Positions 1 through 64,000 of a stretch of DNA of 64,000 bases are shown here, piece by piece (position 1 is the stretch's first letter; the number at the start of each line of letters is the position of its first letter). The stretch lies in assembly GCA_029782355.1 (NCBI GenBank), contig JAKOUY010000011.1, positions 310,001 through 374,000 of the forward strand. Reading direction: 5' to 3'. The notes beneath the pieces are model-generated. The model was not told where the DNA came from. It did no database searches and saw nothing but the letters and a program-made list of their open reading frames with translations. The DNA is from Actinomycetes bacterium. Its GTDB lineage: Bacteria; Actinomycetota; Acidimicrobiia; Acidimicrobiales; Ilumatobacteraceae. Made by a program: the position numbers and the translations under genes.

Positions 1-2
1 CC

Positions 3-257
3 GAGGCTCGGCGAGGACCCGACGACGAGCACCTGGCGTCGGTCGGTCCGCCCTACGAGTTCGCCGTGCTCATCGGGACGCACTCCCCCAACGCCTCGGC
101 CATCTTCCTGCACGTGGCCACCGAACACCTCGGCCGGCTGGCACCCACGGCGGGATGCGTCGCCGTGCGGCGCGACGATCTGGTCGAGCTGGTCGGGCGG
201 CTCACCCCGAACACCTGGTTCGTGATCGGCCACGGCATGGACGAAGCGGCGCGCTGA
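3..257 (+). CDS. C-terminal fragment of an unrecognised protein, cut by the window edge
   Basis: An open frame enters from the left edge and ends at a TGA at 255-257, giving about 84 residues. The readable part contains PPYEFAVLIGTHSPN and ends VIGHGMDEAAR. No family motif was recognised and there is no membrane segment. It converges on the ABC permease gene with only 3 nt between the stops. The GTG at 66 could be an internal start, but the frame is open upstream, so truncation by the window is the simpler reading. Function unknown. Confidence 0.5.
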   Translation, partial: EARRGPDDEHLASVGPPYEFAVLIGTHSPNASAIFLHVATEHLGRLAPTAGCVAVRRDDLVELVGRLTPNTWFVIGHGMDEAAR

Positions 258-260
258 GGA

Positions 261-1055
261 TCAGGCGCGCAGCAGCCGATCGATCCGCCGCGCCGCGACG
301 ACGACGGCCACCACGGCCAACACCACCAGGACGGCGACGTGGATGAGCATCGACCAGGCCCACACGCCGGCGGCCAGCGAGCGGATCATCGCCACCCCGT
401 GGTACAGCGGCGAGAGGTTCACCGCCCACCGCCAGCGTCCGTAGGCCTCGACCGGGAAGAACGTGGCCGAGAACATCAGCATCGGCATGGTGGCCACAGT
501 GACCCAGTCCATGTCCGGCCAGCCGCGCATGTACGACGTGGCGGTGAAGCCCAGCGCGGCGAACACCAGCCCCACCGCGGCCGAGGCCGGGAGGGTGAGC
601 AGCGCCGACCACGAGTGCACCAGCCCCATGGCCGTCATCACCACCAGGAAGCTGGCGGCGTACAGCTGGCCGCGCAGCAGCGCCCAGCCGATGTCGCCGA
701 CGGCGACGTCGGCGGGGGTCATCGGCGTGGCCAGCACGCCGTCGTACAGGTGCATCTGGCGCAACCGGACCATGACGTTGCCGGTCGAGTCGTAGATCGC
801 GCCGTTCATCGCCGAGGTGGCCATCAGGGCCGGGGCGACGAACTCGACGTAGGTCACCGGGCGACCGCCGACCGTGACGTCACCGACCAACCTGCCCACG
901 CCGAGGCGCATCGACAGCAGGTAGAAGAGCGGCTCGAAGAACCCGGAGACGATGATCAGCCACATCCGCCGGTAGGCCACCAGGTGCCGCTCCACCATCC
1001 GATGCGGTCGCCGCAGGGCGAACACCGGCGGGAGGATCCGTAGGAGTCCGCTCAC
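261..1055 (-). CDS. ABC-2 type exporter permease (DrrB/NodJ-like), second of a pair
   Basis: A 264-residue integral membrane protein with about six hydrophobic segments and the ABC-2 layout: an N-terminal cytoplasmic stretch (residues 1-30), a first segment around IIVSGFFEPLFYLLSM, and a conserved late loop with FFPVEAYGRWRWAVNLSPLYHG. The start is the GTG at 1055-1053, whose GTGA overlaps the TGA of the upstream permease, so the two are translationally coupled. With the ATPase at 1831-2781 it forms a three-gene exporter with two different permeases. Family relatives export drugs, lipids or oligosaccharides; the substrate here cannot be read from sequence. Confidence 0.85.
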   Translation of the reverse strand: MSGLLRILPPVFALRRPHRMVERHLVAYRRMWLIIVSGFFEPLFYLLSMRLGVGRLVGDVTVGGRPVTYVEFVAPALMATSAMNGAIYDSTGNVMVRLRQMHLYDGVLATPMTPADVAVGDIGWALLRGQLYAASFLVVMTAMGLVHSWSALLTLPASAAVGLVFAALGFTATSYMRGWPDMDWVTVATMPMLMFSATFFPVEAYGRWRWAVNLSPLYHGVAMIRSLAAGVWAWSMLIHVAVLVVLAVVAVVVAARRIDRLLRA

Positions 1056-1831
1056 TGGTGCAACCTGGCGTGCAGCGAGCGGCGGGCCAGCAACCAGCCG
1101 ACCACGATCCAGGCGGCCACGTAGCCGAGATGGGCCACGGTGGCGAGCGCCTCGACGTGGTCGGCGGTGAACGCCCGAGCGACCACGACCCCGTGCCACA
1201 GCGGGAACGTACGGGCCATCCACTGGACGAGCACGGGGAGCTGGCCGATCGGGTAGAACGCCCCGCCGAACAGGAACAGCGGGATGATCACGAATCGCTG
1301 GATGGCGGGGAAGCTGGTCTCGCTCTCGGTGGCCGCGGCGTACGCCATGCACGGCATGGCGAACGCCAGCGAGACCAGGGCGGCGACGGCGACCGCCGGG
1401 ATGAGTCCCCACGTCCGGGTGTCATCGACGAAGGCGAGCACCACGGCGACCGATCCCACGGAGATCAGCGCACGACCGGTCATGAACAGGGCGTGGCCAC
1501 CGACGATGTCGCCGGCGTCCAGCGGCGTGGCCACCTGGGCGTGGTACGTCCGGTTCCACTTCAGCCCGCCGCGCACCGGCCACAGGCTGTCCAGGGCGCC
1601 GAGCGTCATGGCGGTGGACACCAGGAGTCCGGGCGCGACGTAGGCCAGATAGGTCAGTCCGCCGAGCGCCACCTGGCTGCCCGGGTGCCGGTCGACCAGC
1701 GCGCCGACTCCCACGCCGAGGCCCAGCAGGTACAGCAGCGGCTCCAGCAGCGAGACGATCACCGAGCTGGCCAGCAGCCGCCGGTAGAGGGCGAACTGCA
1801 CGGCGGCGGCGCGTGCCGCTCCACTGGTCAT
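1052..1831 (-). CDS. ABC-2 type exporter permease (DrrB/NodJ-like), first of a pair
   Basis: A 259-residue membrane protein paralogous in layout to the downstream permease. It has an N-terminal cytoplasmic region, a first segment near VIVSLLEPLLYLLGLGVGVG, and the ABC-2 signature region GGAFYPIGQLPVLVQWMARTFP followed by LWHGVVVARAF. The ATG at 1831-1829 overlaps the ATPase stop by one base (TGATGA), and the 3' end overlaps the next permease by 4 nt. The pair probably acts as a heterodimer with a single type of ATPase subunit, as in NodIJ/DrrAB-type exporters. Confidence 0.85.
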   Translation of the reverse strand: MTSGAARAAAVQFALYRRLLASSVIVSLLEPLLYLLGLGVGVGALVDRHPGSQVALGGLTYLAYVAPGLLVSTAMTLGALDSLWPVRGGLKWNRTYHAQVATPLDAGDIVGGHALFMTGRALISVGSVAVVLAFVDDTRTWGLIPAVAVAALVSLAFAMPCMAYAAATESETSFPAIQRFVIIPLFLFGGAFYPIGQLPVLVQWMARTFPLWHGVVVARAFTADHVEALATVAHLGYVAAWIVVGWLLARRSLHARLHQ

Positions 1832-2781
1832 CAGTCCACCAGGCTTCGCCCGGTGAGCTGCAGGAACACGTCTTCCAGGGTCGCCCGCCGGACCAGCGCG
1901 CTGTCCGGGCGGAGCTGGCGCCGGTGGACCTCGCCCAGGGCGTGCTCGCCGTCGTCGGCGTAGATCAGCACCCGGTCGGCCAGCGCCTCCTGGCGGCTGC
2001 CGACCCCGCCCAGCTGGTCGGCCAGCTCGGCGGTGGACGCCGAGCCGTCGCGGGCCGGGAAGCGCAGCTCGAGCACCTCGCGCGTCGAGTACTGGGTGAT
2101 CAGCTGTCGGGGGGACCCCTCGGCCACGATCCGGCCCTCGTCGATCACCACCAGCCGGTCGCACAGTTGCTCGGCTTCGTCCATGTAGTGGGTGGTCAGC
2201 ACCTGGGTCACCCCCTCCTGCTTCAGCCGGTACAGCCGGTCCCACAGCAGATGGCGGGCTTGCGGGTCGAGCCCGGTGGTCGGCTCGTCGAGCAGCAGCA
2301 GCTCCGGTCGGTTGATCAGGGAGCGGGCGATGGACAGGCGTCGCTTCATCCCCCCGGAGAGGGTGTCGACCACGCTCCCGGCGCGGTCGCTCAGCCGGGC
2401 GAACTCGAGCAGCTCCGCCGTCCGCCGCCGGCACTCCGCCCGGGGCAGGTCGAAGTAGCGCCCGTAGATGCGCAGGTTCTCCTCGACGCTCAGCTCCTGG
2501 TCGAGCGTGTCCAGCTGGGGCACCACACCGAGGCGGCCGCGGATGTGCGGACCGTGGGTGCGTGGATCGAGGCCGAAGATGCGCAGCGTGCCGCCGCTCA
2601 CCGGTGAGACCGCGGCGATCATCCGCATCGTCGACGACTTCCCCGCACCGTTCGGACCGAGGAACCCGAACAGCTCGCCGCGGTGCACCGCCAGGTCGAT
2701 GCCGCGGACGGCCTCGAACTCGCCGAACCGCTTGGTCAGCCCACGGGCCTCGATGAGCAGGTCGTCGGTCGCGGCAGCCAT
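1831..2781 (-). CDS. ABC exporter ATP-binding protein (DrrA-like)
   Basis: A 316-residue nucleotide-binding subunit. Visible are the Walker A GPNGAGKSS (about residues 39-47), the signature LSGGMKRRL, the Walker B LLLLDEPTTGLDP and the H-loop TTHYMDEAEQL. After about residue 215 comes a DrrA-type C-terminal extension ending LEDVFLQLTGRSLVD. It energises the two permeases encoded directly downstream. The start is taken as the ATG at 2781-2779; a GTG four codons upstream (2793) is also possible, and neither has a clear Shine-Dalgarno sequence. Divergent from the GMC oxidoreductase gene. Confidence 0.9.
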   Translation of the reverse strand: MAAATDDLLIEARGLTKRFGEFEAVRGIDLAVHRGELFGFLGPNGAGKSSTMRMIAAVSPVSGGTLRIFGLDPRTHGPHIRGRLGVVPQLDTLDQELSVEENLRIYGRYFDLPRAECRRRTAELLEFARLSDRAGSVVDTLSGGMKRRLSIARSLINRPELLLLDEPTTGLDPQARHLLWDRLYRLKQEGVTQVLTTHYMDEAEQLCDRLVVIDEGRIVAEGSPRQLITQYSTREVLELRFPARDGSASTAELADQLGGVGSRQEALADRVLIYADDGEHALGEVHRRQLRPDSALVRRATLEDVFLQLTGRSLVD

Positions 2782-2830
2782 GGCGGCGCGCACGATAGTG
2801 AACGTGCCGCCGGCGCGGCGGGTGGATTGT

Positions 2831-2836
2831 CAGAAT
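2831..2836 (+). promoter_or_regulatory. Possible -10 element for a leaderless GMC oxidoreductase transcript
   Basis: CAGAAT lies 6 nt before the GTG start at 2843. No purine-rich ribosome site separates them, so transcription could start at or next to the GTG. No -35 match is visible. Confidence 0.3.
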
Positions 2837-2842
2837 GGGCCG

Positions 2843-4735
2843 GTGAGCGAGCCGGCCTGCGACGTGCTGATCGTCGGAGCCGGCCCCGGCGGGGCCGTGG
2901 CGGCCGGTGAGTTCGTCGGTGCCGGGTTGCGGGTGGTCTGCCTGGAGCAGGGCCCGTGGCTCGACCCGGCCGGCTTCCCGGGGGCGACACCCGAGTGGGA
3001 GGTGGCCAGCTCGCGGGCCTGGTCCTCGTCGCCGGCCGTGCGCCGGGCGCCGACCGACTGGGCGATCGACACCTCGGCGTCCGACGTTGGCGTCCTCGAC
3101 TACCACGGCGTGGGCGGGGCGACCGTGCTGTACGCCGGTCAGTGGCCGCGACTCGTACCCCACGACTTCGCCAGGTGGCCGTTCGGGTACGAGGAGCTGC
3201 GTCCGTACTACGAGGAAACCGACTGGCAGTTCGGGGTGTCGGCCAGGTCCGGCAATCCCGCCTACCCGGCCGGGGCCGAGCCGCCGATGGGGCCGCTACC
3301 CGTCCACGAGCTCGGCTGGCGAGTGGCGCGCGCCCACGACCGGCTGGGCTGGCACTGGTGGCCGTGCCCCAACGCCATCGCCTCGCGTCCCTTCGCCGGC
3401 CGGCGACCCTGCGTGCAGCGCGGCACCTGCCTGTACGGCTGCAACGAGGGAGCCAAGGGCTCGGCCGACGTCACCCACTGGCCAGGGCTGGTGGCCAACG
3501 GCTGCCACCTGATCACCGGGGCCACGGTCCGCCGGATCGTCGCCGACGGGTCGGGACTGGCCGAGGGCGCCGTGTGGGTCGACGCCGACGGCCAGGAGCA
3601 CGTGACCACGGCCCGGCTGGTGGTCCTGGCGGCGGGCGGGCTCGGCACGCCGGCCCTGCTGCTGCGCTCCGGCCTGGCCAACGGATCGGGGATGGTCGGG
3701 CGCAACCTGATGGTCCACCCGCTCGTCAAGGTGGTCGGCCTGTTCGACGGCGACGGGCGGGCCTGGCAGACGCAGGCCGGCGGCATCATCCAGTGCCTGG
3801 AGTTCGCCACGAGCGACCCGCGCCGCGGGTTCACCGGCGGCGCGACGTGGGCGCTCGGTTCCTCCGGCGGGCCGATCGCCGCGGCCTACGCCGGCCGTCC
3901 GGGCGGCACCTGGGGAGCCGACCATCACGCCCATGTCCGCGCCCGGCTGGGGAACACCGCGTTCTGGACCGTCATCGCCGAGGACCACCCGCACCCCGAC
4001 AACCGGGTGACCGTGACGGCCGACGGGCTGGCGGTGCGCTATCGGACCTCGGAGAACACCACCCGCCTGCTGGCCTGGAACGTCGAGCGGGCCACGGAGT
4101 CACTGCGCGAGGCCGGGGCGCGGCACGTCGAGATCGAGCCGGTGCCGGCCAACGGGCACTTCCTCGGCACGGCGCGGCTCGGCGACGATCCATCGGCGTC
4201 GGTGGTGGACGTCTGGGGTCGCTGCCACGAGGTCCCCAACCTCCTGATCACCGACGCCAGCGTGCTGCCCACCGGTGGCTCGGCCAACCCGACCAGCACG
4301 CTGGTCGCCGTGGCGCTGCGCACCGCCCGCCACGCCGTCGAAGCGTGGGGCGAGTTGCCCCGCCCCCGTCCGACCCGGCGCACCACGCCCCTCCCGCCGG
4401 CGGTCGACGGCCCGTCCCCGACCCCGCAGCCGGTGGAGCCGGATCAGCCGCTGACGGCGCCGGAGCGCCAAGCGTTCGAGGCCCACGCCACCCGGCTGAT
4501 CCCGGCGGGCGACGGCATGCCCGGCGCGGCCGACGTTGGGTGCGGAGGCCATCCCCTGCAGCGGGTGCTCGCCTGGCGCCCCGATCTCGTCGAGCCGCTG
4601 CTCGACGCCCTCGCCGACCCGGACTCCCCCGGCTCCGTTGCCACCCTCCGCTACCTGGCCGTGGCGTCGTATTACCTGGTGCCGGCCGTCCGCCACCGGC
4701 TCGGTCTGGACACCGTGGCCGCGCCGCCCGGGTAG
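2843..4735 (+). CDS. GMC-family FAD oxidoreductase fused to a gluconate 2-dehydrogenase subunit 3-like domain
   Basis: A 630-residue flavoprotein. The N-terminal dinucleotide motif VGAGPGGAVAAGEF is at about residues 11-24. The GMC C-terminal region (about residues 435-500) reads HFLGTARLGDDPSASVVD, then NLLITDASVLPTGGSANPT, closest in style to gluconate/alcohol dehydrogenase flavoprotein subunits. After a proline-rich linker, residues about 537-615 (LTAPERQAFEAHATRLIPA, then MPGAADVG) resemble the small subunit 3 normally encoded separately and exported by Tat. No signal peptide is visible with this GTG start. Substrate unknown; likely oxidises an alcohol or sugar hydroxyl and passes electrons to a carrier. 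The domain fusion is the odd point. Confidence 0.85.
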   Translation: MSEPACDVLIVGAGPGGAVAAGEFVGAGLRVVCLEQGPWLDPAGFPGATPEWEVASSRAWSSSPAVRRAPTDWAIDTSASDVGVLDYHGVGGATVLYAGQWPRLVPHDFARWPFGYEELRPYYEETDWQFGVSARSGNPAYPAGAEPPMGPLPVHELGWRVARAHDRLGWHWWPCPNAIASRPFAGRRPCVQRGTCLYGCNEGAKGSADVTHWPGLVANGCHLITGATVRRIVADGSGLAEGAVWVDADGQEHVTTARLVVLAAGGLGTPALLLRSGLANGSGMVGRNLMVHPLVKVVGLFDGDGRAWQTQAGGIIQCLEFATSDPRRGFTGGATWALGSSGGPIAAAYAGRPGGTWGADHHAHVRARLGNTAFWTVIAEDHPHPDNRVTVTADGLAVRYRTSENTTRLLAWNVERATESLREAGARHVEIEPVPANGHFLGTARLGDDPSASVVDVWGRCHEVPNLLITDASVLPTGGSANPTSTLVAVALRTARHAVEAWGELPRPRPTRRTTPLPPAVDGPSPTPQPVEPDQPLTAPERQAFEAHATRLIPAGDGMPGAADVGCGGHPLQRVLAWRPDLVEPLLDALADPDSPGSVATLRYLAVASYYLVPAVRHRLGLDTVAAPPG

Positions 4736-4777
4736 CCTGCGGTCGCCGTACCCGTGTGCGGCCAGTCTGGAGATGTC

Positions 4778-5251
4778 ATGTCCGACGCCGTGCAGTTCGA
4801 CGAGGTGTCGACGGTGGGTCTGGAGTCCTCCCCCGTCGCCGCGGCCCTGGCCGGTCTGCGAGCCAACGAGGCCCGCTACTTCCACAACAAGTACCAGCAC
4901 ACCTTCACCGTCGAGCCGGCGGCGACGGCCACGCGGGTCGTCGATCTCGTGGCCACCGTGCTGCGCGAGGAGCGCGGCATCGTCATCGAGTCCCGTCCGC
5001 TCCAGGCCACCCAGTTCCAGGTGGAGAACATCCGCTTCTCGTACGTCTTCTACGAGAGCGGCCTGTCGATCAACGTGATGTGGACGGTCGACGACCCCAA
5101 GCGCCGCGCCGTCGGGTTCAAGCTCAGCGACGGGATGGAGATCCCCGCCGAGCTGGCCGATCGGTTCAAGTTCGCCCGCCAGAAGTCCAAGCTGGCTGGC
5201 ACCATCCGCGGCTCGTACTTCGTCATCAAGGGCGACTACCCCGACGCCTGA
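4778..5251 (+). CDS. Conserved-looking small hypothetical protein
   Basis: A 157-residue soluble protein, not recognised. The start is the ATG at 4778, preceded by GGAG at 4769-4772; an in-frame GTG at 4754 lacks such a site. The sequence alternates charged and beta-rich stretches (RYFHNKYQHTFTVEP, FSYVFYESGLSINVMWTVDD, GSYFVIKGDYPDA) and has no membrane segment. It follows the GMC gene by 42 nt in the same direction and may be cotranscribed. It converges on relA with 17 nt between the stops. No function is proposed. Confidence 0.6.
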   Translation: MSDAVQFDEVSTVGLESSPVAAALAGLRANEARYFHNKYQHTFTVEPAATATRVVDLVATVLREERGIVIESRPLQATQFQVENIRFSYVFYESGLSINVMWTVDDPKRRAVGFKLSDGMEIPAELADRFKFARQKSKLAGTIRGSYFVIKGDYPDA

Positions 5252-5268
5252 CCGCGCGGTCCGATGCC

Positions 5269-7479
5269 TCAGCCGCCCTTGCCGGGGACCAGGCGGTAGG
5301 CGTCGTAGACGGCGTCGATGCCCTTGATCGACCGCAGGGCCGAGTCGAGGTGGCTGGGGTCGGCCAGCTCGAACTCGAAGCGCATCTTGGCGATGCGGTC
5401 GCCGCCGGTGTGGGTGCTGCAGGCGACGATGTTGACGTGGTGCTCGGACAGGGCGTTGGCGACGTCGCGCAGCAGGCGGGAGCGGTCCAGGGCGACGACT
5501 TCCACCGCGGCGCGGAACACCTGATCGACGGGCGCGCCGTCCCACTCGACCTCCACCAGACGAGCGGCCTGGGCGCTCATCAGGCTCTCGGCGTTGGCAC
5601 AGTCCGTGCGGTGCACGCTCACGCCACGGCCGCGGGTGACGAAGCCGATGACCTCGTCCCCCGGCACCGGCGTGCAACAGCGCGACAGCCGGACGAACAC
5701 GTCGTCGAGTCCCTCGACGTGGACGCCGGACGTCCCCCGCTGCCGGCGGACGGCGCTGGGTCGGACGACCGTGGGTTGGATCATGTCCGGGTGGTGATCG
5801 CGCAGCGCCCGGCGCATCTTCTGGACGACCGTCTTGGCCGACAGGTGGCCCTCGCCGATGGCGGCCAGGAACGTGTCGAGGTCGGCGTAGGACGCCGCCT
5901 CGATCTCCTCCTTCAGCGCCGGATGCCCCCAGATCAGGTTGGCCGGGAGCTCGGCCTTGCGCATCTCCCGGGTCAGCTCGTCGCGCCCGGACTCGATCGC
6001 GTCGACCCGCCGCTCTCGGCTGAACCACTGGCGGATCTTGTTGCGCGCCCGGGGCGAGCGGACGAACTCCATCCAGTCACGTGACGGCGCAGCCGTGTCG
6101 ACCTTGGACGTGAAGATCTCGCAGGTGTCGCCGCTGCGCACCTCGGTGGAGATCGGCACGAGTCGGCCGTTGATCTTCGCCCCGATGCACCGATGGCCGA
6201 CCTCGGTGTGGACCGCGTAGGCGAAGTCGACCGTCGTCGAGCCGACCGGCAGGGTGATCACCTTGCCCTTCGGGGTGAACACGAAGACCTCGTCCTGCTC
6301 GAGGTCGGTCTTCAGGTTCTCCATGAACGTCTTCGGATCGTTGACGTCGGCCTGCCAGTCGATGATCCGGTTCAGCCAGTCGATGTCGCCGCCCTCGGCG
6401 TCCTTGTACGCCCAGTGGGCGGCGACGCCCCACTCGGCCCGGTGGTGCATCTCCCGGGTCCGGATCTGGATCTCCACCGCCTTGCCCCCCGGGCCGATCA
6501 CCGTGGTGTGCAGGCTCTGGTACAGGTTGAACTTGGGCATGGCGATGTAGTCCTTGAATCGCCCCTGGACGTGCTTGTAGTGCCCGTGGACACAGCCCAG
6601 CGCGGCGTAGCAGTCCTTCACCGAGTCGACGATGATCCGCACCGCGATCAGGTCGAAGATGTCGTCGAACTCCCGGCCCTTCTGGACCATCTTCTCGTAC
6701 AGGCTCCACAGGTGCTTGCCGCGCCCGGTGATCTCGGCCTCGATGCCCAGCTCACGCAGGTGGACGCGCACCTCGGCGATGACCTTGGCCAGGTAGACGT
6801 CACGCTCCGGCGAGCGCGTCGCCACCAGGTGGTCGAGCTCGGCGAAGCGCTTCGGGTACAGGGCGGCGAACGACAGGTCCTCGAGCTGCTGCTTGATCTC
6901 CTGCATGCCCAAGCGGTGGGCCAGCGGGGCGTAGATGTCCAGGGTCTCGTGGGCGATGCGCTCCTGCTTCTCGTGCGGCATCGCCCCGATGGTGCGCATG
7001 TTGTGCAACCGGTCGGCCAGCTTGATGACCAGGACGCGCAGGTCCTTGGCCATGGCCACCAGCATCTTGCGCATCGTCGCGGCCTGCTGGGCCTCCTTGG
7101 AGTCGAACTGCAGCCGCTCCAGCTTGGTCACGCCGTCGACGATCTGGGCGACCTCGTCGCCGAAGCCGAGCTGGACGTCCGACAGGGTGATCTCGGTGTC
7201 CTCCACGGCGTCGTGCAGCAGCGCAGCGGCCAGCGAGACCTCGTCGAGACCGATGTCGGCCACGATCCGGGCGACGGCCAGCGGGTGGTTGATGTAGCTC
7301 TCGCCGCTGCCGCGAGACTGGTGTCGATGTGCTTCGCGCGCCGTCTCGTAGGCCCGGTTGATCAGGTTGACCGAGGACTTCGGGTGCCGGCGGCGGTACG
7401 ACGCCACCAGTGGGGCCAGCTCCTGGGCCGAGGCTGTCTGCTGCCGCCGCCAGGGAAGGACCCGGTCGACAGCGGCCAT
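5269..7479 (-). CDS. rel: Bifunctional (p)ppGpp synthetase/hydrolase, RelA/SpoT family
   Basis: A 736-residue full-length Rel enzyme that makes and degrades the stringent-response alarmone (p)ppGpp. Domains in order: HD hydrolase (LLHDAVEDT, about residue 88), synthetase with RFKDYIAMPKFNLYQSLHT (about residues 310-330), TGS (FVFTPKGKVITLPVGSTTVDFAYAVHTEVG region, about 400-460), the Cys-containing CCTPVPGDEVIGF segment, and a C-terminal ACT domain. The RFKD motif is the RXKD form known from bifunctional Rel enzymes. The ATG at 7479 starts one base after the apt stop codon, so apt-rel is one transcription unit, as in many actinobacteria. Confidence 0.97.
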   Translation of the reverse strand: MAAVDRVLPWRRQQTASAQELAPLVASYRRRHPKSSVNLINRAYETAREAHRHQSRGSGESYINHPLAVARIVADIGLDEVSLAAALLHDAVEDTEITLSDVQLGFGDEVAQIVDGVTKLERLQFDSKEAQQAATMRKMLVAMAKDLRVLVIKLADRLHNMRTIGAMPHEKQERIAHETLDIYAPLAHRLGMQEIKQQLEDLSFAALYPKRFAELDHLVATRSPERDVYLAKVIAEVRVHLRELGIEAEITGRGKHLWSLYEKMVQKGREFDDIFDLIAVRIIVDSVKDCYAALGCVHGHYKHVQGRFKDYIAMPKFNLYQSLHTTVIGPGGKAVEIQIRTREMHHRAEWGVAAHWAYKDAEGGDIDWLNRIIDWQADVNDPKTFMENLKTDLEQDEVFVFTPKGKVITLPVGSTTVDFAYAVHTEVGHRCIGAKINGRLVPISTEVRSGDTCEIFTSKVDTAAPSRDWMEFVRSPRARNKIRQWFSRERRVDAIESGRDELTREMRKAELPANLIWGHPALKEEIEAASYADLDTFLAAIGEGHLSAKTVVQKMRRALRDHHPDMIQPTVVRPSAVRRQRGTSGVHVEGLDDVFVRLSRCCTPVPGDEVIGFVTRGRGVSVHRTDCANAESLMSAQAARLVEVEWDGAPVDQVFRAAVEVVALDRSRLLRDVANALSEHHVNIVACSTHTGGDRIAKMRFEFELADPSHLDSALRSIKGIDAVYDAYRLVPGKGG

Positions 7480-7480
7480 G

Positions 7481-8038
7481 TCAGTAGGTGGCCAGCGACT
7501 CGACGTGGCGGCCCGCCAGCCGCTCACGCCCGCCCAGACTGGGCAGCTCGATGAGGAACCCGAGCCCGACGACGATGCCGCCGAGCTCCTCCACCAGCCG
7601 GCAGGTGGCCTCGGCGGTCCCACCGGTGGCCAGCACGTCGTCGATGATCAGGATCCGCTCGTTGGGGTGGATGGCGTCGCGGTGGATCTCCAGCTTGTCG
7701 GTGCCGTACTCGGTGGTGTACTCCTCACGGACCACGGCCCACGGCAGCTTGCCGGCCTTGCGCACCGGGACGAACGCCGACCCGAGGTGATAGGCCATGG
7801 GCGCGGCGAGGATGAACCCGCGGGCCTCCATGCCGAGCACCCGGTGCGGGTGCGCGTCACGGAAGCGACCGGCCAACTCGTCGACCGCGCCGTGAAAGGC
7901 CCGGGCGTTCCCGAGCAACGGGGTGATGTCACGGAACGTGACGCCCTGGATCGGGTAGTGCGGGATGTCGCGGACGTGCTCAGTGACCCAGTGCGGACCG
8001 CTGGTGGCGTCGCGCAGTCCGTTGAGGGTGTCCGTCAT
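7481..8038 (-). CDS. apt: Adenine phosphoribosyltransferase
   Basis: A 185-residue purine salvage enzyme making AMP from adenine and PRPP. It has the Apt N-terminal signature (IPHYPIQGVTFRDITPLL), the substrate region MEARGFILAAP, and the PRPP-binding motif ILIIDDVLATGGTA near residue 130. It lies between secF and rel, a gene order shared with Mycobacterium. The ATG at 8038 has a TAGCCT hexamer 7 nt upstream and no Shine-Dalgarno site, so it may also be expressed from its own leaderless promoter inside the operon. Confidence 0.95.
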   Translation of the reverse strand: MTDTLNGLRDATSGPHWVTEHVRDIPHYPIQGVTFRDITPLLGNARAFHGAVDELAGRFRDAHPHRVLGMEARGFILAAPMAYHLGSAFVPVRKAGKLPWAVVREEYTTEYGTDKLEIHRDAIHPNERILIIDDVLATGGTAEATCRLVEELGGIVVGLGFLIELPSLGGRERLAGRHVESLATY

Positions 8039-8045
8039 GGCCGCC

Positions 8046-8051
8046 AGGCTA
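8046..8051 (-). promoter_or_regulatory. Possible -10 element for a leaderless apt transcript
   Basis: TAGCCT on the minus strand ends 7 nt before the apt ATG. The same hexamer followed by GGC occurs 6 nt before the queA GTG. No convincing -35 is seen. Confidence 0.35.
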
Positions 8052-8063
8052 CCTGCGGCCCGC

Positions 8064-9272
8064 TCAGCGACGCTTCTTCTTGCGGGGTCGCGGCGGGTGG
8101 GTGAGCAGCGTCTCGGGGGTCTCGATCGCCGGCGCCGACCGGTCGCCGGCGACGAACGGGTTCGTGGCCGCGGCGATCACCGGGGCGGTACGGCGGACAT
8201 CTCGCCGGCCGGCCGGTGACCCACCGAGCACCAGCCGCTCGAGGTCGGCGCCGGTGGCGTGATGATCGCGGAACGGGGCATACCGCGCCTCGCGCTCCTT
8301 CAGCATGGTGAGCAGTGGGGTGGCGATGAAGATCGACGAGTAGGAGCCGGTGAGCAGGCCGACCAGCAGTGCCAGGGCGAACTCGCGCAGCGTGACCGCG
8401 CCGAGCACGCCGGCGCCCAGCACCAGCAGGGACAGCACCGGGAGCACGGCGGCGATCGAGGTGTTCAGCGAGCGCATCAGCACCTGGTTCATCGACACGT
8501 TGCTGACGTCGGCGTAGGGCATCCGCGTCCCGCCGTAGCGCGCCGTGTTCTCCTTGACCTTGTCGAACACGACGATGGTGTCGTACAGGGAGAACCCGAG
8601 GATGGTCAGGAAGGCCACCACCGTGGCCGGCGTGACCTCGAAGCCGAAGACCGAGTAGACGCCGACGCTGACCAGCACGTCGTGGAGCATGGCGACGATG
8701 GCGGCCGCCGCCATCTTCCACTCCAGCCGCCAACTGATGAAGGCGGCGACGAGCAGCAGGAAGATGACCAGGGCGCGGATCGCCTTGTCGGTGATCGCCT
8801 TGCCCCAGGTGGAGCTGACCGAGGTGCTGCTGACCTTGTCGGCGTCGACCTGGGCGGCCGTGGCCAGCGTCTTCTGGACGGCCTGGCGGGTGGCGTCGGG
8901 CTGATCGCCGACCTGGATGAACAACGTCGAGCCGCTGGTTCCGCTGCGTTGGACGATCTTGGCCTCGTTGCCCTTGATGCCGTTGGCGTCCAGCACGGCG
9001 CGGGCCTGGTCCTCGGTGAGGTGGGTGGCGTCGACCTCCCAGGCCACCCCGCCCTTGAAATCCAGCCCGAGGTTCAGTCCGCGGGTCAGCAGGGAGCCGA
9101 TCGAGATCAGGATCAGGGTGATCGACAGGCCGAGGCCCCACCACCGCCGGCCATGGAAGTCGATGGCCGTCTCGCCGTGGTACAGCCGGCCGGCCGCCGA
9201 GCGGCGCTCGTGGCCGGTCACCGGGTCGACGGCTCGTGCCGGCACCGTCAGGTCGTTGAGCACGTCGTCCAT
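8064..9272 (-). CDS. secF: Protein translocase subunit SecF
   Basis: A 402-residue RND-type membrane subunit that works with SecD to pull exported proteins across the membrane using the proton gradient. It has a first membrane segment (LGLSITLILISIGSLL), the domain D1 motif GLDFKGG, a periplasmic domain, then five segments including LTILGFSLYDTIVVFDKVKEN. The C-terminus after residue about 335 is a basic cytoplasmic tail ending PRPRKKKRR, longer than in short SecF proteins. Its ATG overlaps the secD stop by one base (TGATG), so the pair is coupled. Confidence 0.95.
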   Translation of the reverse strand: MDDVLNDLTVPARAVDPVTGHERRSAAGRLYHGETAIDFHGRRWWGLGLSITLILISIGSLLTRGLNLGLDFKGGVAWEVDATHLTEDQARAVLDANGIKGNEAKIVQRSGTSGSTLFIQVGDQPDATRQAVQKTLATAAQVDADKVSSTSVSSTWGKAITDKAIRALVIFLLLVAAFISWRLEWKMAAAAIVAMLHDVLVSVGVYSVFGFEVTPATVVAFLTILGFSLYDTIVVFDKVKENTARYGGTRMPYADVSNVSMNQVLMRSLNTSIAAVLPVLSLLVLGAGVLGAVTLREFALALLVGLLTGSYSSIFIATPLLTMLKEREARYAPFRDHHATGADLERLVLGGSPAGRRDVRRTAPVIAAATNPFVAGDRSAPAIETPETLLTHPPRPRKKKRR

Positions 9273-10933
9273 CACTTGGCTCCTGCCGTGACCGGTTCGA
9301 TCCCCATCACCTTGCGCCGGGCCATCCAGTCCGTGCGGGCCAGCAGCACCACCGCCGGGCGGGTGAAGAACCAGGCGACGGCCAGGTCGATGAGGGTCGA
9401 CAAGCCGAGGAAGAAGGCGAAGTTGCGCACCGAGCCGACCGTCAGGTACCAGAGCACCAGGGCGCCGATCAGCGACACCAGGTCGGCGACGACGATGGTG
9501 TGCCAGGCCCCGGCGAACCCCCGCTGAGCGCTGTTGCGCAGCGTTCGCCCGGCGCGGACCTCGTCCTTCAACCGTTCGAAGAACACCACGTAGGAGTCGA
9601 CGGTGACGCCGACGGACACGATCACGCCGGCGACCCCGGCCAGCGACAGCGCCAGGCCTTGCGTCCGGCTGAGGAACGAAATGACCGTCCACAGGATCGA
9701 GCCGGACACGGTGAGACCGGCGAGGGCGATCAGGCCGAGGTGGCGGTAGTAGAGGATCATCATCGCCAGCACGAGACCAACACCGACGATGCCGGCGACG
9801 ATGGCCGCGTGCAGCGAGTCCTTGCCGAGGGTCGGCGAGACGTTCTGCACGGCCAGGGTCTGCAGCTCGACCGGCAGCGCGCCGCTCTGCAGGACGCGCG
9901 CCAGGTTCTTGGCGTCGCCCTCCTTGAACGATCCGCTGATCTCGACGTTGCCCTGGAAGTTGGGCTCGTTGACGTTGGGGTGGGAGATGATCTCGCCGTC
10001 GAGCTCGATGGCCAGTTGCTTGGACGGGCACGCTGCCGCTTGCCGATAGCAGGTCGCCGCGAGGGCGTTCCAGGTGGCTTCGCCGGACCCGCTCTTCAGG
10101 CTGACGTCGACCGTCCACCCCTGTCCGGCGGTCAGCCGGGCGGTGGCGTCCTCGTTGAACACCTCGCCGGTGCCACCCGCCGGGCCGACCTGGCAGATGC
10201 CGCCGGCGCTGTCCTGGTTGGCACGGATCGGGCGGTACTCGGTCACGTTCGGGTTGGAGGGCGGCCAGTCCGTGCTCGATCCGGTGGAGTTCTGGGCGCC
10301 CGCGGGAGTCGTTCCGGGGGTGGTGCCGGCGGTGGTGCCGGCGGTGGTGCCGGCGGTGGCCGTACCGGGCGTCGTCCCGGCGCCGGGAGCGGCGCCCGCC
10401 GTGCCGGGCACGGTGGCCCGATGGCGGAACCCCGACGATGACGCCGTTGCCGCCGGCGACGATGACGCGGTCGCCACTGGCGACGATGCCGGCGGGGCCC
10501 CCGAGGAGGGGGTGGCCGTCCCGGGCGGGGCACTCCCGGGCGTACTGGCTGGCGTGGTGCTCGGCGTGGTCGAACCCTTGGGGAGCTCCTGACACCGGAT
10601 CACCGGGCGCAGGTAGACCTTGCCGGAGATGTTGGTCAGCTCGATCGCCCTCTGCTGGTCCTTGACGCCGGGCAGATTGATGACGATGGTGTCGCCTTGG
10701 CGGAGGATCTCCGGCTCGGCCACGCCCAGGCTGTCGACCCGCTCGCGCAGGCGCTCGACGGTCAGGTCGAGGCCGGAACTGCTGTAGGCCCCCTTCGGCC
10801 GCTTGGTCACCGAGACCCCACCCTGCAGATCGAGGCCGAGCGCCGGGCGCGTGTCGGTGGCCACCGCCAGCAACAACCCGCCGTAGGCGACGGCGACGGT
10901 GGCCAGCAGGGTGGCGAGAAGCTTGTTGCGCAC
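9272..10933 (-). CDS. secD: Protein translocase subunit SecD with a long low-complexity insertion
   Basis: A 553-residue SecD. Residues 1-110 hold the first membrane segment, the D1 motif LGLDLQGGVSV and the start of the P1 domain (DLTVERLRERVDSLGVAEPEI). Residues about 118-215 are an insertion made almost only of Pro, Ala, Ser, Thr and Gly. The fold then resumes (TARLTAGQGWTVDVSL; DGEIISHPNVNEPNFQGNVEISG) and ends with membrane segments containing VGVTVDSYVVFFERLKDEV. The GTG at 10933 is used, 12 nt after the yajC stop. Core motifs look intact, so it should be functional. Confidence 0.95.
   Translation of the reverse strand: MRNKLLATLLATVAVAYGGLLLAVATDTRPALGLDLQGGVSVTKRPKGAYSSSGLDLTVERLRERVDSLGVAEPEILRQGDTIVINLPGVKDQQRAIELTNISGKVYLRPVIRCQELPKGSTTPSTTPASTPGSAPPGTATPSSGAPPASSPVATASSSPAATASSSGFRHRATVPGTAGAAPGAGTTPGTATAGTTAGTTAGTTPGTTPAGAQNSTGSSTDWPPSNPNVTEYRPIRANQDSAGGICQVGPAGGTGEVFNEDATARLTAGQGWTVDVSLKSGSGEATWNALAATCYRQAAACPSKQLAIELDGEIISHPNVNEPNFQGNVEISGSFKEGDAKNLARVLQSGALPVELQTLAVQNVSPTLGKDSLHAAIVAGIVGVGLVLAMMILYYRHLGLIALAGLTVSGSILWTVISFLSRTQGLALSLAGVAGVIVSVGVTVDSYVVFFERLKDEVRAGRTLRNSAQRGFAGAWHTIVVADLVSLIGALVLWYLTVGSVRNFAFFLGLSTLIDLAVAWFFTRPAVVLLARTDWMARRKVMGIEPVTAGAK
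10312..10375. repeat. 12-bp tandem repeat inside secD
   Basis: About four to five copies of GGTGGTGCCGGC (plus strand), with slight decay at the ends, encode the AGTT/PGTT repeats of the SecD low-complexity insertion. Copy-number change would add or remove four residues at a time in frame. Confidence 0.7.
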
Positions 10934-10945
10934 GGCGCGGCGGGC

Positions 10946-11344
10946 TTACTTGTCGCCGGTGTCGGCGTCGGCACCGACGATCTCGGAGGCCTTGATCGGC
11001 GTCGAGCGACCCTTGCTGTCCACCGCCGGAACCGCGGTCTCGCCGACGGCGGTGTCGACCTTGCGCTGGATGGCGGCCTTGGCGATGCGGATCTGGACGT
11101 TGTCGTCGATCTCCAGCCAGGCGATCTCCCCGTCGAACTGGGTGACGAAGCCGTAGATGCCCGAGGTCATCATCACCTCGTCGCCGACCTGGATCGACGA
11201 CTGCATGGCCGCCTGGTCCCGCTGGCGGCGCCGCTGCGGGCGGATCATCAGGAAGTACATCGCCACCGGGATGAGCATCAAGGGCAGCAGGCCGAGGATG
11301 CTGCCACCCTGCTGGTTGGTCGCGGCGAGAAGGAATGCGTGCAT
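10946..11344 (-). CDS. yajC: Preprotein translocase subunit YajC
   Basis: A 132-residue SecDF partner with a single membrane anchor (GLLPLMLIPVAMYFLMI) followed by RPQRRRQRDQAAMQ and the cytoplasmic beta domain (VGDEVMMTSGIYGFV). The ATG at 1-MHAFLLAA was chosen because it begins just before the anchor; an in-frame ATG at 11395 would add an arginine- and proline-rich leader not typical of the family. It starts the yajC-secD-secF set. Confidence 0.93.
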   Translation of the reverse strand: MHAFLLAATNQQGGSILGLLPLMLIPVAMYFLMIRPQRRRQRDQAAMQSSIQVGDEVMMTSGIYGFVTQFDGEIAWLEIDDNVQIRIAKAAIQRKVDTAVGETAVPAVDSKGRSTPIKASEIVGADADTGDK

Positions 11345-11460
11345 GGGTCCCACTTGTGTCCAGCGCCCGGGCTGGCCCGGACGACGGCCGATCATGCTAC
11401 CGACCCGTCACCCGCCCGGCGTGCTCATGGTCGACGGCGCCGTCGGGCCCCGACGGGCGA

Positions 11461-12558
11461 TCAGGACCAGACGTCGAGGACCGAGCGGCGCAGGTCGTCG
11501 AAGGTGCGAGCGCGGATGGCCGCGCCCATCGCCTCCATCAGCGACACCGTCCAGGCGATGTTGTGCAGGCTGACCAGCCGGCTGGCCGTGGGTTCGCCCA
11601 CCTGGAACAGGTGGCGGATGTAGCCCCGGGAGTGCCGGGCGCAGACCTGGCAGGAACAGGACGGGTCGAGCGGGTCGTCGCTGCGGGCGTGGGCGGCGTT
11701 CTTGACGTGCAGCTTGCCGGCACCGGTCAGGGCGGTCCCGTGGCGACCCAGGCGGGTCTGCAGCACGCAGTCGAACTGGTCGACCCCCAGCGCGACGGCT
11801 TCCACCAGGCTGGCCGGATCACCGACCCCCATCAGGTAGCGCGGCCGATCGTCGGGCAGGTGTTCCACGGCGGCCGCCAAGGCCGGCAGCATCTCGGCCC
11901 GGGTCTCCCCCACGCTGAGCCCGCCGATCCCGTATCCGTCGAAGCCGAGGGCGGCGGTGTGCCGGGCGCTGGTGGCGCGCAACTGCTCGTCGATCCCGCC
12001 CTGGACGATGCCGAACAGCGCCTGATCGGGGCGGTCGTGGGCGAGTCGCGCCCGCTCCGCCCATGCGCTGGTCCGCTCGACGGCACGGCGGACCACCTCG
12101 GGCGCAGACGGCAAGGGCGGGCACACGTCGAGCACCATCTGGATGTCGGCCCCGAGGAGCTGCTGGGTGTGCACGGCGATCTCGGGCGTGAAGCGATGGA
12201 GCGAGCCGTCGTAGGTGCTGCGGAACGTGACGCCCTCGTCGTCGACCTTCGGATCGAGGGAGAAGACCTGGAACCCGCCCGAGTCGGTCAGGGTCAGCCC
12301 GCGCCAGCCGGCGAAGCGGGCCAGCCCTCCCAGTGCGGCGACGGTCTCCGCCCCGGGACGGAGCATCAGGTGATAGGTGTTGCCGAGGACGATCTGGGCG
12401 CCGAGGGCCTCGTAGTCGGCGGCACTCAGGTACTTCACCGCTCCGCGCGTGCCCACCGGCATGAAGCACGGGGTCCGGTAGGAGCCGTGGGCCGTCGTCG
12501 CGATCGCAGCCCGGGCCGCCCCGTCGCGGGCGTCCACGGCCAGGTGAACCGGGTGCAT
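11461..12558 (-). CDS. tgt: tRNA-guanine transglycosylase
   Basis: A 365-residue enzyme that swaps guanine at tRNA position 34 for the preQ1 base in queuosine synthesis. The DSGGFQVFSL motif contains the substrate-binding Asp; QFDCVLQTRLGRHG contains the catalytic region. The zinc site near the C-terminus reads CSCQVCARHSRGYIRHLF with three Cys and a following His. The ATG at 12558 overlaps the queA stop by one base. The queA-tgt-yajC-secDF order also occurs in Escherichia coli; queuosine genes are absent from many actinobacteria. Confidence 0.96.
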   Translation of the reverse strand: MHPVHLAVDARDGAARAAIATTAHGSYRTPCFMPVGTRGAVKYLSAADYEALGAQIVLGNTYHLMLRPGAETVAALGGLARFAGWRGLTLTDSGGFQVFSLDPKVDDEGVTFRSTYDGSLHRFTPEIAVHTQQLLGADIQMVLDVCPPLPSAPEVVRRAVERTSAWAERARLAHDRPDQALFGIVQGGIDEQLRATSARHTAALGFDGYGIGGLSVGETRAEMLPALAAAVEHLPDDRPRYLMGVGDPASLVEAVALGVDQFDCVLQTRLGRHGTALTGAGKLHVKNAAHARSDDPLDPSCSCQVCARHSRGYIRHLFQVGEPTASRLVSLHNIAWTVSLMEAMGAAIRARTFDDLRRSVLDVWS

Positions 12559-13574
12559 CAGCCGGCCCGCCGATCGAGCAGCATCGCGTCGCCGAAGCTC
12601 AAGAAGCGGTAGCCGGCGCCGAGGGCCTCGGCGTACAGCTCGCGCCACCGCGGGCCGATGAAGGCGTCGATCATCATCAGCAGGGTGGTCCGTGGCAGAT
12701 GGAAGTTGGTCATCAGCAGGTCGACCACCTGGAACCCGTAGGGGCGGTGGATGAACAGACGGGTCCGGCCGCTGCTGGCTCCCAGCGCCGCGGCGCTCTC
12801 CAGGGCACGCACGCTGGTGGTGCCGACGGCGACCACCCGGCGGGCCGCGCGACAGGCCGCGGCGGTCTCGTCGGGCACCCGAAACCGCTCGCTGTGCATC
12901 GGGTGCTGGCGTGGATCTTCGGCGGTCACCGGCTGGAAAGTGTCCAGCCCGACCACCAGTTCCACCGTGGCCAGGCCGACGTCCATGCCGCGCAGCGCCT
13001 CGAGCAGCGCGGTGGTCAGGTGCAGCCCGGCCGTGGGTGCTGCGGCCGAGCCCGGCTCGTCGGCGAAGACCGTCTGGTACCGATCCGCTCGATCGAGCGG
13101 GGCGGTGATGTACGGCGGCAACGGCATCTGTCCGTGGCGGGCGAGCATGTCGAGCGGCTCGGCGTCGCCCAGCACGGTGACTCGGGTGGTGTCGCCGGCC
13201 GGCGTCCGCTCCCCGACCTCGATCAGTGGGAGGCCGTCGTCGGTCGCCAGCACCTCGCCAGGGCGCAGCTTGCGCGCCGGTCGGCACAGCGCCTCCCACG
13301 CCCGCCGGGTCCCGTCGAGCGGGTCGACGAGGAGCACCTCTACCCGGCCACCCGACGCTCGCCGAAGGGCCAGGCGGGCCGGGATCACCTTGGTGTCGTT
13401 GACGACCAGCAGGTCCCCGGGGCTGAGGATCTCGGGCAGGTCGGCCACCCGGCGATGCGCGGGCGGGGTCGCCGGGCCGCGGTCGACCAGCAAGCGCGCC
13501 GCATCGCGTGGCTCGATCGGCGTCTGGGCGATGCGCGCTGCGGGCAGGTCGTAGTCGAACTCGGCCACACGCAC
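12558..13574 (-). CDS. queA: S-adenosylmethionine:tRNA ribosyltransferase-isomerase
   Basis: A 338-residue queuosine enzyme that adds the epoxycyclopentane precursor from SAM to preQ1-tRNA. Family hallmarks include FDYDLPAARIAQTPIEPRDAARLLV at the N-terminus, the GDLLVVNDTKVIPARL segment, and PTAGLHLTTALLEAL plus NFHLPRTTLLMMIDAF towards the C-terminus. The GTG at 13574 is preceded by TAGCCT with a 6-nt gap and no ribosome-binding site. It is the first gene of the minus-strand set running to rel and divergent from the hydrolase at 13647. Confidence 0.95.
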   Translation of the reverse strand: MRVAEFDYDLPAARIAQTPIEPRDAARLLVDRGPATPPAHRRVADLPEILSPGDLLVVNDTKVIPARLALRRASGGRVEVLLVDPLDGTRRAWEALCRPARKLRPGEVLATDDGLPLIEVGERTPAGDTTRVTVLGDAEPLDMLARHGQMPLPPYITAPLDRADRYQTVFADEPGSAAAPTAGLHLTTALLEALRGMDVGLATVELVVGLDTFQPVTAEDPRQHPMHSERFRVPDETAAACRAARRVVAVGTTSVRALESAAALGASSGRTRLFIHRPYGFQVVDLLMTNFHLPRTTLLMMIDAFIGPRWRELYAEALGAGYRFLSFGDAMLLDRRAG

Positions 13575-13580
13575 CGGGCC

Positions 13581-13586
13581 AGGCTA
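13581..13586 (-). promoter_or_regulatory. Possible -10 element for a leaderless queA transcript
   Basis: TAGCCT on the minus strand lies 6 nt before the queA GTG. It would serve as promoter for the whole queA-tgt-yajC-secDF run. No clear -35 box. Confidence 0.4.
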
Positions 13587-13646
13587 CGGGCGGGCTAGGG
13601 CCGAGGGCCTCTGGCGCCCGGTGGGACGTCATGGCACCATCGAGCC

Positions 13647-14384
13647 ATGACCGAGGTTCGTACCGACAGCGTGCGCTGCGACGGCGGATCCATGGATCTG
13701 TCCGTGTGGCAGCCAGCCGACCACTCATCCACGGCGGCCGACCGCCGTTCCATCTTGCTCATCCAGGAGATCTTCGGGGTCGGCCAGTACATCCGAGACG
13801 TCGCCGCCCGCCTGGCCGAGGCCGGGTACCTGGTCGGCGCGCCGGACGTCTTCTGGCGGATCCGGCCGAACTTCCAGGCGTCGGGTGACCAGGCCGGGCT
13901 CCAGGAGGCCTTGGCCGTGGCCGGCCGGCTCGACCGGTCGCAGGCGATCACCGACTGCTGTGCGGCGATCGAGCGACTGCACGAGATCAGCGGTTCGAGC
14001 CTCCGCCCGGCGGTGCTCGGGTTCTGCCTCGGCGGGACCCTGGCGTGGGGCGTGGCCATCGAGGACTCGCCCAGTGCCTGCGTGTCGTACTATGGCTCCG
14101 GCGTCGCCGACATGCTCCAGAAGATCGGTGCGGTTCGCTGCCCGACGCTGTTCCACTTCGGCGACGACGATCCCTACATTCCCAACGAGTCGGTCGACCA
14201 TGTGGTGGCGGCGATCGCCCGTCGACCCGGGTTCGTCGTCAACATCGAGCGGGCCGGCCACGCCTTCGACAACCACCAGGCCGTCGAGCTGTTCTACAAC
14301 GAGTCGGCGGCGAAGGCGGCGTGGGCCAAGACCCTCGCCTTCCTCGACACGCACCTGCGCACCGATGAGCGACGGGTGGGCTGA
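13647..14384 (+). CDS. Dienelactone hydrolase family alpha/beta hydrolase
   Basis: A 245-residue soluble hydrolase. The nucleophile elbow GFCLGGTLAWG carries a Cys as in dienelactone hydrolases, with the acidic residue in HFGDDDPYIPNE and the His in ERAGHAFDN. The N-terminal IQEIFGVGQYIRDVAARLAEAGYL is characteristic of the family. Known members open lactone rings in aromatic breakdown, but many act on other esters; no aromatic pathway gene is nearby, so the substrate is open. It is single, divergent from queA and convergent with the GH4 gene across a strong hairpin. Confidence 0.88.
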   Translation: MTEVRTDSVRCDGGSMDLSVWQPADHSSTAADRRSILLIQEIFGVGQYIRDVAARLAEAGYLVGAPDVFWRIRPNFQASGDQAGLQEALAVAGRLDRSQAITDCCAAIERLHEISGSSLRPAVLGFCLGGTLAWGVAIEDSPSACVSYYGSGVADMLQKIGAVRCPTLFHFGDDDPYIPNESVDHVVAAIARRPGFVVNIERAGHAFDNHQAVELFYNESAAKAAWAKTLAFLDTHLRTDERRVG

Positions 14385-14413
14385 TCCGTGCCATGGCACC
14401 TCGATCGCCCGCG

Positions 14414-14448
14414 GATTCGCCACGCGGGGCGTGGTGGGTGGCGGAATC
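14414..14448. terminator. Hairpin between convergent hydrolase and GH4 genes
   Basis: Nested inverted repeat: inner CCACGC (14420-14425) and GCGTGG (14429-14434) with a GGG loop, outer GATTC (14414-14418) and GAATC (14444-14448). There is no U-run. A separate palindrome GTGCCATGGCAC lies at 14388-14399. Probably ends transcription from both sides; the outer arm overlaps the GH4 stop codon. Confidence 0.5.
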
Positions 14449-15814
14449 AGCCGGCTGAGCCGCTGAACACCGTGGCGAGGTCGGGGATCCGGGCGCAGTA
14501 GCCCTCGAACAGCCGGCGGGCGACGTTCACCGAGTCCACCAACGGATGGGCGGCGAAGGCCCGGATGGCCTGGCGTGCCGAGCGGGCCAGGGCGGCCTCG
14601 ATCGTCAGTTGCTCCACGGCCTTGACCTGCTGGACCAGCCCCAACATCGACCCGCGCAACGGGCTGACCGGCTGCGGGCGCGCCCCGCTGGCGTCGACCC
14701 GGCACGGCACCTCGATCACCGCATCCGCGGGGAGGCCGGGCAACGCCGGCCCGGCGCCGTCGTCGTTGCGGACGTTGAGGATCAGCTCGGCCGGCTCCCC
14801 TCCGGCGAGGGCGCGCATCAGGGCGACGGCGACGCCTTCGTACCCGCCGGACTCGACGTCCTCGGGATCGCGAGCCTCGTCGCGCGACTCCTGCATGTAG
14901 GTCGCATTGCGCGCCAGGCGGACCTCGTCCCACAGTCGCAGGGAGTCGGACGGACACGCTGCCACCCGCTCGTAGAAGTCGGCCTGCTGGGTCAGCAGGT
15001 ACTCGCCACGTGTCGCCTCGCCGGCCCCGATGGCGGCCATGGCGTCCCGGGTGAAGTCGTAGTAGTAGACGTACTCGTTGGGGATCGCCCCGATCGTGCG
15101 CAACCACTCCCCGCCGAACAGCTGGCCCTCCTCCGTGGCGGCCAACCGGCGATCGTCGGCCAGCAGCTCCGGCAACCGGTCGTGACCGTCGACGACGAGA
15201 CGCTGCAGCCAGCCGAGGTGGTTGAGCCCGGCGTAGTCGACGACGATGGGTGCACCGCCAGCCGGCGGGAGATCGAGGGCGCGTTTGGCCCGCCGGGCCA
15301 GCCCCATCGGCGAGTCGCAGATCCCGATCACCCGGCTGCCGAGCACCGACTGCATGGCCTCGGTGATCATCCCTGCGGGATTGGTGAAGTTGATGAACCA
15401 GGCATCCGGGCAGCGAACGGCGACGCGTCGGGCAATGGCCACGCACACCGGCACCGTGCGCAGGCCGAAGGCGATCCCGCCCGGCCCGGTGGTCTCCTGA
15501 CCGAGCACGCCGAGGTCGAGGGCGACGCGCTCGTCGGCCACCCGGCCGGCGAGACCGCCGATGCGGATCGCCGAGAACACGAACCGTGCACCCTCGAGGG
15601 CATCGTCGAGCGAGGTCGTCGCCCGCAACCTGGCCATGGTCGACGGTGCGGACGCGGCCATCTGGTCGAGGACCGCACCGATGGCGGCCTGGCGCTGCTC
15701 GGACACGTCGTACAGGCACAGCTCCTCGATGCCCGGCGTCGTCCCGGCCGCAGCGAGGGCCCGGTAGATGAGCGGGACCCGGAAGCCGCCCCCACCGAGC
15801 ACGGTGAGCTTCAT
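14447..15814 (-). CDS. Glycoside hydrolase family 4 (6-phospho-beta-glucosidase/alpha-glycosidase type)
   Basis: A 455-residue NAD- and metal-dependent glycosidase. It starts with the Rossmann motif LTVLGGGGFRVPLIYRAL and contains the GH4 landmarks NFTNPAGMITEAM, the metal-site Cys in GICDSPMGLA, and the His in GLNHLGW, followed by PNEYVYYYDF. GH4 enzymes cleave by oxidation-elimination using bound NAD and a divalent metal. Because no PTS genes are near and a sugar ABC importer is, the substrate may be unphosphorylated or phosphorylated by the adjacent PfkB kinase. Cotranscribed with the DeoR-type regulator upstream (28 nt gap). Confidence 0.9.
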   Translation of the reverse strand: MKLTVLGGGGFRVPLIYRALAAAGTTPGIEELCLYDVSEQRQAAIGAVLDQMAASAPSTMARLRATTSLDDALEGARFVFSAIRIGGLAGRVADERVALDLGVLGQETTGPGGIAFGLRTVPVCVAIARRVAVRCPDAWFINFTNPAGMITEAMQSVLGSRVIGICDSPMGLARRAKRALDLPPAGGAPIVVDYAGLNHLGWLQRLVVDGHDRLPELLADDRRLAATEEGQLFGGEWLRTIGAIPNEYVYYYDFTRDAMAAIGAGEATRGEYLLTQQADFYERVAACPSDSLRLWDEVRLARNATYMQESRDEARDPEDVESGGYEGVAVALMRALAGGEPAELILNVRNDDGAGPALPGLPADAVIEVPCRVDASGARPQPVSPLRGSMLGLVQQVKAVEQLTIEAALARSARQAIRAFAAHPLVDSVNVARRLFEGYCARIPDLATVFSGSAG

Positions 15815-15842
15815 CGGCGCACGCCCCGGCCCACGTCCCGGC

Positions 15843-16619
15843 TCACGTGGTGCGCACGGCGACGCCACCGGCCCGGGCGACGTCGAGCGTCGCCGGGTCT
15901 GCGCCGGCGTTGGTCACCAGGTCGTCGAACTCGCCCAGGGCGCAGACCCGCAGCGCGCCGCTGCCCGGGAACTTGTGGCGGTCGACCAGCAGCACCCGCC
16001 GCCCGGCCGCCCGCAGCACGGCCTGCTTCACCGGGACCTCGACGGCGGTGGTGTCGAGCACCGTGCCGTCGCGTTGCACACCGCTGGCGCCGAGGAAGGC
16101 GATGGTGGCACGCACCTGACCGAGGGCCTCGAGGGTCAACGACCCGACCAACGAGTGGTACGGGCGGCGCAGATGGCCGCCGAGCAGGACCAGGTCGACG
16201 GCGGGGTCGTCACGGAGCACGTCGACCACGGCCAGGTTGGCGGTGATCACGGTGATGCTGCGGGCGCGCAGCTCGGCGGCCAGGGCCATGGTCGTGGTTC
16301 CGATGTCCAGCAGGACGACATCGCCGTCGCCGACCAGCGCCGCCGCCCGCCGGGCGATGGAGCGCTTGTCGTCGGCGTCCGCGGCGGCGACCTCGGCAAA
16401 CGGCCGGGCGACGTCGGCGTCCAGCGTCGGGTCCCCGCCGTCCTGACGGATCACCGCCCCGCCGTGAACCCGGTTGATCATCCCGGCCGCCTCCAGCGAC
16501 TCCAGGTCGCGCCGGATCGTGGCCGGGCTGACGTGGGTGACGGCGCAGAGCTGCTCGACGGTCAGCGCCCCCTCGGTCCGCAGGCGTTGGACGATGCCAG
16601 CCTGGCGCACGTACTGCAC
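15843..16619 (-). CDS. DeoR/GlpR-family transcriptional regulator
   Basis: A 258-residue repressor type. Residues 1-55 form the helix-turn-helix (RLRTEGALTVEQLCAVTHVSPATIRRDLESLEAAGMINRVHGGAV); the rest is the DeoR sensor domain that binds sugar phosphates, with DIGTTTMALAAEL and LVDRHKFPGSGAL. It sits between the GH4 gene and the divergent PfkB kinase, so it probably controls this sugar module in response to a phosphorylated intermediate. The GTG at 16619 is preceded by TAGTGT with a 6-nt gap. Confidence 0.9.
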   Translation of the reverse strand: MQYVRQAGIVQRLRTEGALTVEQLCAVTHVSPATIRRDLESLEAAGMINRVHGGAVIRQDGGDPTLDADVARPFAEVAAADADDKRSIARRAAALVGDGDVVLLDIGTTTMALAAELRARSITVITANLAVVDVLRDDPAVDLVLLGGHLRRPYHSLVGSLTLEALGQVRATIAFLGASGVQRDGTVLDTTAVEVPVKQAVLRAAGRRVLLVDRHKFPGSGALRVCALGEFDDLVTNAGADPATLDVARAGGVAVRTT

Positions 16620-16625
16620 GCCCCG

Positions 16626-16631
16626 ACACTA
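16626..16631 (-). promoter_or_regulatory. Possible -10 element for a leaderless deoR-type transcript
   Basis: TAGTGT on the minus strand, 6 nt before the GTG at 16619. The 117-bp divergent region also holds TACACT at 16641-16646 on the plus strand, a candidate -10 for the kinase, so the two promoters nearly overlap and one regulator could govern both. Confidence 0.35.
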
Positions 16632-16736
16632 GCAATCATCTACACTCAGAATCACGCAGGACTGACCATCAGCGTGCAGCCAGGCGCTTCCATCTCACGA
16701 CTCGGTTCCCGGACCGGAGAAAGGCGGATCGACGCG

Positions 16737-17918
16737 GTGGGCTCACCAGGTCGGGTCTTCGACCCGCTCGCCCGGCTCCGCCACCCCGCCTCGGGACCCG
16801 CCGCCGACCCGGTCGGCGCGGCACACGCGGCCGACCCGGCGCCGCAGTTCGACGTGTTCCTGTGGGGCACGGTGTTCCTCGACATCATCTTCGCCGGGCT
16901 CCCCGAGCCGCCGTCGCCCGGGACGGAGGTGTGGGCGGAGGGAATGGCGTCGTGCCCCGGCGGCATCGCCAACCTCGCCGTGGCAGCCGCTCGGTTGGGA
17001 CTTCGCACCTCGCTGGCCGCGGCGTTCAGCGACGACGACTACGGCGACCTCTGCTGGCGAACGTTGCACGAGCAGGAGGGCATCGACCTCAGCCGCTCCC
17101 GGCGGTTCACCGACTGGCACAGCCCGGTGACCGTGTCGATGTCGGTCAACCGCGACCGCAGCATGGTCAGCCACGGCCACCCCTCCCCCGTCAGCGCCAC
17201 GGAGATGATCGGGACCCCGCCGACGTCGAGGGCGATCATGATCGACCTCGCCGGAGCGGCCGACGAGGGTGGCGCCGGATGGGTCGAACTTGCCCGCCGG
17301 CAGGGCTCGCTGGTGTTCGCCGACCTCGGCTGGGATCCACGCGGGGAGTGGTCGCCCGGCGTGCTCGACCAACTGGCCCACTGCCATGCCTTCATGCCGA
17401 ACGCGGTCGAGGCCATGGCCTACACCCGTACCGACACCCCGCTGGCCGCGCTCTACGCCCTCGCCGATCGCGTCCCGCTGGCGGTGGTCACCAACGGCGC
17501 CGAGGGCGCCCTGGCCATCGACAACACCACCGGCGAGGAAGCCCAGATCCCGGCGCTGCAGGTCAGCCCGCTGGACCCCACCGGGGCTGGCGACGTGTTC
17601 AGCGCGGCCATGGTGATGGGCACCTTGGCCGGCTGGTCCCTCCACGACCGGCTGGCGTTCGCCGCGCTGTGCTCGGCGCTGGCCATCCAGCAGTTCGGCG
17701 GCTCGCTGGCCGCCCCCGGATGGGGCGACGTGATCGACTGGTGGCACCAGCTGGAGTCGGCGACGGCCGGCTGCACGCCCGGGCCGAGCAGCTACCAGCA
17801 GAGCCTCCGCCGCCGCTACGCGTTCCTCCACGACATCGCTCCGGGCGTGCCGCACACCGCCTGCCGGCGGGCCACCGCCACCATCGCCCGGCGCGCCGAC
17901 GTCGAGGGCCTGGACTGA
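16737..17918 (+). CDS. PfkB-family carbohydrate kinase
   Basis: A roughly 393-residue sugar/nucleoside kinase. The N-terminal PfkB region reads FDVFLWGTVFLDIIFAGLP and CPGGIANLAVAAARLGL; the C-terminal anion-hole/catalytic motif is DPTGAGDVFSAAMVMG with the Asp base. Residues after about 330 extend beyond a minimal PfkB protein. The GTG at 16737 has GGAGAAAGG at 16716-16724, a rather distant ribosome site; an in-frame GTG at 16674 would add 21 residues. Likely phosphorylates the sugar imported by the neighbouring ABC system, giving the ligand for the DeoR-type regulator and possibly the GH4 substrate. Confidence 0.85.
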   Translation: MGSPGRVFDPLARLRHPASGPAADPVGAAHAADPAPQFDVFLWGTVFLDIIFAGLPEPPSPGTEVWAEGMASCPGGIANLAVAAARLGLRTSLAAAFSDDDYGDLCWRTLHEQEGIDLSRSRRFTDWHSPVTVSMSVNRDRSMVSHGHPSPVSATEMIGTPPTSRAIMIDLAGAADEGGAGWVELARRQGSLVFADLGWDPRGEWSPGVLDQLAHCHAFMPNAVEAMAYTRTDTPLAALYALADRVPLAVVTNGAEGALAIDNTTGEEAQIPALQVSPLDPTGAGDVFSAAMVMGTLAGWSLHDRLAFAALCSALAIQQFGGSLAAPGWGDVIDWWHQLESATAGCTPGPSSYQQSLRRRYAFLHDIAPGVPHTACRRATATIARRADVEGLD

Positions 17919-17964
17919 TCGAGCGGCCGGGTTCTCCGAGACTGGGACCGGGACCGGACTCCTG

Positions 17965-18843
17965 CTAGTCGCCGCCCAGGCCGGTGCGCTCGACACCCTG
18001 GACGATCCAGCGCTGCATGAACAAGAACATCAGCAGCAGTGGGAGGATGGCCACCAGGGCACCCATGAACAGCTGGGCGTAGCGCACGTTCTGAGCGGTG
18101 ATGAACTGCGAGAGCACCACCTGCACCGTGTAGCTGTCCTTCGTCCGCCCGACCACGACCGGCCACAGGAAGGCGTTCCAGGAGCCGATGAACGTGATCG
18201 TGGCGATGGCCGCGGTGAACCCCTTGGCGTTGGGGGCGACCACCCGCCAGAACGTCCCGAAGTAGCCGAGCCCGTCGATCTGGGCGGCCTCTTCGACCTC
18301 CTTCGGGAAGCTCAGGAAGAACTGGCGGAACAGGAAGGTGGCGAACGCCTGGAACAGGCCCGGCACGATCAGTCCCTGGCGGGTGCCGATCCAGCCGAGC
18401 TTGTCCATCAGCACGAAGCTGGGCACGAAGGTCACCGCAGCCGGGATCAGCAGGGTGGAGGCGATGATCCCCATCAGCAGGTTCGACCACCGGTAGGGGA
18501 TCCGCGCCAGCCCGTAGCCGGCCATGCCGGAGATGATCACCACGCCGACGGTCTGCAGCGTGGCGACGATGGCCGAGTTGACCAGGCCGCGCAGCATCGG
18601 CACCTGGTCGTTGCCGAACAACTTGGAGAAGTTCCCCCACTCCCAGGTGCCGGGCCACCATCGCCAGACCCGCTTGGACAGCTCGGCCTCGGGCGAGAGC
18701 GCATTGCGCAGCAGCAGGTAGAACGGGATCAGGAACAGCACGGCGGCGACGATCAGCGCCGAGTACCGGGAGACGACCCCGAGGCGAGACTTCCAGCCGG
18801 CGGTCACCATCGCGCTGGGTTGGGTGAGGCGGGCTTGGTTCAT
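17965..18843 (-). CDS. Sugar ABC importer permease, MalG type
   Basis: A 292-residue inner-membrane permease of the CUT1 carbohydrate family, with six segments and the EAA loop EEAAQIDGLGYFGTFWRVVAPNAKG that contacts the ATPase. The ATG at 18843 overlaps the upstream MalF-type stop by 4 nt (ATGA). It is the last gene of the binding-protein, MalF, MalG unit. No ATP-binding subunit is encoded here, as in actinobacterial systems that share an MsiK-type ATPase. Confidence 0.92.
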   Translation of the reverse strand: MNQARLTQPSAMVTAGWKSRLGVVSRYSALIVAAVLFLIPFYLLLRNALSPEAELSKRVWRWWPGTWEWGNFSKLFGNDQVPMLRGLVNSAIVATLQTVGVVIISGMAGYGLARIPYRWSNLLMGIIASTLLIPAAVTFVPSFVLMDKLGWIGTRQGLIVPGLFQAFATFLFRQFFLSFPKEVEEAAQIDGLGYFGTFWRVVAPNAKGFTAAIATITFIGSWNAFLWPVVVGRTKDSYTVQVVLSQFITAQNVRYAQLFMGALVAILPLLLMFLFMQRWIVQGVERTGLGGD

Positions 18844-19802
18844 CGGCGTTCGTCGCCTCGATTGAACCGAGCCATGAGCAGGGCGACGACGGCGATGATC
18901 ACCGTGAGGATGGCTGCACCGGCCGATCCACGGCCGAAGTTCTGCTCCTTCAACGCCACGTAGTACAGGTAGACGAGCGGTGGTCGGGCGTACGGCGGAT
19001 AGCCGTTCTGCTTGCCGAGGATGTTCAGGAACTCGTCGAAGGCCTGGAAGGCGTTGATCAACAGCAGCAGCAGGACGGCCACGTTGGTCGGACGGAGCTG
19101 CGGGAAGGTCACGTGCCGGAACGTCTGCCAGGCGCTGCACCCGTCGATGGCCGAGGCCTCGTACAGCGTCGGGGAGATGCGCTGCAGCCCGGCGAGGAAC
19201 AGGATCATGTAGAAGCCGAGCTGCAACCACAGCCGGGCCGAGGAGATGACCAACCAGTACCACGGCGGGTGGGGCCGCTCGATCCACGCCCGGGCGTTCT
19301 CGCCGAAGTGGCGCATCACCGTGTTCGCCAGGCTGCTCGGATTGCCGGAGAACAGCGACGAACGCCAGATGAGCGAGGCGACGACGTACGAGCACGCCGT
19401 CGGCAGGAAGAAGACCGAGCGGAAGAAGGTCTGCATGACCCGGGTCCGGGACACCAGCACCGCCAGCAGCAGCGACAGGGCGAAGGTGACCGGGACGATG
19501 ATCGCGGCGAACAGCACGAAGGTCTTCAGGCTGTCGCGGAACGCCGGATCGCGGAGCATCTCCGTGTAGTTGGAGAACCCCACCGCCTTGGTCGGGCTGA
19601 CCGTGCCCTTGGCTTCGTGGAACGAGAGATACAGGCTCCAGAAGATCGGCACGATGACGAACACGACCAGGCCGACCATGAACGGGCCGACGAAGGTCCA
19701 GAACCACAGGTTGCGGTTCTGGTCGCCCAGCAGTCGCCGGCCCACCGACATCCGCCGCCCGGTCGGGTGCGGTGCCGGAGGACCGGCGACGACTGCGCTC
19801 AT
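18840..19802 (-). CDS. Sugar ABC importer permease, MalF type
   Basis: A 320-residue CUT1 permease. An N-terminal cytoplasmic stretch is followed by FWTFVGPFMVGLVVFVIVPIFWSLYLSF and further membrane segments; the EAA loop is seen as YEASAIDGCSAWQTFRHVTFPQLRP. The ATG is at 19802. It pairs with the MalG-type permease and with the binding protein encoded 36 nt upstream. Confidence 0.92.
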   Translation of the reverse strand: MSAVVAGPPAPHPTGRRMSVGRRLLGDQNRNLWFWTFVGPFMVGLVVFVIVPIFWSLYLSFHEAKGTVSPTKAVGFSNYTEMLRDPAFRDSLKTFVLFAAIIVPVTFALSLLLAVLVSRTRVMQTFFRSVFFLPTACSYVVASLIWRSSLFSGNPSSLANTVMRHFGENARAWIERPHPPWYWLVISSARLWLQLGFYMILFLAGLQRISPTLYEASAIDGCSAWQTFRHVTFPQLRPTNVAVLLLLLINAFQAFDEFLNILGKQNGYPPYARPPLVYLYYVALKEQNFGRGSAGAAILTVIIAVVALLMARFNRGDERR

Positions 19803-19838
19803 GGACGACTGGTCATCGACTCGCCCTGGACGACGGGA

Positions 19839-21209
19839 TCAGCCGCCGGTACCGGCGGTGGTCGCCGCAGTCGTCCCCGCGGTGGCCCCGGTCATCGCCG
19901 CCGACGCCTCGGCCTCGACGATCGGCTTGAGCTCGGCCAGACCGGCCTTCGGGTCGGCGCCGTCCTTGACGATCTTGGTCATCATGTCGTTGAACGCCGT
20001 CCCGGCCTTGCCGCTCCACAGCATGGCGCTCTGCGGCTTGCCGGACGAGGCCAGCAGGTCGGCGGCCTCCTTGCCGGCCCCGCTCTGCAGCGTCTTGGCC
20101 TTCGGAACCAGGCTGGCCCGCGACGGGACGTGGAAGCCGAAGGCGGTGGCGAACTCCACCTGGGCGTCGGTGTTGTCGATCCACAGGTACTTGACGAAGT
20201 CCTTGGCCAGGGCGACGTCCTTGGCCTTGGCGCTGACGCAGGAGGAGAACGCACCGAAGATCGTGACCGGCGCACCGCCGTCGCCGGCCGACGGCCACGC
20301 CGCCACGCCCCAGTCGTCGCCCAGCGCCTTGGAGATCGCCGGGAAGGTCCACAGACCGGTCCACTGCATCGCGCAGGCACCGCTGGTGAAGGCCTCCTCC
20401 GACCACCAGTCCTTGTCCTGCCCCTCGAGCAGGCTGCCGTCGGCGTACATCTGGTGCAGCTTCCCGAATGCCTCGGCCGACTTGTCGCCGAACCCGAGCT
20501 TGCCGTCGGCCGTCAGGAAGGTCTCCCCCGCCGAGTACAGCAGTGGGCCGCCCATCTCCGTGGCCCCACCGTCGTTGCCGACGAACAGGCCCTTGACGTC
20601 GCCACTGGTCAACGCCTTGGCGGCGGCCACCATCTCGTCGAGGTTGGTCGGCGGCTTGACGCCGGCCTTGTCCAACATGCTCTTGCGGTAGACCAGCAGG
20701 ATCATGTCGACCAGCTGCGGAACGGCCCAGATCTTCCCGTCGTAGGTCACCCGGTCGAGCACGGCCTTGTTGAAGTCGGCCTTCAGCTCGTCGGTGAACA
20801 AGTCGGTCAGGTCGACCACCTGGCCGGAGCGGATCATGTCGATCGACGGGCCGTTGCCCCATTCGAAGACATCCGGACCGGTGTCGGTGAGCAACGCCGG
20901 CGGCAGGGCGTTGTCGTAGTCCGAGCTCCAGGTGACCTCGACCGCCGCCTTGGTGTATCCCTTGGCGTAGCGCTCGACGGCGTCCTTGGTGCCCTCCTCG
21001 CCGTAGGCGTGGTACCACTGCGACAGCTTCGGCAGGTCGCCGCTGGGTGCCGCCGCAGCGGTCCCCGGCGGGGTGGTGCGCGGCCGGGCGTAGGCCGACA
21101 GCGCCCCGGCGGCGGCCACCCCGGCTCCGAGGGCGAACAGGCGCCGCCGGCTGAACGGGCCGGACGCCGCGGACGGCTCGGGGTGCTGGTCGGGTGTGTT
21201 GGTTGGCAT
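19839..21209 (-). CDS. Extracellular sugar-binding protein of the ABC importer, twin-arginine signal
   Basis: A 456-residue solute-binding protein. The N-terminus (FSRRRLFALGAGVAAAGALSAYA, residues about 19-41) has a twin-arginine pattern followed by a hydrophobic core, and no lipobox Cys, so it may be exported folded by Tat rather than anchored as a lipoprotein. The mature part has the family-1 binding protein pattern (KLSQWYHAYGEEGTKDAVERYAKGY; GKIWAVPQLVDMILLVYRKSML). The C-terminus is Ala/Thr-rich (MTGATAGTTAATTAG). The start ATG at 21209 has a strong GGAGG ribosome site. First gene of the importer unit. Confidence 0.92.
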   Translation of the reverse strand: MPTNTPDQHPEPSAASGPFSRRRLFALGAGVAAAGALSAYARPRTTPPGTAAAAPSGDLPKLSQWYHAYGEEGTKDAVERYAKGYTKAAVEVTWSSDYDNALPPALLTDTGPDVFEWGNGPSIDMIRSGQVVDLTDLFTDELKADFNKAVLDRVTYDGKIWAVPQLVDMILLVYRKSMLDKAGVKPPTNLDEMVAAAKALTSGDVKGLFVGNDGGATEMGGPLLYSAGETFLTADGKLGFGDKSAEAFGKLHQMYADGSLLEGQDKDWWSEEAFTSGACAMQWTGLWTFPAISKALGDDWGVAAWPSAGDGGAPVTIFGAFSSCVSAKAKDVALAKDFVKYLWIDNTDAQVEFATAFGFHVPSRASLVPKAKTLQSGAGKEAADLLASSGKPQSAMLWSGKAGTAFNDMMTKIVKDGADPKAGLAELKPIVEAEASAAMTGATAGTTAATTAGTGG

Positions 21210-21232
21210 GGGTCCTCCCTGGTGTGTCGGAG

Positions 21233-22291
21233 TTATCGGTATGACGGTCGTGGTGCGTTGGTGGGCAGATCGGTCGGAGTGTGGAGTGCCGGTCGGAGGG
21301 CCGCGCCCCGCTCGGCAGCCCGATCCAGGTTCGGATCGGGCGTGCCGGCGAGTGCGCACGAATGTACCCCGCTGCCGGGGAGCCCGCCGGAGATGTCACC
21401 GGCGTCGGTGATCCGGGCGAACAGGCAGTCCTCCACGCCATCGGGCGCCGAGCCGGTGAGATCGATGGCCAACTCGAAGTCCTCGGTCGGCCAGGCCTCC
21501 TGCTGCAGTTCGAGGGGCACGCTGAACCACTCGCTAGCCGGATCGACCTGGCTGGCGTGGGCCAGCAGGGCCCGGTTGCGCGTCGCGTAGTAGCGCTCGC
21601 AGCGGATCCGGGCGCTCACCGGCCGGTTCCCGGCGTCGTCCCACCCGGCCAGCCAGTCGGCCAGTGGGCTCTCCAGACCGTGGTGCAGCATGGCCTCGTG
21701 GAACGCGGCGAGGCGGTCCTTGGTGACGAGGTGGGTGTAGTAGAGCTTGGACGTACGCCACGGCCGACCCGACCGGGGGAACGCCGCCGGGTCGGCCGCA
21801 GCGTAGAAGGCCCGCACGGCGCCACGATGGGTGGCGAGGTGGTCGGGGTGCGGGTAGCCGCCGTTCTCGTCGTAGGTGACGATGACGTGCGGACGGAACT
21901 GGCGAACGACGTCGACCATCGCTTCGACCACCCGGTCCGGCGGGGCCGCGGCAAAGCTCCCGGCCGGCACCGGCATGCGCGGGTCGGCCGGCATGCCGGA
22001 GTCGACGAACCCGAGCCAGCGGTGCTCGACGCCGAGGATGGCGGCCGCCTCGGCCATCTCCGCCCGGCGCAGCTCGGCCATCCGGGCCATGTCCGCCTCA
22101 GGGGATGACCCCGATCGCGGAGGGTATCGCTCGATCCGGTCGGCCACCGCCGGGTTCAGCACCTCGCCGCGCTCGCCGCCGGTGCAGGTCAGCACCATGA
22201 CCCGGTGCCCCTCGGCCGCGTACCGGGCACAGGTGGCTGCTCCCTTGCTGGACTCGTCGTCCGGATGGGCATGAATGGCCAGCAGCCTCAC
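21233..22291 (-). CDS. mca: PIG-L family deacetylase, mycothiol S-conjugate amidase-like
   Basis: About 352 residues. The zinc motif AHPDDESSKGAA is at the N-terminus and the second ligand motif HPDH at about residue 145, with YDENGGYPHPDH and RTSKLYYTHL matching Mca-type amidases that cleave mycothiol-drug conjugates. The start is placed at GTG 22291 (V R L L A I H A H P); a TTG at 22321 would add 10 residues. After the point where Mca proteins usually end (VEDCLFARI), about 60 more residues follow. Mycothiol is characteristic of actinobacteria. Gene follows ruvB after a 160-nt gap rich in palindromes. Confidence 0.82.
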   Translation of the reverse strand: MRLLAIHAHPDDESSKGAATCARYAAEGHRVMVLTCTGGERGEVLNPAVADRIERYPPRSGSSPEADMARMAELRRAEMAEAAAILGVEHRWLGFVDSGMPADPRMPVPAGSFAAAPPDRVVEAMVDVVRQFRPHVIVTYDENGGYPHPDHLATHRGAVRAFYAAADPAAFPRSGRPWRTSKLYYTHLVTKDRLAAFHEAMLHHGLESPLADWLAGWDDAGNRPVSARIRCERYYATRNRALLAHASQVDPASEWFSVPLELQQEAWPTEDFELAIDLTGSAPDGVEDCLFARITDAGDISGGLPGSGVHSCALAGTPDPNLDRAAERGAALRPALHTPTDLPTNAPRPSYR

Positions 22292-22380
22292 GGACGTCCG
22301 CGCTCCCCGTTCCCTTGACAATGCTCGATGTGAATGGTCGATGACACTGGCTGACCAGGATGGTCAGATCTGAGCAGGAT

Positions 22381-22420
22381 CGCTCACGGGTGAGCGTAGA
22401 CGATCGGAACTGCGCAGTTC
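22381..22420. repeat. Two adjacent perfect palindromes between ruvB and mca
   Basis: CGCTCAC (22381-22387) and GTGAGCG (22390-22396) form a 7-bp dyad with a 2-nt centre. GAACTGCGCAGTTC (22407-22420) is a perfect 14-bp palindrome. They lie 90-130 nt upstream of mca and just downstream of ruvB, so they may be operators for mca or part of a ruvB terminator. The second is GAAC-N6-GTTC, not the N4 spacing of actinobacterial LexA sites. Confidence 0.55.
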
Positions 22421-22455
22421 AACGATGGTCCAGGCTGTCGATCAACCCCTCGACG

Positions 22456-23487
22456 TCACTCGAACAACGACGGCGGCCGCGGGGCGGTGCTGGGCACGAC
22501 CAGGCCGAGGTGCTCGTAGGCTGCCGGCATCGCCACCCGACCACGTGGCGTGCGGGCCAGGAACCCCTGCTGGATCAGGAACGGCTCGTACATGTCCTCG
22601 ACCGTCTCGGGTTGCTCACCCACACCGATCGCCAGGGTGCTGAGCCCGACCGGGCCGCCGTGGAACTGCTGGCAGATCGCCGTCAGGATCGCCCGGTCGA
22701 CCTTGTCCAGGCCGCGCTCGTCGACCCCGAAGGTGGCCAGACCATGGCGGGCGGTGGCCACGTCGATCGAGCCGTTGCCGCGAACTTCGGCGAAATCGCG
22801 CACCCGGCGCAGCAGGCGATTGGCGATCCGCGGCGTGCCGCGGCTCCGGCCGGCGATCTCGCCCGCCCCGGCCGCATCGATGGTGACGTGGAGGATGCCG
22901 GCGGCACGGCGCACGATCTGGCCCAGTTCCTCGGCGTCGTAGTAATCGAGGCGGGCGACCAGCCCGAAGCGATCACGCAGCGGCCCGGTGATCATGCCGG
23001 TCCGGGTGGTCGCTCCGACCAGCGTGAAGCGCGGCAACGCCAGGCGGATCGACGACGCCGCCGGGCCCTTGCCGACGACGATGTCCAGCTGGAAGTCCTC
23101 CATGGCCGGGTACAGGATCTCCTCGACCACCCGCGAGAGGCGGTGGATCTCGTCGATGAACAGCACGTCGCCCTCGTCGAGCTTGGTCAGGATGGCGGCC
23201 AGGTCACCGGCGCGCTCCAGGGCTGGGCCGGACGTGACGTGCAGGTGGACGTCCATCTCGGCGGCGATGATGCCGGCCATGCTGGTCTTGCCCAGCCCAG
23301 GCGGCCCGGCCAGCAGCACGTGGTCGGCCGCCTGGCCGCGCCGGCGGGCGGCCTCGAGCACGATGGTCAGGTGCTCCTTCAGCTCCCGCTGGCCGACGAA
23401 CTCGGCAAGGCGGCGCGGTCGGAGCCCGACCTCGTCGATCGACTCCCCCTCGTCGGCCGGACGCGGATCGAGGAACTCGTCACGCAC
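22456..23487 (-). CDS. ruvB: Holliday junction branch migration ATPase RuvB
   Basis: A 343-residue AAA+ motor of the RuvAB complex. Walker [10 protein letters not shown], Walker [11 protein letters not shown], sensor GATTRTGMI and the C-terminal winged helix ([17 protein letters not shown]) are present. GTG start at 23487 overlaps the ruvA end by 8 nt. Last gene of ruvC-ruvA-ruvB. Confidence 0.97.
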
Positions 23488-24082
23488 GTCGCGCTCCGAG
23501 GATCTTCAGGGCGTCGCGCAGCATGACCGCCGCCTCGGCGCCGACCGGTAGGTCACGCAGGGCGTCGCGGATCTCCTCGGGTCCGTAGCCGAGGCCGGCC
23601 AGGGCATCGCGAACGTCGGACACGACGGCGCCGGTGGGCCCGGCGCTGCCGTGGCCACCGCCGACCGGGTCGAGCACCGCCAGGTTGAGCTTGTTGCGCA
23701 GCTCGACCAGCAGTCGCTCGGCCGTCTTCTTGCCCACGCCGGGAACCAGGGTCAGGGCGGCGAGGTCGTTGGTGGCGACCACGTCGGCCAAGGCCGCCGG
23801 GGCGTGCGTCGCCAGGATGGCCATGGCCAACCCCGGACCGATGCCGTGGGTGCCGAGCAGCTGTTGGAAGGTGAGCCGCTCGTCGCCGCGCAGGAACCCG
23901 AACAACGTCTGGGCGTCCTCGCGAATGTGATGGTGGACGTGCAGGAACGCCGTCGACGACGGCTCCAGCTCGGCCAGCGTGCGTGGCGTGACGTGGACGA
24001 CGTAGCCGACGCCGCCGACCTCCAGCAGGACCGTGGCGTCGTCGGATCGCTCCAGGACCACGCCGCGCAGGGATCCGATCAT
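23480..24082 (-). CDS. ruvA: Holliday junction DNA helicase subunit RuvA
   Basis: A 200-residue tetrameric junction-binding protein. It begins [15 protein letters not shown] (OB fold), has helix-hairpin-helix motifs ([38 protein letters not shown]) and a C-terminal RuvB-contacting domain ([17 protein letters not shown]). The ATG at 24082 overlaps the ruvC stop by 4 nt (ATGA). Confidence 0.97.
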
Positions 24083-24672
24083 CGAACCGCCGCCTGCACA
24101 CGCCGGCGCATCGGCGCCGCGGCGAGGTAGCACAGGGCCAGGGCTGCGGCGTCGGCGGCGTCGGCCGGCTTCGGCAGGCTGGCCAGCCCGAGGCGCACCT
24201 GCACCATCCGCTGGATCTGCTCCTTGCCGGCGCTCCCCCACCCAGCGATGGTGACCTTGACCTCGTTGGGGGTGAACTGGACCACGTCGCAGCCGGCCGC
24301 GGCCGCTGCGGCCAGCGCCAGCCCGCTGGCCTGCCCGACGGACATGGCCGTGCGCACGTTGGTCTGGAAGAACACCTGCTCGACCGCCACGGCCTGGGGC
24401 CGGTACTGCTCGAGCAGGCCGACCAGCTCGCGCTGCAGGGCGGCGAGCCGGACGGGCAGCGACTCGGTGGGCGGGGTTCGCACCACGCCGAGGGCGACCG
24501 GGCGGGTCTGCTGACCGGTGGCCGACAGCACGGCGTAGCCGCAGCGGGTCAACCCCGGGTCGATGCCGAGCACGGTCAGCGACCCGGCGGTGTCGCGGCC
24601 GGGGCGGGTGACGGGACGACCCGCGTCGGGCTTGGTCGGATGCGGCGTCGGGTCGGCCACGGGGACGAACAC
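24079..24672 (-). CDS. ruvC: Holliday junction resolvase RuvC
   Basis: About 197 residues. Acidic active-site residues are in GIDPGLTRCGY, AVEQVFFQTNVRTAM and DAADAAALALCYL. About 35 residues precede the fold (VADPTPHPTKPDAGRPV), more than usual. GTG at 24672 is preferred because a TAGTCT hexamer lies 7 nt upstream, matching other starts in this window; a GTG at 24660 is also in frame. First gene of ruvCAB. Confidence 0.93.
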   Translation of the reverse strand: MFVPVADPTPHPTKPDAGRPVTRPGRDTAGSLTVLGIDPGLTRCGYAVLSATGQQTRPVALGVVRTPPTESLPVRLAALQRELVGLLEQYRPQAVAVEQVFFQTNVRTAMSVGQASGLALAAAAAAGCDVVQFTPNEVKVTIAGWGSAGKEQIQRMVQVRLGLASLPKPADAADAAALALCYLAAAPMRRRVQAAVR

Positions 24673-24679
24673 GCGTACG

Positions 24680-24685
24680 AGACTA
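24680..24685 (-). promoter_or_regulatory. Possible -10 element for a leaderless ruvCAB transcript
   Basis: TAGTCT on the minus strand ends 7 nt before the GTG at 24672, with no Shine-Dalgarno sequence between. No LexA-like site was found beside it. Confidence 0.38.
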
Positions 24686-24718
24686 CCAGTCCTGCCGGCG
24701 GCGGCGCGGGATGCCGAG

Positions 24719-24761
24719 GGACGGAAGTGCACTTCGGCGCCGGGGGTCGGGACTTCCGTCC
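24719..24761. repeat. Inverted repeats in the ruvC / acyl-CoA dehydrogenase divergent region
   Basis: GGACGGAAGT (24719-24728) and ACTTCCGTCC (24752-24761) form a perfect 10-bp inverted repeat 23 nt apart. Within the left arm lies a second perfect palindrome, GAAGTGCACTTC (24724-24735). The region is 127-169 nt upstream of the dehydrogenase start and 47-89 nt upstream of ruvC. It looks like a protein-binding site or a large hairpin. Confidence 0.5.
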
Positions 24762-24887
24762 GTGGTCGGCCGGTGACGTCCGGCAGTACGGTGAACGAGA
24801 CATGGATGGCGCCGACGCGTGCTCGAGCCCGAGACGACGTGCGGCGACGACGTGCAACCACTTGCTGCTGATGACGGAGGGGATGGG

Positions 24888-26588
24888 ATGAGTGACACCG
24901 GGGGCCATGTAGGTGGCGCGGGCTTGGACACCGAGACGCTGGGCATGATGCTGGAGGCCCTCGACGAGTTCGTCGGCCACGCCCTGACGCCGCAACGGCA
25001 GCTGGAGCTCGACCACGAGGACGTGTGCCCGGAGGACACCGTCCGGGCGATGTCGGACCCGGAGCAGCTCGGCGTGCAGCTGATCTTCGTCCCCGAGGCC
25101 TACGGCGGCATGGACGGTGGGGCGTTCGACAGCTACCGGGTGTGCGAGGTCATGGCCCGCCACGACATCGGCCTGGCCACCGCCGTGTTCGCCACCTTCC
25201 TCGGCAGCGACCCGATCCTCGTCGGGGCCACCGAGGAGCAGAAGCAGCAGTGGCTCGGAGCCATCGCCGAGCGCGGCGTGGTGTTCGCCTACGGCGCCAC
25301 CGAGCCCGACGCCGGGTCCGATCTCGGCGCCCTGAAGACCACGGCCGTGCGCATCGAGACCGACGGCGAGGTCACCGGCTACCGGATCAACGGTCGCAAG
25401 CAGTGGATCTCCAACGGCTCGATCGCCGACATGTACACGATCCTGGCTCGCACACCCGAGGGACCGTCGTGGTTCGTCGTCGAGAAGGGCACCGCGGGCT
25501 TCACCACGGCCCACCCGGAGGACAAGCACGGCATCCGCCTGTCGAACACCGCGGCGCTGTTCCTCGACGACGTCGAGATCCCCGCAGCCAACCTGATCGG
25601 AGGAGTGGAGGGCGCCGGCCTGGTGCAGGCCCAGCAGGTGTTCGGCTACACCCGCCTGATGGTCGCCGCCTTCGGGCTCGGTGGCGGGTGGGAGGCGCTC
25701 GATCGGGCGATCGCCTACTCGCTGGAGCGCCATCAGGGCGGGGCGCCGCTCGCCGAGAAGCAGGGCTTCACCCACAAGCTGATCGTTCCCCACGCCGTGC
25801 GTCTGGAGGCCGCCCGGGCCTACATGGAGGACACCGCCGACAAGATCGACCGTGGTCTCGGCACCAACGGGGCGATGAACACCGAGGGAGCGATCAGCAA
25901 GCTGATGGCCACCGAGGCCGGCAACGCCGCCGCCGATGCCGCCATCCAGGCCCACGGCGGGTACGGCTACACCCGCGAGTACGTGGTCGAGAAGATCAAG
26001 CGCGACGTGCGCATCACCACGATCTACGAGGGGACCTCGGAGATCATGGAGATGACCATCGCCCGCGACCGCTGGCAGCAGCACCTGAAGACGTCCGGGC
26101 GCTACTACCAGGACCGCGCCGCGGCGCTCGACGCCCTGCATGCCAGCCACCCGACGGTCGGCGCGGCCATTGCCGCGGTGGCCGCCCGGGCCCTCGCCGC
26201 GGTCCTGGAGAGCTGCCGGGTGGCCCGGCTGACCCGGAACCAGCACGTGTTGTTCCGCCTCGGGGAGTTGATCTGCTGGGTCGAGTGCGCCCAGGCCGCC
26301 GCCGAGCGGGCCGCTGCGGCCATCGACGGGCGGTTGCACGAGAAGAGCCCGACGCGCTTCGACGGCAACGCGCTGGCGGCGATGTCACGGGTGTTCGCTC
26401 GCGAGGCCGCGCAGCGCGCCGGCGTCGACGGCGTGCGCTGGGTGGCCGGCTCGGTCACGGCCGGGAGCGCCGACGTTTCCGGGTTGCTCGCCTCGATCCC
26501 CCACGACGCCATCCGCACCGCTCAGGCCGGACTGCTCGACGACATGGATCGCGTCGCCGACGTCCTCTACGCCCGGGCCACCAGCTGA
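24888..26588 (+). CDS. Acyl-CoA dehydrogenase, first gene of the lipid synthase locus
   Basis: A 566-residue flavoenzyme that oxidises acyl-CoA to 2-enoyl-CoA. Visible are the FAD/substrate segment FAYGATEPDAGSDLGALKT, RKQWISNGSIADMYTI, and the catalytic Glu in IYEGTSEIME (Glu381). After about residue 405 it has an extra helical C-terminal domain, as in larger ACADs. The ATG at 24888 has a strong GGAGGGG site at 24876-24882. It is 80 nt upstream of the synthase in the same direction, so it may supply or modify an acyl starter, or introduce a double bond into the product; this is inferred from position only. Confidence 0.92.
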   Translation: MSDTGGHVGGAGLDTETLGMMLEALDEFVGHALTPQRQLELDHEDVCPEDTVRAMSDPEQLGVQLIFVPEAYGGMDGGAFDSYRVCEVMARHDIGLATAVFATFLGSDPILVGATEEQKQQWLGAIAERGVVFAYGATEPDAGSDLGALKTTAVRIETDGEVTGYRINGRKQWISNGSIADMYTILARTPEGPSWFVVEKGTAGFTTAHPEDKHGIRLSNTAALFLDDVEIPAANLIGGVEGAGLVQAQQVFGYTRLMVAAFGLGGGWEALDRAIAYSLERHQGGAPLAEKQGFTHKLIVPHAVRLEAARAYMEDTADKIDRGLGTNGAMNTEGAISKLMATEAGNAAADAAIQAHGGYGYTREYVVEKIKRDVRITTIYEGTSEIMEMTIARDRWQQHLKTSGRYYQDRAAALDALHASHPTVGAAIAAVAARALAAVLESCRVARLTRNQHVLFRLGELICWVECAQAAAERAAAAIDGRLHEKSPTRFDGNALAAMSRVFAREAAQRAGVDGVRWVAGSVTAGSADVSGLLASIPHDAIRTAQAGLLDDMDRVADVLYARATS

Positions 26589-26611
26589 ACCACCACGCCC
26601 CGGCCGACTGC

Positions 26612-26667
26612 CACGGACCCTCGCCGAATCGCTCACGGACCTCCCACGGACTGCACAGGACTGCACA
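26612..26667 (+). promoter_or_regulatory. Direct heptamer repeats upstream of the synthase gene
   Basis: CACGGAC occurs at 26612-26618, 26634-26640 and 26645-26651: start-to-start distances of 22 and 11 bp, so on the same helix face. The decamer GGACTGCACA is then duplicated in tandem at 26648-26657 and 26658-26667, immediately before the ATG at 26669. AGGA at 26657-26660 could be the ribosome site. SARP-type activators of secondary metabolism use direct heptamers at 11- or 22-bp spacing; no SARP gene is in the window and no good -10 follows. Confidence 0.35.
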
Positions 26668-26668
26668 G

Positions 26669-29600
26669 ATGACTTCGCACATCGACCCCGCCGCCACCAC
26701 CTCGCCGGTCGCCATCGTCGGCCTCTCGGCGATCATGCCCGAGGCACCCGACGGGGACGCCTTCTGGAACAACATCGCCAGTGGTCGCTACTCGATCACC
26801 GACGTCCCCCCGGAACGGTGGGACCCCAGCCTGTACTACAGCCCTGACCACGACGCCCCGGACAAGACCTACTCGCGCATCGGCGGGTGGGTGCGCGACT
26901 ACGCCTGGGATCCGATCCGCTGGAAGCTCCCGGTGCCGCCGAAGGTGGCCGAGCAGATGGACCACGGTCAGCGCTGGGCGATCTCGGCGGCGCGCGCCGC
27001 CCTGCTCGACGCCGGTTGGCCGAACTGGTCGACCAACCCGGACAACGTGGCCGTGATCATCGGCAATGCCATCGGCGGGGAGAAGCACTACGAGACCAAC
27101 CTGCGCATCGAGCTCCCCGAGCTGCTGCGCGACCTGGCTGCCACACCCTCGTTCGCCGCTCTGCCCGAGGACCAGCGTCAGCACATCATCGACGAGACCC
27201 GCCGCAAGTTCCTCGGGCACTTCACCGAGGTCAACGAGGACACCATGCCGGGCGAGCTGGCCAACGTCATCGCCGGCCGAATCGCCAACCTGTTCAACTT
27301 CAAGGGCCCCAACTTCACCACCGACGCAGCCTGTGCCAGCGGTCTGGCGGCGATGAGCGTGGCCGTCGAGGGTCTGGTCGATCACCGCTTCGACGCGGCG
27401 ATCACCGGCGGCGTGGACCACAACATGGGCGTCGCCGCGTTCGTCAAGTTCTGCAAGATCGGCGCCCTCTCGGCCACGGGGACCCGGCCGTTCGACGCCG
27501 GTGCGGACGGCTTCGTCATGGGCGAGGGTGCCGCCCTGTTCGTCCTCAAGCGCCTGGAGGACGCCGAGCGCGACGGCGACACGGTCTACGCCGTGATCCG
27601 CTCGATCGCCGGTTCCTCCGACGGCAAGGGCAAGGGAATCACCGCACCGAACCCGATCGGGCAGAAGCTGGCCGTCGCCCGCGCCTGGGAGCTGGCTGGC
27701 GAGGACCCGGGGACGGTGTCGGCCATCGAGGCCCACGGCACCTCCACCCGGGTCGGCGATGCCACCGAGCTGGAGAGCCTGACCGAGGTCTTCGGCGCCG
27801 CCGGGGCACCGCGCCACGGGGTCGCCCTCGGCTCGGTCAAGTCGAACATCGGTCACCTGAAGGCTGCGGCCGGGACCGCCGGGATGTTCAAGATGGTTCG
27901 CAGCCTGCACCACAAGCAGCTGGCTCCGAGCCTCAACTTCCGTGACCCGAACCCGAACGTCGACTGGGATACCTCGCCGTTCGTGGTGAACACGACGCTG
28001 CGCGACTGGCCGCAACCTCCGGCCGGCATCCGCCGCGGCGGCGTCAGCGCCTTCGGCTTCGGCGGGACCAACTTCCACGTCGTCGTCGAGGAGCACCAGC
28101 CGGGCCGGTATCGCCCACGGCCGCGCCAGATGGCGATGGCGGCCGCGGCGTCCTCGCCGGCAGTCGCCTCGTCACCGTCCTCGGCCCCCTCGCCGAGCTA
28201 CCCCGCCCAACCCGGGAAGCTGCCGCTGCGCGGCGCCCTGGTGCTCGGCGGGCTCGACGATGCCGACCTCGTCCGCCAGGCGGCGCCGATCCGCGAGCGC
28301 GCTGCCGCGGGGACCGCTCCCGCCCCGGCGCGCCCCGGCGCCGACGTCCTCGGTGCGCCGGTGCGCCTGGCCGTCGACTACGTCGATGCCGCCGACCTGG
28401 CCACCAAGCTGGGCAAGGCGATCACCGCGTTGCAGACCGCCAACGCGGCGATGCTGCGCATGCTGCGCCAGCAGGGCGTCTTCGTCGGACGCGGCCCGGC
28501 GCCGAAGGTCGCCTTCCTCTACACCGGGCAGGGCTCGCAATACGTCAACATGCTGGCCGAGCTGCGCGCCGCCGAGCCGATCGTGGCCGACACCTTCGCC
28601 GAGGCCGACCGGGTGATGACGCCCCTGCTCGGCAAGCCGCTGACCGATTACATCTTCATCGACGGCGCCGACCCGGCCGCCGTCTCCCAGCTCGAGCACC
28701 AACTGCTGCAGACCGAGATCACCCAGCCGGCCGTGCTGGCCACCGATGCCAGCCTCAGCCGGCTGCTCAACGCCTACGGCATGGTGCCCGACATGGTCAT
28801 GGGCCACAGCCTCGGCGAGTACGGGGCGCTGACCGCGGCCGGATCGCTGACCTTCGACGCCGCGCTCGAAGCCGTCAGTGCCCGGGGGCGGGAGATGGCC
28901 AGCCTGACCGTCGAGGACAACGGGGCGATGGCCGCCGTGTTCGGGCCGCTGGAGGAGATCGAGCGGATCGTCGACGCCACCGATGGCTACGCCGTGGTGG
29001 CGAACATCAACTCGACCCACCAAGCCGTGGTCGGTGGGGCCACTGCAGCGGTCGAGGCCGCTATCAGCGCCTTCACCGCCCAGGGCATCCAGGCGGCGCG
29101 CATCCCGGTGAGCCACGCCTTCCACACCTCCATCGTCGCTCCGGCATCGGTGCCGCTGGTCGACACCCTCCGGCGGTTGAACGTCGCCGCACCGCAGATC
29201 CCGGTCGTGGCCAACGTCGACGGCGAGTTCTATCCGTCGCAGGCGTCCACCGAGACGATGCTCGACTACCTCGGCCGGCAGGTGGCCTCGCCGGTGCAGT
29301 TCGTCAAGGGCCTGCGGACCCTCTACGACGCGGGGGCTCGGGTCTTCGTCGAGGTCGGGCCGAAGCGGGCGCTGTACGGATTCGTCGAGGACGTCCTGGC
29401 CGCGCAGCACGACGACGTCGTCGCCCTGTTCACCAACCATCCCAAGTTGGGTGACGTTGCCTCGGTGAACCAGGCACTGTGCGGCCTGTGGGCCGCCGGC
29501 CTCGGCGCGCCGGCCGCCACTGCGGGCGTTGTGGCCTCGGCGACCACCGCCCCGGCCTCCGCCATCGACGCGGCCGGGGGCCTGCCGGCGCATCGGCCCG

Positions 29601-32600
29601 ATTCGCCGACCAGTTCGGTGGCAGGCATGCCCGGGGGCGGCGATCAGCGGATCGTCGAGCTCGGCAAGCTGTTCGCCGGCGTCCTCGAGCAGGGTCTCAA
29701 GCTGTACGGCGTCGACCCGGCCGCTCAGCCAGCGCCTGGCGGACCCGACTCGGGCGGGTCCCCCAGCTCGACTTCGGTCGTCATCACCGGCGCGGCACTC
29801 GGACTGCCCGGGGTGGACCGCGTCTTCGACGACGCCAACATCGCCCGGATCCTCGCCGGCCAGCAGTTCATCACCTCCGTGCCCGACGCCATCCGCCGAC
29901 GGATGGCGGACATGCACATCACCCGGCTGGTCAAGAGCGAGGCGCGCGGCGCCGGATTCGAGACCATCGACGACCCGGCGGACGTGATCAAGCTCGCCGG
30001 CCGGCACGCCCCGCTCGACATCGTCGCCGAGTTCGCCGTCGACGCGGCGCGCGACGAAGCCCTCGACGCCACCACCCGTCTGGCGATCGGCGCCGGCCTC
30101 GATGCGCTGCGCGACGCCGGGATCCCGCTCGTCATGCACTACAAGACGACCACCCTCGGCACCAAGCTGCCCGACAAGTGGTCGCTGCCGGCTGACCTGG
30201 CCGACGACACCGGGGTCATCTTCGCCTCGGCCTTCCCCGGCTACAACCGCTTCGCCGAGGACATCGAGGCCTACGCCGCCGACCGCGCTCGCCGCGAGCA
30301 CCTGCTGGCACTCGAGGGCCTGCGCACCCTGGTCGGCTCCGGAACACCCGCGGGCACCGAGGTCGATCGGCTGATCGGCCAGCTGCGCGCCGAGCTGGCC
30401 GCCCACCCGTACACGTTCGACCGCCGGTTCCTGTTCCGCGTGCTGGCCATGGGCCACAGCCAGTTCGCCGAGCTGATCGGCGCCCGCGGCCCGAACACCC
30501 AGATCAACGCGGCCTGCGCGTCCACCACGCAGGCGATCAGCCTGGCCGAGGACTGGATCCGTGCCGGCCGCTGCCGGCGCGTCGTGGTCGTCTCGGCCGA
30601 CGATGTCACCGGCGACGCCCTGATGCCGTGGATCGCCAGCGGGTTCCTGGCCTCCGGTGCGGCGGCGACCGACTCGCGCGTCGAGGACGCGGCCACGCCG
30701 TTCGACCGCCGCCGCCACGGGATGATCGTCGGCATGGGCGCGGCCGCGCTGGTCGTCGAGTCGTCCCGTGCCGCCGCCGAACGCGGGCTGCAGCCGATCT
30801 GCGAGGTGCTCGCCGCGGTGACGGCCAACTCGGCCTTCCACGGCACCCGCCTCGACGTCGAGCACATCTGCTCGGTCATGGAGCGCTTGGTGACGATGGC
30901 CGAGCGACGGGGCGTGCATCGCGCCGAGATCGCCGGTTCGACGATGTTCATGTCGCACGAGACGTACACCCCGGCCCGAGGCGGTTCGGCCGCGGCCGAG
31001 ATCAACGCCCTGCGCCAGGTCTTCGGCGCCGGTGCCGACCGGATCGTGATCACGAACACGAAGGGGTTCACCGGTCACGCGATGGGAGCCGGGATCGAGG
31101 ACGTCGTCGCCGTCAAGGCCCTGGAGACCGGACTGGTCCCGCCGGTCCCGAACTACCGGGAGCCGGACCCCGAGCTGGGTTCGTTGAACCTGTCGCGCGG
31201 CGGCTCGTACCCGGTGCAGTACGCCCTGCGCCTCGCAGCCGGCTTCGGCTCGCAGATCGCCATGGCCCTGCTGCGCTGGACACCCGTGGCGGACGGGCAG
31301 CACCGCGACCCGAGCGCGCTGGGCTACGCCTACCGCATCGCCGATCCGGCGGCGTGGCAGCGCTGGCTCGACCGTCTGGCCGGCCGCCCCGGCGCGACCC
31401 TCGAGGTCGACCACCGGCGGCTGCGGATCCACGACCCCGCCACACCGGCCACACCGCCGAGCGCGCCGGCACGACCCGTTGCCACTCCGGCCGCGGCTCC
31501 GTCTCCGGTGGTCGTGGCTCCGGCCGCGCCGGCTCCGGCTTCGGCACCCGCCGCCCCAGCGCCGACCTCGGCTCCGGCCGGGGCGGGGGATGCGGTGTTG
31601 GATCAGGTGACCGCGCTGGTGGCCGGGATGACCGGCTACCCGGCCGACCTGCTCGACCCCGACCTCGACCTCGAAGCCGACCTCGGCGTCGACACCGTCA
31701 AACAAGCCGAAGTGTTCGCCGCGGTCCGCGGCCACTACCAACTCGAACGCGACGACAACCTCAAACTCCACGACTTCCCCACCCTCCGCCACGTCGCCGG
31801 CTGGGTCCACACCAAACTCGGCACCACCCCGACCACCACCCCGACCACGGCAACCCAGCTGCCGGCCGAGACAGACAGTGCTCCGATGGCCCCGCCGGCA
31901 CCCGACGTCATCCACGGCGACTTCGACGCGGTCGACGCCCTCCCCCGCCGGGTCCCGACGCCGGCGCTTCGCCCGCCCATCGGGCAGTGCGCCCCGACCG
32001 GTGTCGTGCTCGACGGCGCCCGGGTCGTGGTCATGCCGGACGGCGGCGGGATCGCCGAGTCGCTGACCAAGAAGCTGGCCAAGGCCGGTGCCACCGTGCT
32101 GACCCTCGACCCGTCGGTCGACGCCGATGCCACGGTGAGCCAGCTCGAGCGCTGGATGGCCGACGGGCCGATCACCGGCGTGTACTGGCTCGCGGCCCTC
32201 GACGACGACGGCGACCTCGGCGACTACGACCTGGCCGCCTGGACCGAGGCCCTTCGCCGCCGGGTCAAACTGCTCTACGCCACGATGCGTGCGCTGTACG
32301 AGGCCGGTCCGTTCCTGGTGTCGGCGACCCGCCTCGGCGGATCGCACGGGTACGACGCCGCCGGGGCCACCAACCCGCTCGGCGGAGCGGTCACCGGGTT
32401 CACCAAGTCGTACAAGAAGGAGAAGCCCACCAGCCTGGTCAAGGCCGTCGACCTCCCCGCCAGTCGCAAGACGGCGGCGATCGCCGATCAACTGATCGAG
32501 GAGACGCTGTCCGATCCGGGCTGCGTCGAGATCGGCCGGGTCGACGACCGGCGCATCGGGATCGCCCTCGTCGAGCGTCCGTTCCCCGAGCGTGGTGGCG

Positions 32601-34435
32601 ACGGCCAGGCGCCCGAGGGATCCGGCATGCGCCTCGACCACGACACCGTGTTCGTGGTGACCGGGGCCGCCGGCAGCATCGTCTCGGCGATCACGGCCGA
32701 TCTCGCTGCCGCCTCCGGCGGCGTCTTCCACCTGCTCGATCTGACACCGAGCCCCGACCCGTCCGATCCGGACCTGGCGGCGTTCCGCGCCGATCGGGAC
32801 GCCTTGAAGGCGACCATCGCCGCCCGGCTGAAGGACGCCGGCGATCGACCGACACCGGTCGCCATCGATCGCGAGCTGGCTCGCTACGAGCGGCTCAACG
32901 CCGCGCTCACTGCGGTCCAGGCGGTCCAGGCGGCCGGCGGCACGGCCCACTACCACTCCGTCGACCTGACCAACGCCGGCGCCGTCGCCGCCGTGATGGC
33001 CGAGGTGGCCGAGATCAGCGGGCGGATCGACGTCCTGCTGCACGCCGCCGGTCTGGAGATCAGTCGCAACCTGCCCGAGAAGCAGCCTGGCGAGTACGAC
33101 CTGGTCTTCGACGTCAAGGCCAACGGCTGGTTCAACGTCTTCTCGGCCGCGGCGGCCATGCCGATCGGTGCCACCGTGGTGTTCTCCTCGGTCGCCGGAC
33201 GGTTCGGCAACCAGGGCCAGACCGACTACTCGGCTGCCAACGATCTGCTCTGCAAAATCATCTCGAACATGCGCCGGGTGCGCCCGCAGACCCGAGCGAT
33301 CGCCCTCGACTGGACGGCCTGGGGTGGGATCGGCATGGCCACACGCGGCTCGATCCCCAAGATCATGGAGATGGCGGGGGTGCAGATGCTGCCGCCCGAG
33401 GCCGGCATCGCCTGGATCCGCCGCGAGCTGACCTCGGGGCACGTCGGCGGCGAGGTGGTCGTGGCCGGAGTCCTCGGGATGATGGCCATGGAGTACGCCG
33501 AGCGCGGCGGCCTGGCAGCGGAGTCCGGAGCGCCGGCCGGCCCGATGGTCGGTCACTGGGAGCTCAGCGTCCACCGTGGCGTCGTGGCGACGACCACCCT
33601 CGATCCCGCCGCCCAGCCGTTCCTCGACCACCATCGCATCGACGGCACCCCGGTGCTGCCCGGTGTGATGGGGATGGAGGCCTTCGCCGACACGGCACGG
33701 CGGGTGGCTCCCGACCACGTCGTCACCGCAATCGAGGACGTCAGCTTCGCCGCCCCGTTGAAGTTCTTCCGTGACGCCCCGCGAACCCTGACCATCGAGG
33801 CGGTGGTCCAGCCGGACGGCGACGAACTGGTGGCTGACTGCCAGCTGTCGGCCGAGCGCCAGCTGCCCGGCCAGGACGCCCCGCAGCGCACCGTGCACTT
33901 CACCGGGCGAGTCCGCCTGGCCCCCTCCCGGCCGGCTGTGGAGCGTGCCGAGCACCAACCCGGTCAGCGCCCGAAGACGGCGCTCGGGGCCGGCGAGGTG
34001 TACTCGTTCTACTTCCACGGACCGGCCTACCAGGTGGTGTCCGAGGCGTGGGCCGATGGTGAGTCGTCGGTCGCCACCCTGGCCCGCCCGCTGCCCGAGA
34101 ACCACCACCCGGCGGCACTGGCACTGTCGAGCAGCCCACGGCTGATCGAACTGTGCTTCCAGACCGCAGGGCTGTGGGAGGCCGGTCGTCAGGACCGCCT
34201 GGCGCTCCCCCGTCACGTCGGCCGGGCGGTGTTCCTGGTCGATCCCGACGGCGAGTCGGTCGCCAGTCGCGCCATGGCCACCGCCCGATCCGCCGACGAG
34301 TTCGACTGCGTCGTGCTGGCTGAGGACGGCACCGTCGTGGCCCGTCTCGAGGGCTACGGGACCGTGCCGCTGCCGGCGCCGATCGAGCCGTCCGTGGCCG
34401 AGGCGCTGCACCGGGCCTACCCGGCCGGCTCCTAG
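26669..34435 (+). CDS. Multidomain lipid/polyketide synthase, KS-AT-KS-ACP-KR-DH
   Basis: A 2588-residue iterative-type synthase related to PfaA-like secondary-lipid (polyunsaturated fatty acid-type) synthases. KS1, about 13-475, has Cys222 in DAACASG, His356 in EAHGTST and His396 in SNIGHLKAAAG. AT, about 610-910, has Ser714 in GHSLGEY and HAFH near 817, the malonyl-type motif. KS2, about 1036-1540, has Cys1283 in NAACAS and later SHETYTP and NTKGFTGH. ACP, about 1640-1721, reads LGVDTVKQAE with Thr1676 where the pantetheinylated Ser is expected. KR, about 1775-2270, has GAAGSI and a Ser-Tyr2187-Asn2191 triad. DH, about 2300-2588, has His2322 in HRIDGTPVLP, but Glu2494 replaces the usual Asp. 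No ER, methyltransferase or thioesterase was seen. The upstream open frame overlaps the dehydrogenase gene and is not coding; the start is MTSHIDP. Confidence 0.92.
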   Translation: MTSHIDPAATTSPVAIVGLSAIMPEAPDGDAFWNNIASGRYSITDVPPERWDPSLYYSPDHDAPDKTYSRIGGWVRDYAWDPIRWKLPVPPKVAEQMDHGQRWAISAARAALLDAGWPNWSTNPDNVAVIIGNAIGGEKHYETNLRIELPELLRDLAATPSFAALPEDQRQHIIDETRRKFLGHFTEVNEDTMPGELANVIAGRIANLFNFKGPNFTTDAACASGLAAMSVAVEGLVDHRFDAAITGGVDHNMGVAAFVKFCKIGALSATGTRPFDAGADGFVMGEGAALFVLKRLEDAERDGDTVYAVIRSIAGSSDGKGKGITAPNPIGQKLAVARAWELAGEDPGTVSAIEAHGTSTRVGDATELESLTEVFGAAGAPRHGVALGSVKSNIGHLKAAAGTAGMFKMVRSLHHKQLAPSLNFRDPNPNVDWDTSPFVVNTTLRDWPQPPAGIRRGGVSAFGFGGTNFHVVVEEHQPGRYRPRPRQMAMAAAASSPAVASSPSSAPSPSYPAQPGKLPLRGALVLGGLDDADLVRQAAPIRERAAAGTAPAPARPGADVLGAPVRLAVDYVDAADLATKLGKAITALQTANAAMLRMLRQQGVFVGRGPAPKVAFLYTGQGSQYVNMLAELRAAEPIVADTFAEADRVMTPLLGKPLTDYIFIDGADPAAVSQLEHQLLQTEITQPAVLATDASLSRLLNAYGMVPDMVMGHSLGEYGALTAAGSLTFDAALEAVSARGREMASLTVEDNGAMAAVFGPLEEIERIVDATDGYAVVANINSTHQAVVGGATAAVEAAISAFTAQGIQAARIPVSHAFHTSIVAPASVPLVDTLRRLNVAAPQIPVVANVDGEFYPSQASTETMLDYLGRQVASPVQFVKGLRTLYDAGARVFVEVGPKRALYGFVEDVLAAQHDDVVALFTNHPKLGDVASVNQALCGLWAAGLGAPAATAGVVASATTAPASAIDAAGGLPAHRPDSPTSSVAGMPGGGDQRIVELGKLFAGVLEQGLKLYGVDPAAQPAPGGPDSGGSPSSTSVVITGAALGLPGVDRVFDDANIARILAGQQFITSVPDAIRRRMADMHITRLVKSEARGAGFETIDDPADVIKLAGRHAPLDIVAEFAVDAARDEALDATTRLAIGAGLDALRDAGIPLVMHYKTTTLGTKLPDKWSLPADLADDTGVIFASAFPGYNRFAEDIEAYAADRARREHLLALEGLRTLVGSGTPAGTEVDRLIGQLRAELAAHPYTFDRRFLFRVLAMGHSQFAELIGARGPNTQINAACASTTQAISLAEDWIRAGRCRRVVVVSADDVTGDALMPWIASGFLASGAAATDSRVEDAATPFDRRRHGMIVGMGAAALVVESSRAAAERGLQPICEVLAAVTANSAFHGTRLDVEHICSVMERLVTMAERRGVHRAEIAGSTMFMSHETYTPARGGSAAAEINALRQVFGAGADRIVITNTKGFTGHAMGAGIEDVVAVKALETGLVPPVPNYREPDPELGSLNLSRGGSYPVQYALRLAAGFGSQIAMALLRWTPVADGQHRDPSALGYAYRIADPAAWQRWLDRLAGRPGATLEVDHRRLRIHDPATPATPPSAPARPVATPAAAPSPVVVAPAAPAPASAPAAPAPTSAPAGAGDAVLDQVTALVAGMTGYPADLLDPDLDLEADLGVDTVKQAEVFAAVRGHYQLERDDNLKLHDFPTLRHVAGWVHTKLGTTPTTTPTTATQLPAETDSAPMAPPAPDVIHGDFDAVDALPRRVPTPALRPPIGQCAPTGVVLDGARVVVMPDGGGIAESLTKKLAKAGATVLTLDPSVDADATVSQLERWMADGPITGVYWLAALDDDGDLGDYDLAAWTEALRRRVKLLYATMRALYEAGPFLVSATRLGGSHGYDAAGATNPLGGAVTGFTKSYKKEKPTSLVKAVDLPASRKTAAIADQLIEETLSDPGCVEIGRVDDRRIGIALVERPFPERGGDGQAPEGSGMRLDHDTVFVVTGAAGSIVSAITADLAAASGGVFHLLDLTPSPDPSDPDLAAFRADRDALKATIAARLKDAGDRPTPVAIDRELARYERLNAALTAVQAVQAAGGTAHYHSVDLTNAGAVAAVMAEVAEISGRIDVLLHAAGLEISRNLPEKQPGEYDLVFDVKANGWFNVFSAAAAMPIGATVVFSSVAGRFGNQGQTDYSAANDLLCKIISNMRRVRPQTRAIALDWTAWGGIGMATRGSIPKIMEMAGVQMLPPEAGIAWIRRELTSGHVGGEVVVAGVLGMMAMEYAERGGLAAESGAPAGPMVGHWELSVHRGVVATTTLDPAAQPFLDHHRIDGTPVLPGVMGMEAFADTARRVAPDHVVTAIEDVSFAAPLKFFRDAPRTLTIEAVVQPDGDELVADCQLSAERQLPGQDAPQRTVHFTGRVRLAPSRPAVERAEHQPGQRPKTALGAGEVYSFYFHGPAYQVVSEAWADGESSVATLARPLPENHHPAALALSSSPRLIELCFQTAGLWEAGRQDRLALPRHVGRAVFLVDPDGESVASRAMATARSADEFDCVVLAEDGTVVARLEGYGTVPLPAPIEPSVAEALHRAYPAGS
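31660..31830 (+). other. ACP-coding segment with deviant codon use
   Basis: Across the ACP core all three Lys codons are AAA, all three Glu codons GAA and both Gln codons CAA, and Leu is nearly all CTC, whereas the surrounding gene mostly uses AAG, GAG, CAG and CTG (occasional AAA/GAA exist elsewhere). The protein motif spans DLDLEADLGVDTVKQAE to AGWVHTKLG. The shift begins and ends near the domain boundaries, suggesting the ACP was acquired or replaced by recombination. Confidence 0.55.
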
Positions 34436-34438
34436 GGT
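34433..34438 (+). promoter_or_regulatory. Possible -10 element overlapping the synthase stop codon
   Basis: TAGGGT contains the synthase TAG stop and ends 7 nt before the ATG at 34446. It could give a leaderless carboxylase transcript in addition to read-through from the synthase. Confidence 0.25.
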
Positions 34439-34445
34439 GACCTCC

Positions 34446-37400
34446 ATGGGCACCCCGACCGTCGCGCCCGCTGCCAGCCCGTCGAGCGGGCGCGTTCCCG
34501 CCCCGAGCCGCATCGGCGTGGTCGAGCGAGGCGAGGCCGCCGTACGGATCCTGACCGCGCTCGGCGGCCTGGTCGTCGACGGTGGTCCGCCGACGACGAC
34601 CGTGCTGTTCACCACGGAGCGGGAGTCGCCGTGGTACGGGCGCGAGGCCGACGATGTCGTCCACCTCCCCGGCCGACCGAGTCCTGCCGGCGATCTGTCC
34701 CCGTCGATCGACGAGTGGCTCGACGCGTTCGGACGGGCACAGGTCGACACGGTGTGGATCGGGCGACCGGCCGTGCTCGGAACCGTCACCACGCACGGTC
34801 CGACCGAGCGCGCTGCGCTGCTGGCCGCCTGCGCTCGACGCGGCCTGAGCGTGATCGGACCCGATCCGGCCACCGTCGAGCGCCTCCTCGGCGCAGGGAG
34901 CCTGACCGAGCTGGCCACCGCCGCTGGGCTGGGGGTCGGACGCCGGCCGGAGCCCGGTCAGGGCTCGTGCCGGTTGATCGATGTCGACGTGCTCGTCGAC
35001 CACGCTGGGACGGTGTGGGCGCTGGACTGCCGCGACGTCTCCCTTCGACGCGGCGACGAACCGGTGATGGTCGAATCGCCGCCGGCCGCAAGCGCCCACG
35101 GACCCGACGACGCGGCGCTCTCGGCCTGGACGTCGGCCGCGGCGCGAGTTGCCGAGGCCGCCGGGTTGCATGGCGCGGCGGTGGTCACCCTGCGGGTCGA
35201 CGACGCCGGCCAACCGGCCGGGCGCATCGAGCTGGTCGGTGTCGACACCGTGGCCACGCCGCTGCACGCCACCACCGAGGAGCGCACCGGAACCAGCGTG
35301 ATCGGTTGGCGACTGCGCCTGGCCCACGGCGCGTCACTCGACCGCAGCGCTCCCGCCGGGGAGGGCGTCGTCGTCGAGGCCCGACTGATGGCCGTCGACA
35401 TCGGCGCCGGCCCGGACGGGAGCGATCGGGTTGCCGGTGGTCGGGTGGCGCTGTTGTCCTTCCCCGTCGGCACCGGGGTGCGCATCGACGCCAACCGCCG
35501 CCCGGGCGATCCGGTGTCAAGTGACGACCCACTGCTGGCCGTGATCACCGCGTGGGGACCGGATCGTGCCGTCGCCATCGGCCGGCTGCGCCGAGCCCTG
35601 GCACGAACCGCCGTGGTCGTGGACGGTGGGGTCACCAACCGCGCCTTCCTGCTCGACCTGCTCGGCCGGGACGATGTGGCCAGCGGGCGGACCGATTGCT
35701 CCTGGCTGGACGCCGTGGTCGCCGCTGGTGACCCGGCGCCGCCCGACCCGCTGGCCCTGGTCGCCGGGGCGATCGAGGCCTACGAGGCCGACCGCTCGAT
35801 GGCCGAGGTGGCCTTCTTCGCCACCGCCGAGCGCGGCCGGCCGGAACGGCCCGAGGACGTCGGCGCCGCCCTCGAACTGGCCTACCGCGGGGTGCCCTAC
35901 GTCGTGCAGGTCGACCGGACCGCGGCGCGCCAGTACGCCGTCCGGCTGGGCGACCAGGTCGCCGAGGTGACCTACGACCGGCTCAACGAGTTCGAGCGCC
36001 GCCTGGCCTGCGCCGGCCGCCGCCACCGAGCGGTGGTCACACCGAGCGGCCATGGGGTCCGTGTCGAGCTCGACGGGGTCGCCCATCGGGTCGAGCGCGA
36101 AGACGGCATCGTCGTGCGCGCCGCGGCGCCGGCCCTGGTCGTCGCCCCCCTGGTCCAGCCCGGTCAGACGGTCACCGCCGGCACGCCCATCGCCGTGCTC
36201 GAGTCGATGAAGATGGAGACCACCGTCACCGCCCCGTTCGACGGCGAGGTGCTGGCAGTCTCCGTGGTGGCCAACTCGCAGGTCGAGGGCGGTGCGCCGC
36301 TCATGCGCATCCGGCCGCTCACCTCCCGGGCGGTGGCCGATCATGCGCCGGCCGAACCACTCGGACTCGCCGGCCTGGAGCGGCGCGTCGACACCACCCG
36401 GAAGCCGTGCGATCGGGTCTACGAGCCGCTCGGCAACTACCTGCTGGGCTACGACCTGGCACACGCCGACCTCCGCCGGTTGCTGACCCAGCAACGGCGG
36501 CTGGCCGAGATCGCCGCGCCCGACGACGCCGACCTGCTGGCCTGCGAGGACGGGCTGTTGGACATCTACGCCGAGCTCGGGGCCCTGTACCGGCCGACCA
36601 CCGAGGCTTCCGGCGAGCCCGGCGACGACGTCACGACGGAGAACACCCAGGAGTACCTGACCGCCTTCCTCCAGTGGCTGGACGCCGACCGCGCCGGCTT
36701 GCCCGAGCCGTATCGGGCCCGGCTGCGCACCGCGCTGGCCCGCTACGGCGTGACCAGCCTGCGCTCGCCGCAGCTGCGCGAGGCGCTGATGTGGTTGTTC
36801 CGCTCGGTCACCCGCCTCGGTGAGCTCGGTCCGGTGGTGACGGCGATCCTCGAGCGCCGCCTGGCCCACGCGGACGCCGTCCGGCCGCACACCGGCGCCG
36901 ACGGCCGAGCCCGCCTCGAGCGGCTGGCGAGCGCCACGGACGGTCGCCAGCAAGCCATCGCCGACCTGGCTCGCGACGTCGAGTTCCGCGACTTCGACGA
37001 GCCGCCCATGCTCGCCGCCGCCGCCGAGCTGGACGCCGAGATGTCCGCGCATCTCGCAGTGCTCACCGAGCATCCCGACGCGCCCGACCGGGCCGAACGG
37101 ATCGCCCGTCTGGTGTGGTGCCCGAACCCGTTGCGCTCGTTGCTGCTCACCACCTGGCGGGCGGCCGGCCCCCACGCCACGGCCGTCCGGGATCTGGTCC
37201 TGGAGATCCACCTCCGCCGCTTCTACCGGATCCGCCAGCTCGGCGAGATCCGCTTCGTCGACGCCGGCGCCGTTCGCGTCGCCGCCTGCGACTATCCCCA
37301 CGACGGCCAGCCGGTGCAACTGTGGGCCACGTACTGCCCGCTCGCCGACGCCCCGGCAGCCATGGCCGCCCTCGCCCCGCTGGCCGACGCGGTGCCGCCG

Positions 37401-39959
37401 GGCACCCAGATCGTGGTCGACCTGGTGACCTGGACGGCCGACCCGCTCGGCGACGTGCAGCGTGCCGCCGACGATGCTGCGGCGACGCTGGCGCCGCACG
37501 GCTGGACCCACCCGCTGCATCGCCTCGACCTGACCGTCACCCATGACCGTGCCGGCGGCACGGTGGACGCCGCTGCCGGCGACACCGCCGACCAGCCCGG
37601 TGACGAACACCTGCGAACCCGCAACCTGACCTTCCGCCAGGACGCAGATGGATCGCTGGTCGAGGAACGGCTGTACCGCAACCTGCACCCGATGCTGGCC
37701 AAGCGCCTGGAGATCTGGCGGTTGGCCAACTTCGAGCTCGAGCGGCTGGCCTCCCCGGAGGACGTCTACCTGTTCCTCGGCGTGGCCCGCACCAATCCCA
37801 AGGACCGCCGGCTGTTCGCCCTGGCGGAGGTCCGTGACCTCACCCCGGCACAGACCGCGTCTCCAGGCACGGACGGTTCGCGCACGTCCTACCCCCGCTT
37901 GGAACGCACCGTGCTGCTGGCGCTGGCGGCGATGCGCGCCGAGCTGAGCCGCTTCGTCCCGGCCGATCGTCCGACGATCAACCGGATGGTCGTGGCCGTC
38001 ACCGCACCGTGGACCATGCCACTGGCCGACCGCGAAGCCGTGGCCCAGCGGTTCGCTCCGATGGCCCGGCGAGTCGGCCTGGAGAAGGTCGTCGTCAAGG
38101 TGCAGATCCCCGACGACACCGCTCCCGGCGGGCTGCGCGATGCGGTGCTGCACTTCGAGGGGGTCGGGCGGACGGTGCTCGTGCGCGAGGACACCGCCGG
38201 CGACCAGCCGGTCAGCCCGCTGAGCGGCTACAAGCAGAAGGTCCTCACCGCTGCCCGGTTCGGCTCGCCGTACCCGTACGAGATCGCCAAGCTGTTTGGT
38301 CAGCTGAACCCGCGGCGCAGCGGGCTGGCACCGGACACCTTCGTCGAGCTCGATCTGGACGACACGGGTGAGGAGCTCGTGCCGGTGGACCGCCTGGCCG
38401 GCAGCAACACGGCGCACATCGTGGTCGGGCTGCTGACCAACCACACCGAGGTCGTCCCCGAGGGGATCACGCGTGTCGCCCTGCTCTCCGACCCGACGCA
38501 GGGCCTCGGCAATCTCGCCGAGCCCGAGTGCCGGCGGATCAACGCCGCGCTGGCCTACGCCGCCGCCCACCAGCTGCCCGTGGAGTGGTTCGCCGTCAGC
38601 TCCGGCGCGCTGATCGCCATGGACTCGGGCACGGAGAACATGGACTGGATCGCCCTGACGTTGCGCCGGCTGATCGAGTTCACCCAGGCCGGCGGGGAGA
38701 TCAACATCGTCGTCACCGGCATCAACGTCGGCGGCCAGCCGTACTGGAACGCCGAGGCGACGATGCTGACCCACACCCGCGGCATCCTGGTCATGACCCC
38801 GGCGTCGGCCATGGTGCTGACCGGCAAGCAAGCCCTCGACTTCTCCGGGGCGGTGTCCGCCGAGGACAACTTCGGCATCGGCGGTTACGACCGGGTGATG
38901 GGTCCGAACGGCCAGGCCCAGTACTGGGCCCCGTCGTTCACCGACGCCTGCCGGCTCCTCCTGCGGCACTACGACCTGACCTACGTGGTCCCCGGTGAGC
39001 GCTTCCCCCGCCGCCGGCCCACCGCCGATCCCGCCGACCGTGACGTCCGCCCCAGCCCACACGCCGTGCTGGCGGACAGCCCGTTCACCACCGTCGGCGA
39101 CGTCTTCTCCGCCGACCTCAACCCGGAGCGCAAGCAGCCCTTCGACATGCGCTCGGTGATGCGCGCCGTCGCTGACGCCGACAGCGAGCCGCTCGAGCGT
39201 TGGAAGGACCTGCGCGACGGCGACACCTCGATCGTCTGGGACACCACCGTGGGTGGGATCCCGGTGCTGCTGCTCGGCCTGGAGTCGCACACCGTGCGCC
39301 GAACCGGCTACGTGCCCGCCGACGGCCCGCCGGCGTGGACCTCGGGCACCCTGTTCCCGCACTCGTCGCGCAAGACCGCCCGCTCGATCAACGCCGCCAG
39401 CGGCAACCGTCCGCTGGTGGTGCTGGCCAACCTCTCCGGGTTCGACGGCTCACCCGAATCGATGCGCCGCCGGCAGCTGGAGTTCGGCGCCGAGATCGGC
39501 CGGGCGGTGACCAACTTCGACGGGCCGATCGTGTTCGTCGTGGTCTCGCGCTATCACGGCGGGGCATTCGTGGTGTTCTCCAAGGCGCTCAACGAGTCGA
39601 TGGAGATCGCCGCCGTCGAGGGCAGCTATGCCTCGGTGATCGGCGGTGCACCCGCGGCAGCCACGGTGTTCGCCCGCGACGTCAAGCAGCGCACCGAGCG
39701 CGACCCGCGTGTGGTCGATGCCCGCCAGGCGGTGGCCGGCGCGGCGCCCGCCGACGCCGCCGCGGCCCGCGCCCGGTTGGCCGAGCTGACCGCCGCGGTG
39801 CGCTCGGAGAAGCTCGGCGAGGTGGCCGACGAGTTCGACTCGATCCACACCATCGAGCGCGCCCAACGGGTCGGCTCGGTCGACCGGATCATCGCCGCCG
39901 CCGACCTGCGCCCCTACGTCATCGACGCCCTCGAACGGGGCATGGCCCGCTTCACCTGA
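34446..39959 (+). CDS. Eukaryote-style multidomain acyl-CoA carboxylase with a degenerate biotin carboxylase domain
   Basis: An 1837-residue fusion in the order BC-like, BCCP, ACC central region, carboxyltransferase. BC-like residues about 22-405 keep the N-terminal RIGVVERGEAAVRIL and a C-terminal lobe, but only about 35 residues separate VIGPDPATVERL from LIDVDVLVDHAG, where AccC has roughly 95, so the glycine-rich ATP-grasp lid is missing, and no EMN-R-QVEH motif remains. The BCCP has biotinyl Lys589 in ESMKMET. The central region includes HPMLAKRLEIWRLANFELERL and NPKDRRLFALAEVRDLTP, like eukaryotic ACC. The CT half includes GNLAEPECRRINAAL, GKQALDFSGAVSAEDN and GPNGQAQYWAPS. Starts: ATG 34446 or GTG 34437. 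Expected role is malonyl-CoA supply to the synthase or carboxyl transfer with BC supplied in trans. Confidence 0.88.
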   Translation: MGTPTVAPAASPSSGRVPAPSRIGVVERGEAAVRILTALGGLVVDGGPPTTTVLFTTERESPWYGREADDVVHLPGRPSPAGDLSPSIDEWLDAFGRAQVDTVWIGRPAVLGTVTTHGPTERAALLAACARRGLSVIGPDPATVERLLGAGSLTELATAAGLGVGRRPEPGQGSCRLIDVDVLVDHAGTVWALDCRDVSLRRGDEPVMVESPPAASAHGPDDAALSAWTSAAARVAEAAGLHGAAVVTLRVDDAGQPAGRIELVGVDTVATPLHATTEERTGTSVIGWRLRLAHGASLDRSAPAGEGVVVEARLMAVDIGAGPDGSDRVAGGRVALLSFPVGTGVRIDANRRPGDPVSSDDPLLAVITAWGPDRAVAIGRLRRALARTAVVVDGGVTNRAFLLDLLGRDDVASGRTDCSWLDAVVAAGDPAPPDPLALVAGAIEAYEADRSMAEVAFFATAERGRPERPEDVGAALELAYRGVPYVVQVDRTAARQYAVRLGDQVAEVTYDRLNEFERRLACAGRRHRAVVTPSGHGVRVELDGVAHRVEREDGIVVRAAAPALVVAPLVQPGQTVTAGTPIAVLESMKMETTVTAPFDGEVLAVSVVANSQVEGGAPLMRIRPLTSRAVADHAPAEPLGLAGLERRVDTTRKPCDRVYEPLGNYLLGYDLAHADLRRLLTQQRRLAEIAAPDDADLLACEDGLLDIYAELGALYRPTTEASGEPGDDVTTENTQEYLTAFLQWLDADRAGLPEPYRARLRTALARYGVTSLRSPQLREALMWLFRSVTRLGELGPVVTAILERRLAHADAVRPHTGADGRARLERLASATDGRQQAIADLARDVEFRDFDEPPMLAAAAELDAEMSAHLAVLTEHPDAPDRAERIARLVWCPNPLRSLLLTTWRAAGPHATAVRDLVLEIHLRRFYRIRQLGEIRFVDAGAVRVAACDYPHDGQPVQLWATYCPLADAPAAMAALAPLADAVPPGTQIVVDLVTWTADPLGDVQRAADDAAATLAPHGWTHPLHRLDLTVTHDRAGGTVDAAAGDTADQPGDEHLRTRNLTFRQDADGSLVEERLYRNLHPMLAKRLEIWRLANFELERLASPEDVYLFLGVARTNPKDRRLFALAEVRDLTPAQTASPGTDGSRTSYPRLERTVLLALAAMRAELSRFVPADRPTINRMVVAVTAPWTMPLADREAVAQRFAPMARRVGLEKVVVKVQIPDDTAPGGLRDAVLHFEGVGRTVLVREDTAGDQPVSPLSGYKQKVLTAARFGSPYPYEIAKLFGQLNPRRSGLAPDTFVELDLDDTGEELVPVDRLAGSNTAHIVVGLLTNHTEVVPEGITRVALLSDPTQGLGNLAEPECRRINAALAYAAAHQLPVEWFAVSSGALIAMDSGTENMDWIALTLRRLIEFTQAGGEINIVVTGINVGGQPYWNAEATMLTHTRGILVMTPASAMVLTGKQALDFSGAVSAEDNFGIGGYDRVMGPNGQAQYWAPSFTDACRLLLRHYDLTYVVPGERFPRRRPTADPADRDVRPSPHAVLADSPFTTVGDVFSADLNPERKQPFDMRSVMRAVADADSEPLERWKDLRDGDTSIVWDTTVGGIPVLLLGLESHTVRRTGYVPADGPPAWTSGTLFPHSSRKTARSINAASGNRPLVVLANLSGFDGSPESMRRRQLEFGAEIGRAVTNFDGPIVFVVVSRYHGGAFVVFSKALNESMEIAAVEGSYASVIGGAPAAATVFARDVKQRTERDPRVVDARQAVAGAAPADAAAARARLAELTAAVRSEKLGEVADEFDSIHTIERAQRVGSVDRIIAAADLRPYVIDALERGMARFT

Positions 39960-40009
39960 CCGGCGGGCGACCGACGCCCTGCCCCCAACGGCCGGTGCAG
40001 CCGTTCTGG

Positions 40010-40045
40010 TCGTGACCGGAACCGCACGGGCGGTTCGAGTCACGA
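40010..40045. terminator. Hairpin between convergent carboxylase and phosphopantetheinyl transferase genes
   Basis: Outer TCGTGAC (40010-40016) pairs with GTCACGA (40039-40045); inner AACCGC (40020-40025) pairs with GCGGTT (40030-40035) around an ACGG loop. No T-run. It sits 50 nt after the carboxylase stop and 34 nt after the PPTase stop, so it probably acts in both directions. Confidence 0.55.
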
Positions 40046-40078
40046 CACGAACGGGTGGGAGCGGCGGTCCGCCCGGCG

Positions 40079-40846
40079 TCACCGCCGGACGAGGGGCTCG
40101 GTCTGCCAGGTGTGCAGGGGTTCGGCCGCGGCCAGGTCGCTCCCGCCCGGCAGCATGACCGGCGGGGTGTCGGGCAGGTGTGACTCGGCGAAGCAGACCG
40201 TCAGCACGAACTGGCCGTCGCGCCGCCAGTAGCCGGGGAACTGCTGATCGAGGGCGGTCACCTGCAGGCGCCCCCATCCCGAGGCGTCCGCGGCTCGCCC
40301 GTCGAGGGCGACGTGCACCTGGTGGGTGTCGACGCGCAGACCGAGCTGCAGCACCTTCAGGGCGGCCTCCTTCGCCGACCAGTGCAGGTTGGCCAGGGCG
40401 TGACGGTCGTCGTCGGTCGCCGCGGCGCGCACGATGCCCGCCTCGGTGGCGGTCAGGAAGTCGGCGACGAACTCGGGACTGCGCTCCTCGACGATCTCCA
40501 GGTCGACCCCCAGGGTTCCGGCCTCGAACGAGCCCGGCGGGCTGACCAGGCACACCGCCCAGCCGGCGCGGTCGGTGAGCGAGACGTCCACCGCCGCGGC
40601 CTCCCCGTCGACCATCACGAACGGCGCGCCACTGGGGCGGTTGCGGATCTCGACCCGGCGCAGCTGCTCCGGGTTGGTGCCGAGACCCAGTGCGGCAGCC
40701 ACCGCATGCTTGGACGTCCACCGCCGGACCAGGTACTCGCGGTGCGGTTTGGTGAACCGGAACGTGGCCAGCCGGGCCATCTCCCCCGCCGACAACCAGT
40801 CGCGGTCGTCGGGCAGGTCGGGTTCCCCGTGGGCCAGCCAGCGCAT
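40079..40846 (-). CDS. Sfp-type 4'-phosphopantetheinyl transferase
   Basis: A 255-residue enzyme that moves phosphopantetheine from CoA to carrier proteins. Motifs in order: [26 protein letters not shown], the metal-binding [11 protein letters not shown] near residue 110, and [19 protein letters not shown] near residue 155. It is encoded on the opposite strand, convergent with the carboxylase, and is the natural partner for the synthase ACP, whose attachment residue is Thr rather than Ser. Divergent from gpsA with 46 nt between starts. Confidence 0.93.
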
Positions 40847-40892
40847 CGCCCACGATCATGCCAGCCAGCTAGCTTCCCACCGGGAGGCAATG

Positions 40893-41894
40893 ATGCGCGC
40901 AACGGTGTTGGGAGCCGGCTCGTGGGGCACGGCGCTGGGACTGGTGCTGGCCGACAACGGCCACCAGGTGACCATGTGGGACATCGACACCGGCGTGCTC
41001 GACGCCATCGCCGCGACGCAGGAGAACACCCGGTACCTGCCCGGCCTGCCGCTCCCGCCCACGATGGGGTCCTCGCCCGACATCGGCACGGCACTCGCCG
41101 GCGCCGAACTGGTGGTGGTCGCCGTACCGTCGCCCGTCGTCCGCCTGGTCGGCCAGCAGGCCGCGCCGCACCTGGCGCAGGGGACGTGGATCTGCTGCGT
41201 CGCCAAAGGCGTCGAGACCGACTCGTTGAAGACGATGAACGAGGTGCTGGAGGACGTCCTGCCGATCCCGATGCAGCCCTACCTGGCGTTCCTGTCGGGG
41301 CCGTCGTTCGCCAAGGAGGTGGCCCAACGGCTGCCGACCGCGGTCACCGTCGCCGCCCGCTGGGAGCACGCCGCCCGCCGGGTGCAGGAGGCCTTCGCCA
41401 CGCCCGTCTTCCGCCCGTACACCTCGACCGACGTGATGGGCGTGGAGATCGGCGGGTGCGTGAAGAACGTCATCGCCATCGCCGCGGGCGTGGCCGAGGG
41501 CCTCGGCTACGGCGCCAACGCCCGCGCTGCGCTGGTCACCCGCGGCCTGGCGGAGATCTCCCGCCTGGCGGTTGCCCGCGGGGCCAACGCCCTGACCCTC
41601 GACGGCCTGGCTGGCATGGGCGACCTGCTGCTGACCTGCTCGTCGGTGCTGTCGCGCAACTTCCGGGTCGGCCTCGGTCTGGGCCACGGCAAGACGCTGG
41701 AGGAGGTCCAGGCCGAGCTCGGCCAGGTGGCCGAAGGCGTGGTCAACGCCCGCAGCACGGCGGCCATGGCCGAGCGGTGGGGCGTGGACATGCCGATCAG
41801 CGACATCGTCCACCAGATGCTGTACCGGGGCCTGGCGCCGGCCGACGCCGTGCCCCTGCTGATGTCCCGGGCGATGAAGCCCGAGCGCTACTGA
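40893..41894 (+). CDS. gpsA: NAD(P)-dependent glycerol-3-phosphate dehydrogenase
   Basis: A 333-residue enzyme that makes sn-glycerol 3-phosphate for phospholipid synthesis. Motifs: [41 protein letters not shown], the catalytic Lys in [13 protein letters not shown] and [12 protein letters not shown]. Two ATGs are adjacent in frame (40890, 40893); 40893 is chosen as it lies 5 nt after GGGAGG (40882-40887). A TAGCTT hexamer at 40870-40875 may be the -10. Its last 7 nt overlap the convergent peroxiredoxin gene. Confidence 0.95.
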
Positions 41895-42361
41895 CCGGAC
41901 CCGGGCAGGCCGCGCAGCACCTCGACCAGCTCGCTGACCGGTCGGTAGGTCAGCCCGGCGATGGCCCGGTGGACATAGCGGATCCGACCGTCGGCGTCGA
42001 CGATGAACACGCTGCGGCGGGGGAAGCCGATCGGGCCGAGCGTGCCGTACAGCCCGGCGACCTGCTTGTCGGTGTCGGCCAGGAGTGGGAAGCGGAACCC
42101 GTGCTTGGCCGCGAAGCGCTCGTGGCTGGCAATCCCCTGCGGGCTGATGCCCAGGATCTGGGCGTCGAGCGAGTCGAACTCGTCGAGTCCGTCGTTGTAG
42201 CTGTTCAGCTGCTTGGTGCACACCGGCGTGTCGTCGCCGGGATAGAACACCAGGACCACCGGGCGGCCGCGGTAGTCGGCCAGCGAGATCGAGCGCTCGA
42301 TCCCGCCGTCGCACGCCGCCAGGGTGAAGTCCGGGGCGCGGTCGCCGACGCCGACGCTCAT
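41888..42361 (-). CDS. Peroxiredoxin (Bcp/AhpE-like thiol peroxidase)
   Basis: A 157-residue thioredoxin-fold peroxidase. N-terminal [15 protein letters not shown] is followed by [17 protein letters not shown] with the peroxidatic Cys; the usual small residue before that Cys is Val. No second Cys is at the normal Bcp resolving position five residues on, so it may use an outside thiol such as mycothiol or thioredoxin. It follows yebC closely (10 nt) and may share its transcript. Confidence 0.88.
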
Positions 42362-42371
42362 GACCCGGCGC

Positions 42372-43118
42372 TCACTCGCCGACCCGTTCCATCAGCTCGT
42401 CGGAGATGTCGAAGTTCGAATAGATGTCCTGGACGTCGTCGTTGTCCTCCAGGGCGTCCATGATCCGCAGGATCTTGCGGGCGTCATCGGTGTCGGTGAC
42501 GGCCACCGACACACTGGACACCATCGTGCTCTCCGCCGACGCCACCTCCAGGCCGGCCGCCTGCAACGCGTCGCGCACGTCGTACACCGCCGAGGCGTCG
42601 GTCGTGATCCGCCAGCCGTCGTCGTCGGCGGCGACATCGTCGGCACCGGCTTCCAGGGCGGCCATCATCACGGTGTCCTCGTCGCCGCCGCTCACGGCGA
42701 TGACCCCCTTGCGGCTGAACTGCCAGCCGACCGCGCCGGGCTCGGCCATCGAGCCGCCGAGCTTGGAGAAGATGTTGCGGACCTCCGATCCGGTCCGATT
42801 GCGGTTGTCGGTCAGGACGTCGATCATCAAGGCCACCCCGCCCGGTGCGTACCCCTCGTAGGTGATCGCCTCGTAGGTCCCGGCGTCGCCCTCGCCGGTG
42901 CCGCGCCGGACCGCCCGGTCGATGGCCTCGTTGGTCATCTGCGCAGCCTTGGCCTTCAGCATTACGGTGCGCAGCGTGGCATTGGCGGCCGGATCGCCGC
43001 CGCCGTCACGCGCCGCCACCTCCAGCTGGCGGGCGATCTTGTTGAACAGCTTGCCGCGCGCCTTGTCGGCAGCGCCCTTCTTGTGCTTGATGGTTGCCCA
43101 CTTGGAATGGCCGGACAT
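42372..43118 (-). CDS. yebC: YebC/TACO1-family protein
   Basis: A 248-residue cytoplasmic protein starting MSGHSKWATIKHKKGAADKARGKLFNKIAR, the family signature, with later YEGYAPGGVALMIDVLTDNRNRT. Members act in transcription control or help ribosomes at proline-rich stretches. The ATG follows the pdxT TAG with no gap. In Mycobacterium yebC also follows pdxST and leads into the ruv region; here the ruv genes are 18 kb away. Confidence 0.95.
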   Translation of the reverse strand: MSGHSKWATIKHKKGAADKARGKLFNKIARQLEVAARDGGGDPAANATLRTVMLKAKAAQMTNEAIDRAVRRGTGEGDAGTYEAITYEGYAPGGVALMIDVLTDNRNRTGSEVRNIFSKLGGSMAEPGAVGWQFSRKGVIAVSGGDEDTVMMAALEAGADDVAADDDGWRITTDASAVYDVRDALQAAGLEVASAESTMVSSVSVAVTDTDDARKILRIMDALEDNDDVQDIYSNFDISDELMERVGE

Positions 43119-43748
43119 CTAGTTCTCCTGAGGGATGGGGTCGAGGAACGTGCGGAGGAACGTGGCGTGGACACGGGTGTCGCCACCGAGTTCGGGATGG
43201 AACGAGGCGGCCATCACCCGGCCGTGGCGGACCAGTACGGCCTCGCCATCGTACTGAGCGAGCACCTCGACCTCGGGTGCCACCTCGACGATGCGCGGGG
43301 CGCGGATGAACACGCCGTGGAACGGTCGGTCGAGCCCGGACACGGCGAGGTCGGTCTCGAAGCTGTCGATCTGGCGACCGAAGCCGTTGCGCCGAACGGT
43401 GATCGGCAGGGCGGCGAAACTGCGCTGGTCCGGTCGACCGTCGAGCACCTCGGTCGCCAGCAGGATCATCCCGGCGCAGGTGCCGAACACCGGGAGGCCG
43501 GCAGCGATCCGCTCCGTCAGCGGCGCGAACAGCCCGGACGTCCCGAGCAGACGGGACATCGTCGTCGACTCACCACCGGGCATCACCAGGGCGGTGACCG
43601 CGGCGAGGTCGTCGGGGGTGCGCACCTGGCGGGCGAGCACGCCGAGGCGGCGGAGGATCAGCTCGTGGGCGTGGAACGCGCCCTGCAGGGCGAGGACGCC
43701 GACCGCGTCAGCCGTGGAACCGGCCGGCGATCCGGCCGGGGTACCCAC
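43119..43748 (-). CDS. pdxT: Pyridoxal 5'-phosphate synthase glutaminase subunit
   Basis: A 209-residue class I glutaminase that feeds ammonia to PdxS. Visible: GVLALQGAFHAHELILRRLG, the oxyanion segment MPGGESTTMSRLL, the nucleophile in GTCAGMILLA, and the catalytic His-x-Glu in ASFHPELGGDTRVHATFL. GTG start at 43748; the first 15 residues (MGTPAGSPAGSTADA) are an extra leader. 30 nt after pdxS. Confidence 0.95.
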   Translation of the reverse strand: MGTPAGSPAGSTADAVGVLALQGAFHAHELILRRLGVLARQVRTPDDLAAVTALVMPGGESTTMSRLLGTSGLFAPLTERIAAGLPVFGTCAGMILLATEVLDGRPDQRSFAALPITVRRNGFGRQIDSFETDLAVSGLDRPFHGVFIRAPRIVEVAPEVEVLAQYDGEAVLVRHGRVMAASFHPELGGDTRVHATFLRTFLDPIPQEN

Positions 43749-43778
43749 CTGGGGGCTCCGTGACTCGACTCACGCCGA

Positions 43779-44675
43779 TCACCAGCCGCGATCGGCGTAG
43801 TGCTGGTCGAGCTCGTCCATGCCGATGCCGGTCATCGGCGCGCCGAGGCCACGGCTGACCTTGGCGAGGATGTCGGCGTCCCGGAAGTGGGTGGTGGCCT
43901 CGACGATCGCCTTGGCGCGCGGCGAGGGATCGGCGCTCTTGAAGATGCCCGAGCCGACGAACACCGCCTCGGCACCGAGCTGCATCGCCAGGGCGGCGTC
44001 GGCCGGGGTGGCGATGCCGCCGGCACAGAACAACGGCACCGGCAACCACCCGGTCTCGGCGATCTCCTGCACCAGCGGGAGCGGCGCCTGCAGCTGCTTG
44101 GCCCAGCCGAACAGCTCGGCGGAGTCCGCCTGACCGAGCTTGCGGATATCTCCGACGATGGCCCGTAGGTGGCGGACGGCCTCGACGATGTTGCCGGTTC
44201 CGGCCTCCCCCTTCGACCGGATCATGCAGGCACCCTCGCTGATCCGCCGCAGTGCTTCGCCGAGGTTCGTGGCCCCGCAGACGAACGGCACGGTGAAGGC
44301 GAACTTGTCGATGTGATGGGCCTCGTCCGCCGGCGTCAGCACCTCGGACTCGTCGATGTAGTCGACGCCGAGCGACTGCAGGATCTGGGCCTCGACGAAG
44401 TGGCCGATGCGCGCCTTGGCCATGACCGGGATGGTGACCGCGGCCTGGATCCCCTCGATCATCTCCGGGTCGCTCATCCGCGCCACCCCGCCGTCACGGC
44501 GGATGTCGGCGGGCACTCGCTCGAGGGCCATCACGGCCACGGCCCCGGCGTCCTCGGCCACCTTGGCATGCTCGGCGGTGACGACGTCCATGATGACGCC
44601 GCCCTTCAACATCTCGGCGAGGCCACGCTTGACCGGGAACGTCCCCGTGGTCCGCGGCGCGTCAGGCGTCTTCAT
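43779..44675 (-). CDS. pdxS: Pyridoxal 5'-phosphate synthase subunit PdxS
   Basis: A 298-residue TIM-barrel enzyme that builds PLP from ribose 5-phosphate, glyceraldehyde 3-phosphate and ammonia. Motifs: [57 protein letters not shown], and [25 protein letters not shown] (44685-44690, minus strand) lies 9 nt before the ATG and is a possible -10 box. First gene of pdxS-pdxT-yebC(-peroxiredoxin). Confidence 0.97.
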
Positions 44676-44795
44676 AGCGCATCCATCGTAGCCGTCGCCA
44701 CCGTGCGCTCGGCAGGGATTGCCATGGTCAGCCAGGTGCCCGGAGCACCGCGTCCACTGCCTGGCGCGCATTTCCGGTGCGCGACGTGCCGCGGG

Positions 44796-44831
44796 TTGCG
44801 CTGGCAGATGGTTCGAGTGATACTAGAACCA
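44796..44831 (+). promoter_or_regulatory. Promoter with overlapping palindromic operator for the GntR-type gene
   Basis: TTGCGC (44796-44801) and GATACT (44819-44824) are 17 bp apart, a good -35/-10 pair, and the -10 ends 6 nt before the ATG at 44831, consistent with a leaderless transcript. A 23-bp palindrome with arms TGGTTC (44809-44814) and GAACCA (44826-44831), plus inner AGT/ACT, covers the -10 and the start codon. A YtrA-type regulator bound there would block its own promoter. Confidence 0.6.
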
Positions 44832-45178
44832 TGTTGATCCGGGTCGACCCGACCTCGACCGAGCCGCTGTTCGCCCAGATCGCCGGCGCGGTGCGCGGCG
44901 CCATCGGCCGGGCCGAGGTCCGTCGAGGCGAGCGTCTGCCCACCGTGCGCGATCTGGCCGACTCGCTCGGCGTCAACATGCACACCGTGCGCGCCGCGTA
45001 CGGCGTGCTGCGCGACGAAGGCCTGGTGGAGATGCGTCGCGGTCGCAGCGTGACCGTGATCGCCGCCGATCCGGGCCACGCCGATCTCACCGGCTCGGCC
45101 CGCGCCCTGGTGCGCGCCGCCCGCCGGCTCGGACTCTCCAACGACGACATCCGGTCACTCATCGAGGTAGCCCTGTGA
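44831..45178 (+). CDS. GntR-family (YtrA subfamily) transcriptional regulator
   Basis: A 115-residue short GntR protein: a winged helix ([61 protein letters not shown]) and only a small helical tail for dimerisation, typical of YtrA. The start ATG at 44831 is inside the operator palindrome; there is no ribosome site. The stop overlaps the next gene's GTG by 4 nt. YtrA members usually sit with the membrane protein or ABC genes they repress. Confidence 0.92.
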
Positions 45179-46209
45179 ACGCCACGCCGACCCCACCCAC
45201 CACCCCAGGACCCGCTGACCCGGCCGGCCCCCGCCGGACTGCCACCGGGCGCCGGATGGCCATCGCCGCCGTCCCCGCGGTCGCCGTGGTCGTCGTCGCC
45301 ATCACCCTGCTCGGGTGGCGGTCGTCGCTGCCCGACCCGCTGGCCACCCACTTCGACCTCGGTGGGACGCCCGACGGCTCGACCGGGCGAGATCTGTTCT
45401 GCTGGATCACCCTGAACGTCGTCGTCCTCGTGGCGGGCGTCGGGCTCGTCGCCGCGTGGCGTGGCCACGGGCGCACCGTCGTGGCCGGCTGGGCCGGCCT
45501 GTCCAGCTTTCTTGCCTGGCTGTGCGCCGGGATCGTCGTGTGGACCGTCGTGATCCACCGCGGCGTCACCGACTGGCGACAGGTCGACGGACCGATGTGG
45601 CCGGGTCTGGCCACGATGATCGTGGCCGCCTCGGCCGCCGCGGCGCTCTCCACCCGCCTGGCCCTGGGTCTCGCCGGCGTCGTCCCGGCGGACACGACCG
45701 ATGGTCGCCTCGGTCTCGGCCCCGACGAGCTGGCCACCTGGACCCACCGCCAGCGCGCCGCCTGGCCGCTGGTGCTCAGCGCCGCCGGTGCGGTGCTGGT
45801 GGCGGTCGGCGTGCTCACCGCCACGGTGGTGATCGGCGTGGTCGGCGGGATCCTGATGGTGGTCGGCGTGGAGATGAGCAGCATGCGGGTCACGGTCGAC
45901 CGGCGCGGGCTGTCGGTCGGGTGGGGGCCGTTCTGCCTGCCGACGACCCGGATCGCCCTCGACCGGGTCGGACGGGCCACCGGCACCGACATCCGCCCGA
46001 TGTCCTGGGGTGGGTGGGGCTACCGGGGCAGCCTGCGGTTGATGGGCAAGGCCGCCGCCGTCCTGCGCGCCGGCGAGGGCATCCGCGTCGACCTGCGCGA
46101 TGGCCGCCAGTTCGCCGTCACCGTGGACGACGCCACCACCGGCGCCCGCCTGCTGAACGATCTCGCCGCCCGCCACGGAGCCGAGCACTCGACCCCTGCG
46201 GCGGACTGA
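45175..46209 (+). CDS. DUF1648-like integral membrane protein
   Basis: A 344-residue protein with about six membrane segments. After a short Pro-rich N-terminus, the first segment is followed by [17 protein letters not shown], the DUF1648 pattern. Later segments include [29 protein letters not shown], and the C-terminal 100 residues form a soluble domain ([31 protein letters not shown]). The GTG at 45175 overlaps the regulator stop (GTGA), so it is probably the regulator's main target. Molecular function unknown. Confidence 0.8.
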
Positions 46210-46222
46210 GCCGCGGGTATCG

Positions 46223-47269
46223 TCACCCGTCCGACGGCACCACGGTTGCCGCTCCCTGCCGAGCCAGCTCGATCCACGTCCGCCCGGGGGTGAACAGCAC
46301 GAGCTGGCCGTCGTCGGCGACGAGGGTGTAGTTGGCGGTCAGGTCCTGGCGATCCCACGTCCCGGTCACCACCTTGCCGCCCGACAGCAGCGTGAAGGCG
46401 CCCGACCCGATGGTCTGGGCCTCCGGCGAGGTGGGCGTGGCCGGGCTCGGGCGGTACTCCACCTGCAGGATCAGCACGTTGGCGGCATTGACCTGGCCAC
46501 CATCGGTGGTGTCGTGTGGTGCGTCGTTCTGGGTCCGCAGGTAGGTCCCGAGCATCGGCACCCAGCGCCAACCGACGCGGACGTTGTCCATGGCCAGGTC
46601 TGCGCCCGCTGCCGGGCGGCCGGCGACGACGTCGTCGGCGGCGCGGTACTCGAACTGCGGTCCGGGTGGCGGCAGGAACGGGGGCTGCAGGGCGTACAGC
46701 GCCGGTGTGCCCGAGTACAGGGTGTGCTCGATCGCCACCCGCCGGGTGCGATCGCGGTAGTAGGCCGCGCTGTGGCGCGGCGCACCGAGGTCGACCATCT
46801 GGCTGGAGAGCACGGCCTTGGTGACCCCACCGTTCCCTCCGCTCCAGGCGAACAGCGGCCGGCCGAGCGATCCGAGCATCAAGACGTCCTGGGTGCGGGC
46901 ACTGCGGATCGGGCCGACCTTCCCGGCGTCGTCGCTCTGGAACACGGCAGCGAAGCGGGTCAGCGACTCGACGTTCTCCTCGAAGACCAGATCGGCGTGG
47001 TTCAGCCCGGTCTGCGGGCGGGCCTGGGGGTGGTTGTCGATCTTCACCACCAGGGCCGGCCGGCCGAGCTTGGTCGGATCGGTGACCGGCAGCCCGGTGA
47101 GCGGCATGACCTGGTCGGCGGAGCGGTCGGTTGCCGGTGTCGAGCCCGGTGTCGAAGCCGGTGTGGTGACCGGGCTCGTCGGCGGGCTGGTGCGTGGTGC
47201 CGAGCCGATGAGCGGCGTCGCCAAGCCGGACACGGCGAACGCCACCCCGAGTGGGCGGAAGAACGTCAC
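46223..47269 (-). CDS. DUF3048 (YerB-like) exported protein
   Basis: A 348-residue protein. An N-terminal hydrophobic stretch (FFRPLGVAFAVSGLATPLIGSA) acts as signal or anchor, followed by a Thr/Pro-rich linker. The domain shows GRPALVVKIDNHPQARPQTGLNHADLVFEENVE and KVGPIRSARTQDVLML, the DUF3048 hallmarks, and ends with a beta-rich part (FTPGRTWIEL). No lipobox Cys. GTG start overlaps the htpX stop by 4 nt, so it is coupled to the protease gene. Family function unknown. Confidence 0.85.
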   Translation of the reverse strand: MTFFRPLGVAFAVSGLATPLIGSAPRTSPPTSPVTTPASTPGSTPATDRSADQVMPLTGLPVTDPTKLGRPALVVKIDNHPQARPQTGLNHADLVFEENVESLTRFAAVFQSDDAGKVGPIRSARTQDVLMLGSLGRPLFAWSGGNGGVTKAVLSSQMVDLGAPRHSAAYYRDRTRRVAIEHTLYSGTPALYALQPPFLPPPGPQFEYRAADDVVAGRPAAGADLAMDNVRVGWRWVPMLGTYLRTQNDAPHDTTDGGQVNAANVLILQVEYRPSPATPTSPEAQTIGSGAFTLLSGGKVVTGTWDRQDLTANYTLVADDGQLVLFTPGRTWIELARQGAATVVPSDG

Positions 47270-48171
47270 AGTTCCTTGAGTAGCGCGATTCGCTCGTCGA
47301 GTGGTGGATGGGTGTCGAACAGCCGATTGATGCCGCCGAGGCGCCCGTGGTCACCAACCCCGGACATCGGCTGCTCGATCCACAGGTGGGCGGTCGCCGT
47401 GCTGGCGGCGTGGGTGACCGTGCAGTCGTCACGCAGCTTCTCCAGCGCCGAGATCAACCCCGGCGGGTAGCGGGTCAGCTGGCAGGCGCTCACATCGGCC
47501 AGCGTCTCCCGCCGGCGGCTGACCGCAGCCTGCATCAGCCGTGAGAGCAGCGGGGCGAAGATCAACAGGACGAAGCCGACGATGGCCAACGGGTTGCCCG
47601 TGTCGTTGCGGTCGCCGGACCGCCGTTCCCGACCACCGTTCCACCACATCATCCGGATCGCCATCTGGGTGACCACGGCGATCGCCCCGACCAGGGTGAC
47701 GGCCAAGGTCGAGATGAGGATGTCGTAGTTGCGGATGTGCGACAGCTCGTGGGCCAGCACCCCTTCCAACTCGACCCGGTTGAGCTTCTCCAGCAGTCCG
47801 GTGGTGACGGCGATGGCCGCATGCTTCGGATTGCGTCCGGTGGCGAAGGCGTTCGGGGCCGGGTCGTCGACGACGTAGACGCGCGGCTTGGGCAGGCCGG
47901 CGGCGATGCACAACCCCTCGACCAGGTTGTGCAGGCGCTGGTAGACCTCCGGGTCGGCCGGTTGAGCCCGGCTGACGGCCAGGGCGATGGCGTCCGCCTT
48001 CCAGTACGACGCGAACGCCATGCCGGCGCTGATCACCAGGGCGATGACCGTCCCCACCAGACCGTCACCGAGCAGTTGGCCGACCGCCAACCCGACGAGG
48101 GTCAGCAGGACGACGAACCCGGCGATGAGCAGCGCACTCCGCCGTTTGTTGGCGCGGATCAGATCGAACAT
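47266..48171 (-). CDS. htpX: HtpX-family membrane zinc metalloprotease
   Basis: A 301-residue M48 protease. Two N-terminal membrane segments, then the zinc motif HELSH in VLAHELSHIRNYDIL, a second membrane pair around residues 150-200, and the third ligand Glu in RRRETLADVSA. Family members degrade damaged membrane proteins under envelope stress. ATG at 48171. It lies 36 nt after lemA; htpX-lemA pairing is common. Confidence 0.92.
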   Translation of the reverse strand: MFDLIRANKRRSALLIAGFVVLLTLVGLAVGQLLGDGLVGTVIALVISAGMAFASYWKADAIALAVSRAQPADPEVYQRLHNLVEGLCIAAGLPKPRVYVVDDPAPNAFATGRNPKHAAIAVTTGLLEKLNRVELEGVLAHELSHIRNYDILISTLAVTLVGAIAVVTQMAIRMMWWNGGRERRSGDRNDTGNPLAIVGFVLLIFAPLLSRLMQAAVSRRRETLADVSACQLTRYPPGLISALEKLRDDCTVTHAASTATAHLWIEQPMSGVGDHGRLGGINRLFDTHPPLDERIALLKEL

Positions 48172-48207
48172 GGCACGTCGAACATGGTCGTGGGCCCCGC
48201 AGGGCGG

Positions 48208-48762
48208 TCAGAACCCGACCTTGGGCACCTCCCGTGAGGCCTCGTCGGCCTCGAAGTACTCGCGCTTGGCGAAGTGCATCATCCGGGCGAAGAACACCGT
48301 GGGGAAGGCCTGCAGCTTGTTGTTGTAGTTGAGCACGGCGTCGTTGTAGAACTGCCGGGCGTACGCCACCCGGCCCTCGGTGGCAGTCAGCTCTTCCTGC
48401 AGGGCAAGGAAGTTCTGGTTGGCCTTGAGGTCCGGGTAGGCCTCGCTGAGGGCGAACAGCTGCCGCAGGGCACCGGTGAGCTGCGTGTCCGCCTGGGCCT
48501 GGCCGGCTGGCGTGGCCGGCGCGGCGATCGCCGCGTTGCGGGCCCGGACGACCGCATCGAGAGTGTCCTTCTCATGGGCGGCGTAGGCCTTGACCGTCTC
48601 GACCAGGTTGGGGATCAGGTCGATACGCCGCTTGAGCTGGACGTCGATCTGCGACCAGGCGTTCTCCACCTGGTTGCGCCCACGGATCAGCCCGTTGTAG
48701 GCACCGACGCCGAGAACCGCCACCAGCACGAGGACGGCGAGAATGATGAGGACAGCGACCAT
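48208..48762 (-). CDS. lemA: LemA family protein
   Basis: A 184-residue protein with one N-terminal membrane anchor (VLIILAVLVLVAVLGVGAYNGLI) and a helical domain with RNQVENAWSQIDVQLKRRIDLIPNLVETVKAYA, the LemA signature. Expected topology is a short outside tail with the bundle in the cytoplasm or the reverse; role unclear, linked to HtpX by position. The ATG at 48762 has TATGAT 6 nt upstream and no ribosome site. Confidence 0.93.
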   Translation of the reverse strand: MVAVLIILAVLVLVAVLGVGAYNGLIRGRNQVENAWSQIDVQLKRRIDLIPNLVETVKAYAAHEKDTLDAVVRARNAAIAAPATPAGQAQADTQLTGALRQLFALSEAYPDLKANQNFLALQEELTATEGRVAYARQFYNDAVLNYNNKLQAFPTVFFARMMHFAKREYFEADEASREVPKVGF

Positions 48763-48768
48763 CGGGAC

Positions 48769-48774
48769 ATCATA
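48769..48774 (-). promoter_or_regulatory. -10 element for a leaderless lemA-htpX transcript
   Basis: TATGAT on the minus strand, close to the TATAAT consensus, ends 6 nt before the lemA ATG. It overlaps the stop codon of the upstream glycosyltransferase gene. No -35 match in the GC-rich upstream sequence. Confidence 0.5.
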
Positions 48775-49993
48775 CGGCGGAGGGCCCTGCGGGCGGGGTG
48801 ACCAGCCGCCGATAGCGCTCGGCGTACAGCTCGGCGAGGTGGTCCATGGAGAAGTCGTCGGCCCGGCGGGAGCCGGCGTCGACCAGCCGGCTGCGCAGCT
48901 CGCCATCGGCCAGCACCCGAGCCAGGGCCGCGCCGAGCGCGTCGACGTCGCCGGGCGGCACGAGGACCGCGTCCGACCCGTCCGTGGCGACGTTGCGGTA
49001 GCCGTCGAGCCCGCTGGCGACGATGGCCGTGCCGGCGGCCATCGCCTCGATCAGCACCACGCCGAACGACTCGCCACGCAGCGACGGGGCACAGAACACG
49101 TCGGCGCCGCGCAGCCGCGCCGCCTTGTCCTCGTCGGACAGCCGACCGAGCCACTCGACCCGCGTGTCGTGCTGGTACTGGCGGCGCAGTCGGGCGGTGT
49201 CCGGGCCATCGCTGGCGACCCACAGCCGGGTGTCGGCCGGCAGGGCGGCCATTGCCGCCAGCAGCACGTCGAGTCCCTTGCGCTCCTCGTGGCGACCGCA
49301 GAAGAAGATGGTCGGGGCGGTGGTCGCCGCGGTCGGCCCGATGCGGTACCGCTCCAGCTCGACACCGTTGAACAGCACCTCCGGCTCGATCGTCGGGGCA
49401 ACCGTGCGCAGCAGCGCCTCGGCGTCCTTGGAGACCACGACGGCGTGGTGGATGTTCGGCGTCATCCGCCGCAGCAGCCCGCCGAACCAGCGGTAGCTGG
49501 CGCTCTCCCCAGCGGCGTGGAAGGTGGCCAGCACGGGCGCCGGATGGACCAGCAGCGTGGTCATGGTGGGCCCGGGAGCGAACGGCTCGTGCAGATGGAG
49601 GACGTCGAACTGCTCGTCGCTCAGCGCTCGCAACGTGCGCAGCACGTTGGACGGATCCGGTGCCAGCGGGGCGATCGAGCCGTTGGCCGCGGTCGGCAGG
49701 CTGTTGCCGAGCGGGGTGACGAAGGTGGCCGGGGGCGGCCCGTCGCACGGGGCCAGCACGCGCACCTCGATCCCCCGGCGACGCAACGTGCGCGCCAGAC
49801 CGAGCACCTGGGCCTGCACCCCTCCCGGGATCGACATGCTGTACGGGCAGACCATGCCGACCCGGAGCACGCCCGAGCGCGGCGGGCGTCCGGCGTCGTC
49901 GTCCAGCTGGGACAGCATCCGCCCGAGCGTGGTACGCGGCCCACCGGGCTGCTGCTCCGCGCTGCTCCACGCCTCGGCCACGGCCCGGACCAT
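48770..49993 (-). CDS. GT4 glycosyltransferase, PimA-like (phosphatidylinositol mannosyltransferase type)
   Basis: About 407 residues from ATG 49993, or 382 from ATG 49918, the latter closer to usual PimA length. The fold begins VGMVCPYSMSIPGGVQAQVLGLARTLRRRGIEV, very like PimA. The donor side has FCGRHEERKGLDVLLAAM and the E-x7-E motif in RGESFGVVLIEAMAAG. PimA mannosylates phosphatidylinositol from GDP-mannose at the inner membrane face; the acceptor here is inferred from resemblance and from an actinobacterial setting. The 103-nt region up to the divergent gene at 50097 shows no clear motif. Confidence 0.8.
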   Translation of the reverse strand: MVRAVAEAWSSAEQQPGGPRTTLGRMLSQLDDDAGRPPRSGVLRVGMVCPYSMSIPGGVQAQVLGLARTLRRRGIEVRVLAPCDGPPPATFVTPLGNSLPTAANGSIAPLAPDPSNVLRTLRALSDEQFDVLHLHEPFAPGPTMTTLLVHPAPVLATFHAAGESASYRWFGGLLRRMTPNIHHAVVVSKDAEALLRTVAPTIEPEVLFNGVELERYRIGPTAATTAPTIFFCGRHEERKGLDVLLAAMAALPADTRLWVASDGPDTARLRRQYQHDTRVEWLGRLSDEDKAARLRGADVFCAPSLRGESFGVVLIEAMAAGTAIVASGLDGYRNVATDGSDAVLVPPGDVDALGAALARVLADGELRSRLVDAGSRRADDFSMDHLAELYAERYRRLVTPPAGPSAV

Positions 49994-50096
49994 ACCGGTT
50001 CGATGGCGGCCGGCGTCGAGGGTGGTGACCGAACGCGCTCCGTTGCGGTCTGCCAGACTCCTGTCCCGAAGTGCCCGGGAACCGTTGGAGGGTCTC

Positions 50097-52253
50097 ATGC
50101 GTCGAACGAGGCACATGGATGCGACTCGCGACGGTCTGGCGCGCCCGGCCGGCCCCATCGGCGTACCGCGCCCGATCACCGCAGGCGCCGCGATCCGAGT
50201 CACCCGGCGCGTCCTCGCCGGCCTGGTGGCGTTGGTGGCGTTGGTCGTTCTGGTGGCGCTGGTCGGCGCCCAGCCGACGCCGGCGAGCGCCGCCGACGGT
50301 GGCGCGGTACCGACGTTCACCGTCGAGGTCGGCGTGCAGGGCTTCGCCGACCCCGACGCGACCCCGGTGCTGACCGTCACCGTCTCGGCCACCACGGCCC
50401 TGGTCGGGCGGATCGATGTGCGCTCGAACACCGGAGCGGTGACCAGCCGGCCGATCGAGGTCGCCGGCGGCACGACCAAGTCGGTCCGCCTGACCACCGA
50501 CGTGCGCGCCGTCGGGGCGATCCTCGACGTGACGCTGTTCGACGGTGACCGCGTCGTGTCCACCAAGACCGTCAGCAGCCAGCCGGCCCAGGACGTCGAG
50601 GTCGTCGGACTCACGCCGCGGGTCGCCGATCGCCTCGGGACCATGCCGACCAACGTCGACCTCGGCGGGTCACTCGGTCGGGCCGTGCTCGGCCGGGTCG
50701 ACGCCGAGCAGATCGACCTCGGCCCCGGAGCCCTCGACCAGTACGACACGCTGGTGGCCTCGACCGCCGACCTCGCCGGCCTCGACGCCGGGCAGCGCCG
50801 CACCGTGCTGATCTGGCTCGCCGAGAGTGGCGTGCTGGTCCTCGACGACACCGACGACCTGTCGGTCCTCCCCGCCGAGTGGCGACCGGGTGCGGCCGGC
50901 TACGCCCTCGCCGGGCGGGGCCTGGTGCGCGTCGACGTCGGCGGCTCCGGCGCCGGGCGGTGGTCGTCGATGGTGCTGCCCACGCCGTCACGAAGTGCGG
51001 GCGGCGCGCTCGATGCCAACCAGTTCTTCGGCGACGCCCTCTCACTGGACGCCCACCTGTTGGCCCGCTCCGGCCTGACCGTGCCGCGCCTGGCCAAGAT
51101 CGTGCTGCCGCTGGCCGGCTACGCGCTCGTCGCCGCCCTCGGGGTCTATGTCGTGGTCCGCCGTCTCCGGCGGATGACCCTGGCCTGGGCGCTGATCCCG
51201 GCGGTCGCGGTCATCGGGTCCGGAGTCATGCTGGGCGTCGGCAACGGGTGGCGGAGCAACGGTCACCCCGCCAGCCTGGCGACCCTGGATTGCAGCATCG
51301 GCGGGTGCGACCAGTTCGCCTCCCTGCTCAACTTCCGCCGCTCCGGTGGCACGGCCACCGCCGACCTCCCGGCCGGCTACCAGCTCGACGGATCGTTCAA
51401 CGCGTTCATGAGTCGGCCGGCCAGCGGCACCACGCTGCTGCGCACCGAGCGCGGCACCCTGCAGTTGCGCAACCGGGTCGACGCCGGTCAGGTGTCGGTG
51501 ACGTCCGTCCACGGCGCCACGGCGGCCGCCGGACTGACCCTCGACGCGGTCTCCGACGGCCGCACCGTCCACGGCACGGTCACCAACCGGACCACCACGA
51601 CCGTACGCGACCTGCGCGTCCTGACACCGGGCGGCATCGCCGGCCTGGGCGACCTGGCCCCGCAGGCCAGCGCCACGTACTCCATCGGCAGCGCCGATGT
51701 CGGCTCCACCAACCCGGCCGCCCTGTGGCCCGCGGCGTCACCGCCCGGTCACCCGGCGGCCGCGATGCTGGCGATGCTCGGCCTCAATCGCCCGATCGTC
51801 GCCGCCGGGGTGGCGCGAGTGGTCGGATGGGCCGATTCGTGGACGTCCGACGTCTTCGCCCAGTCGTCGTCCGGATCCTTGATCACGACGACGGCCAACA
51901 TCGTGCCGAGCGCAGGGCTGCCATCCGACGCGGTCCGCGCCGCCTTCGTCCGTGCGCCGTGGGCCAACCCGGCCACCGGGCTGGAGGACGTCGTCGTCCG
52001 CTACGACCTCCCACCCGGCGCCGTCCCTGGCAAGCCGCTGCAGGTGCGGATGCTCGGGGTGGCGGACACGATCGATGTGCTGACTCCGGCCGGCTGGGCG
52101 GCGGTGCGCCGCGCCGGAGCAGGGTTCACCCTCCCGACGGGGGCGCTGAACCACGGGACGGTCATCGTCCGGATCCGATCGAGTTCCTTCGCCCAGTCCG
52201 GCCTGCCCTCCCCGATCAGCCCGCCCGCCCTGACCACCGTGGACGCACCGTGA
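50097..52253 (+). CDS. Exported membrane protein of unknown function, first gene of the MoxR operon
   Basis: A 718-residue protein. A signal peptide is seen at about residues 35-66 (VLAGLVALVALVVLVALVGA, cut near ASA-AD). The outside part is beta-rich with a Rossmann-like stretch (LDQYDTLVASTADLAGLDAGQRRTVLIWLAESGVLVLDD). Two membrane segments lie near residues 330-385 (PLAGYALVAALGVYVVVRR; LAWALIPAVAVIGSGVMLG), and the C-terminal 330 residues are again outside. GGAGGG at 50087-50092 precedes the ATG. It resembles membrane proteins encoded with ABC-2 exporters and MoxR sets. The next gene's GTG overlaps its stop. Confidence 0.75.
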   Translation: MRRTRHMDATRDGLARPAGPIGVPRPITAGAAIRVTRRVLAGLVALVALVVLVALVGAQPTPASAADGGAVPTFTVEVGVQGFADPDATPVLTVTVSATTALVGRIDVRSNTGAVTSRPIEVAGGTTKSVRLTTDVRAVGAILDVTLFDGDRVVSTKTVSSQPAQDVEVVGLTPRVADRLGTMPTNVDLGGSLGRAVLGRVDAEQIDLGPGALDQYDTLVASTADLAGLDAGQRRTVLIWLAESGVLVLDDTDDLSVLPAEWRPGAAGYALAGRGLVRVDVGGSGAGRWSSMVLPTPSRSAGGALDANQFFGDALSLDAHLLARSGLTVPRLAKIVLPLAGYALVAALGVYVVVRRLRRMTLAWALIPAVAVIGSGVMLGVGNGWRSNGHPASLATLDCSIGGCDQFASLLNFRRSGGTATADLPAGYQLDGSFNAFMSRPASGTTLLRTERGTLQLRNRVDAGQVSVTSVHGATAAAGLTLDAVSDGRTVHGTVTNRTTTTVRDLRVLTPGGIAGLGDLAPQASATYSIGSADVGSTNPAALWPAASPPGHPAAAMLAMLGLNRPIVAAGVARVVGWADSWTSDVFAQSSSGSLITTTANIVPSAGLPSDAVRAAFVRAPWANPATGLEDVVVRYDLPPGAVPGKPLQVRMLGVADTIDVLTPAGWAAVRRAGAGFTLPTGALNHGTVIVRIRSSSFAQSGLPSPISPPALTTVDAP

Positions 52254-53221
52254 CCGGGCACGACCCCGCCACCATCTCGACCGTCGGGCCGACCGCCGGG
52301 CCGACCGCCGGGCCGACCGCCAACTCGACGGAGCAGGCGGTCGACACCCCTGGTCTGGCCATCAACACCTCGCAGCTGTGCAAGACCTACGGCACGCTGC
52401 GCGCCGTCGACCACGTCGACCTGCGCGTCCCGACCGGGTCGGTCTTCGGGCTGATCGGTCCGAACGGCGCCGGCAAGAGCAGCACGCTGGCCATGGTCGC
52501 CACGTTGCTGCGACCGACCAGCGGCTCGCTCGAGGTGATGGGCGCCGACCCACGGCGGATGCCCCGCACCGTCCGCCGGCGGATGGGCTACATGCCCGAC
52601 GCACTCGGCGTGTACGACAGCTTGCGCGTCGACGAGTACCTGCAGTTCTTCGCCGCCAGCTACGGCATCCCCCGCCGGGAGTGGCCCGAGCTGGTCGATG
52701 GCCTGCTGGAGCTGGTCGACCTGGGCGTCAAGCGCTCGGCGATGGTCAACTCGTTGAGCCGCGGCATGAAGCAGCGCCTCAGCCTGGCCCGCGCCTTGGT
52801 CCACGATCCCGAGTTGCTCGTGCTCGACGAGCCGGCCTCGGGCCTCGACCCGCGGGCACGGGTCGAGCTGCGCGAGCTGCTCGCCGCGCTGAACCGGATG
52901 GGCAAGACCATCGTGATCTCCTCGCACATCCTCGCCGAGCTGGAGGAGATGTGCTCCGACGTGGCGATCATGGAAGCCGGGCGACTGCTGGCCAGCGGCC
53001 CGCCACGGCAGATCTTCGACCAGCTCGGCGCCGGGCGGACCATCCGGGTGCGCTTCGCCGGCGGCGAGACCGAGACCCATTCGGTCGCCACGGACGACGA
53101 GCAGGCCGAGCTGCTTCGCCGACTGGTCGTCGACGAGGGCCGGGCCGTGGTGGAGTTCACCGAGCAGTCCGGCGGGCTCGAGCAACTGTTCCTCACGATC
53201 ACGGAGGGCTTGGTCCAATGA
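52250..53221 (+). CDS. ABC transporter ATP-binding protein
   Basis: A 323-residue ATPase subunit. After a 40-residue Thr/Pro/Gly leader (a GPTA repeat from triplicated CCGGGCCGACCG) come Walker A GPNGAGKSS, signature LSRGMKQRL, Walker B LLVLDEPASGLDP and H-loop ISSHILAELEEM. GTG start overlaps the upstream stop (GTGA); the 3' end overlaps the permease ATG by 4 nt. It drives the ABC-2 permease that follows. Confidence 0.93.
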   Translation: MTGHDPATISTVGPTAGPTAGPTANSTEQAVDTPGLAINTSQLCKTYGTLRAVDHVDLRVPTGSVFGLIGPNGAGKSSTLAMVATLLRPTSGSLEVMGADPRRMPRTVRRRMGYMPDALGVYDSLRVDEYLQFFAASYGIPRREWPELVDGLLELVDLGVKRSAMVNSLSRGMKQRLSLARALVHDPELLVLDEPASGLDPRARVELRELLAALNRMGKTIVISSHILAELEEMCSDVAIMEAGRLLASGPPRQIFDQLGAGRTIRVRFAGGETETHSVATDDEQAELLRRLVVDEGRAVVEFTEQSGGLEQLFLTITEGLVQ

Positions 53222-54147
53222 GTCTGCGGGTCAACCCGGTGCTCGGTCGGGAACTGCGCGAACGGATGCGCAACGGGCGGTCCTTCTGGGTCCTCGGGGT
53301 GTTCCTCGGGCTGCTCGTGCTGGCTGCCTATCTGGTGATCGAGGCCAACGCCTCGATCAACAGCTTCGACCTGGCCCGCCTGACCCGCGTCGGGCGGACG
53401 CTCTTCGAGGTCGTCGTCCTGGTGATGCTCCTGCTGGTGTTCTTCTTCGTCCCCGGTCTGACCGCCGCTGCCTTCGCCGGGGAGCGCGAGCGCCAGACCC
53501 TGCAGCCGATGCAGATCACCCTGCTCCGGCCACACCAGTTGCTCGTCGGCAAGGTCCTGGCGTCGATGAGCTTCATCGGTCTGCTGATCGTCAGCGCCTT
53601 GCCGATGCTGGTGGCCGCGTACCTGCTCGGTGGCGTCACCGTCACCGACGGCCTCGCCGGGCTGGGGATCGTTGCCCTGCTCGGGGTCTTGCTGACCACC
53701 ATGGTGGCGGCGGTCTCCGCCCGCGCCCGCCGGGTGCAGTCGGCCACGCTGACCGCCTACGGCCTGACCCTGCTGATCCTCGTGGCCAGCCCGGTGGCCT
53801 TCCTCATCATCCGCACCGTCGACCAATCGACCGGCAACGACCCGGTGCGGGTCCCCAGCATCGTCGGACTGCTCAACCCGGTGACGATCGCCGCCGACGC
53901 CGTCGGCAGCCCGGCCGGCGGCAGCGCCGACGCACCGCTGTCAGCACTGAAGCACGCCATGATCACCGCCTGGCAGGACGATGGCGGGCACTGGGCGTGG
54001 TGGCCGAGCGACGACCAGGACCGCAGCGACCGCACCGATCCGTTCCCCGGCTGGTTGCTCGGATCGCTGGTGGCGGGTGGCGTGACCGCCCTCGGCGCCT
54101 GGCGGGGCGTGCGCGCCCTGCGAACACCCGCCGAGGCCGAGCGATGA
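53218..54147 (+). CDS. ABC-2 type permease
   Basis: A 309-residue membrane protein: cytoplasmic start LRVNPVLGRELRERMRNGRSFW, then segments FLGLLVLAAYLVI, VVLVMLLLVFFFVPGLTAAAF, and the coupling stretch ERERQTLQPMQITLLRPHQLLVGKVLASM typical of ABC-2 permeases. A soluble loop near residues 200-265 precedes the last segment. Overlaps the ATPase gene (ATGA) and the DUF4175-like gene (ATGA), so all are translationally coupled. Substrate unknown. Confidence 0.88.
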   Translation: MSLRVNPVLGRELRERMRNGRSFWVLGVFLGLLVLAAYLVIEANASINSFDLARLTRVGRTLFEVVVLVMLLLVFFFVPGLTAAAFAGERERQTLQPMQITLLRPHQLLVGKVLASMSFIGLLIVSALPMLVAAYLLGGVTVTDGLAGLGIVALLGVLLTTMVAAVSARARRVQSATLTAYGLTLLILVASPVAFLIIRTVDQSTGNDPVRVPSIVGLLNPVTIAADAVGSPAGGSADAPLSALKHAMITAWQDDGGHWAWWPSDDQDRSDRTDPFPGWLLGSLVAGGVTALGAWRGVRALRTPAEAER

Positions 54148-55796
54148 CCCCGCCGAACGCCGTCAGCACGCTCTTGGCCCGCACCACCCGGCGACTGCGC
54201 CTGCTGTGGGCGGTGGACACCGTGCAGCTCCTGGCCCCCGTCCTGGCCGTGGTGGCCGTGGTCCTGACGCTGGTGGCCCGATTCACCACGGCCACCTGGC
54301 CGGTGCCCGCAGCGGTCGGTATCGCCGTGCTGGGCCTCATCGCCGTCGGCGGGATCGCCGTGTTCGCCCCGATCCGCGCCGATGCCGCGGCACGAGCTGC
54401 CGACCGCGCCCTGGCCACCCACGACGCCTTCGCCACCGCCCTGCAGGTGGGCAGCGGCGGCGTCTTCGGCGACCGGATCCACGCCCGGGCCGACGCCCTG
54501 GCCGACGGTGCCGACCCCCGTCCCGGCCTTCGCCTGCCGGTACGTCGCCGACCGCTGTTGGCCACCGCCGTGCTGACCCCGGCGGCCATCGCCCTGGCCG
54601 TGCTCCCCAATCCACAGGATGCAGTGCGCGCTCGCCAGCAGCGTGAGCGGACGGCCGTCCAGGCCGCCGCGGCGCAGGTGCGCGCCGAGGCCACGGCGGC
54701 GGCGGCCCGGCCGGGTTCCGCCGAGGCCGCCGCCCGGCTCCGCCAACTGGCCGACCGCTTGGCGCGCACCGCCAAGCTGGACACGGCAACAGACCTGATC
54801 CGCCAGGCTGCCGAGGACCTCCGCCAACGGGTCTCGCCCGACCTGCTCGGCCAGAAGGCCGCCGCCGAAGGTCTGGCCCGCAGCGTCGCCCAGGAACCGT
54901 TGCCCGGCGCCCAGGCCGGCCAATCGGTGGCCGACCAGCTGCGGTCACTCGCCGCCCAGGCCGGTCAGATGTCGGCAAGCCAGCGCCAGGCGGCCGCCGA
55001 GCGGCTCGATCGGTTGGGTGCGACGCAGCGGGCCGGGAGCCCGGACACGGCCACCGCCATGCAACGCGCCGCGGCCGCGCTGCGCAACGGTGACCTCACC
55101 GCAGCCCGGGCCGCGCTCGGCGAGGCCGCCGCGGCGGCTACCGCCAGCAGCGCCGACGTGACCGCCCAGCTCGCCGCACAGGACGCCGCCACGGCCGCCG
55201 ACCGGGCCGGGGCGGCCATGCAGTCGGCGGCCCATCCCTCGACACCCGCAACCAACCCCGCACCAGGCCAAGGTCAAGGTCAAGGTCAGGGCCAAGGCCA
55301 AGGCCAAGGTCAGGGCCAGGGCCAAGGTCAGGGTCAGGGAGGTCAGGGTCAGGGAGGCCAGGGGCAGGGCCCAGGTCAAGGTCAAGGTCAGGGTCAGGGC
55401 CAGGGCCAGGGCTCCGGGGGTTCCGGCGCCGGCGGCGGCGGCGGGTGCAACGGCTGCAAACCCGGATCCGGCGGAACCGCCAACGGCCAGGGTGGCTCCG
55501 GGCAGGCCCATGGGCCCCGCTCGGGCGAGCGGCCGGACACGACCACGATCTACGACCCGGCGCACGGCTCCGGCGGGGCCAGTGGGTCGGTCGGCGGTGG
55601 CAGCGGGGCGGGCCAGGGCGGGACCATCGGACGCACCGACGGCCCGACCAACGCCGGCACGGCGCGTGTGCCCCTCGTCGACACCGTCGGCCAGTACGCC
55701 CGCCAGGCCACCGAGGCGATGAACAGCCCGACCGTCTCGCCGGCCGTGCGCGCCCTGGTGCTGGCCTACTTCGACCATCTGCAGACCACGCCATGA
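54144..55796 (+). CDS. DUF4175-like membrane protein with a Gly-Gln repeat
   Basis: A 550-residue protein. Two membrane segments (residues about 25-75) and a third near 150 are followed by a long Ala/Gln/Arg-rich helical region (150-370, likely coiled coil). Residues about 374-424 are a nearly pure Gly-Gln repeat, then a glycine-rich part with CNGCKPG (Cys pair) and a short C-terminal helical domain (VPLVDTVGQYARQATEAMN). This layout matches large DUF4175-type proteins found beside MoxR/DUF58/VWA genes. Function unknown; the helical region may act outside the membrane or bind partner VWA proteins. Confidence 0.75.
   Translation: MTPPNAVSTLLARTTRRLRLLWAVDTVQLLAPVLAVVAVVLTLVARFTTATWPVPAAVGIAVLGLIAVGGIAVFAPIRADAAARAADRALATHDAFATALQVGSGGVFGDRIHARADALADGADPRPGLRLPVRRRPLLATAVLTPAAIALAVLPNPQDAVRARQQRERTAVQAAAAQVRAEATAAAARPGSAEAAARLRQLADRLARTAKLDTATDLIRQAAEDLRQRVSPDLLGQKAAAEGLARSVAQEPLPGAQAGQSVADQLRSLAAQAGQMSASQRQAAAERLDRLGATQRAGSPDTATAMQRAAAALRNGDLTAARAALGEAAAAATASSADVTAQLAAQDAATAADRAGAAMQSAAHPSTPATNPAPGQGQGQGQGQGQGQGQGQGQGQGQGGQGQGGQGQGPGQGQGQGQGQGQGSGGSGAGGGGGCNGCKPGSGGTANGQGGSGQAHGPRSGERPDTTTIYDPAHGSGGASGSVGGGSGAGQGGTIGRTDGPTNAGTARVPLVDTVGQYARQATEAMNSPTVSPAVRALVLAYFDHLQTTP
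55264..55416 (+). repeat. Hexanucleotide repeat coding for Gly-Gln
   Basis: About 24 imperfect copies of the six-base unit GGYCAR, interrupted by extra GGT/GGC codons and one Pro, run for about 150 bp. Length change by slippage would keep the frame and vary the repeat length. Confidence 0.85.
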
Positions 55797-55836
55797 GATC
55801 TCGCCCCCGAGGTCTGGCCATGAGGAGGTGCCCCGC

Positions 55837-56858
<1,022 letters not shown>

Positions 56859-56862
<4 letters not shown>

Positions 56863-57734
56863 ACCAGCTGCTCGATCCGGCACTGTTGGCGCAACTCGAG
56901 CGCCTCCAGCTGTCCAGCCGCCGACGACTCGCCGGGCGCTTCGCCGGTGAGCATCGCTCGCCGCGCTACGGATCCTCGCTGGACTTCGCCGACGAGCGCG
57001 AGTACCACCCGGGAGACGACTACCGGCGCATCGACTACCCGCTGTACGCCAGGACCGGCCAGCTCTTCGTCAAGCTGTTCGATGCCGAGGACGAACTCAA
57101 CCTGCGGTTGTTGGTCGACGTGTCCGCCTCGATGGGCCACCACGGCAAGCTCGACCAGGCCCGCCGGCTGGCCGCGGCCATCGGCTTCCTGGCCCTGACG
57201 CGGCGCGACGTGTGCACGCTGCATCTCGAGCCGGCGACGCGCCCGGCGCAACGGTTCTCCGGCCGCCAGGCCATCGCCGCCCTGTTCGAGGTGCTCGGCC
57301 GCGTGACCACGGCCGGCCCCACCGATCTGCGCAGCGCGGCCCGTGACCTGCTGGCCCGCCCGGGTCCGCCCGGTTCGACGGTGGTGATCAGCGATCTGCT
57401 GACCCCGACGTGGGAGCCGGCCATCGACCGCCTGCCGGCCCGCGGCGGTGACGTGACCGTGCTGCACGTGCTCGCTGGCGACGAGATCTCGCCGAGCCTC
57501 GACGGCGACCTGTCCGGTGACGTCGACGTGGTCGACGCCGAGACCGGCGAACACCTGGCGGTCAGCCTCAGCCCGGACTCGGTGCGCGGCTACCGGGCAG
57601 CCGTCCAAGCCTGGTTGGCGGAGTGCGCCGCCCGCTGCCGGTCACGCGGCGCGGCGTACCTGATGGTCCCCGCCGAACAGCCCGTGGCCGAGGCCCTGCT
57701 GGGCGGCCTACGCCGGGCCGGGGTAGCCCGGTGA
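56859..57734 (+). CDS. DUF58 domain protein (VWA-like)
   Basis: A 291-residue soluble protein. The DUF58 motif GSSLDFADEREYHPGDDYRRIDYPLYARTG is followed by a VWA-like core LRLLVDVSASMGHHGKLDQARRLAAAIGFLAL with a DxSxS metal site. Such proteins are regular partners of MoxR ATPases. GTG start overlaps the moxR stop, and its end overlaps the giant VWA gene by 4 nt. Confidence 0.92.
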
Positions 57735-60700
57735 ACGCCGTCGGATGGAGCCTGGCCAACCCGGCCGGGCTGGCGCTCGGTGCCCTGGCCATCCCCGTGA
57801 TCGCCCTGCACATCCTTCGCCCCCGCCGACGCGAGGTCACCGTCAGCTCGACCTACCTGTGGCGCACCGTCGAGCGACCGGTCAGCTCGGCGACGCCCTG
57901 GCAGCGGCTGCGGTGGAGCGTGCTGCTGGCGCTGCAATTGTTGGCGGTCGCCCTCCTCGCCGTCGGCGTGGCCCGACCGGTACGACTGAGCCCGGCGGTG
58001 CTGAGCGCCCACACGGTGTTCATCGTCGACGCCTCGGCCTCGATGCGTGCCACGGATGTCGCGCCCGACCGCCTGCACGCCGCGCTGGCGCGGCTCACGG
58101 CCCTCGCCGACCAGCTGCCCGAGGGCGGCCTGGCGTCCGTGGTCGTGGCCGGCGAGCACCCACGTGTCGCCCTGACGGCCAGCAGCGATCGACCGGCGCT
58201 GCAGGCGGCACTCCGCACCGTGGCCGCCGGGTCGGGGCGGGCCGACTTCGCCGCGGCGTTCAGCCTGGCGGAGAGCCTCGACACCGGCACCTCGCCCATC
58301 GGCTACGTGCTGCTCACCGACGGCGGGCTCGGCGACGGGGACGACAAGCTGCTGCCGCCCGGCACGCGCTACGAGTCGATCGGCGCCAACGCGCTGAACC
58401 GGGCCGTCGAGCGAGTCGACGTCGAAGCCCGCGGCAGCGGGCTGCACGCCCGGGTCACGGTGCGCAACTACGGCTCGAGCGACGTCACCCAGCCGCTGCG
58501 CATCGACGTCGACGGGGTGTCGGCGGCAACCCAGCAGGTGACCATCCCGTCCGGGCGGTCGACCGTGGTCGAGGTCGACCTCCCGGCCGGCGAGCGGATC
58601 GAGGCCCGCCTCGACGGTGGCGACATCCTGGCCGCCGACGATGCCCAGGTGGCCGTGGCCACCCGCCGCCCGACCCGCAAGGTCCTGTTGGTCGGGGCCG
58701 GGACGTTCTGGTCCGACCTGCTGACGTCGATCCCGGGCATCACCGTCGACGTCGCTCCCACGGGGCCGGTGCCCGACGGAACCGGCTACGACGCCGTGGT
58801 CTACGACGGGGTCGCCGTCCCCGCTGCCCCGCAGGCTCCGTTCCTCGCCGTCGCCGCGCCGGGAGGGGTGCCCGGAGCCCCGGCCGACGGGACCGTGGAG
58901 CGGCCGGCCGTCACCCTCGTGCGCAGCGACGACGCCCTGCTCGACGGGATCGATCTGTCCACCGTCGCCATCGCTCAGGCCCAGCACGTCACACCGGCCG
59001 CCTCGACGGACGTCCTGGTCGCCGGCGAGAACGCGCCGCTGCTGCTGCGCGGCCAGCTCGACGGGAAGCGATTCGCCTACCTGACCTTCGCGCTCACCGA
59101 CAGCAACCTGCCGGTCCAGGTCGGCTTCCCCGTCCTCGGCGACCGCCTGCTCACCGAGCTCACCGGGATGGCGGCCAGCACGGAGAAGCTCGACGTCGGC
59201 GCCGACCTGCCGGTCGACACGGCCACCGCCGCGACCGTCGGCGGGCCCAACGGCGAGCGCCTGACCGTCCGCCCCGGTGACCCGGTTCCCGAAGCGGCCT
59301 CGCCCGGCTTCTGGGTGATCCAGACCGCCGGCCACCCGGACCGTCTCGTGGCCGTGAACACCCCGATCGGGGAGTCGGCCGTGGGGCCGCGCTCGTCGCT
59401 GCCCGTCACCGACGCCGCCTCGCGCCGTGACGTGGCCACCGGCACGGTGGCCACCAGCCTGCTCCCGTGGGCGGTGACCATCCTGCTGGTCCTGCTCGCC
59501 CTCGAGGCCTGGCTGTCCTACCGCCACCTCGGGGTCAGCCGTCGGCAGTGGCACGTCGCCGTCCTGGTCCGCGCCGCCATCGCCGCCCTGCTGATCGGCG
59601 CGTTGGTCGCCCCCTCGATCCAGCGACGCTCCGACCGCCAGGCCACCGTGTTCCTGCTCGATCGCTCGGCCTCGCTCGGCGCCGCCGGAACCACCGCCGC
59701 CGAGCACTGGCTGCGCCAGGCGCTCGACGCTCGTCCGGATGGTGCGCTGAGCGCCGTCGTGGTCTTCGGCTCGGACTCCCGGCTCGACCGCCTGCTGCAG
59801 CGCTCCTCGCTGTACGAGGGTGGCTCGGTCGTCATCGACACCTCGGCCACCGACATCGCCGCGGCGGTCCGCCTGGGATCGGCAGTGCTCCCGGCGGACG
59901 CCAAGCGGCGGCTGGTGCTCGTCAGTGACGGTCGGGCGACCCGCGGCAACGCCCTGACCGAGGCCGCCCAGGCCGCTGCCGGTGGCGTCCCGATCGACAC
60001 CCACCCGGTGATCACCGGGCAGGGCACCGACGCCGCGGTGGCCGCCGTGGTCGTGCCGCGCCTGGCGCGCGTCGGGGACCGGGTGACCATCACCGCCACG
60101 GTGGTCAGCGGCTCGGCCACCACCGCCACGGTCGTCCTGCGGCGCGACGGCGCCGACGTCGAGCGCCGCGAGGTCGCCCTCCAGGCGGGCGAGAACCTGG
60201 TGACCTTCACCGACGCGCACGTCGCCGCGCCCGGCGCCGTGCTCCGCTACCAGGTTGCCGTCGTGGCGACCGGCGACACCCAGCCACACAACGACTCGGT
60301 GTTCGCCGCCGTCCCGGTGGACGGACCGGCGCGCGTGCTCCTGGTCGAAGGGCAGGCCGACGAGGGCGCCACGCTGGCCAACGCGCTCCGTGCCGGCGGG
60401 ATCGCCACCACGGTCCGCTCACCGAGCGAGCTCCCGGCGGTCGACGAGCTGGCCACCTATGCCGGCGTGGTGTTGGTGGACGTCGCCGCCGAGCAGCTGC
60501 ACGCCGAGCAGATCGCCGCGCTGACCACGGCGGTGCGCGATCTCGGCCGCGGCCTGGTCACCGTGGGCGGGCCGCGCAGCTACGGCGTCGGCGGCTACCG
60601 GGAGTCGCCACTCAGCGACCTGCTCCCGGTGGACAGCGAGATCCTCGACCCCAAGCGCCGCCGGACGGTCGCCGAGGTGCTGAGCATCGACACCTCCGGG

Positions 60701-62437
60701 TCGATGGCTGCCTGCCACTGCCGCAACGGGGAAACGCAGATGGGGACCAACGCCGCCCCGGGCGGGGTCAACAAGACCGACATCTCCCGGGCCGCTGCCG
60801 AACGGGCGATCCAGGGCCTGACACCGAACGACGAGGTCGGCGTGGTGGCCTGGAACTCCTCGTCGTCATGGGTGCTGCCGCTGCAGAAGAAGCCGGACGA
60901 GTCGGTCACCGAGACCGCGCTGCGCCGCCTGCACCCCGACGGCAGCACGAACATCTTCGCCTCGCTCGACGCCGCGGCAACGGCACTGGCTGCTTCGACG
61001 GCGGAGTTGAAGCACATCATCGTCTTCACCGACGGGTTCACCGACGAGCGGGTCATCGCCGACGCGGCCACCAAGGCCGGGGCGCTCTACCGCGACCACG
61101 GCATCTCCGTCTCGGTCCTGGGCACCGGCGAGGGCGCGGCACCCGCCCTGGCCAAGATCGCCGAAGCCGGCCATGGACGCTTCTATCCGGGCCGCAACCT
61201 CTCCGACGTGCCCCAGATCATGGCCCAGGAGGCGGTGATCGCCAGCCGCAACTTCGTCAACGAGGGCGAGTTCCTGCCCGAGATCACCAGCACGGATCCG
61301 GTCGTCGCTCCCCTGTCGAGCTCGCCGGCGTTGCTCGGCTACGTGGCCACCACGGCGAAGGGCACCGCCTCCACCCTGCTGCGCATCGGACCCGATCGCG
61401 ATCCACTCCTGGCGGTGTGGCAGGCCGGGTTGGGCCGGGTCGGCAGCTGGACCAGCGACGCCTCATCGGGCTGGTCGCAGCGCTGGGCCGGATGGGACGG
61501 GTACGTCGACTTCTGGTCCCGGCTGGTGAAGTCGACGTTCCCGGCCGGGGACTCGCAGGGCGCCACGCAGGCGACGATCCGCGACGGCCGCCTGCACATC
61601 TCGGTCCAGGGATCGGCGGCGTTCCCCGACGGAGCCACCGCCAGCGCGGTGGTGGCGGGGCCGGACGGTCAACGAGTCGAGGTCCCGCTGGTGCGCACGG
61701 CGGGGACGACCTTCGAGGGCGACACCTCGGTGTCGCGCGCCGGGACCTACGCGGTGGGCACCGCGGTGCAGGCCGGCGGGTCGACGGTGCTGTCGAGCAG
61801 CACCTTGGCCAGCGACAGCTACCCGGCCGAGTACGCCCCCGGCCGGACCGACCGCACCGCGCTCCAGCGGATCGCGGCCACGAGCGGTGGGCGAGACGAC
61901 ATCGCCCCGGCGCAGGCCTTCGACACGGCCGGCCTGCACGCCGGGACCCGTCCACTGGCCCTCGCCGGTCCATTCCTGCTGGCCGCGGCGCTGCTGTGGC
62001 CGCTCGCCGTCGCCTTGTCGCGGCTGTCGGTGCGCGGTGCCACCGTGGCCGGGGCGCGAGCCGGGCTCGGATCCACCTGGACCCGGTGGCGCGCCGCAAT
62101 GCCCCGTCTGGGGGCACCGGATCCGGACAACACGCTCGGCGCCCGGCGGACTCGCCCCGGGCCACCCCGCCCGCCCCGGCCGGACGAGCCGTCCCAGCCG
62201 GCCCAGCCGGCCCAGCCGGCCCAGCCGTCCCAGCCGTCCCAGCCGGCCGAGCCGGCCCAGCCGCCAGCGCCGTCGGTCCGCCCAGCGGGGGCTCCGCCCA
62301 GCGGTCCCCGCCCGCCGAGTCCACCCGACACCCGGCCGACGTCCCGGGCCGACCCGACCACCCCGGCGTCGCTCACCGACCTGGTGGCACAGAAGCGTCA
62401 GCGCCGCGCCGGCGGGGAACCGCCCCGGCGACCGTGA
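57731..62437 (+). CDS. Giant BatA/VWA fusion protein with three VWA-like modules
   Basis: A 1568-residue membrane protein. Residues 1-95: BatA-type N-terminal domain with two membrane segments and the LHILRPRRREVTVSSTYLW motif. VWA1 with DASAS near 100. A membrane region near 575-630, then VWA2 with DRSAS near 644. A glutamine-amidotransferase-like fold near 860-960 (ARVLLVEGQADEGATLANAL; TVGGPRSYGVGGY) is interrupted by VWA3 with DTSGS near 986, followed by ACHCRNG (Cys-x-Cys). A last membrane segment lies near 1410, and the C-terminal 100 residues are Pro/Gln-rich with QPAQPA repeats. In other bacteria these halves are usually separate genes. Last gene of the MoxR operon. Confidence 0.88.
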   Translation: MNAVGWSLANPAGLALGALAIPVIALHILRPRRREVTVSSTYLWRTVERPVSSATPWQRLRWSVLLALQLLAVALLAVGVARPVRLSPAVLSAHTVFIVDASASMRATDVAPDRLHAALARLTALADQLPEGGLASVVVAGEHPRVALTASSDRPALQAALRTVAAGSGRADFAAAFSLAESLDTGTSPIGYVLLTDGGLGDGDDKLLPPGTRYESIGANALNRAVERVDVEARGSGLHARVTVRNYGSSDVTQPLRIDVDGVSAATQQVTIPSGRSTVVEVDLPAGERIEARLDGGDILAADDAQVAVATRRPTRKVLLVGAGTFWSDLLTSIPGITVDVAPTGPVPDGTGYDAVVYDGVAVPAAPQAPFLAVAAPGGVPGAPADGTVERPAVTLVRSDDALLDGIDLSTVAIAQAQHVTPAASTDVLVAGENAPLLLRGQLDGKRFAYLTFALTDSNLPVQVGFPVLGDRLLTELTGMAASTEKLDVGADLPVDTATAATVGGPNGERLTVRPGDPVPEAASPGFWVIQTAGHPDRLVAVNTPIGESAVGPRSSLPVTDAASRRDVATGTVATSLLPWAVTILLVLLALEAWLSYRHLGVSRRQWHVAVLVRAAIAALLIGALVAPSIQRRSDRQATVFLLDRSASLGAAGTTAAEHWLRQALDARPDGALSAVVVFGSDSRLDRLLQRSSLYEGGSVVIDTSATDIAAAVRLGSAVLPADAKRRLVLVSDGRATRGNALTEAAQAAAGGVPIDTHPVITGQGTDAAVAAVVVPRLARVGDRVTITATVVSGSATTATVVLRRDGADVERREVALQAGENLVTFTDAHVAAPGAVLRYQVAVVATGDTQPHNDSVFAAVPVDGPARVLLVEGQADEGATLANALRAGGIATTVRSPSELPAVDELATYAGVVLVDVAAEQLHAEQIAALTTAVRDLGRGLVTVGGPRSYGVGGYRESPLSDLLPVDSEILDPKRRRTVAEVLSIDTSGSMAACHCRNGETQMGTNAAPGGVNKTDISRAAAERAIQGLTPNDEVGVVAWNSSSSWVLPLQKKPDESVTETALRRLHPDGSTNIFASLDAAATALAASTAELKHIIVFTDGFTDERVIADAATKAGALYRDHGISVSVLGTGEGAAPALAKIAEAGHGRFYPGRNLSDVPQIMAQEAVIASRNFVNEGEFLPEITSTDPVVAPLSSSPALLGYVATTAKGTASTLLRIGPDRDPLLAVWQAGLGRVGSWTSDASSGWSQRWAGWDGYVDFWSRLVKSTFPAGDSQGATQATIRDGRLHISVQGSAAFPDGATASAVVAGPDGQRVEVPLVRTAGTTFEGDTSVSRAGTYAVGTAVQAGGSTVLSSSTLASDSYPAEYAPGRTDRTALQRIAATSGGRDDIAPAQAFDTAGLHAGTRPLALAGPFLLAAALLWPLAVALSRLSVRGATVAGARAGLGSTWTRWRAAMPRLGAPDPDNTLGARRTRPGPPRPPRPDEPSQPAQPAQPAQPSQPSQPAEPAQPPAPSVRPAGAPPSGPRPPSPPDTRPTSRADPTTPASLTDLVAQKRQRRAGGEPPRRP
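62184..62272 (+). repeat. Pro-Gln/Ala repeat at the 3' end of the VWA gene
   Basis: Nine-base units of the CAGCCGGCC/CAGCCGTCC type run in tandem and encode QPA/QPS repeats in the cytoplasmic tail. In-frame slippage is possible. Confidence 0.75.
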
Positions 62438-63956
62438 CCAGCGCACCGACCCACAGCAACCAGGTCAGCGGCCGGCGGCGGACGTCCACCGTCGCCGTGC
62501 CGGCGTCGTCCGCCGTCACCAGGGCGACCTGCACGTCCTCCCACGGACCACGGCGCACCGCCGTCTCCGCCAGCACCCCGCCGAGGTCGGCGTAGGCCAC
62601 CAGGCTCGGCGCCACGCGGTGGCCGTCGACCTGGAGCCGAGCCACGACGGCGCGAGCATCGGGTCGCGGTCCGGGGCGGACGTCGAGCCCGTCCAAGGTG
62701 ACGGGAAGGCCGGCTCCGGGCACGGTCCGCCCGGCGGCCAGGCGGATCCGCTCGGCCCGATCGAAGGTCGTGGCGGCCACCCCGGCCAGCAGCACGATGA
62801 TCCCGAGGTGGGCCAGGAGACCCCCACCACCGCGGTGACGCCGGCGGAGCACCTCGCCGACCAGGAGGACGAGTCCGACCAGGGCGACCGGGCCGACCAC
62901 ACGGGCGAAGAAGACCCCGCGCACGGCCACCCGCCGGCCGGTCACCCACCCGACGACGGTCGGAGCGAACGTGCCGACGGCGACGAGGGCGGCGACCACC
63001 CCGAGCGGCACGGCCCCGGCTGGGCGCGGCGCCGGATCCGGTCCGCGCTCCGGTCCGGTGTCCGGATCCATGTCCGGACCGAGGTGGTGCCGTGCCGTCA
63101 TCGGCGACGCCGCCAGCCAGGCGAGCGAGGCGAGGCACAGAGCGACGAACAGCCAACCCACCGCCGGATGATCGGCGAAGCCATGGATCGATGGCGTTCG
63201 CCCGCTGCGGACCATGGCCGAACCGGCCAGCACGGCGATCCACGGCACCATCGCCCACCGCCGCCGGTGCCCGACGTGCAGGGCGACCAGCGCCGACAGC
63301 CAGACCACGAGCGAGCTGTTCTCCACCGGGTCCCACGCCCAGTACCCGCCCCATCCCTGCTCGGCGTAGCTCCACCAGGCCCCGATGGTCATCGCCGCGG
63401 CCACCAGGGAGACGGCCCACCGCAGGGCGCGGCTGGGCGACCGACCAGCGGCCGCGGCGAGGGCGGCGGCGAGGGCCGCACCGAACCCGGCATAGAGCAC
63501 CGGCGGGTGCACGGCCATGGCCGGATGCTCGAGGATCGGCGTCAGACCGGCGCCGCGCACCGCCGGGAGCGCCGCGCGGGTCAGCGGATTGGCGGCGAGG
63601 AGCCCGCCGATCAGCACCGTGGCCGACGTCGCCGCGCCCGCCACCATGACTCCAGCCGGCGGGCGGGGGCGGCTGCGGAGCGTGGCCACCCACGCCGCCG
63701 TGCACACCGCCGCGGCGAACACCGAGAGCGAGCCGGCCGGCCCGCCCCACAGCGCGGCCAGCCGGTACGGCCACGCTGCGCCCTGCCGGCTGGTCTCGGC
63801 GACGTAGGCGATGGTGACGTCGGTCTGCCACAGGGCCCACGCCAGCCGCCCGACCACGGCCCAGGCGATCAGGGTGCTCGCCACGATCACGGACGCCGCC
63901 ACTGCCCAGACCGCCCCGGCGGGCCCGAGGCGCTCACGGTCCGAGCGAGCGGTCAC
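62373..63956 (-). CDS. Cytochrome c assembly protein, CcmF/CcsA type
   Basis: A 527-residue polytopic membrane protein with the heme-handling WWD motif WGGYWAWDPVENSSLVVWL near residue 205 and conserved His-containing stretches (LEHPAMAVHPPVLYAGFGAAL; GRTPSIHGFADH). About eleven membrane segments precede a soluble C-terminal domain and a last segment. It is shorter than typical CcmF (about 650). CcmF takes heme from CcmE and ligates it to apocytochrome c; no partner ccm gene is within the window. GTG start at 63956. Its last 65 nt overlap the 3' end of the convergent VWA gene. Confidence 0.88.
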   Translation of the reverse strand: MTARSDRERLGPAGAVWAVAASVIVASTLIAWAVVGRLAWALWQTDVTIAYVAETSRQGAAWPYRLAALWGGPAGSLSVFAAAVCTAAWVATLRSRPRPPAGVMVAGAATSATVLIGGLLAANPLTRAALPAVRGAGLTPILEHPAMAVHPPVLYAGFGAALAAALAAAAGRSPSRALRWAVSLVAAAMTIGAWWSYAEQGWGGYWAWDPVENSSLVVWLSALVALHVGHRRRWAMVPWIAVLAGSAMVRSGRTPSIHGFADHPAVGWLFVALCLASLAWLAASPMTARHHLGPDMDPDTGPERGPDPAPRPAGAVPLGVVAALVAVGTFAPTVVGWVTGRRVAVRGVFFARVVGPVALVGLVLLVGEVLRRRHRGGGGLLAHLGIIVLLAGVAATTFDRAERIRLAAGRTVPGAGLPVTLDGLDVRPGPRPDARAVVARLQVDGHRVAPSLVAYADLGGVLAETAVRRGPWEDVQVALVTADDAGTATVDVRRRPLTWLLWVGALVTVAGAVPRRRGADASVPPGR

Positions 63957-64000
63957 CGGGCCAGTCTGGCCGACGGTTGCCGGTCGCCGGGGTCGGCGGG

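Follow-up and report, generated by a model that had tools for sequence, protein, structure and literature searches.

A Type-R-like secondary-lipid synthase locus with threonine at the predicted phosphopantetheine site of its carrier domain

A locus found in the window, that is the whole 64,000-nucleotide stretch of DNA analysed here, probably encodes an iterative secondary-lipid synthase of a Type-R-like kind, with a carrier domain that would be phosphopantetheinylated on threonine, judging from sequence comparison. The locus is real, conserved over several phyla, and of a known but uncharacterised kind. We regard three of its aspects as novel: the Thr carrier site itself, the observation that an acyl-CoA dehydrogenase (ACAD) and the enoyl reductase PfaD never stand at the same locus among the 40 compared, and the degenerate biotin carboxylase (BC) in the window copy.

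Layout of the locus and its place among known synthases

The features of the locus are the following (positions in the window, strand):

24888-26588, plus: ACAD, 566 aa (open frame, Pfam); IYEGT motif, E381 retained
26669-34435, plus: megasynthase, 2588 aa, KS1-AT-KS2-ACP-KR-DH (open frame, Pfam)
26696-28108, plus: ketosynthase KS1, sister clade to the PfaA KS; C222, H356, H396
28499-29503, plus: AT, GHSLGE (Pfam)
29894-31303, plus: KS2, family-specific ketosynthase; C1283, H1430, H1470 intact
31574-31843, plus: ACP domain (Pfam, alignment to solved ACPs)
31694-31696, plus: codon ACC of Thr1676, predicted phosphopantetheine attachment position (aligned with the Ser of solved ACPs)
32009-33478, plus: KR, DYSAAN (Pfam)
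33509-34432, plus: DH, double hot-dog, HxxxGxxxxP; second motif PRLIELCFQ (Pfam)
34437-39959, plus: multidomain carboxylase, 1840 aa, with degenerate BC, BCCP, central region and carboxyltransferase (layout of SACE_4237 and eukaryotic enzymes)
34437-35786, plus: degenerate BC part; B domain and ExNxRxQVEH lost
36210-36212, plus: biotinyl-lysine codon of the BCCP (ESMKMETTV)
38244-39956, plus: carboxyltransferase (CT), strongly conserved (Pfam; 347/568 identical to L042)
40079-40846, minus: Sfp-type PPTase, 255 aa, member of the PPTase group that accompanies Thr-carrier synthases (Pfam)

The original prediction had described a KS-AT-KS-ACP-KR-DH megasynthase devoid of ER, thioesterase and methyltransferase, flanked by an ACAD, a fused carboxylase and a PPTase. 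Open frames and Pfam confirmed this layout: the synthase matched two KS, one AT, KR, two DH halves and one PP-binding domain, Pfam detected no ER, thioesterase or methyltransferase in it, and the three neighbours are all open genes. The IYEGT motif of the ACAD, with its E381, is presumably the catalytic motif. All four genes are present in the window, L011, L021, L042, L131 and L134, meaning that the set recurs. The Thr carrier site, the degenerate BC, the eukaryote-like type of the carboxylase and the 2011 one-protein precedent (see below) were absent from the prediction. A RuvC gene lies directly upstream of the locus, and GpsA, an AhpC/TSA gene, YebC and a PdxT-like gene lie downstream; Rfam (gathering threshold) and tRNA scans across the window gave no match.

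Relatives were collected as 67 loci from a genome scan with six peptides of the window synthase, a set biased toward KS2 carriers since two of the peptides came from KS2. Their record titles span Actinomycetota, Woeseiaceae, Acidobacteriota, Chloroflexota, Elusimicrobiota, Planctomycetota and Myxococcota, and some come from MAGs labelled Heimdallarchaeota. The synthase is rare in the window's phylum (3 of 396 sampled genomes, matches below 120 bits being set aside as FabF-type background). KS1, AT, KS2, ACP and KR were present in all 29 long proteins (that of the window and 28 from relatives, each of the latter 2450 residues or longer), with a detectable DH in 27. The order KS1-AT-KS2-ACP(1-5)-KR(-DH) was found in 25 of these 29, and in L039, L043, L056 and L074 one ACP stands ahead of KS2. 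An alternative order, KS1-AT-ACP(2-3)-KS2-KR-DH-PPTase, was seen at seven loci reached through the carrier motif (L116-L121 and L133). The window synthase has one ACP copy and relatives have 1 to 6; since the contigs of several relatives end inside the ACP array (e.g. L009, L010, L020), the single copy may be a tandem collapsed during assembly.

In a tree rooted on the PfaC KS, KS1 of the family forms a single clade, sister to the PfaA KS, which supports the predicted PfaA-related secondary-lipid synthase. KS2 forms a single clade of its own on a very long branch, separate from the PfaC KS, its deeper placement being unsure; its best PDB-profile matches are FabF-type enzymes, with matched stretches starting around residue 180. 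With KS1 sister to PfaA and KS2 in a clade of its own, a modular PKS with a known product was rejected. A chain length factor (CLF) is defined by loss of the KS active-site Cys. Both KS of the window have the Cys-His-His residues, and the active-site Cys, His, Lys and His are invariant in 20 of 20 chosen KS2, so that the idea of KS2 as a CLF with a lost active site was rejected as well. A search of the full protein among PfaA families had also been proposed; PfaA TIGR02813 is the best NCBIfam model, at 809.9 bits, which is under the curated cut-off of 1010.1.

The closest description is that of the Type R synthases (Shulse & Allen 2011, PMC3098273). According to the available text of that paper, they consist of one PfaA homologue, KS-MAT-CLF-ACP(3-6)-KR, with a downstream PPTase and an uncharacterised product, and have members in Acidobacteria, Elusimicrobia and Chloroflexi, Koribacter having an ACC gene between synthase and PPTase. 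By that description the window synthase is alike, a single PfaA homologue with KS-AT-second KS/CLF-ACP-KR, and its PPTase likewise lies downstream, past the carboxylase and on the opposite strand. The single ACP of the window, possibly a collapsed array, compares with 3 to 6 in Type R and 1 to 6 in the relatives. The differences are the DH of the window synthase, none being given in section 7 of the paper, and the second KS, which is termed CLF there, whereas KS2 here has a full active site; KS2 is probably what the 2011 scheme labels CLF. The words 'threonine', 'LGID' and 'acyl-CoA dehydrogenase' do not occur in the main text of PMC3098273. Relatives from the phyla of Koribacter, Roseiflexus and Elusimicrobium, the genera of named Type R proteins, cluster with the window KS. 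We conclude that the window family fits the Type R secondary lipid synthases and is not new as a kind; the contrast originally drawn with split, ER-carrying systems overlooked Type R, as described in the same text. The PfaA of PUFA synthases (TIGR02813) resembles the family in its KS, AT, ACP tandem and KR, and its KS is the sister clade. Unlike the window family, six retrieved PfaA-type proteins have Ser carriers (SIKRVE) and no KS2.

Threonine at the carrier site and the linked PPTase

The window ACP reads DLEADLGVDTVKQAE, with Thr (codon ACC, 31694-31696) at the phosphopantetheine site: its carrier motif is LGVDTVKQAE, Thr standing instead of Ser. The domain is marginal for Pfam (20.7 bits for a cut-off of 20.8). 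This Thr aligned with the phosphopantetheine Ser of solved ACPs in 7 of 7 and 6 of 6 domain alignments shown, five chains each, and we infer that the phosphopantetheine of the window ACP would be carried on Thr1676.

With a strict carrier motif that also permitted Ala, Cys and Gly at the site, the window and the 67 loci yielded 170 copies, of which 168 have Thr and 2 Ser, with no other residue; both Ser copies are in a single locus, L025. No strict match was found in L035, L038, L063 and L064, and a looser motif recovered three Thr copies in L035. The Thr codons are ACC (82), ACG (68), ACA (11) and ACT (7): as all four are in use, the residue is conserved, not the codon. Residues around the Thr vary little or not at all across 33 chosen copies. 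The site is only ever occupied by Ser or Thr, both hydroxyl residues, which speaks for use of the hydroxyl.

The Ser/Thr motif was also counted over genomes. In 28 family genomes, 110 copies were found: 89 Thr, all VKQAE, 19 Ser of the form SIKRVE, and 2 SVKQAE, which are those of L025. The SIKRVE copies are in G419, G422, G428, G431 and G435, and in the last four they are sited in PfaA-type proteins without KS2. Among 199 genomes from the phylum of G426, 51 motif matches were obtained; two of them, GMDTVKQIE in G780 and G754, had been candidates for extra Thr carriers but are SecY and were dropped, which leaves 45 Thr and 4 Ser. In 188 genomes from the phylum of G431, the 150 matches listed comprised 61 Thr and 89 Ser. 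Throughout the matches listed for these two motif-drawn samples, Thr is always in VKQAE and Ser always in SIK[RQ]. In the phylum of G419, a pattern restricted to VKQAE matched only two of 294 genomes, G419 itself (Ser) and G428 (Thr). As a baseline, 30 carrier loci among the matches listed in 10 family genomes were inspected: the non-family ones are Ser in 23 of 23 cases, the family ones Thr in 7 of 7.

Motif sampling is free of the KS2 bias of the peptide scan. From the motif-found places, 19 were chosen by hand for retrieval: 16 are Thr synthases, 2 are SecY and 1 is a Ser synthase without KS2. KS2 is present in 15 of the 16 Thr synthases, the 16th being truncated before it, and a PPTase in 13, the view ending earlier in the remaining 3.

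In the KS1 tree, 42 Thr rows together with L025 form one clade (SH-aLRT 99), adjoined by seven Ser rows (98), and L025 groups with two Thr rows (97). The tree requires no more than two changes, which we read as Thr having been gained once, with one return to Ser. Thr is not indispensable, as the Ser locus L025 retains the same architecture.

Thr has been placed at this site by engineering. From the available text of PMC3340395, the S36T ACP of E. coli is not modified by 4'-phosphopantetheine and is non-functional, so Thr at the site is no neutral change in E. coli; S36T also loses IscS binding in a 2026 paper (PMC13343975, available portion), and spinach ACP-I S38T (Jaworski 1989) is non-functional according to the background part of PMC9310384. 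The window family shares the Thr with these proteins, in its case as a conserved natural state. Among the matches listed in a literature search that covered few subscription journals, none describes a natural carrier with Thr in this position, and the available portion of PMC8436480 has nothing on it. The Thr carrier site in a Type-R-like synthase is new here, and phosphopantetheine on Thr would apparently be an unreported modification.

The loci carry one kind of PPTase. Of 53 loci whose sequence extends 1 kb or more past the synthase, 48 have a PPTase, which is adjacent to the synthase, placed past the carboxylase or fused with the synthase. It is missing from the Ser loci L025 and L129, and from L048, L122 and L123, where the view stops in or just past the long carboxylase gene. 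With a PPTase model trained on 36 of the locus PPTases that it scored, locus PPTases obtained 120-262 bits, versus 18-74 for other PPTases from 20 of the same genomes. A diverged PPTase away from the locus in G419, the genome of the Ser locus L025, scored 97 bits and joins the Thr-linked group (SH-aLRT 82, long branch). It blurs the reading that no dedicated PPTase goes with Ser, and the contrast is not absolute. The reading of a Ser locus without a PPTase of the Thr-linked kind was weakened by L165. Two changes are needed for the Thr group on the PPTase tree, which has many long branches. Carrier activation by the linked PPTase, as first proposed, is plausible; given that the S36T ACP of E. 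coli cannot take 4'-phosphopantetheine, the linked PPTase group may well be adapted to Thr.

Reductase and carboxylase genes beside the synthase

Where 2.5 kb or more is available ahead of the synthase (67 loci), 17 loci have an ACAD gene no farther than 600 bp upstream. The window, with its ACAD 80 bp away, is outside these 17 because its stop-to-stop synthase frame overlaps the ACAD gene, and L126, with an ACAD at 766 bp, is additional to them. The PfaD enoyl reductase neighbours the synthase at 12 chloroflexotal loci and at L052, and it is likewise next to the Ser synthase L129. It was pointed to by an all-against-all blastp search of neighbours, in which many antisense shadow frames and Elusimicrobia-only shared genes also appeared. 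Both flanks are available for 40 loci: ACAD is present in 11 of them, PfaD in 10, the two together in none, and neither in 19. The naive chance of such an absence of overlap (0/40) is 0.024, a value that ignores kinship; the exclusivity follows lineages and is only suggestive.

At the genome scale, 14 of the 15 genomes in which the ACAD is so placed have no PfaD above cut-off anywhere. The exception is G419, which also has SIKRVE carriers. The best NCBIfam match of the ACAD is acryloyl-CoA reductase, far under its cut-off (245 versus 640). As ACAD and PfaD are never together at any of these 40 loci, the ACAD may replace the enoyl reductase. The missing ER may then be accounted for by the neighbouring PfaD in Chloroflexota, and by the ACAD in the window.

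The window carboxylase matches Pfam models for BC (in weak pieces), BCCP, central region and CT; its ACC_central and carboxyltransferase parts make it a large eukaryote-like multidomain type. It resembles SACE_4237 which, in the available text of PMC6491548, is an actinobacterial protein of ~200 kDa, a single chain that joins BC, BCCP, a central region of eukaryotic type and CT. It differs from it by its degenerate BC and by the position of its gene inside a lipid locus. The BC of the window has neither the ATP-grasp B domain nor the ExNxRxQVEH catalytic motif. Among 11 aligned carboxylases, both are missing in the window, L123 and L131, the BC is altered in L134 and L122, and it is intact in the other six; the biotin lysine is retained in all 11. 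Identity between the window and L042 is 347/568 in the CT and 122/388 in the BC. We would not expect the window copy to charge its biotin unaided. The self-contained malonyl-CoA supply proposed at first is therefore unsupported: the BC active site is gone, though the biotin lysine and the carboxyltransferase remain. Two other BC-like frames were found in the window's genome, on C13 and C35, the latter with an internal stop.

Proposed mechanism, alternatives and significance

In the reading that we prefer, the linked PPTase would put 4'-phosphopantetheine on Thr1676, the AT would load malonyl, KS1 and KS2 would both perform condensation, and the KR and DH would respectively reduce and dehydrate. 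The upstream ACAD would substitute for the PfaD enoyl reductase of other members, or otherwise set unsaturation, while the CT half of the fused carboxylase would draw on carboxybiotin made in trans by another BC in the cell. The product would be a secondary lipid.

An unmodified Thr carrier serving for docking only, with the chain carried by a separate Ser ACP such as housekeeping AcpP, seems improbable to us. The window's genome does have its own AcpP-like Ser carrier (L175, G000:C35:495563), and the unmodified S36T ACP of E. coli goes in the same direction. But Thr or Ser occupies the site in every one of the 170 copies, the core around it hardly varies in the 33 chosen copies, proteins hold one to six carriers, and a PPTase accompanies the synthase or is fused to it in 48 of 53 loci: a conserved site, repeated carriers and a linked PPTase are not expected of a mere docking domain. 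Somewhat less improbable, albeit still unlikely, is an ordinary Type R synthase in which any Sfp-type PPTase accepts Thr, a residue that would then have no special meaning. A single methyl separates Ser from Thr, and L025 demonstrates tolerance of the other residue; yet the S36T protein of E. coli and the S38T protein of spinach are reported dead (PMC3340395 and PMC9310384, available portions), and Thr has been kept over deep divergence, alongside Ser in other Pfa-type carriers of the same genomes. As for a standard PfaA polyunsaturated fatty acid system, incomplete in the window's genome, we give it hardly any credit: TIGR02813 is indeed the top NCBIfam match, but with a score under the curated cut-off, KS2 sits between AT and ACP, KS1 falls outside the PfaA clade, and the genome has no PfaD above cut-off.

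We thus retain the Type-R-like synthase with a Thr-borne phosphopantetheine. For the family as a whole, the comparisons lean slightly towards a multi-phylum carrier class that would hold 4'-phosphopantetheine on Thr through dedicated PPTases, insulated from the Ser carriers of the cell.

The phosphopantetheinyl-serine of carriers is commonly taken as universal, and the Ser to Thr change has been used as a null in E. coli (PMC3340395, PMC13343975, available portions). A natural clade retaining Thr would broaden the definition of carrier proteins, and the Thr may partly explain the marginal Pfam score of the window ACP. If true, the PPTase and its carrier would be a candidate orthogonal pair for engineering, and a synthase type described as uncharacterised in 2011 (PMC3098273, available text) gains a testable feature, a putative Thr carrier with its own PPTase.

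Biotin-carboxylase decay in the fused carboxylase

In at least three copies of the fused carboxylase, the one encoded in the window (biotin-carboxylase domain at 34437-35786) and those of the related loci L123 and L131, the biotin-carboxylase domain is decayed, while the biotin-lysine and the carboxyltransferase are retained.

Variants and contig limits among Thr-family synthases

Within the Thr family (synthases with threonine at the phosphopantetheine site of the ACP), a second domain order was found at loci L116-L121 and L133, where the synthase carries a C-terminally fused PPTase; directly after this synthase-PPTase fusion lie separate pieces with a weak match to the carboxylase model. The ACP array is an assembly trap for these synthases, as the public contigs of L009, L010 and L020 end within it. 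Four members (L022, L023, L035, L072) are located on contigs labelled Heimdallarchaeota, which could reflect real transfer or mis-binning.

Surroundings of the lipid locus

22459-24861, (-), RuvB, RuvA and RuvC, just upstream of the lipid locus
42375-43748, (-), YebC and a PdxT-like gene, downstream of it
57623-62437, (+), 1604-aa frame that may span two or more genes; its domains are BatA-like, VWA and glutamine-amidotransferase-like

In many actinobacteria, ruvC adjoins yebC. Since here they flank the lipid locus on either side, the locus may have been inserted between them.
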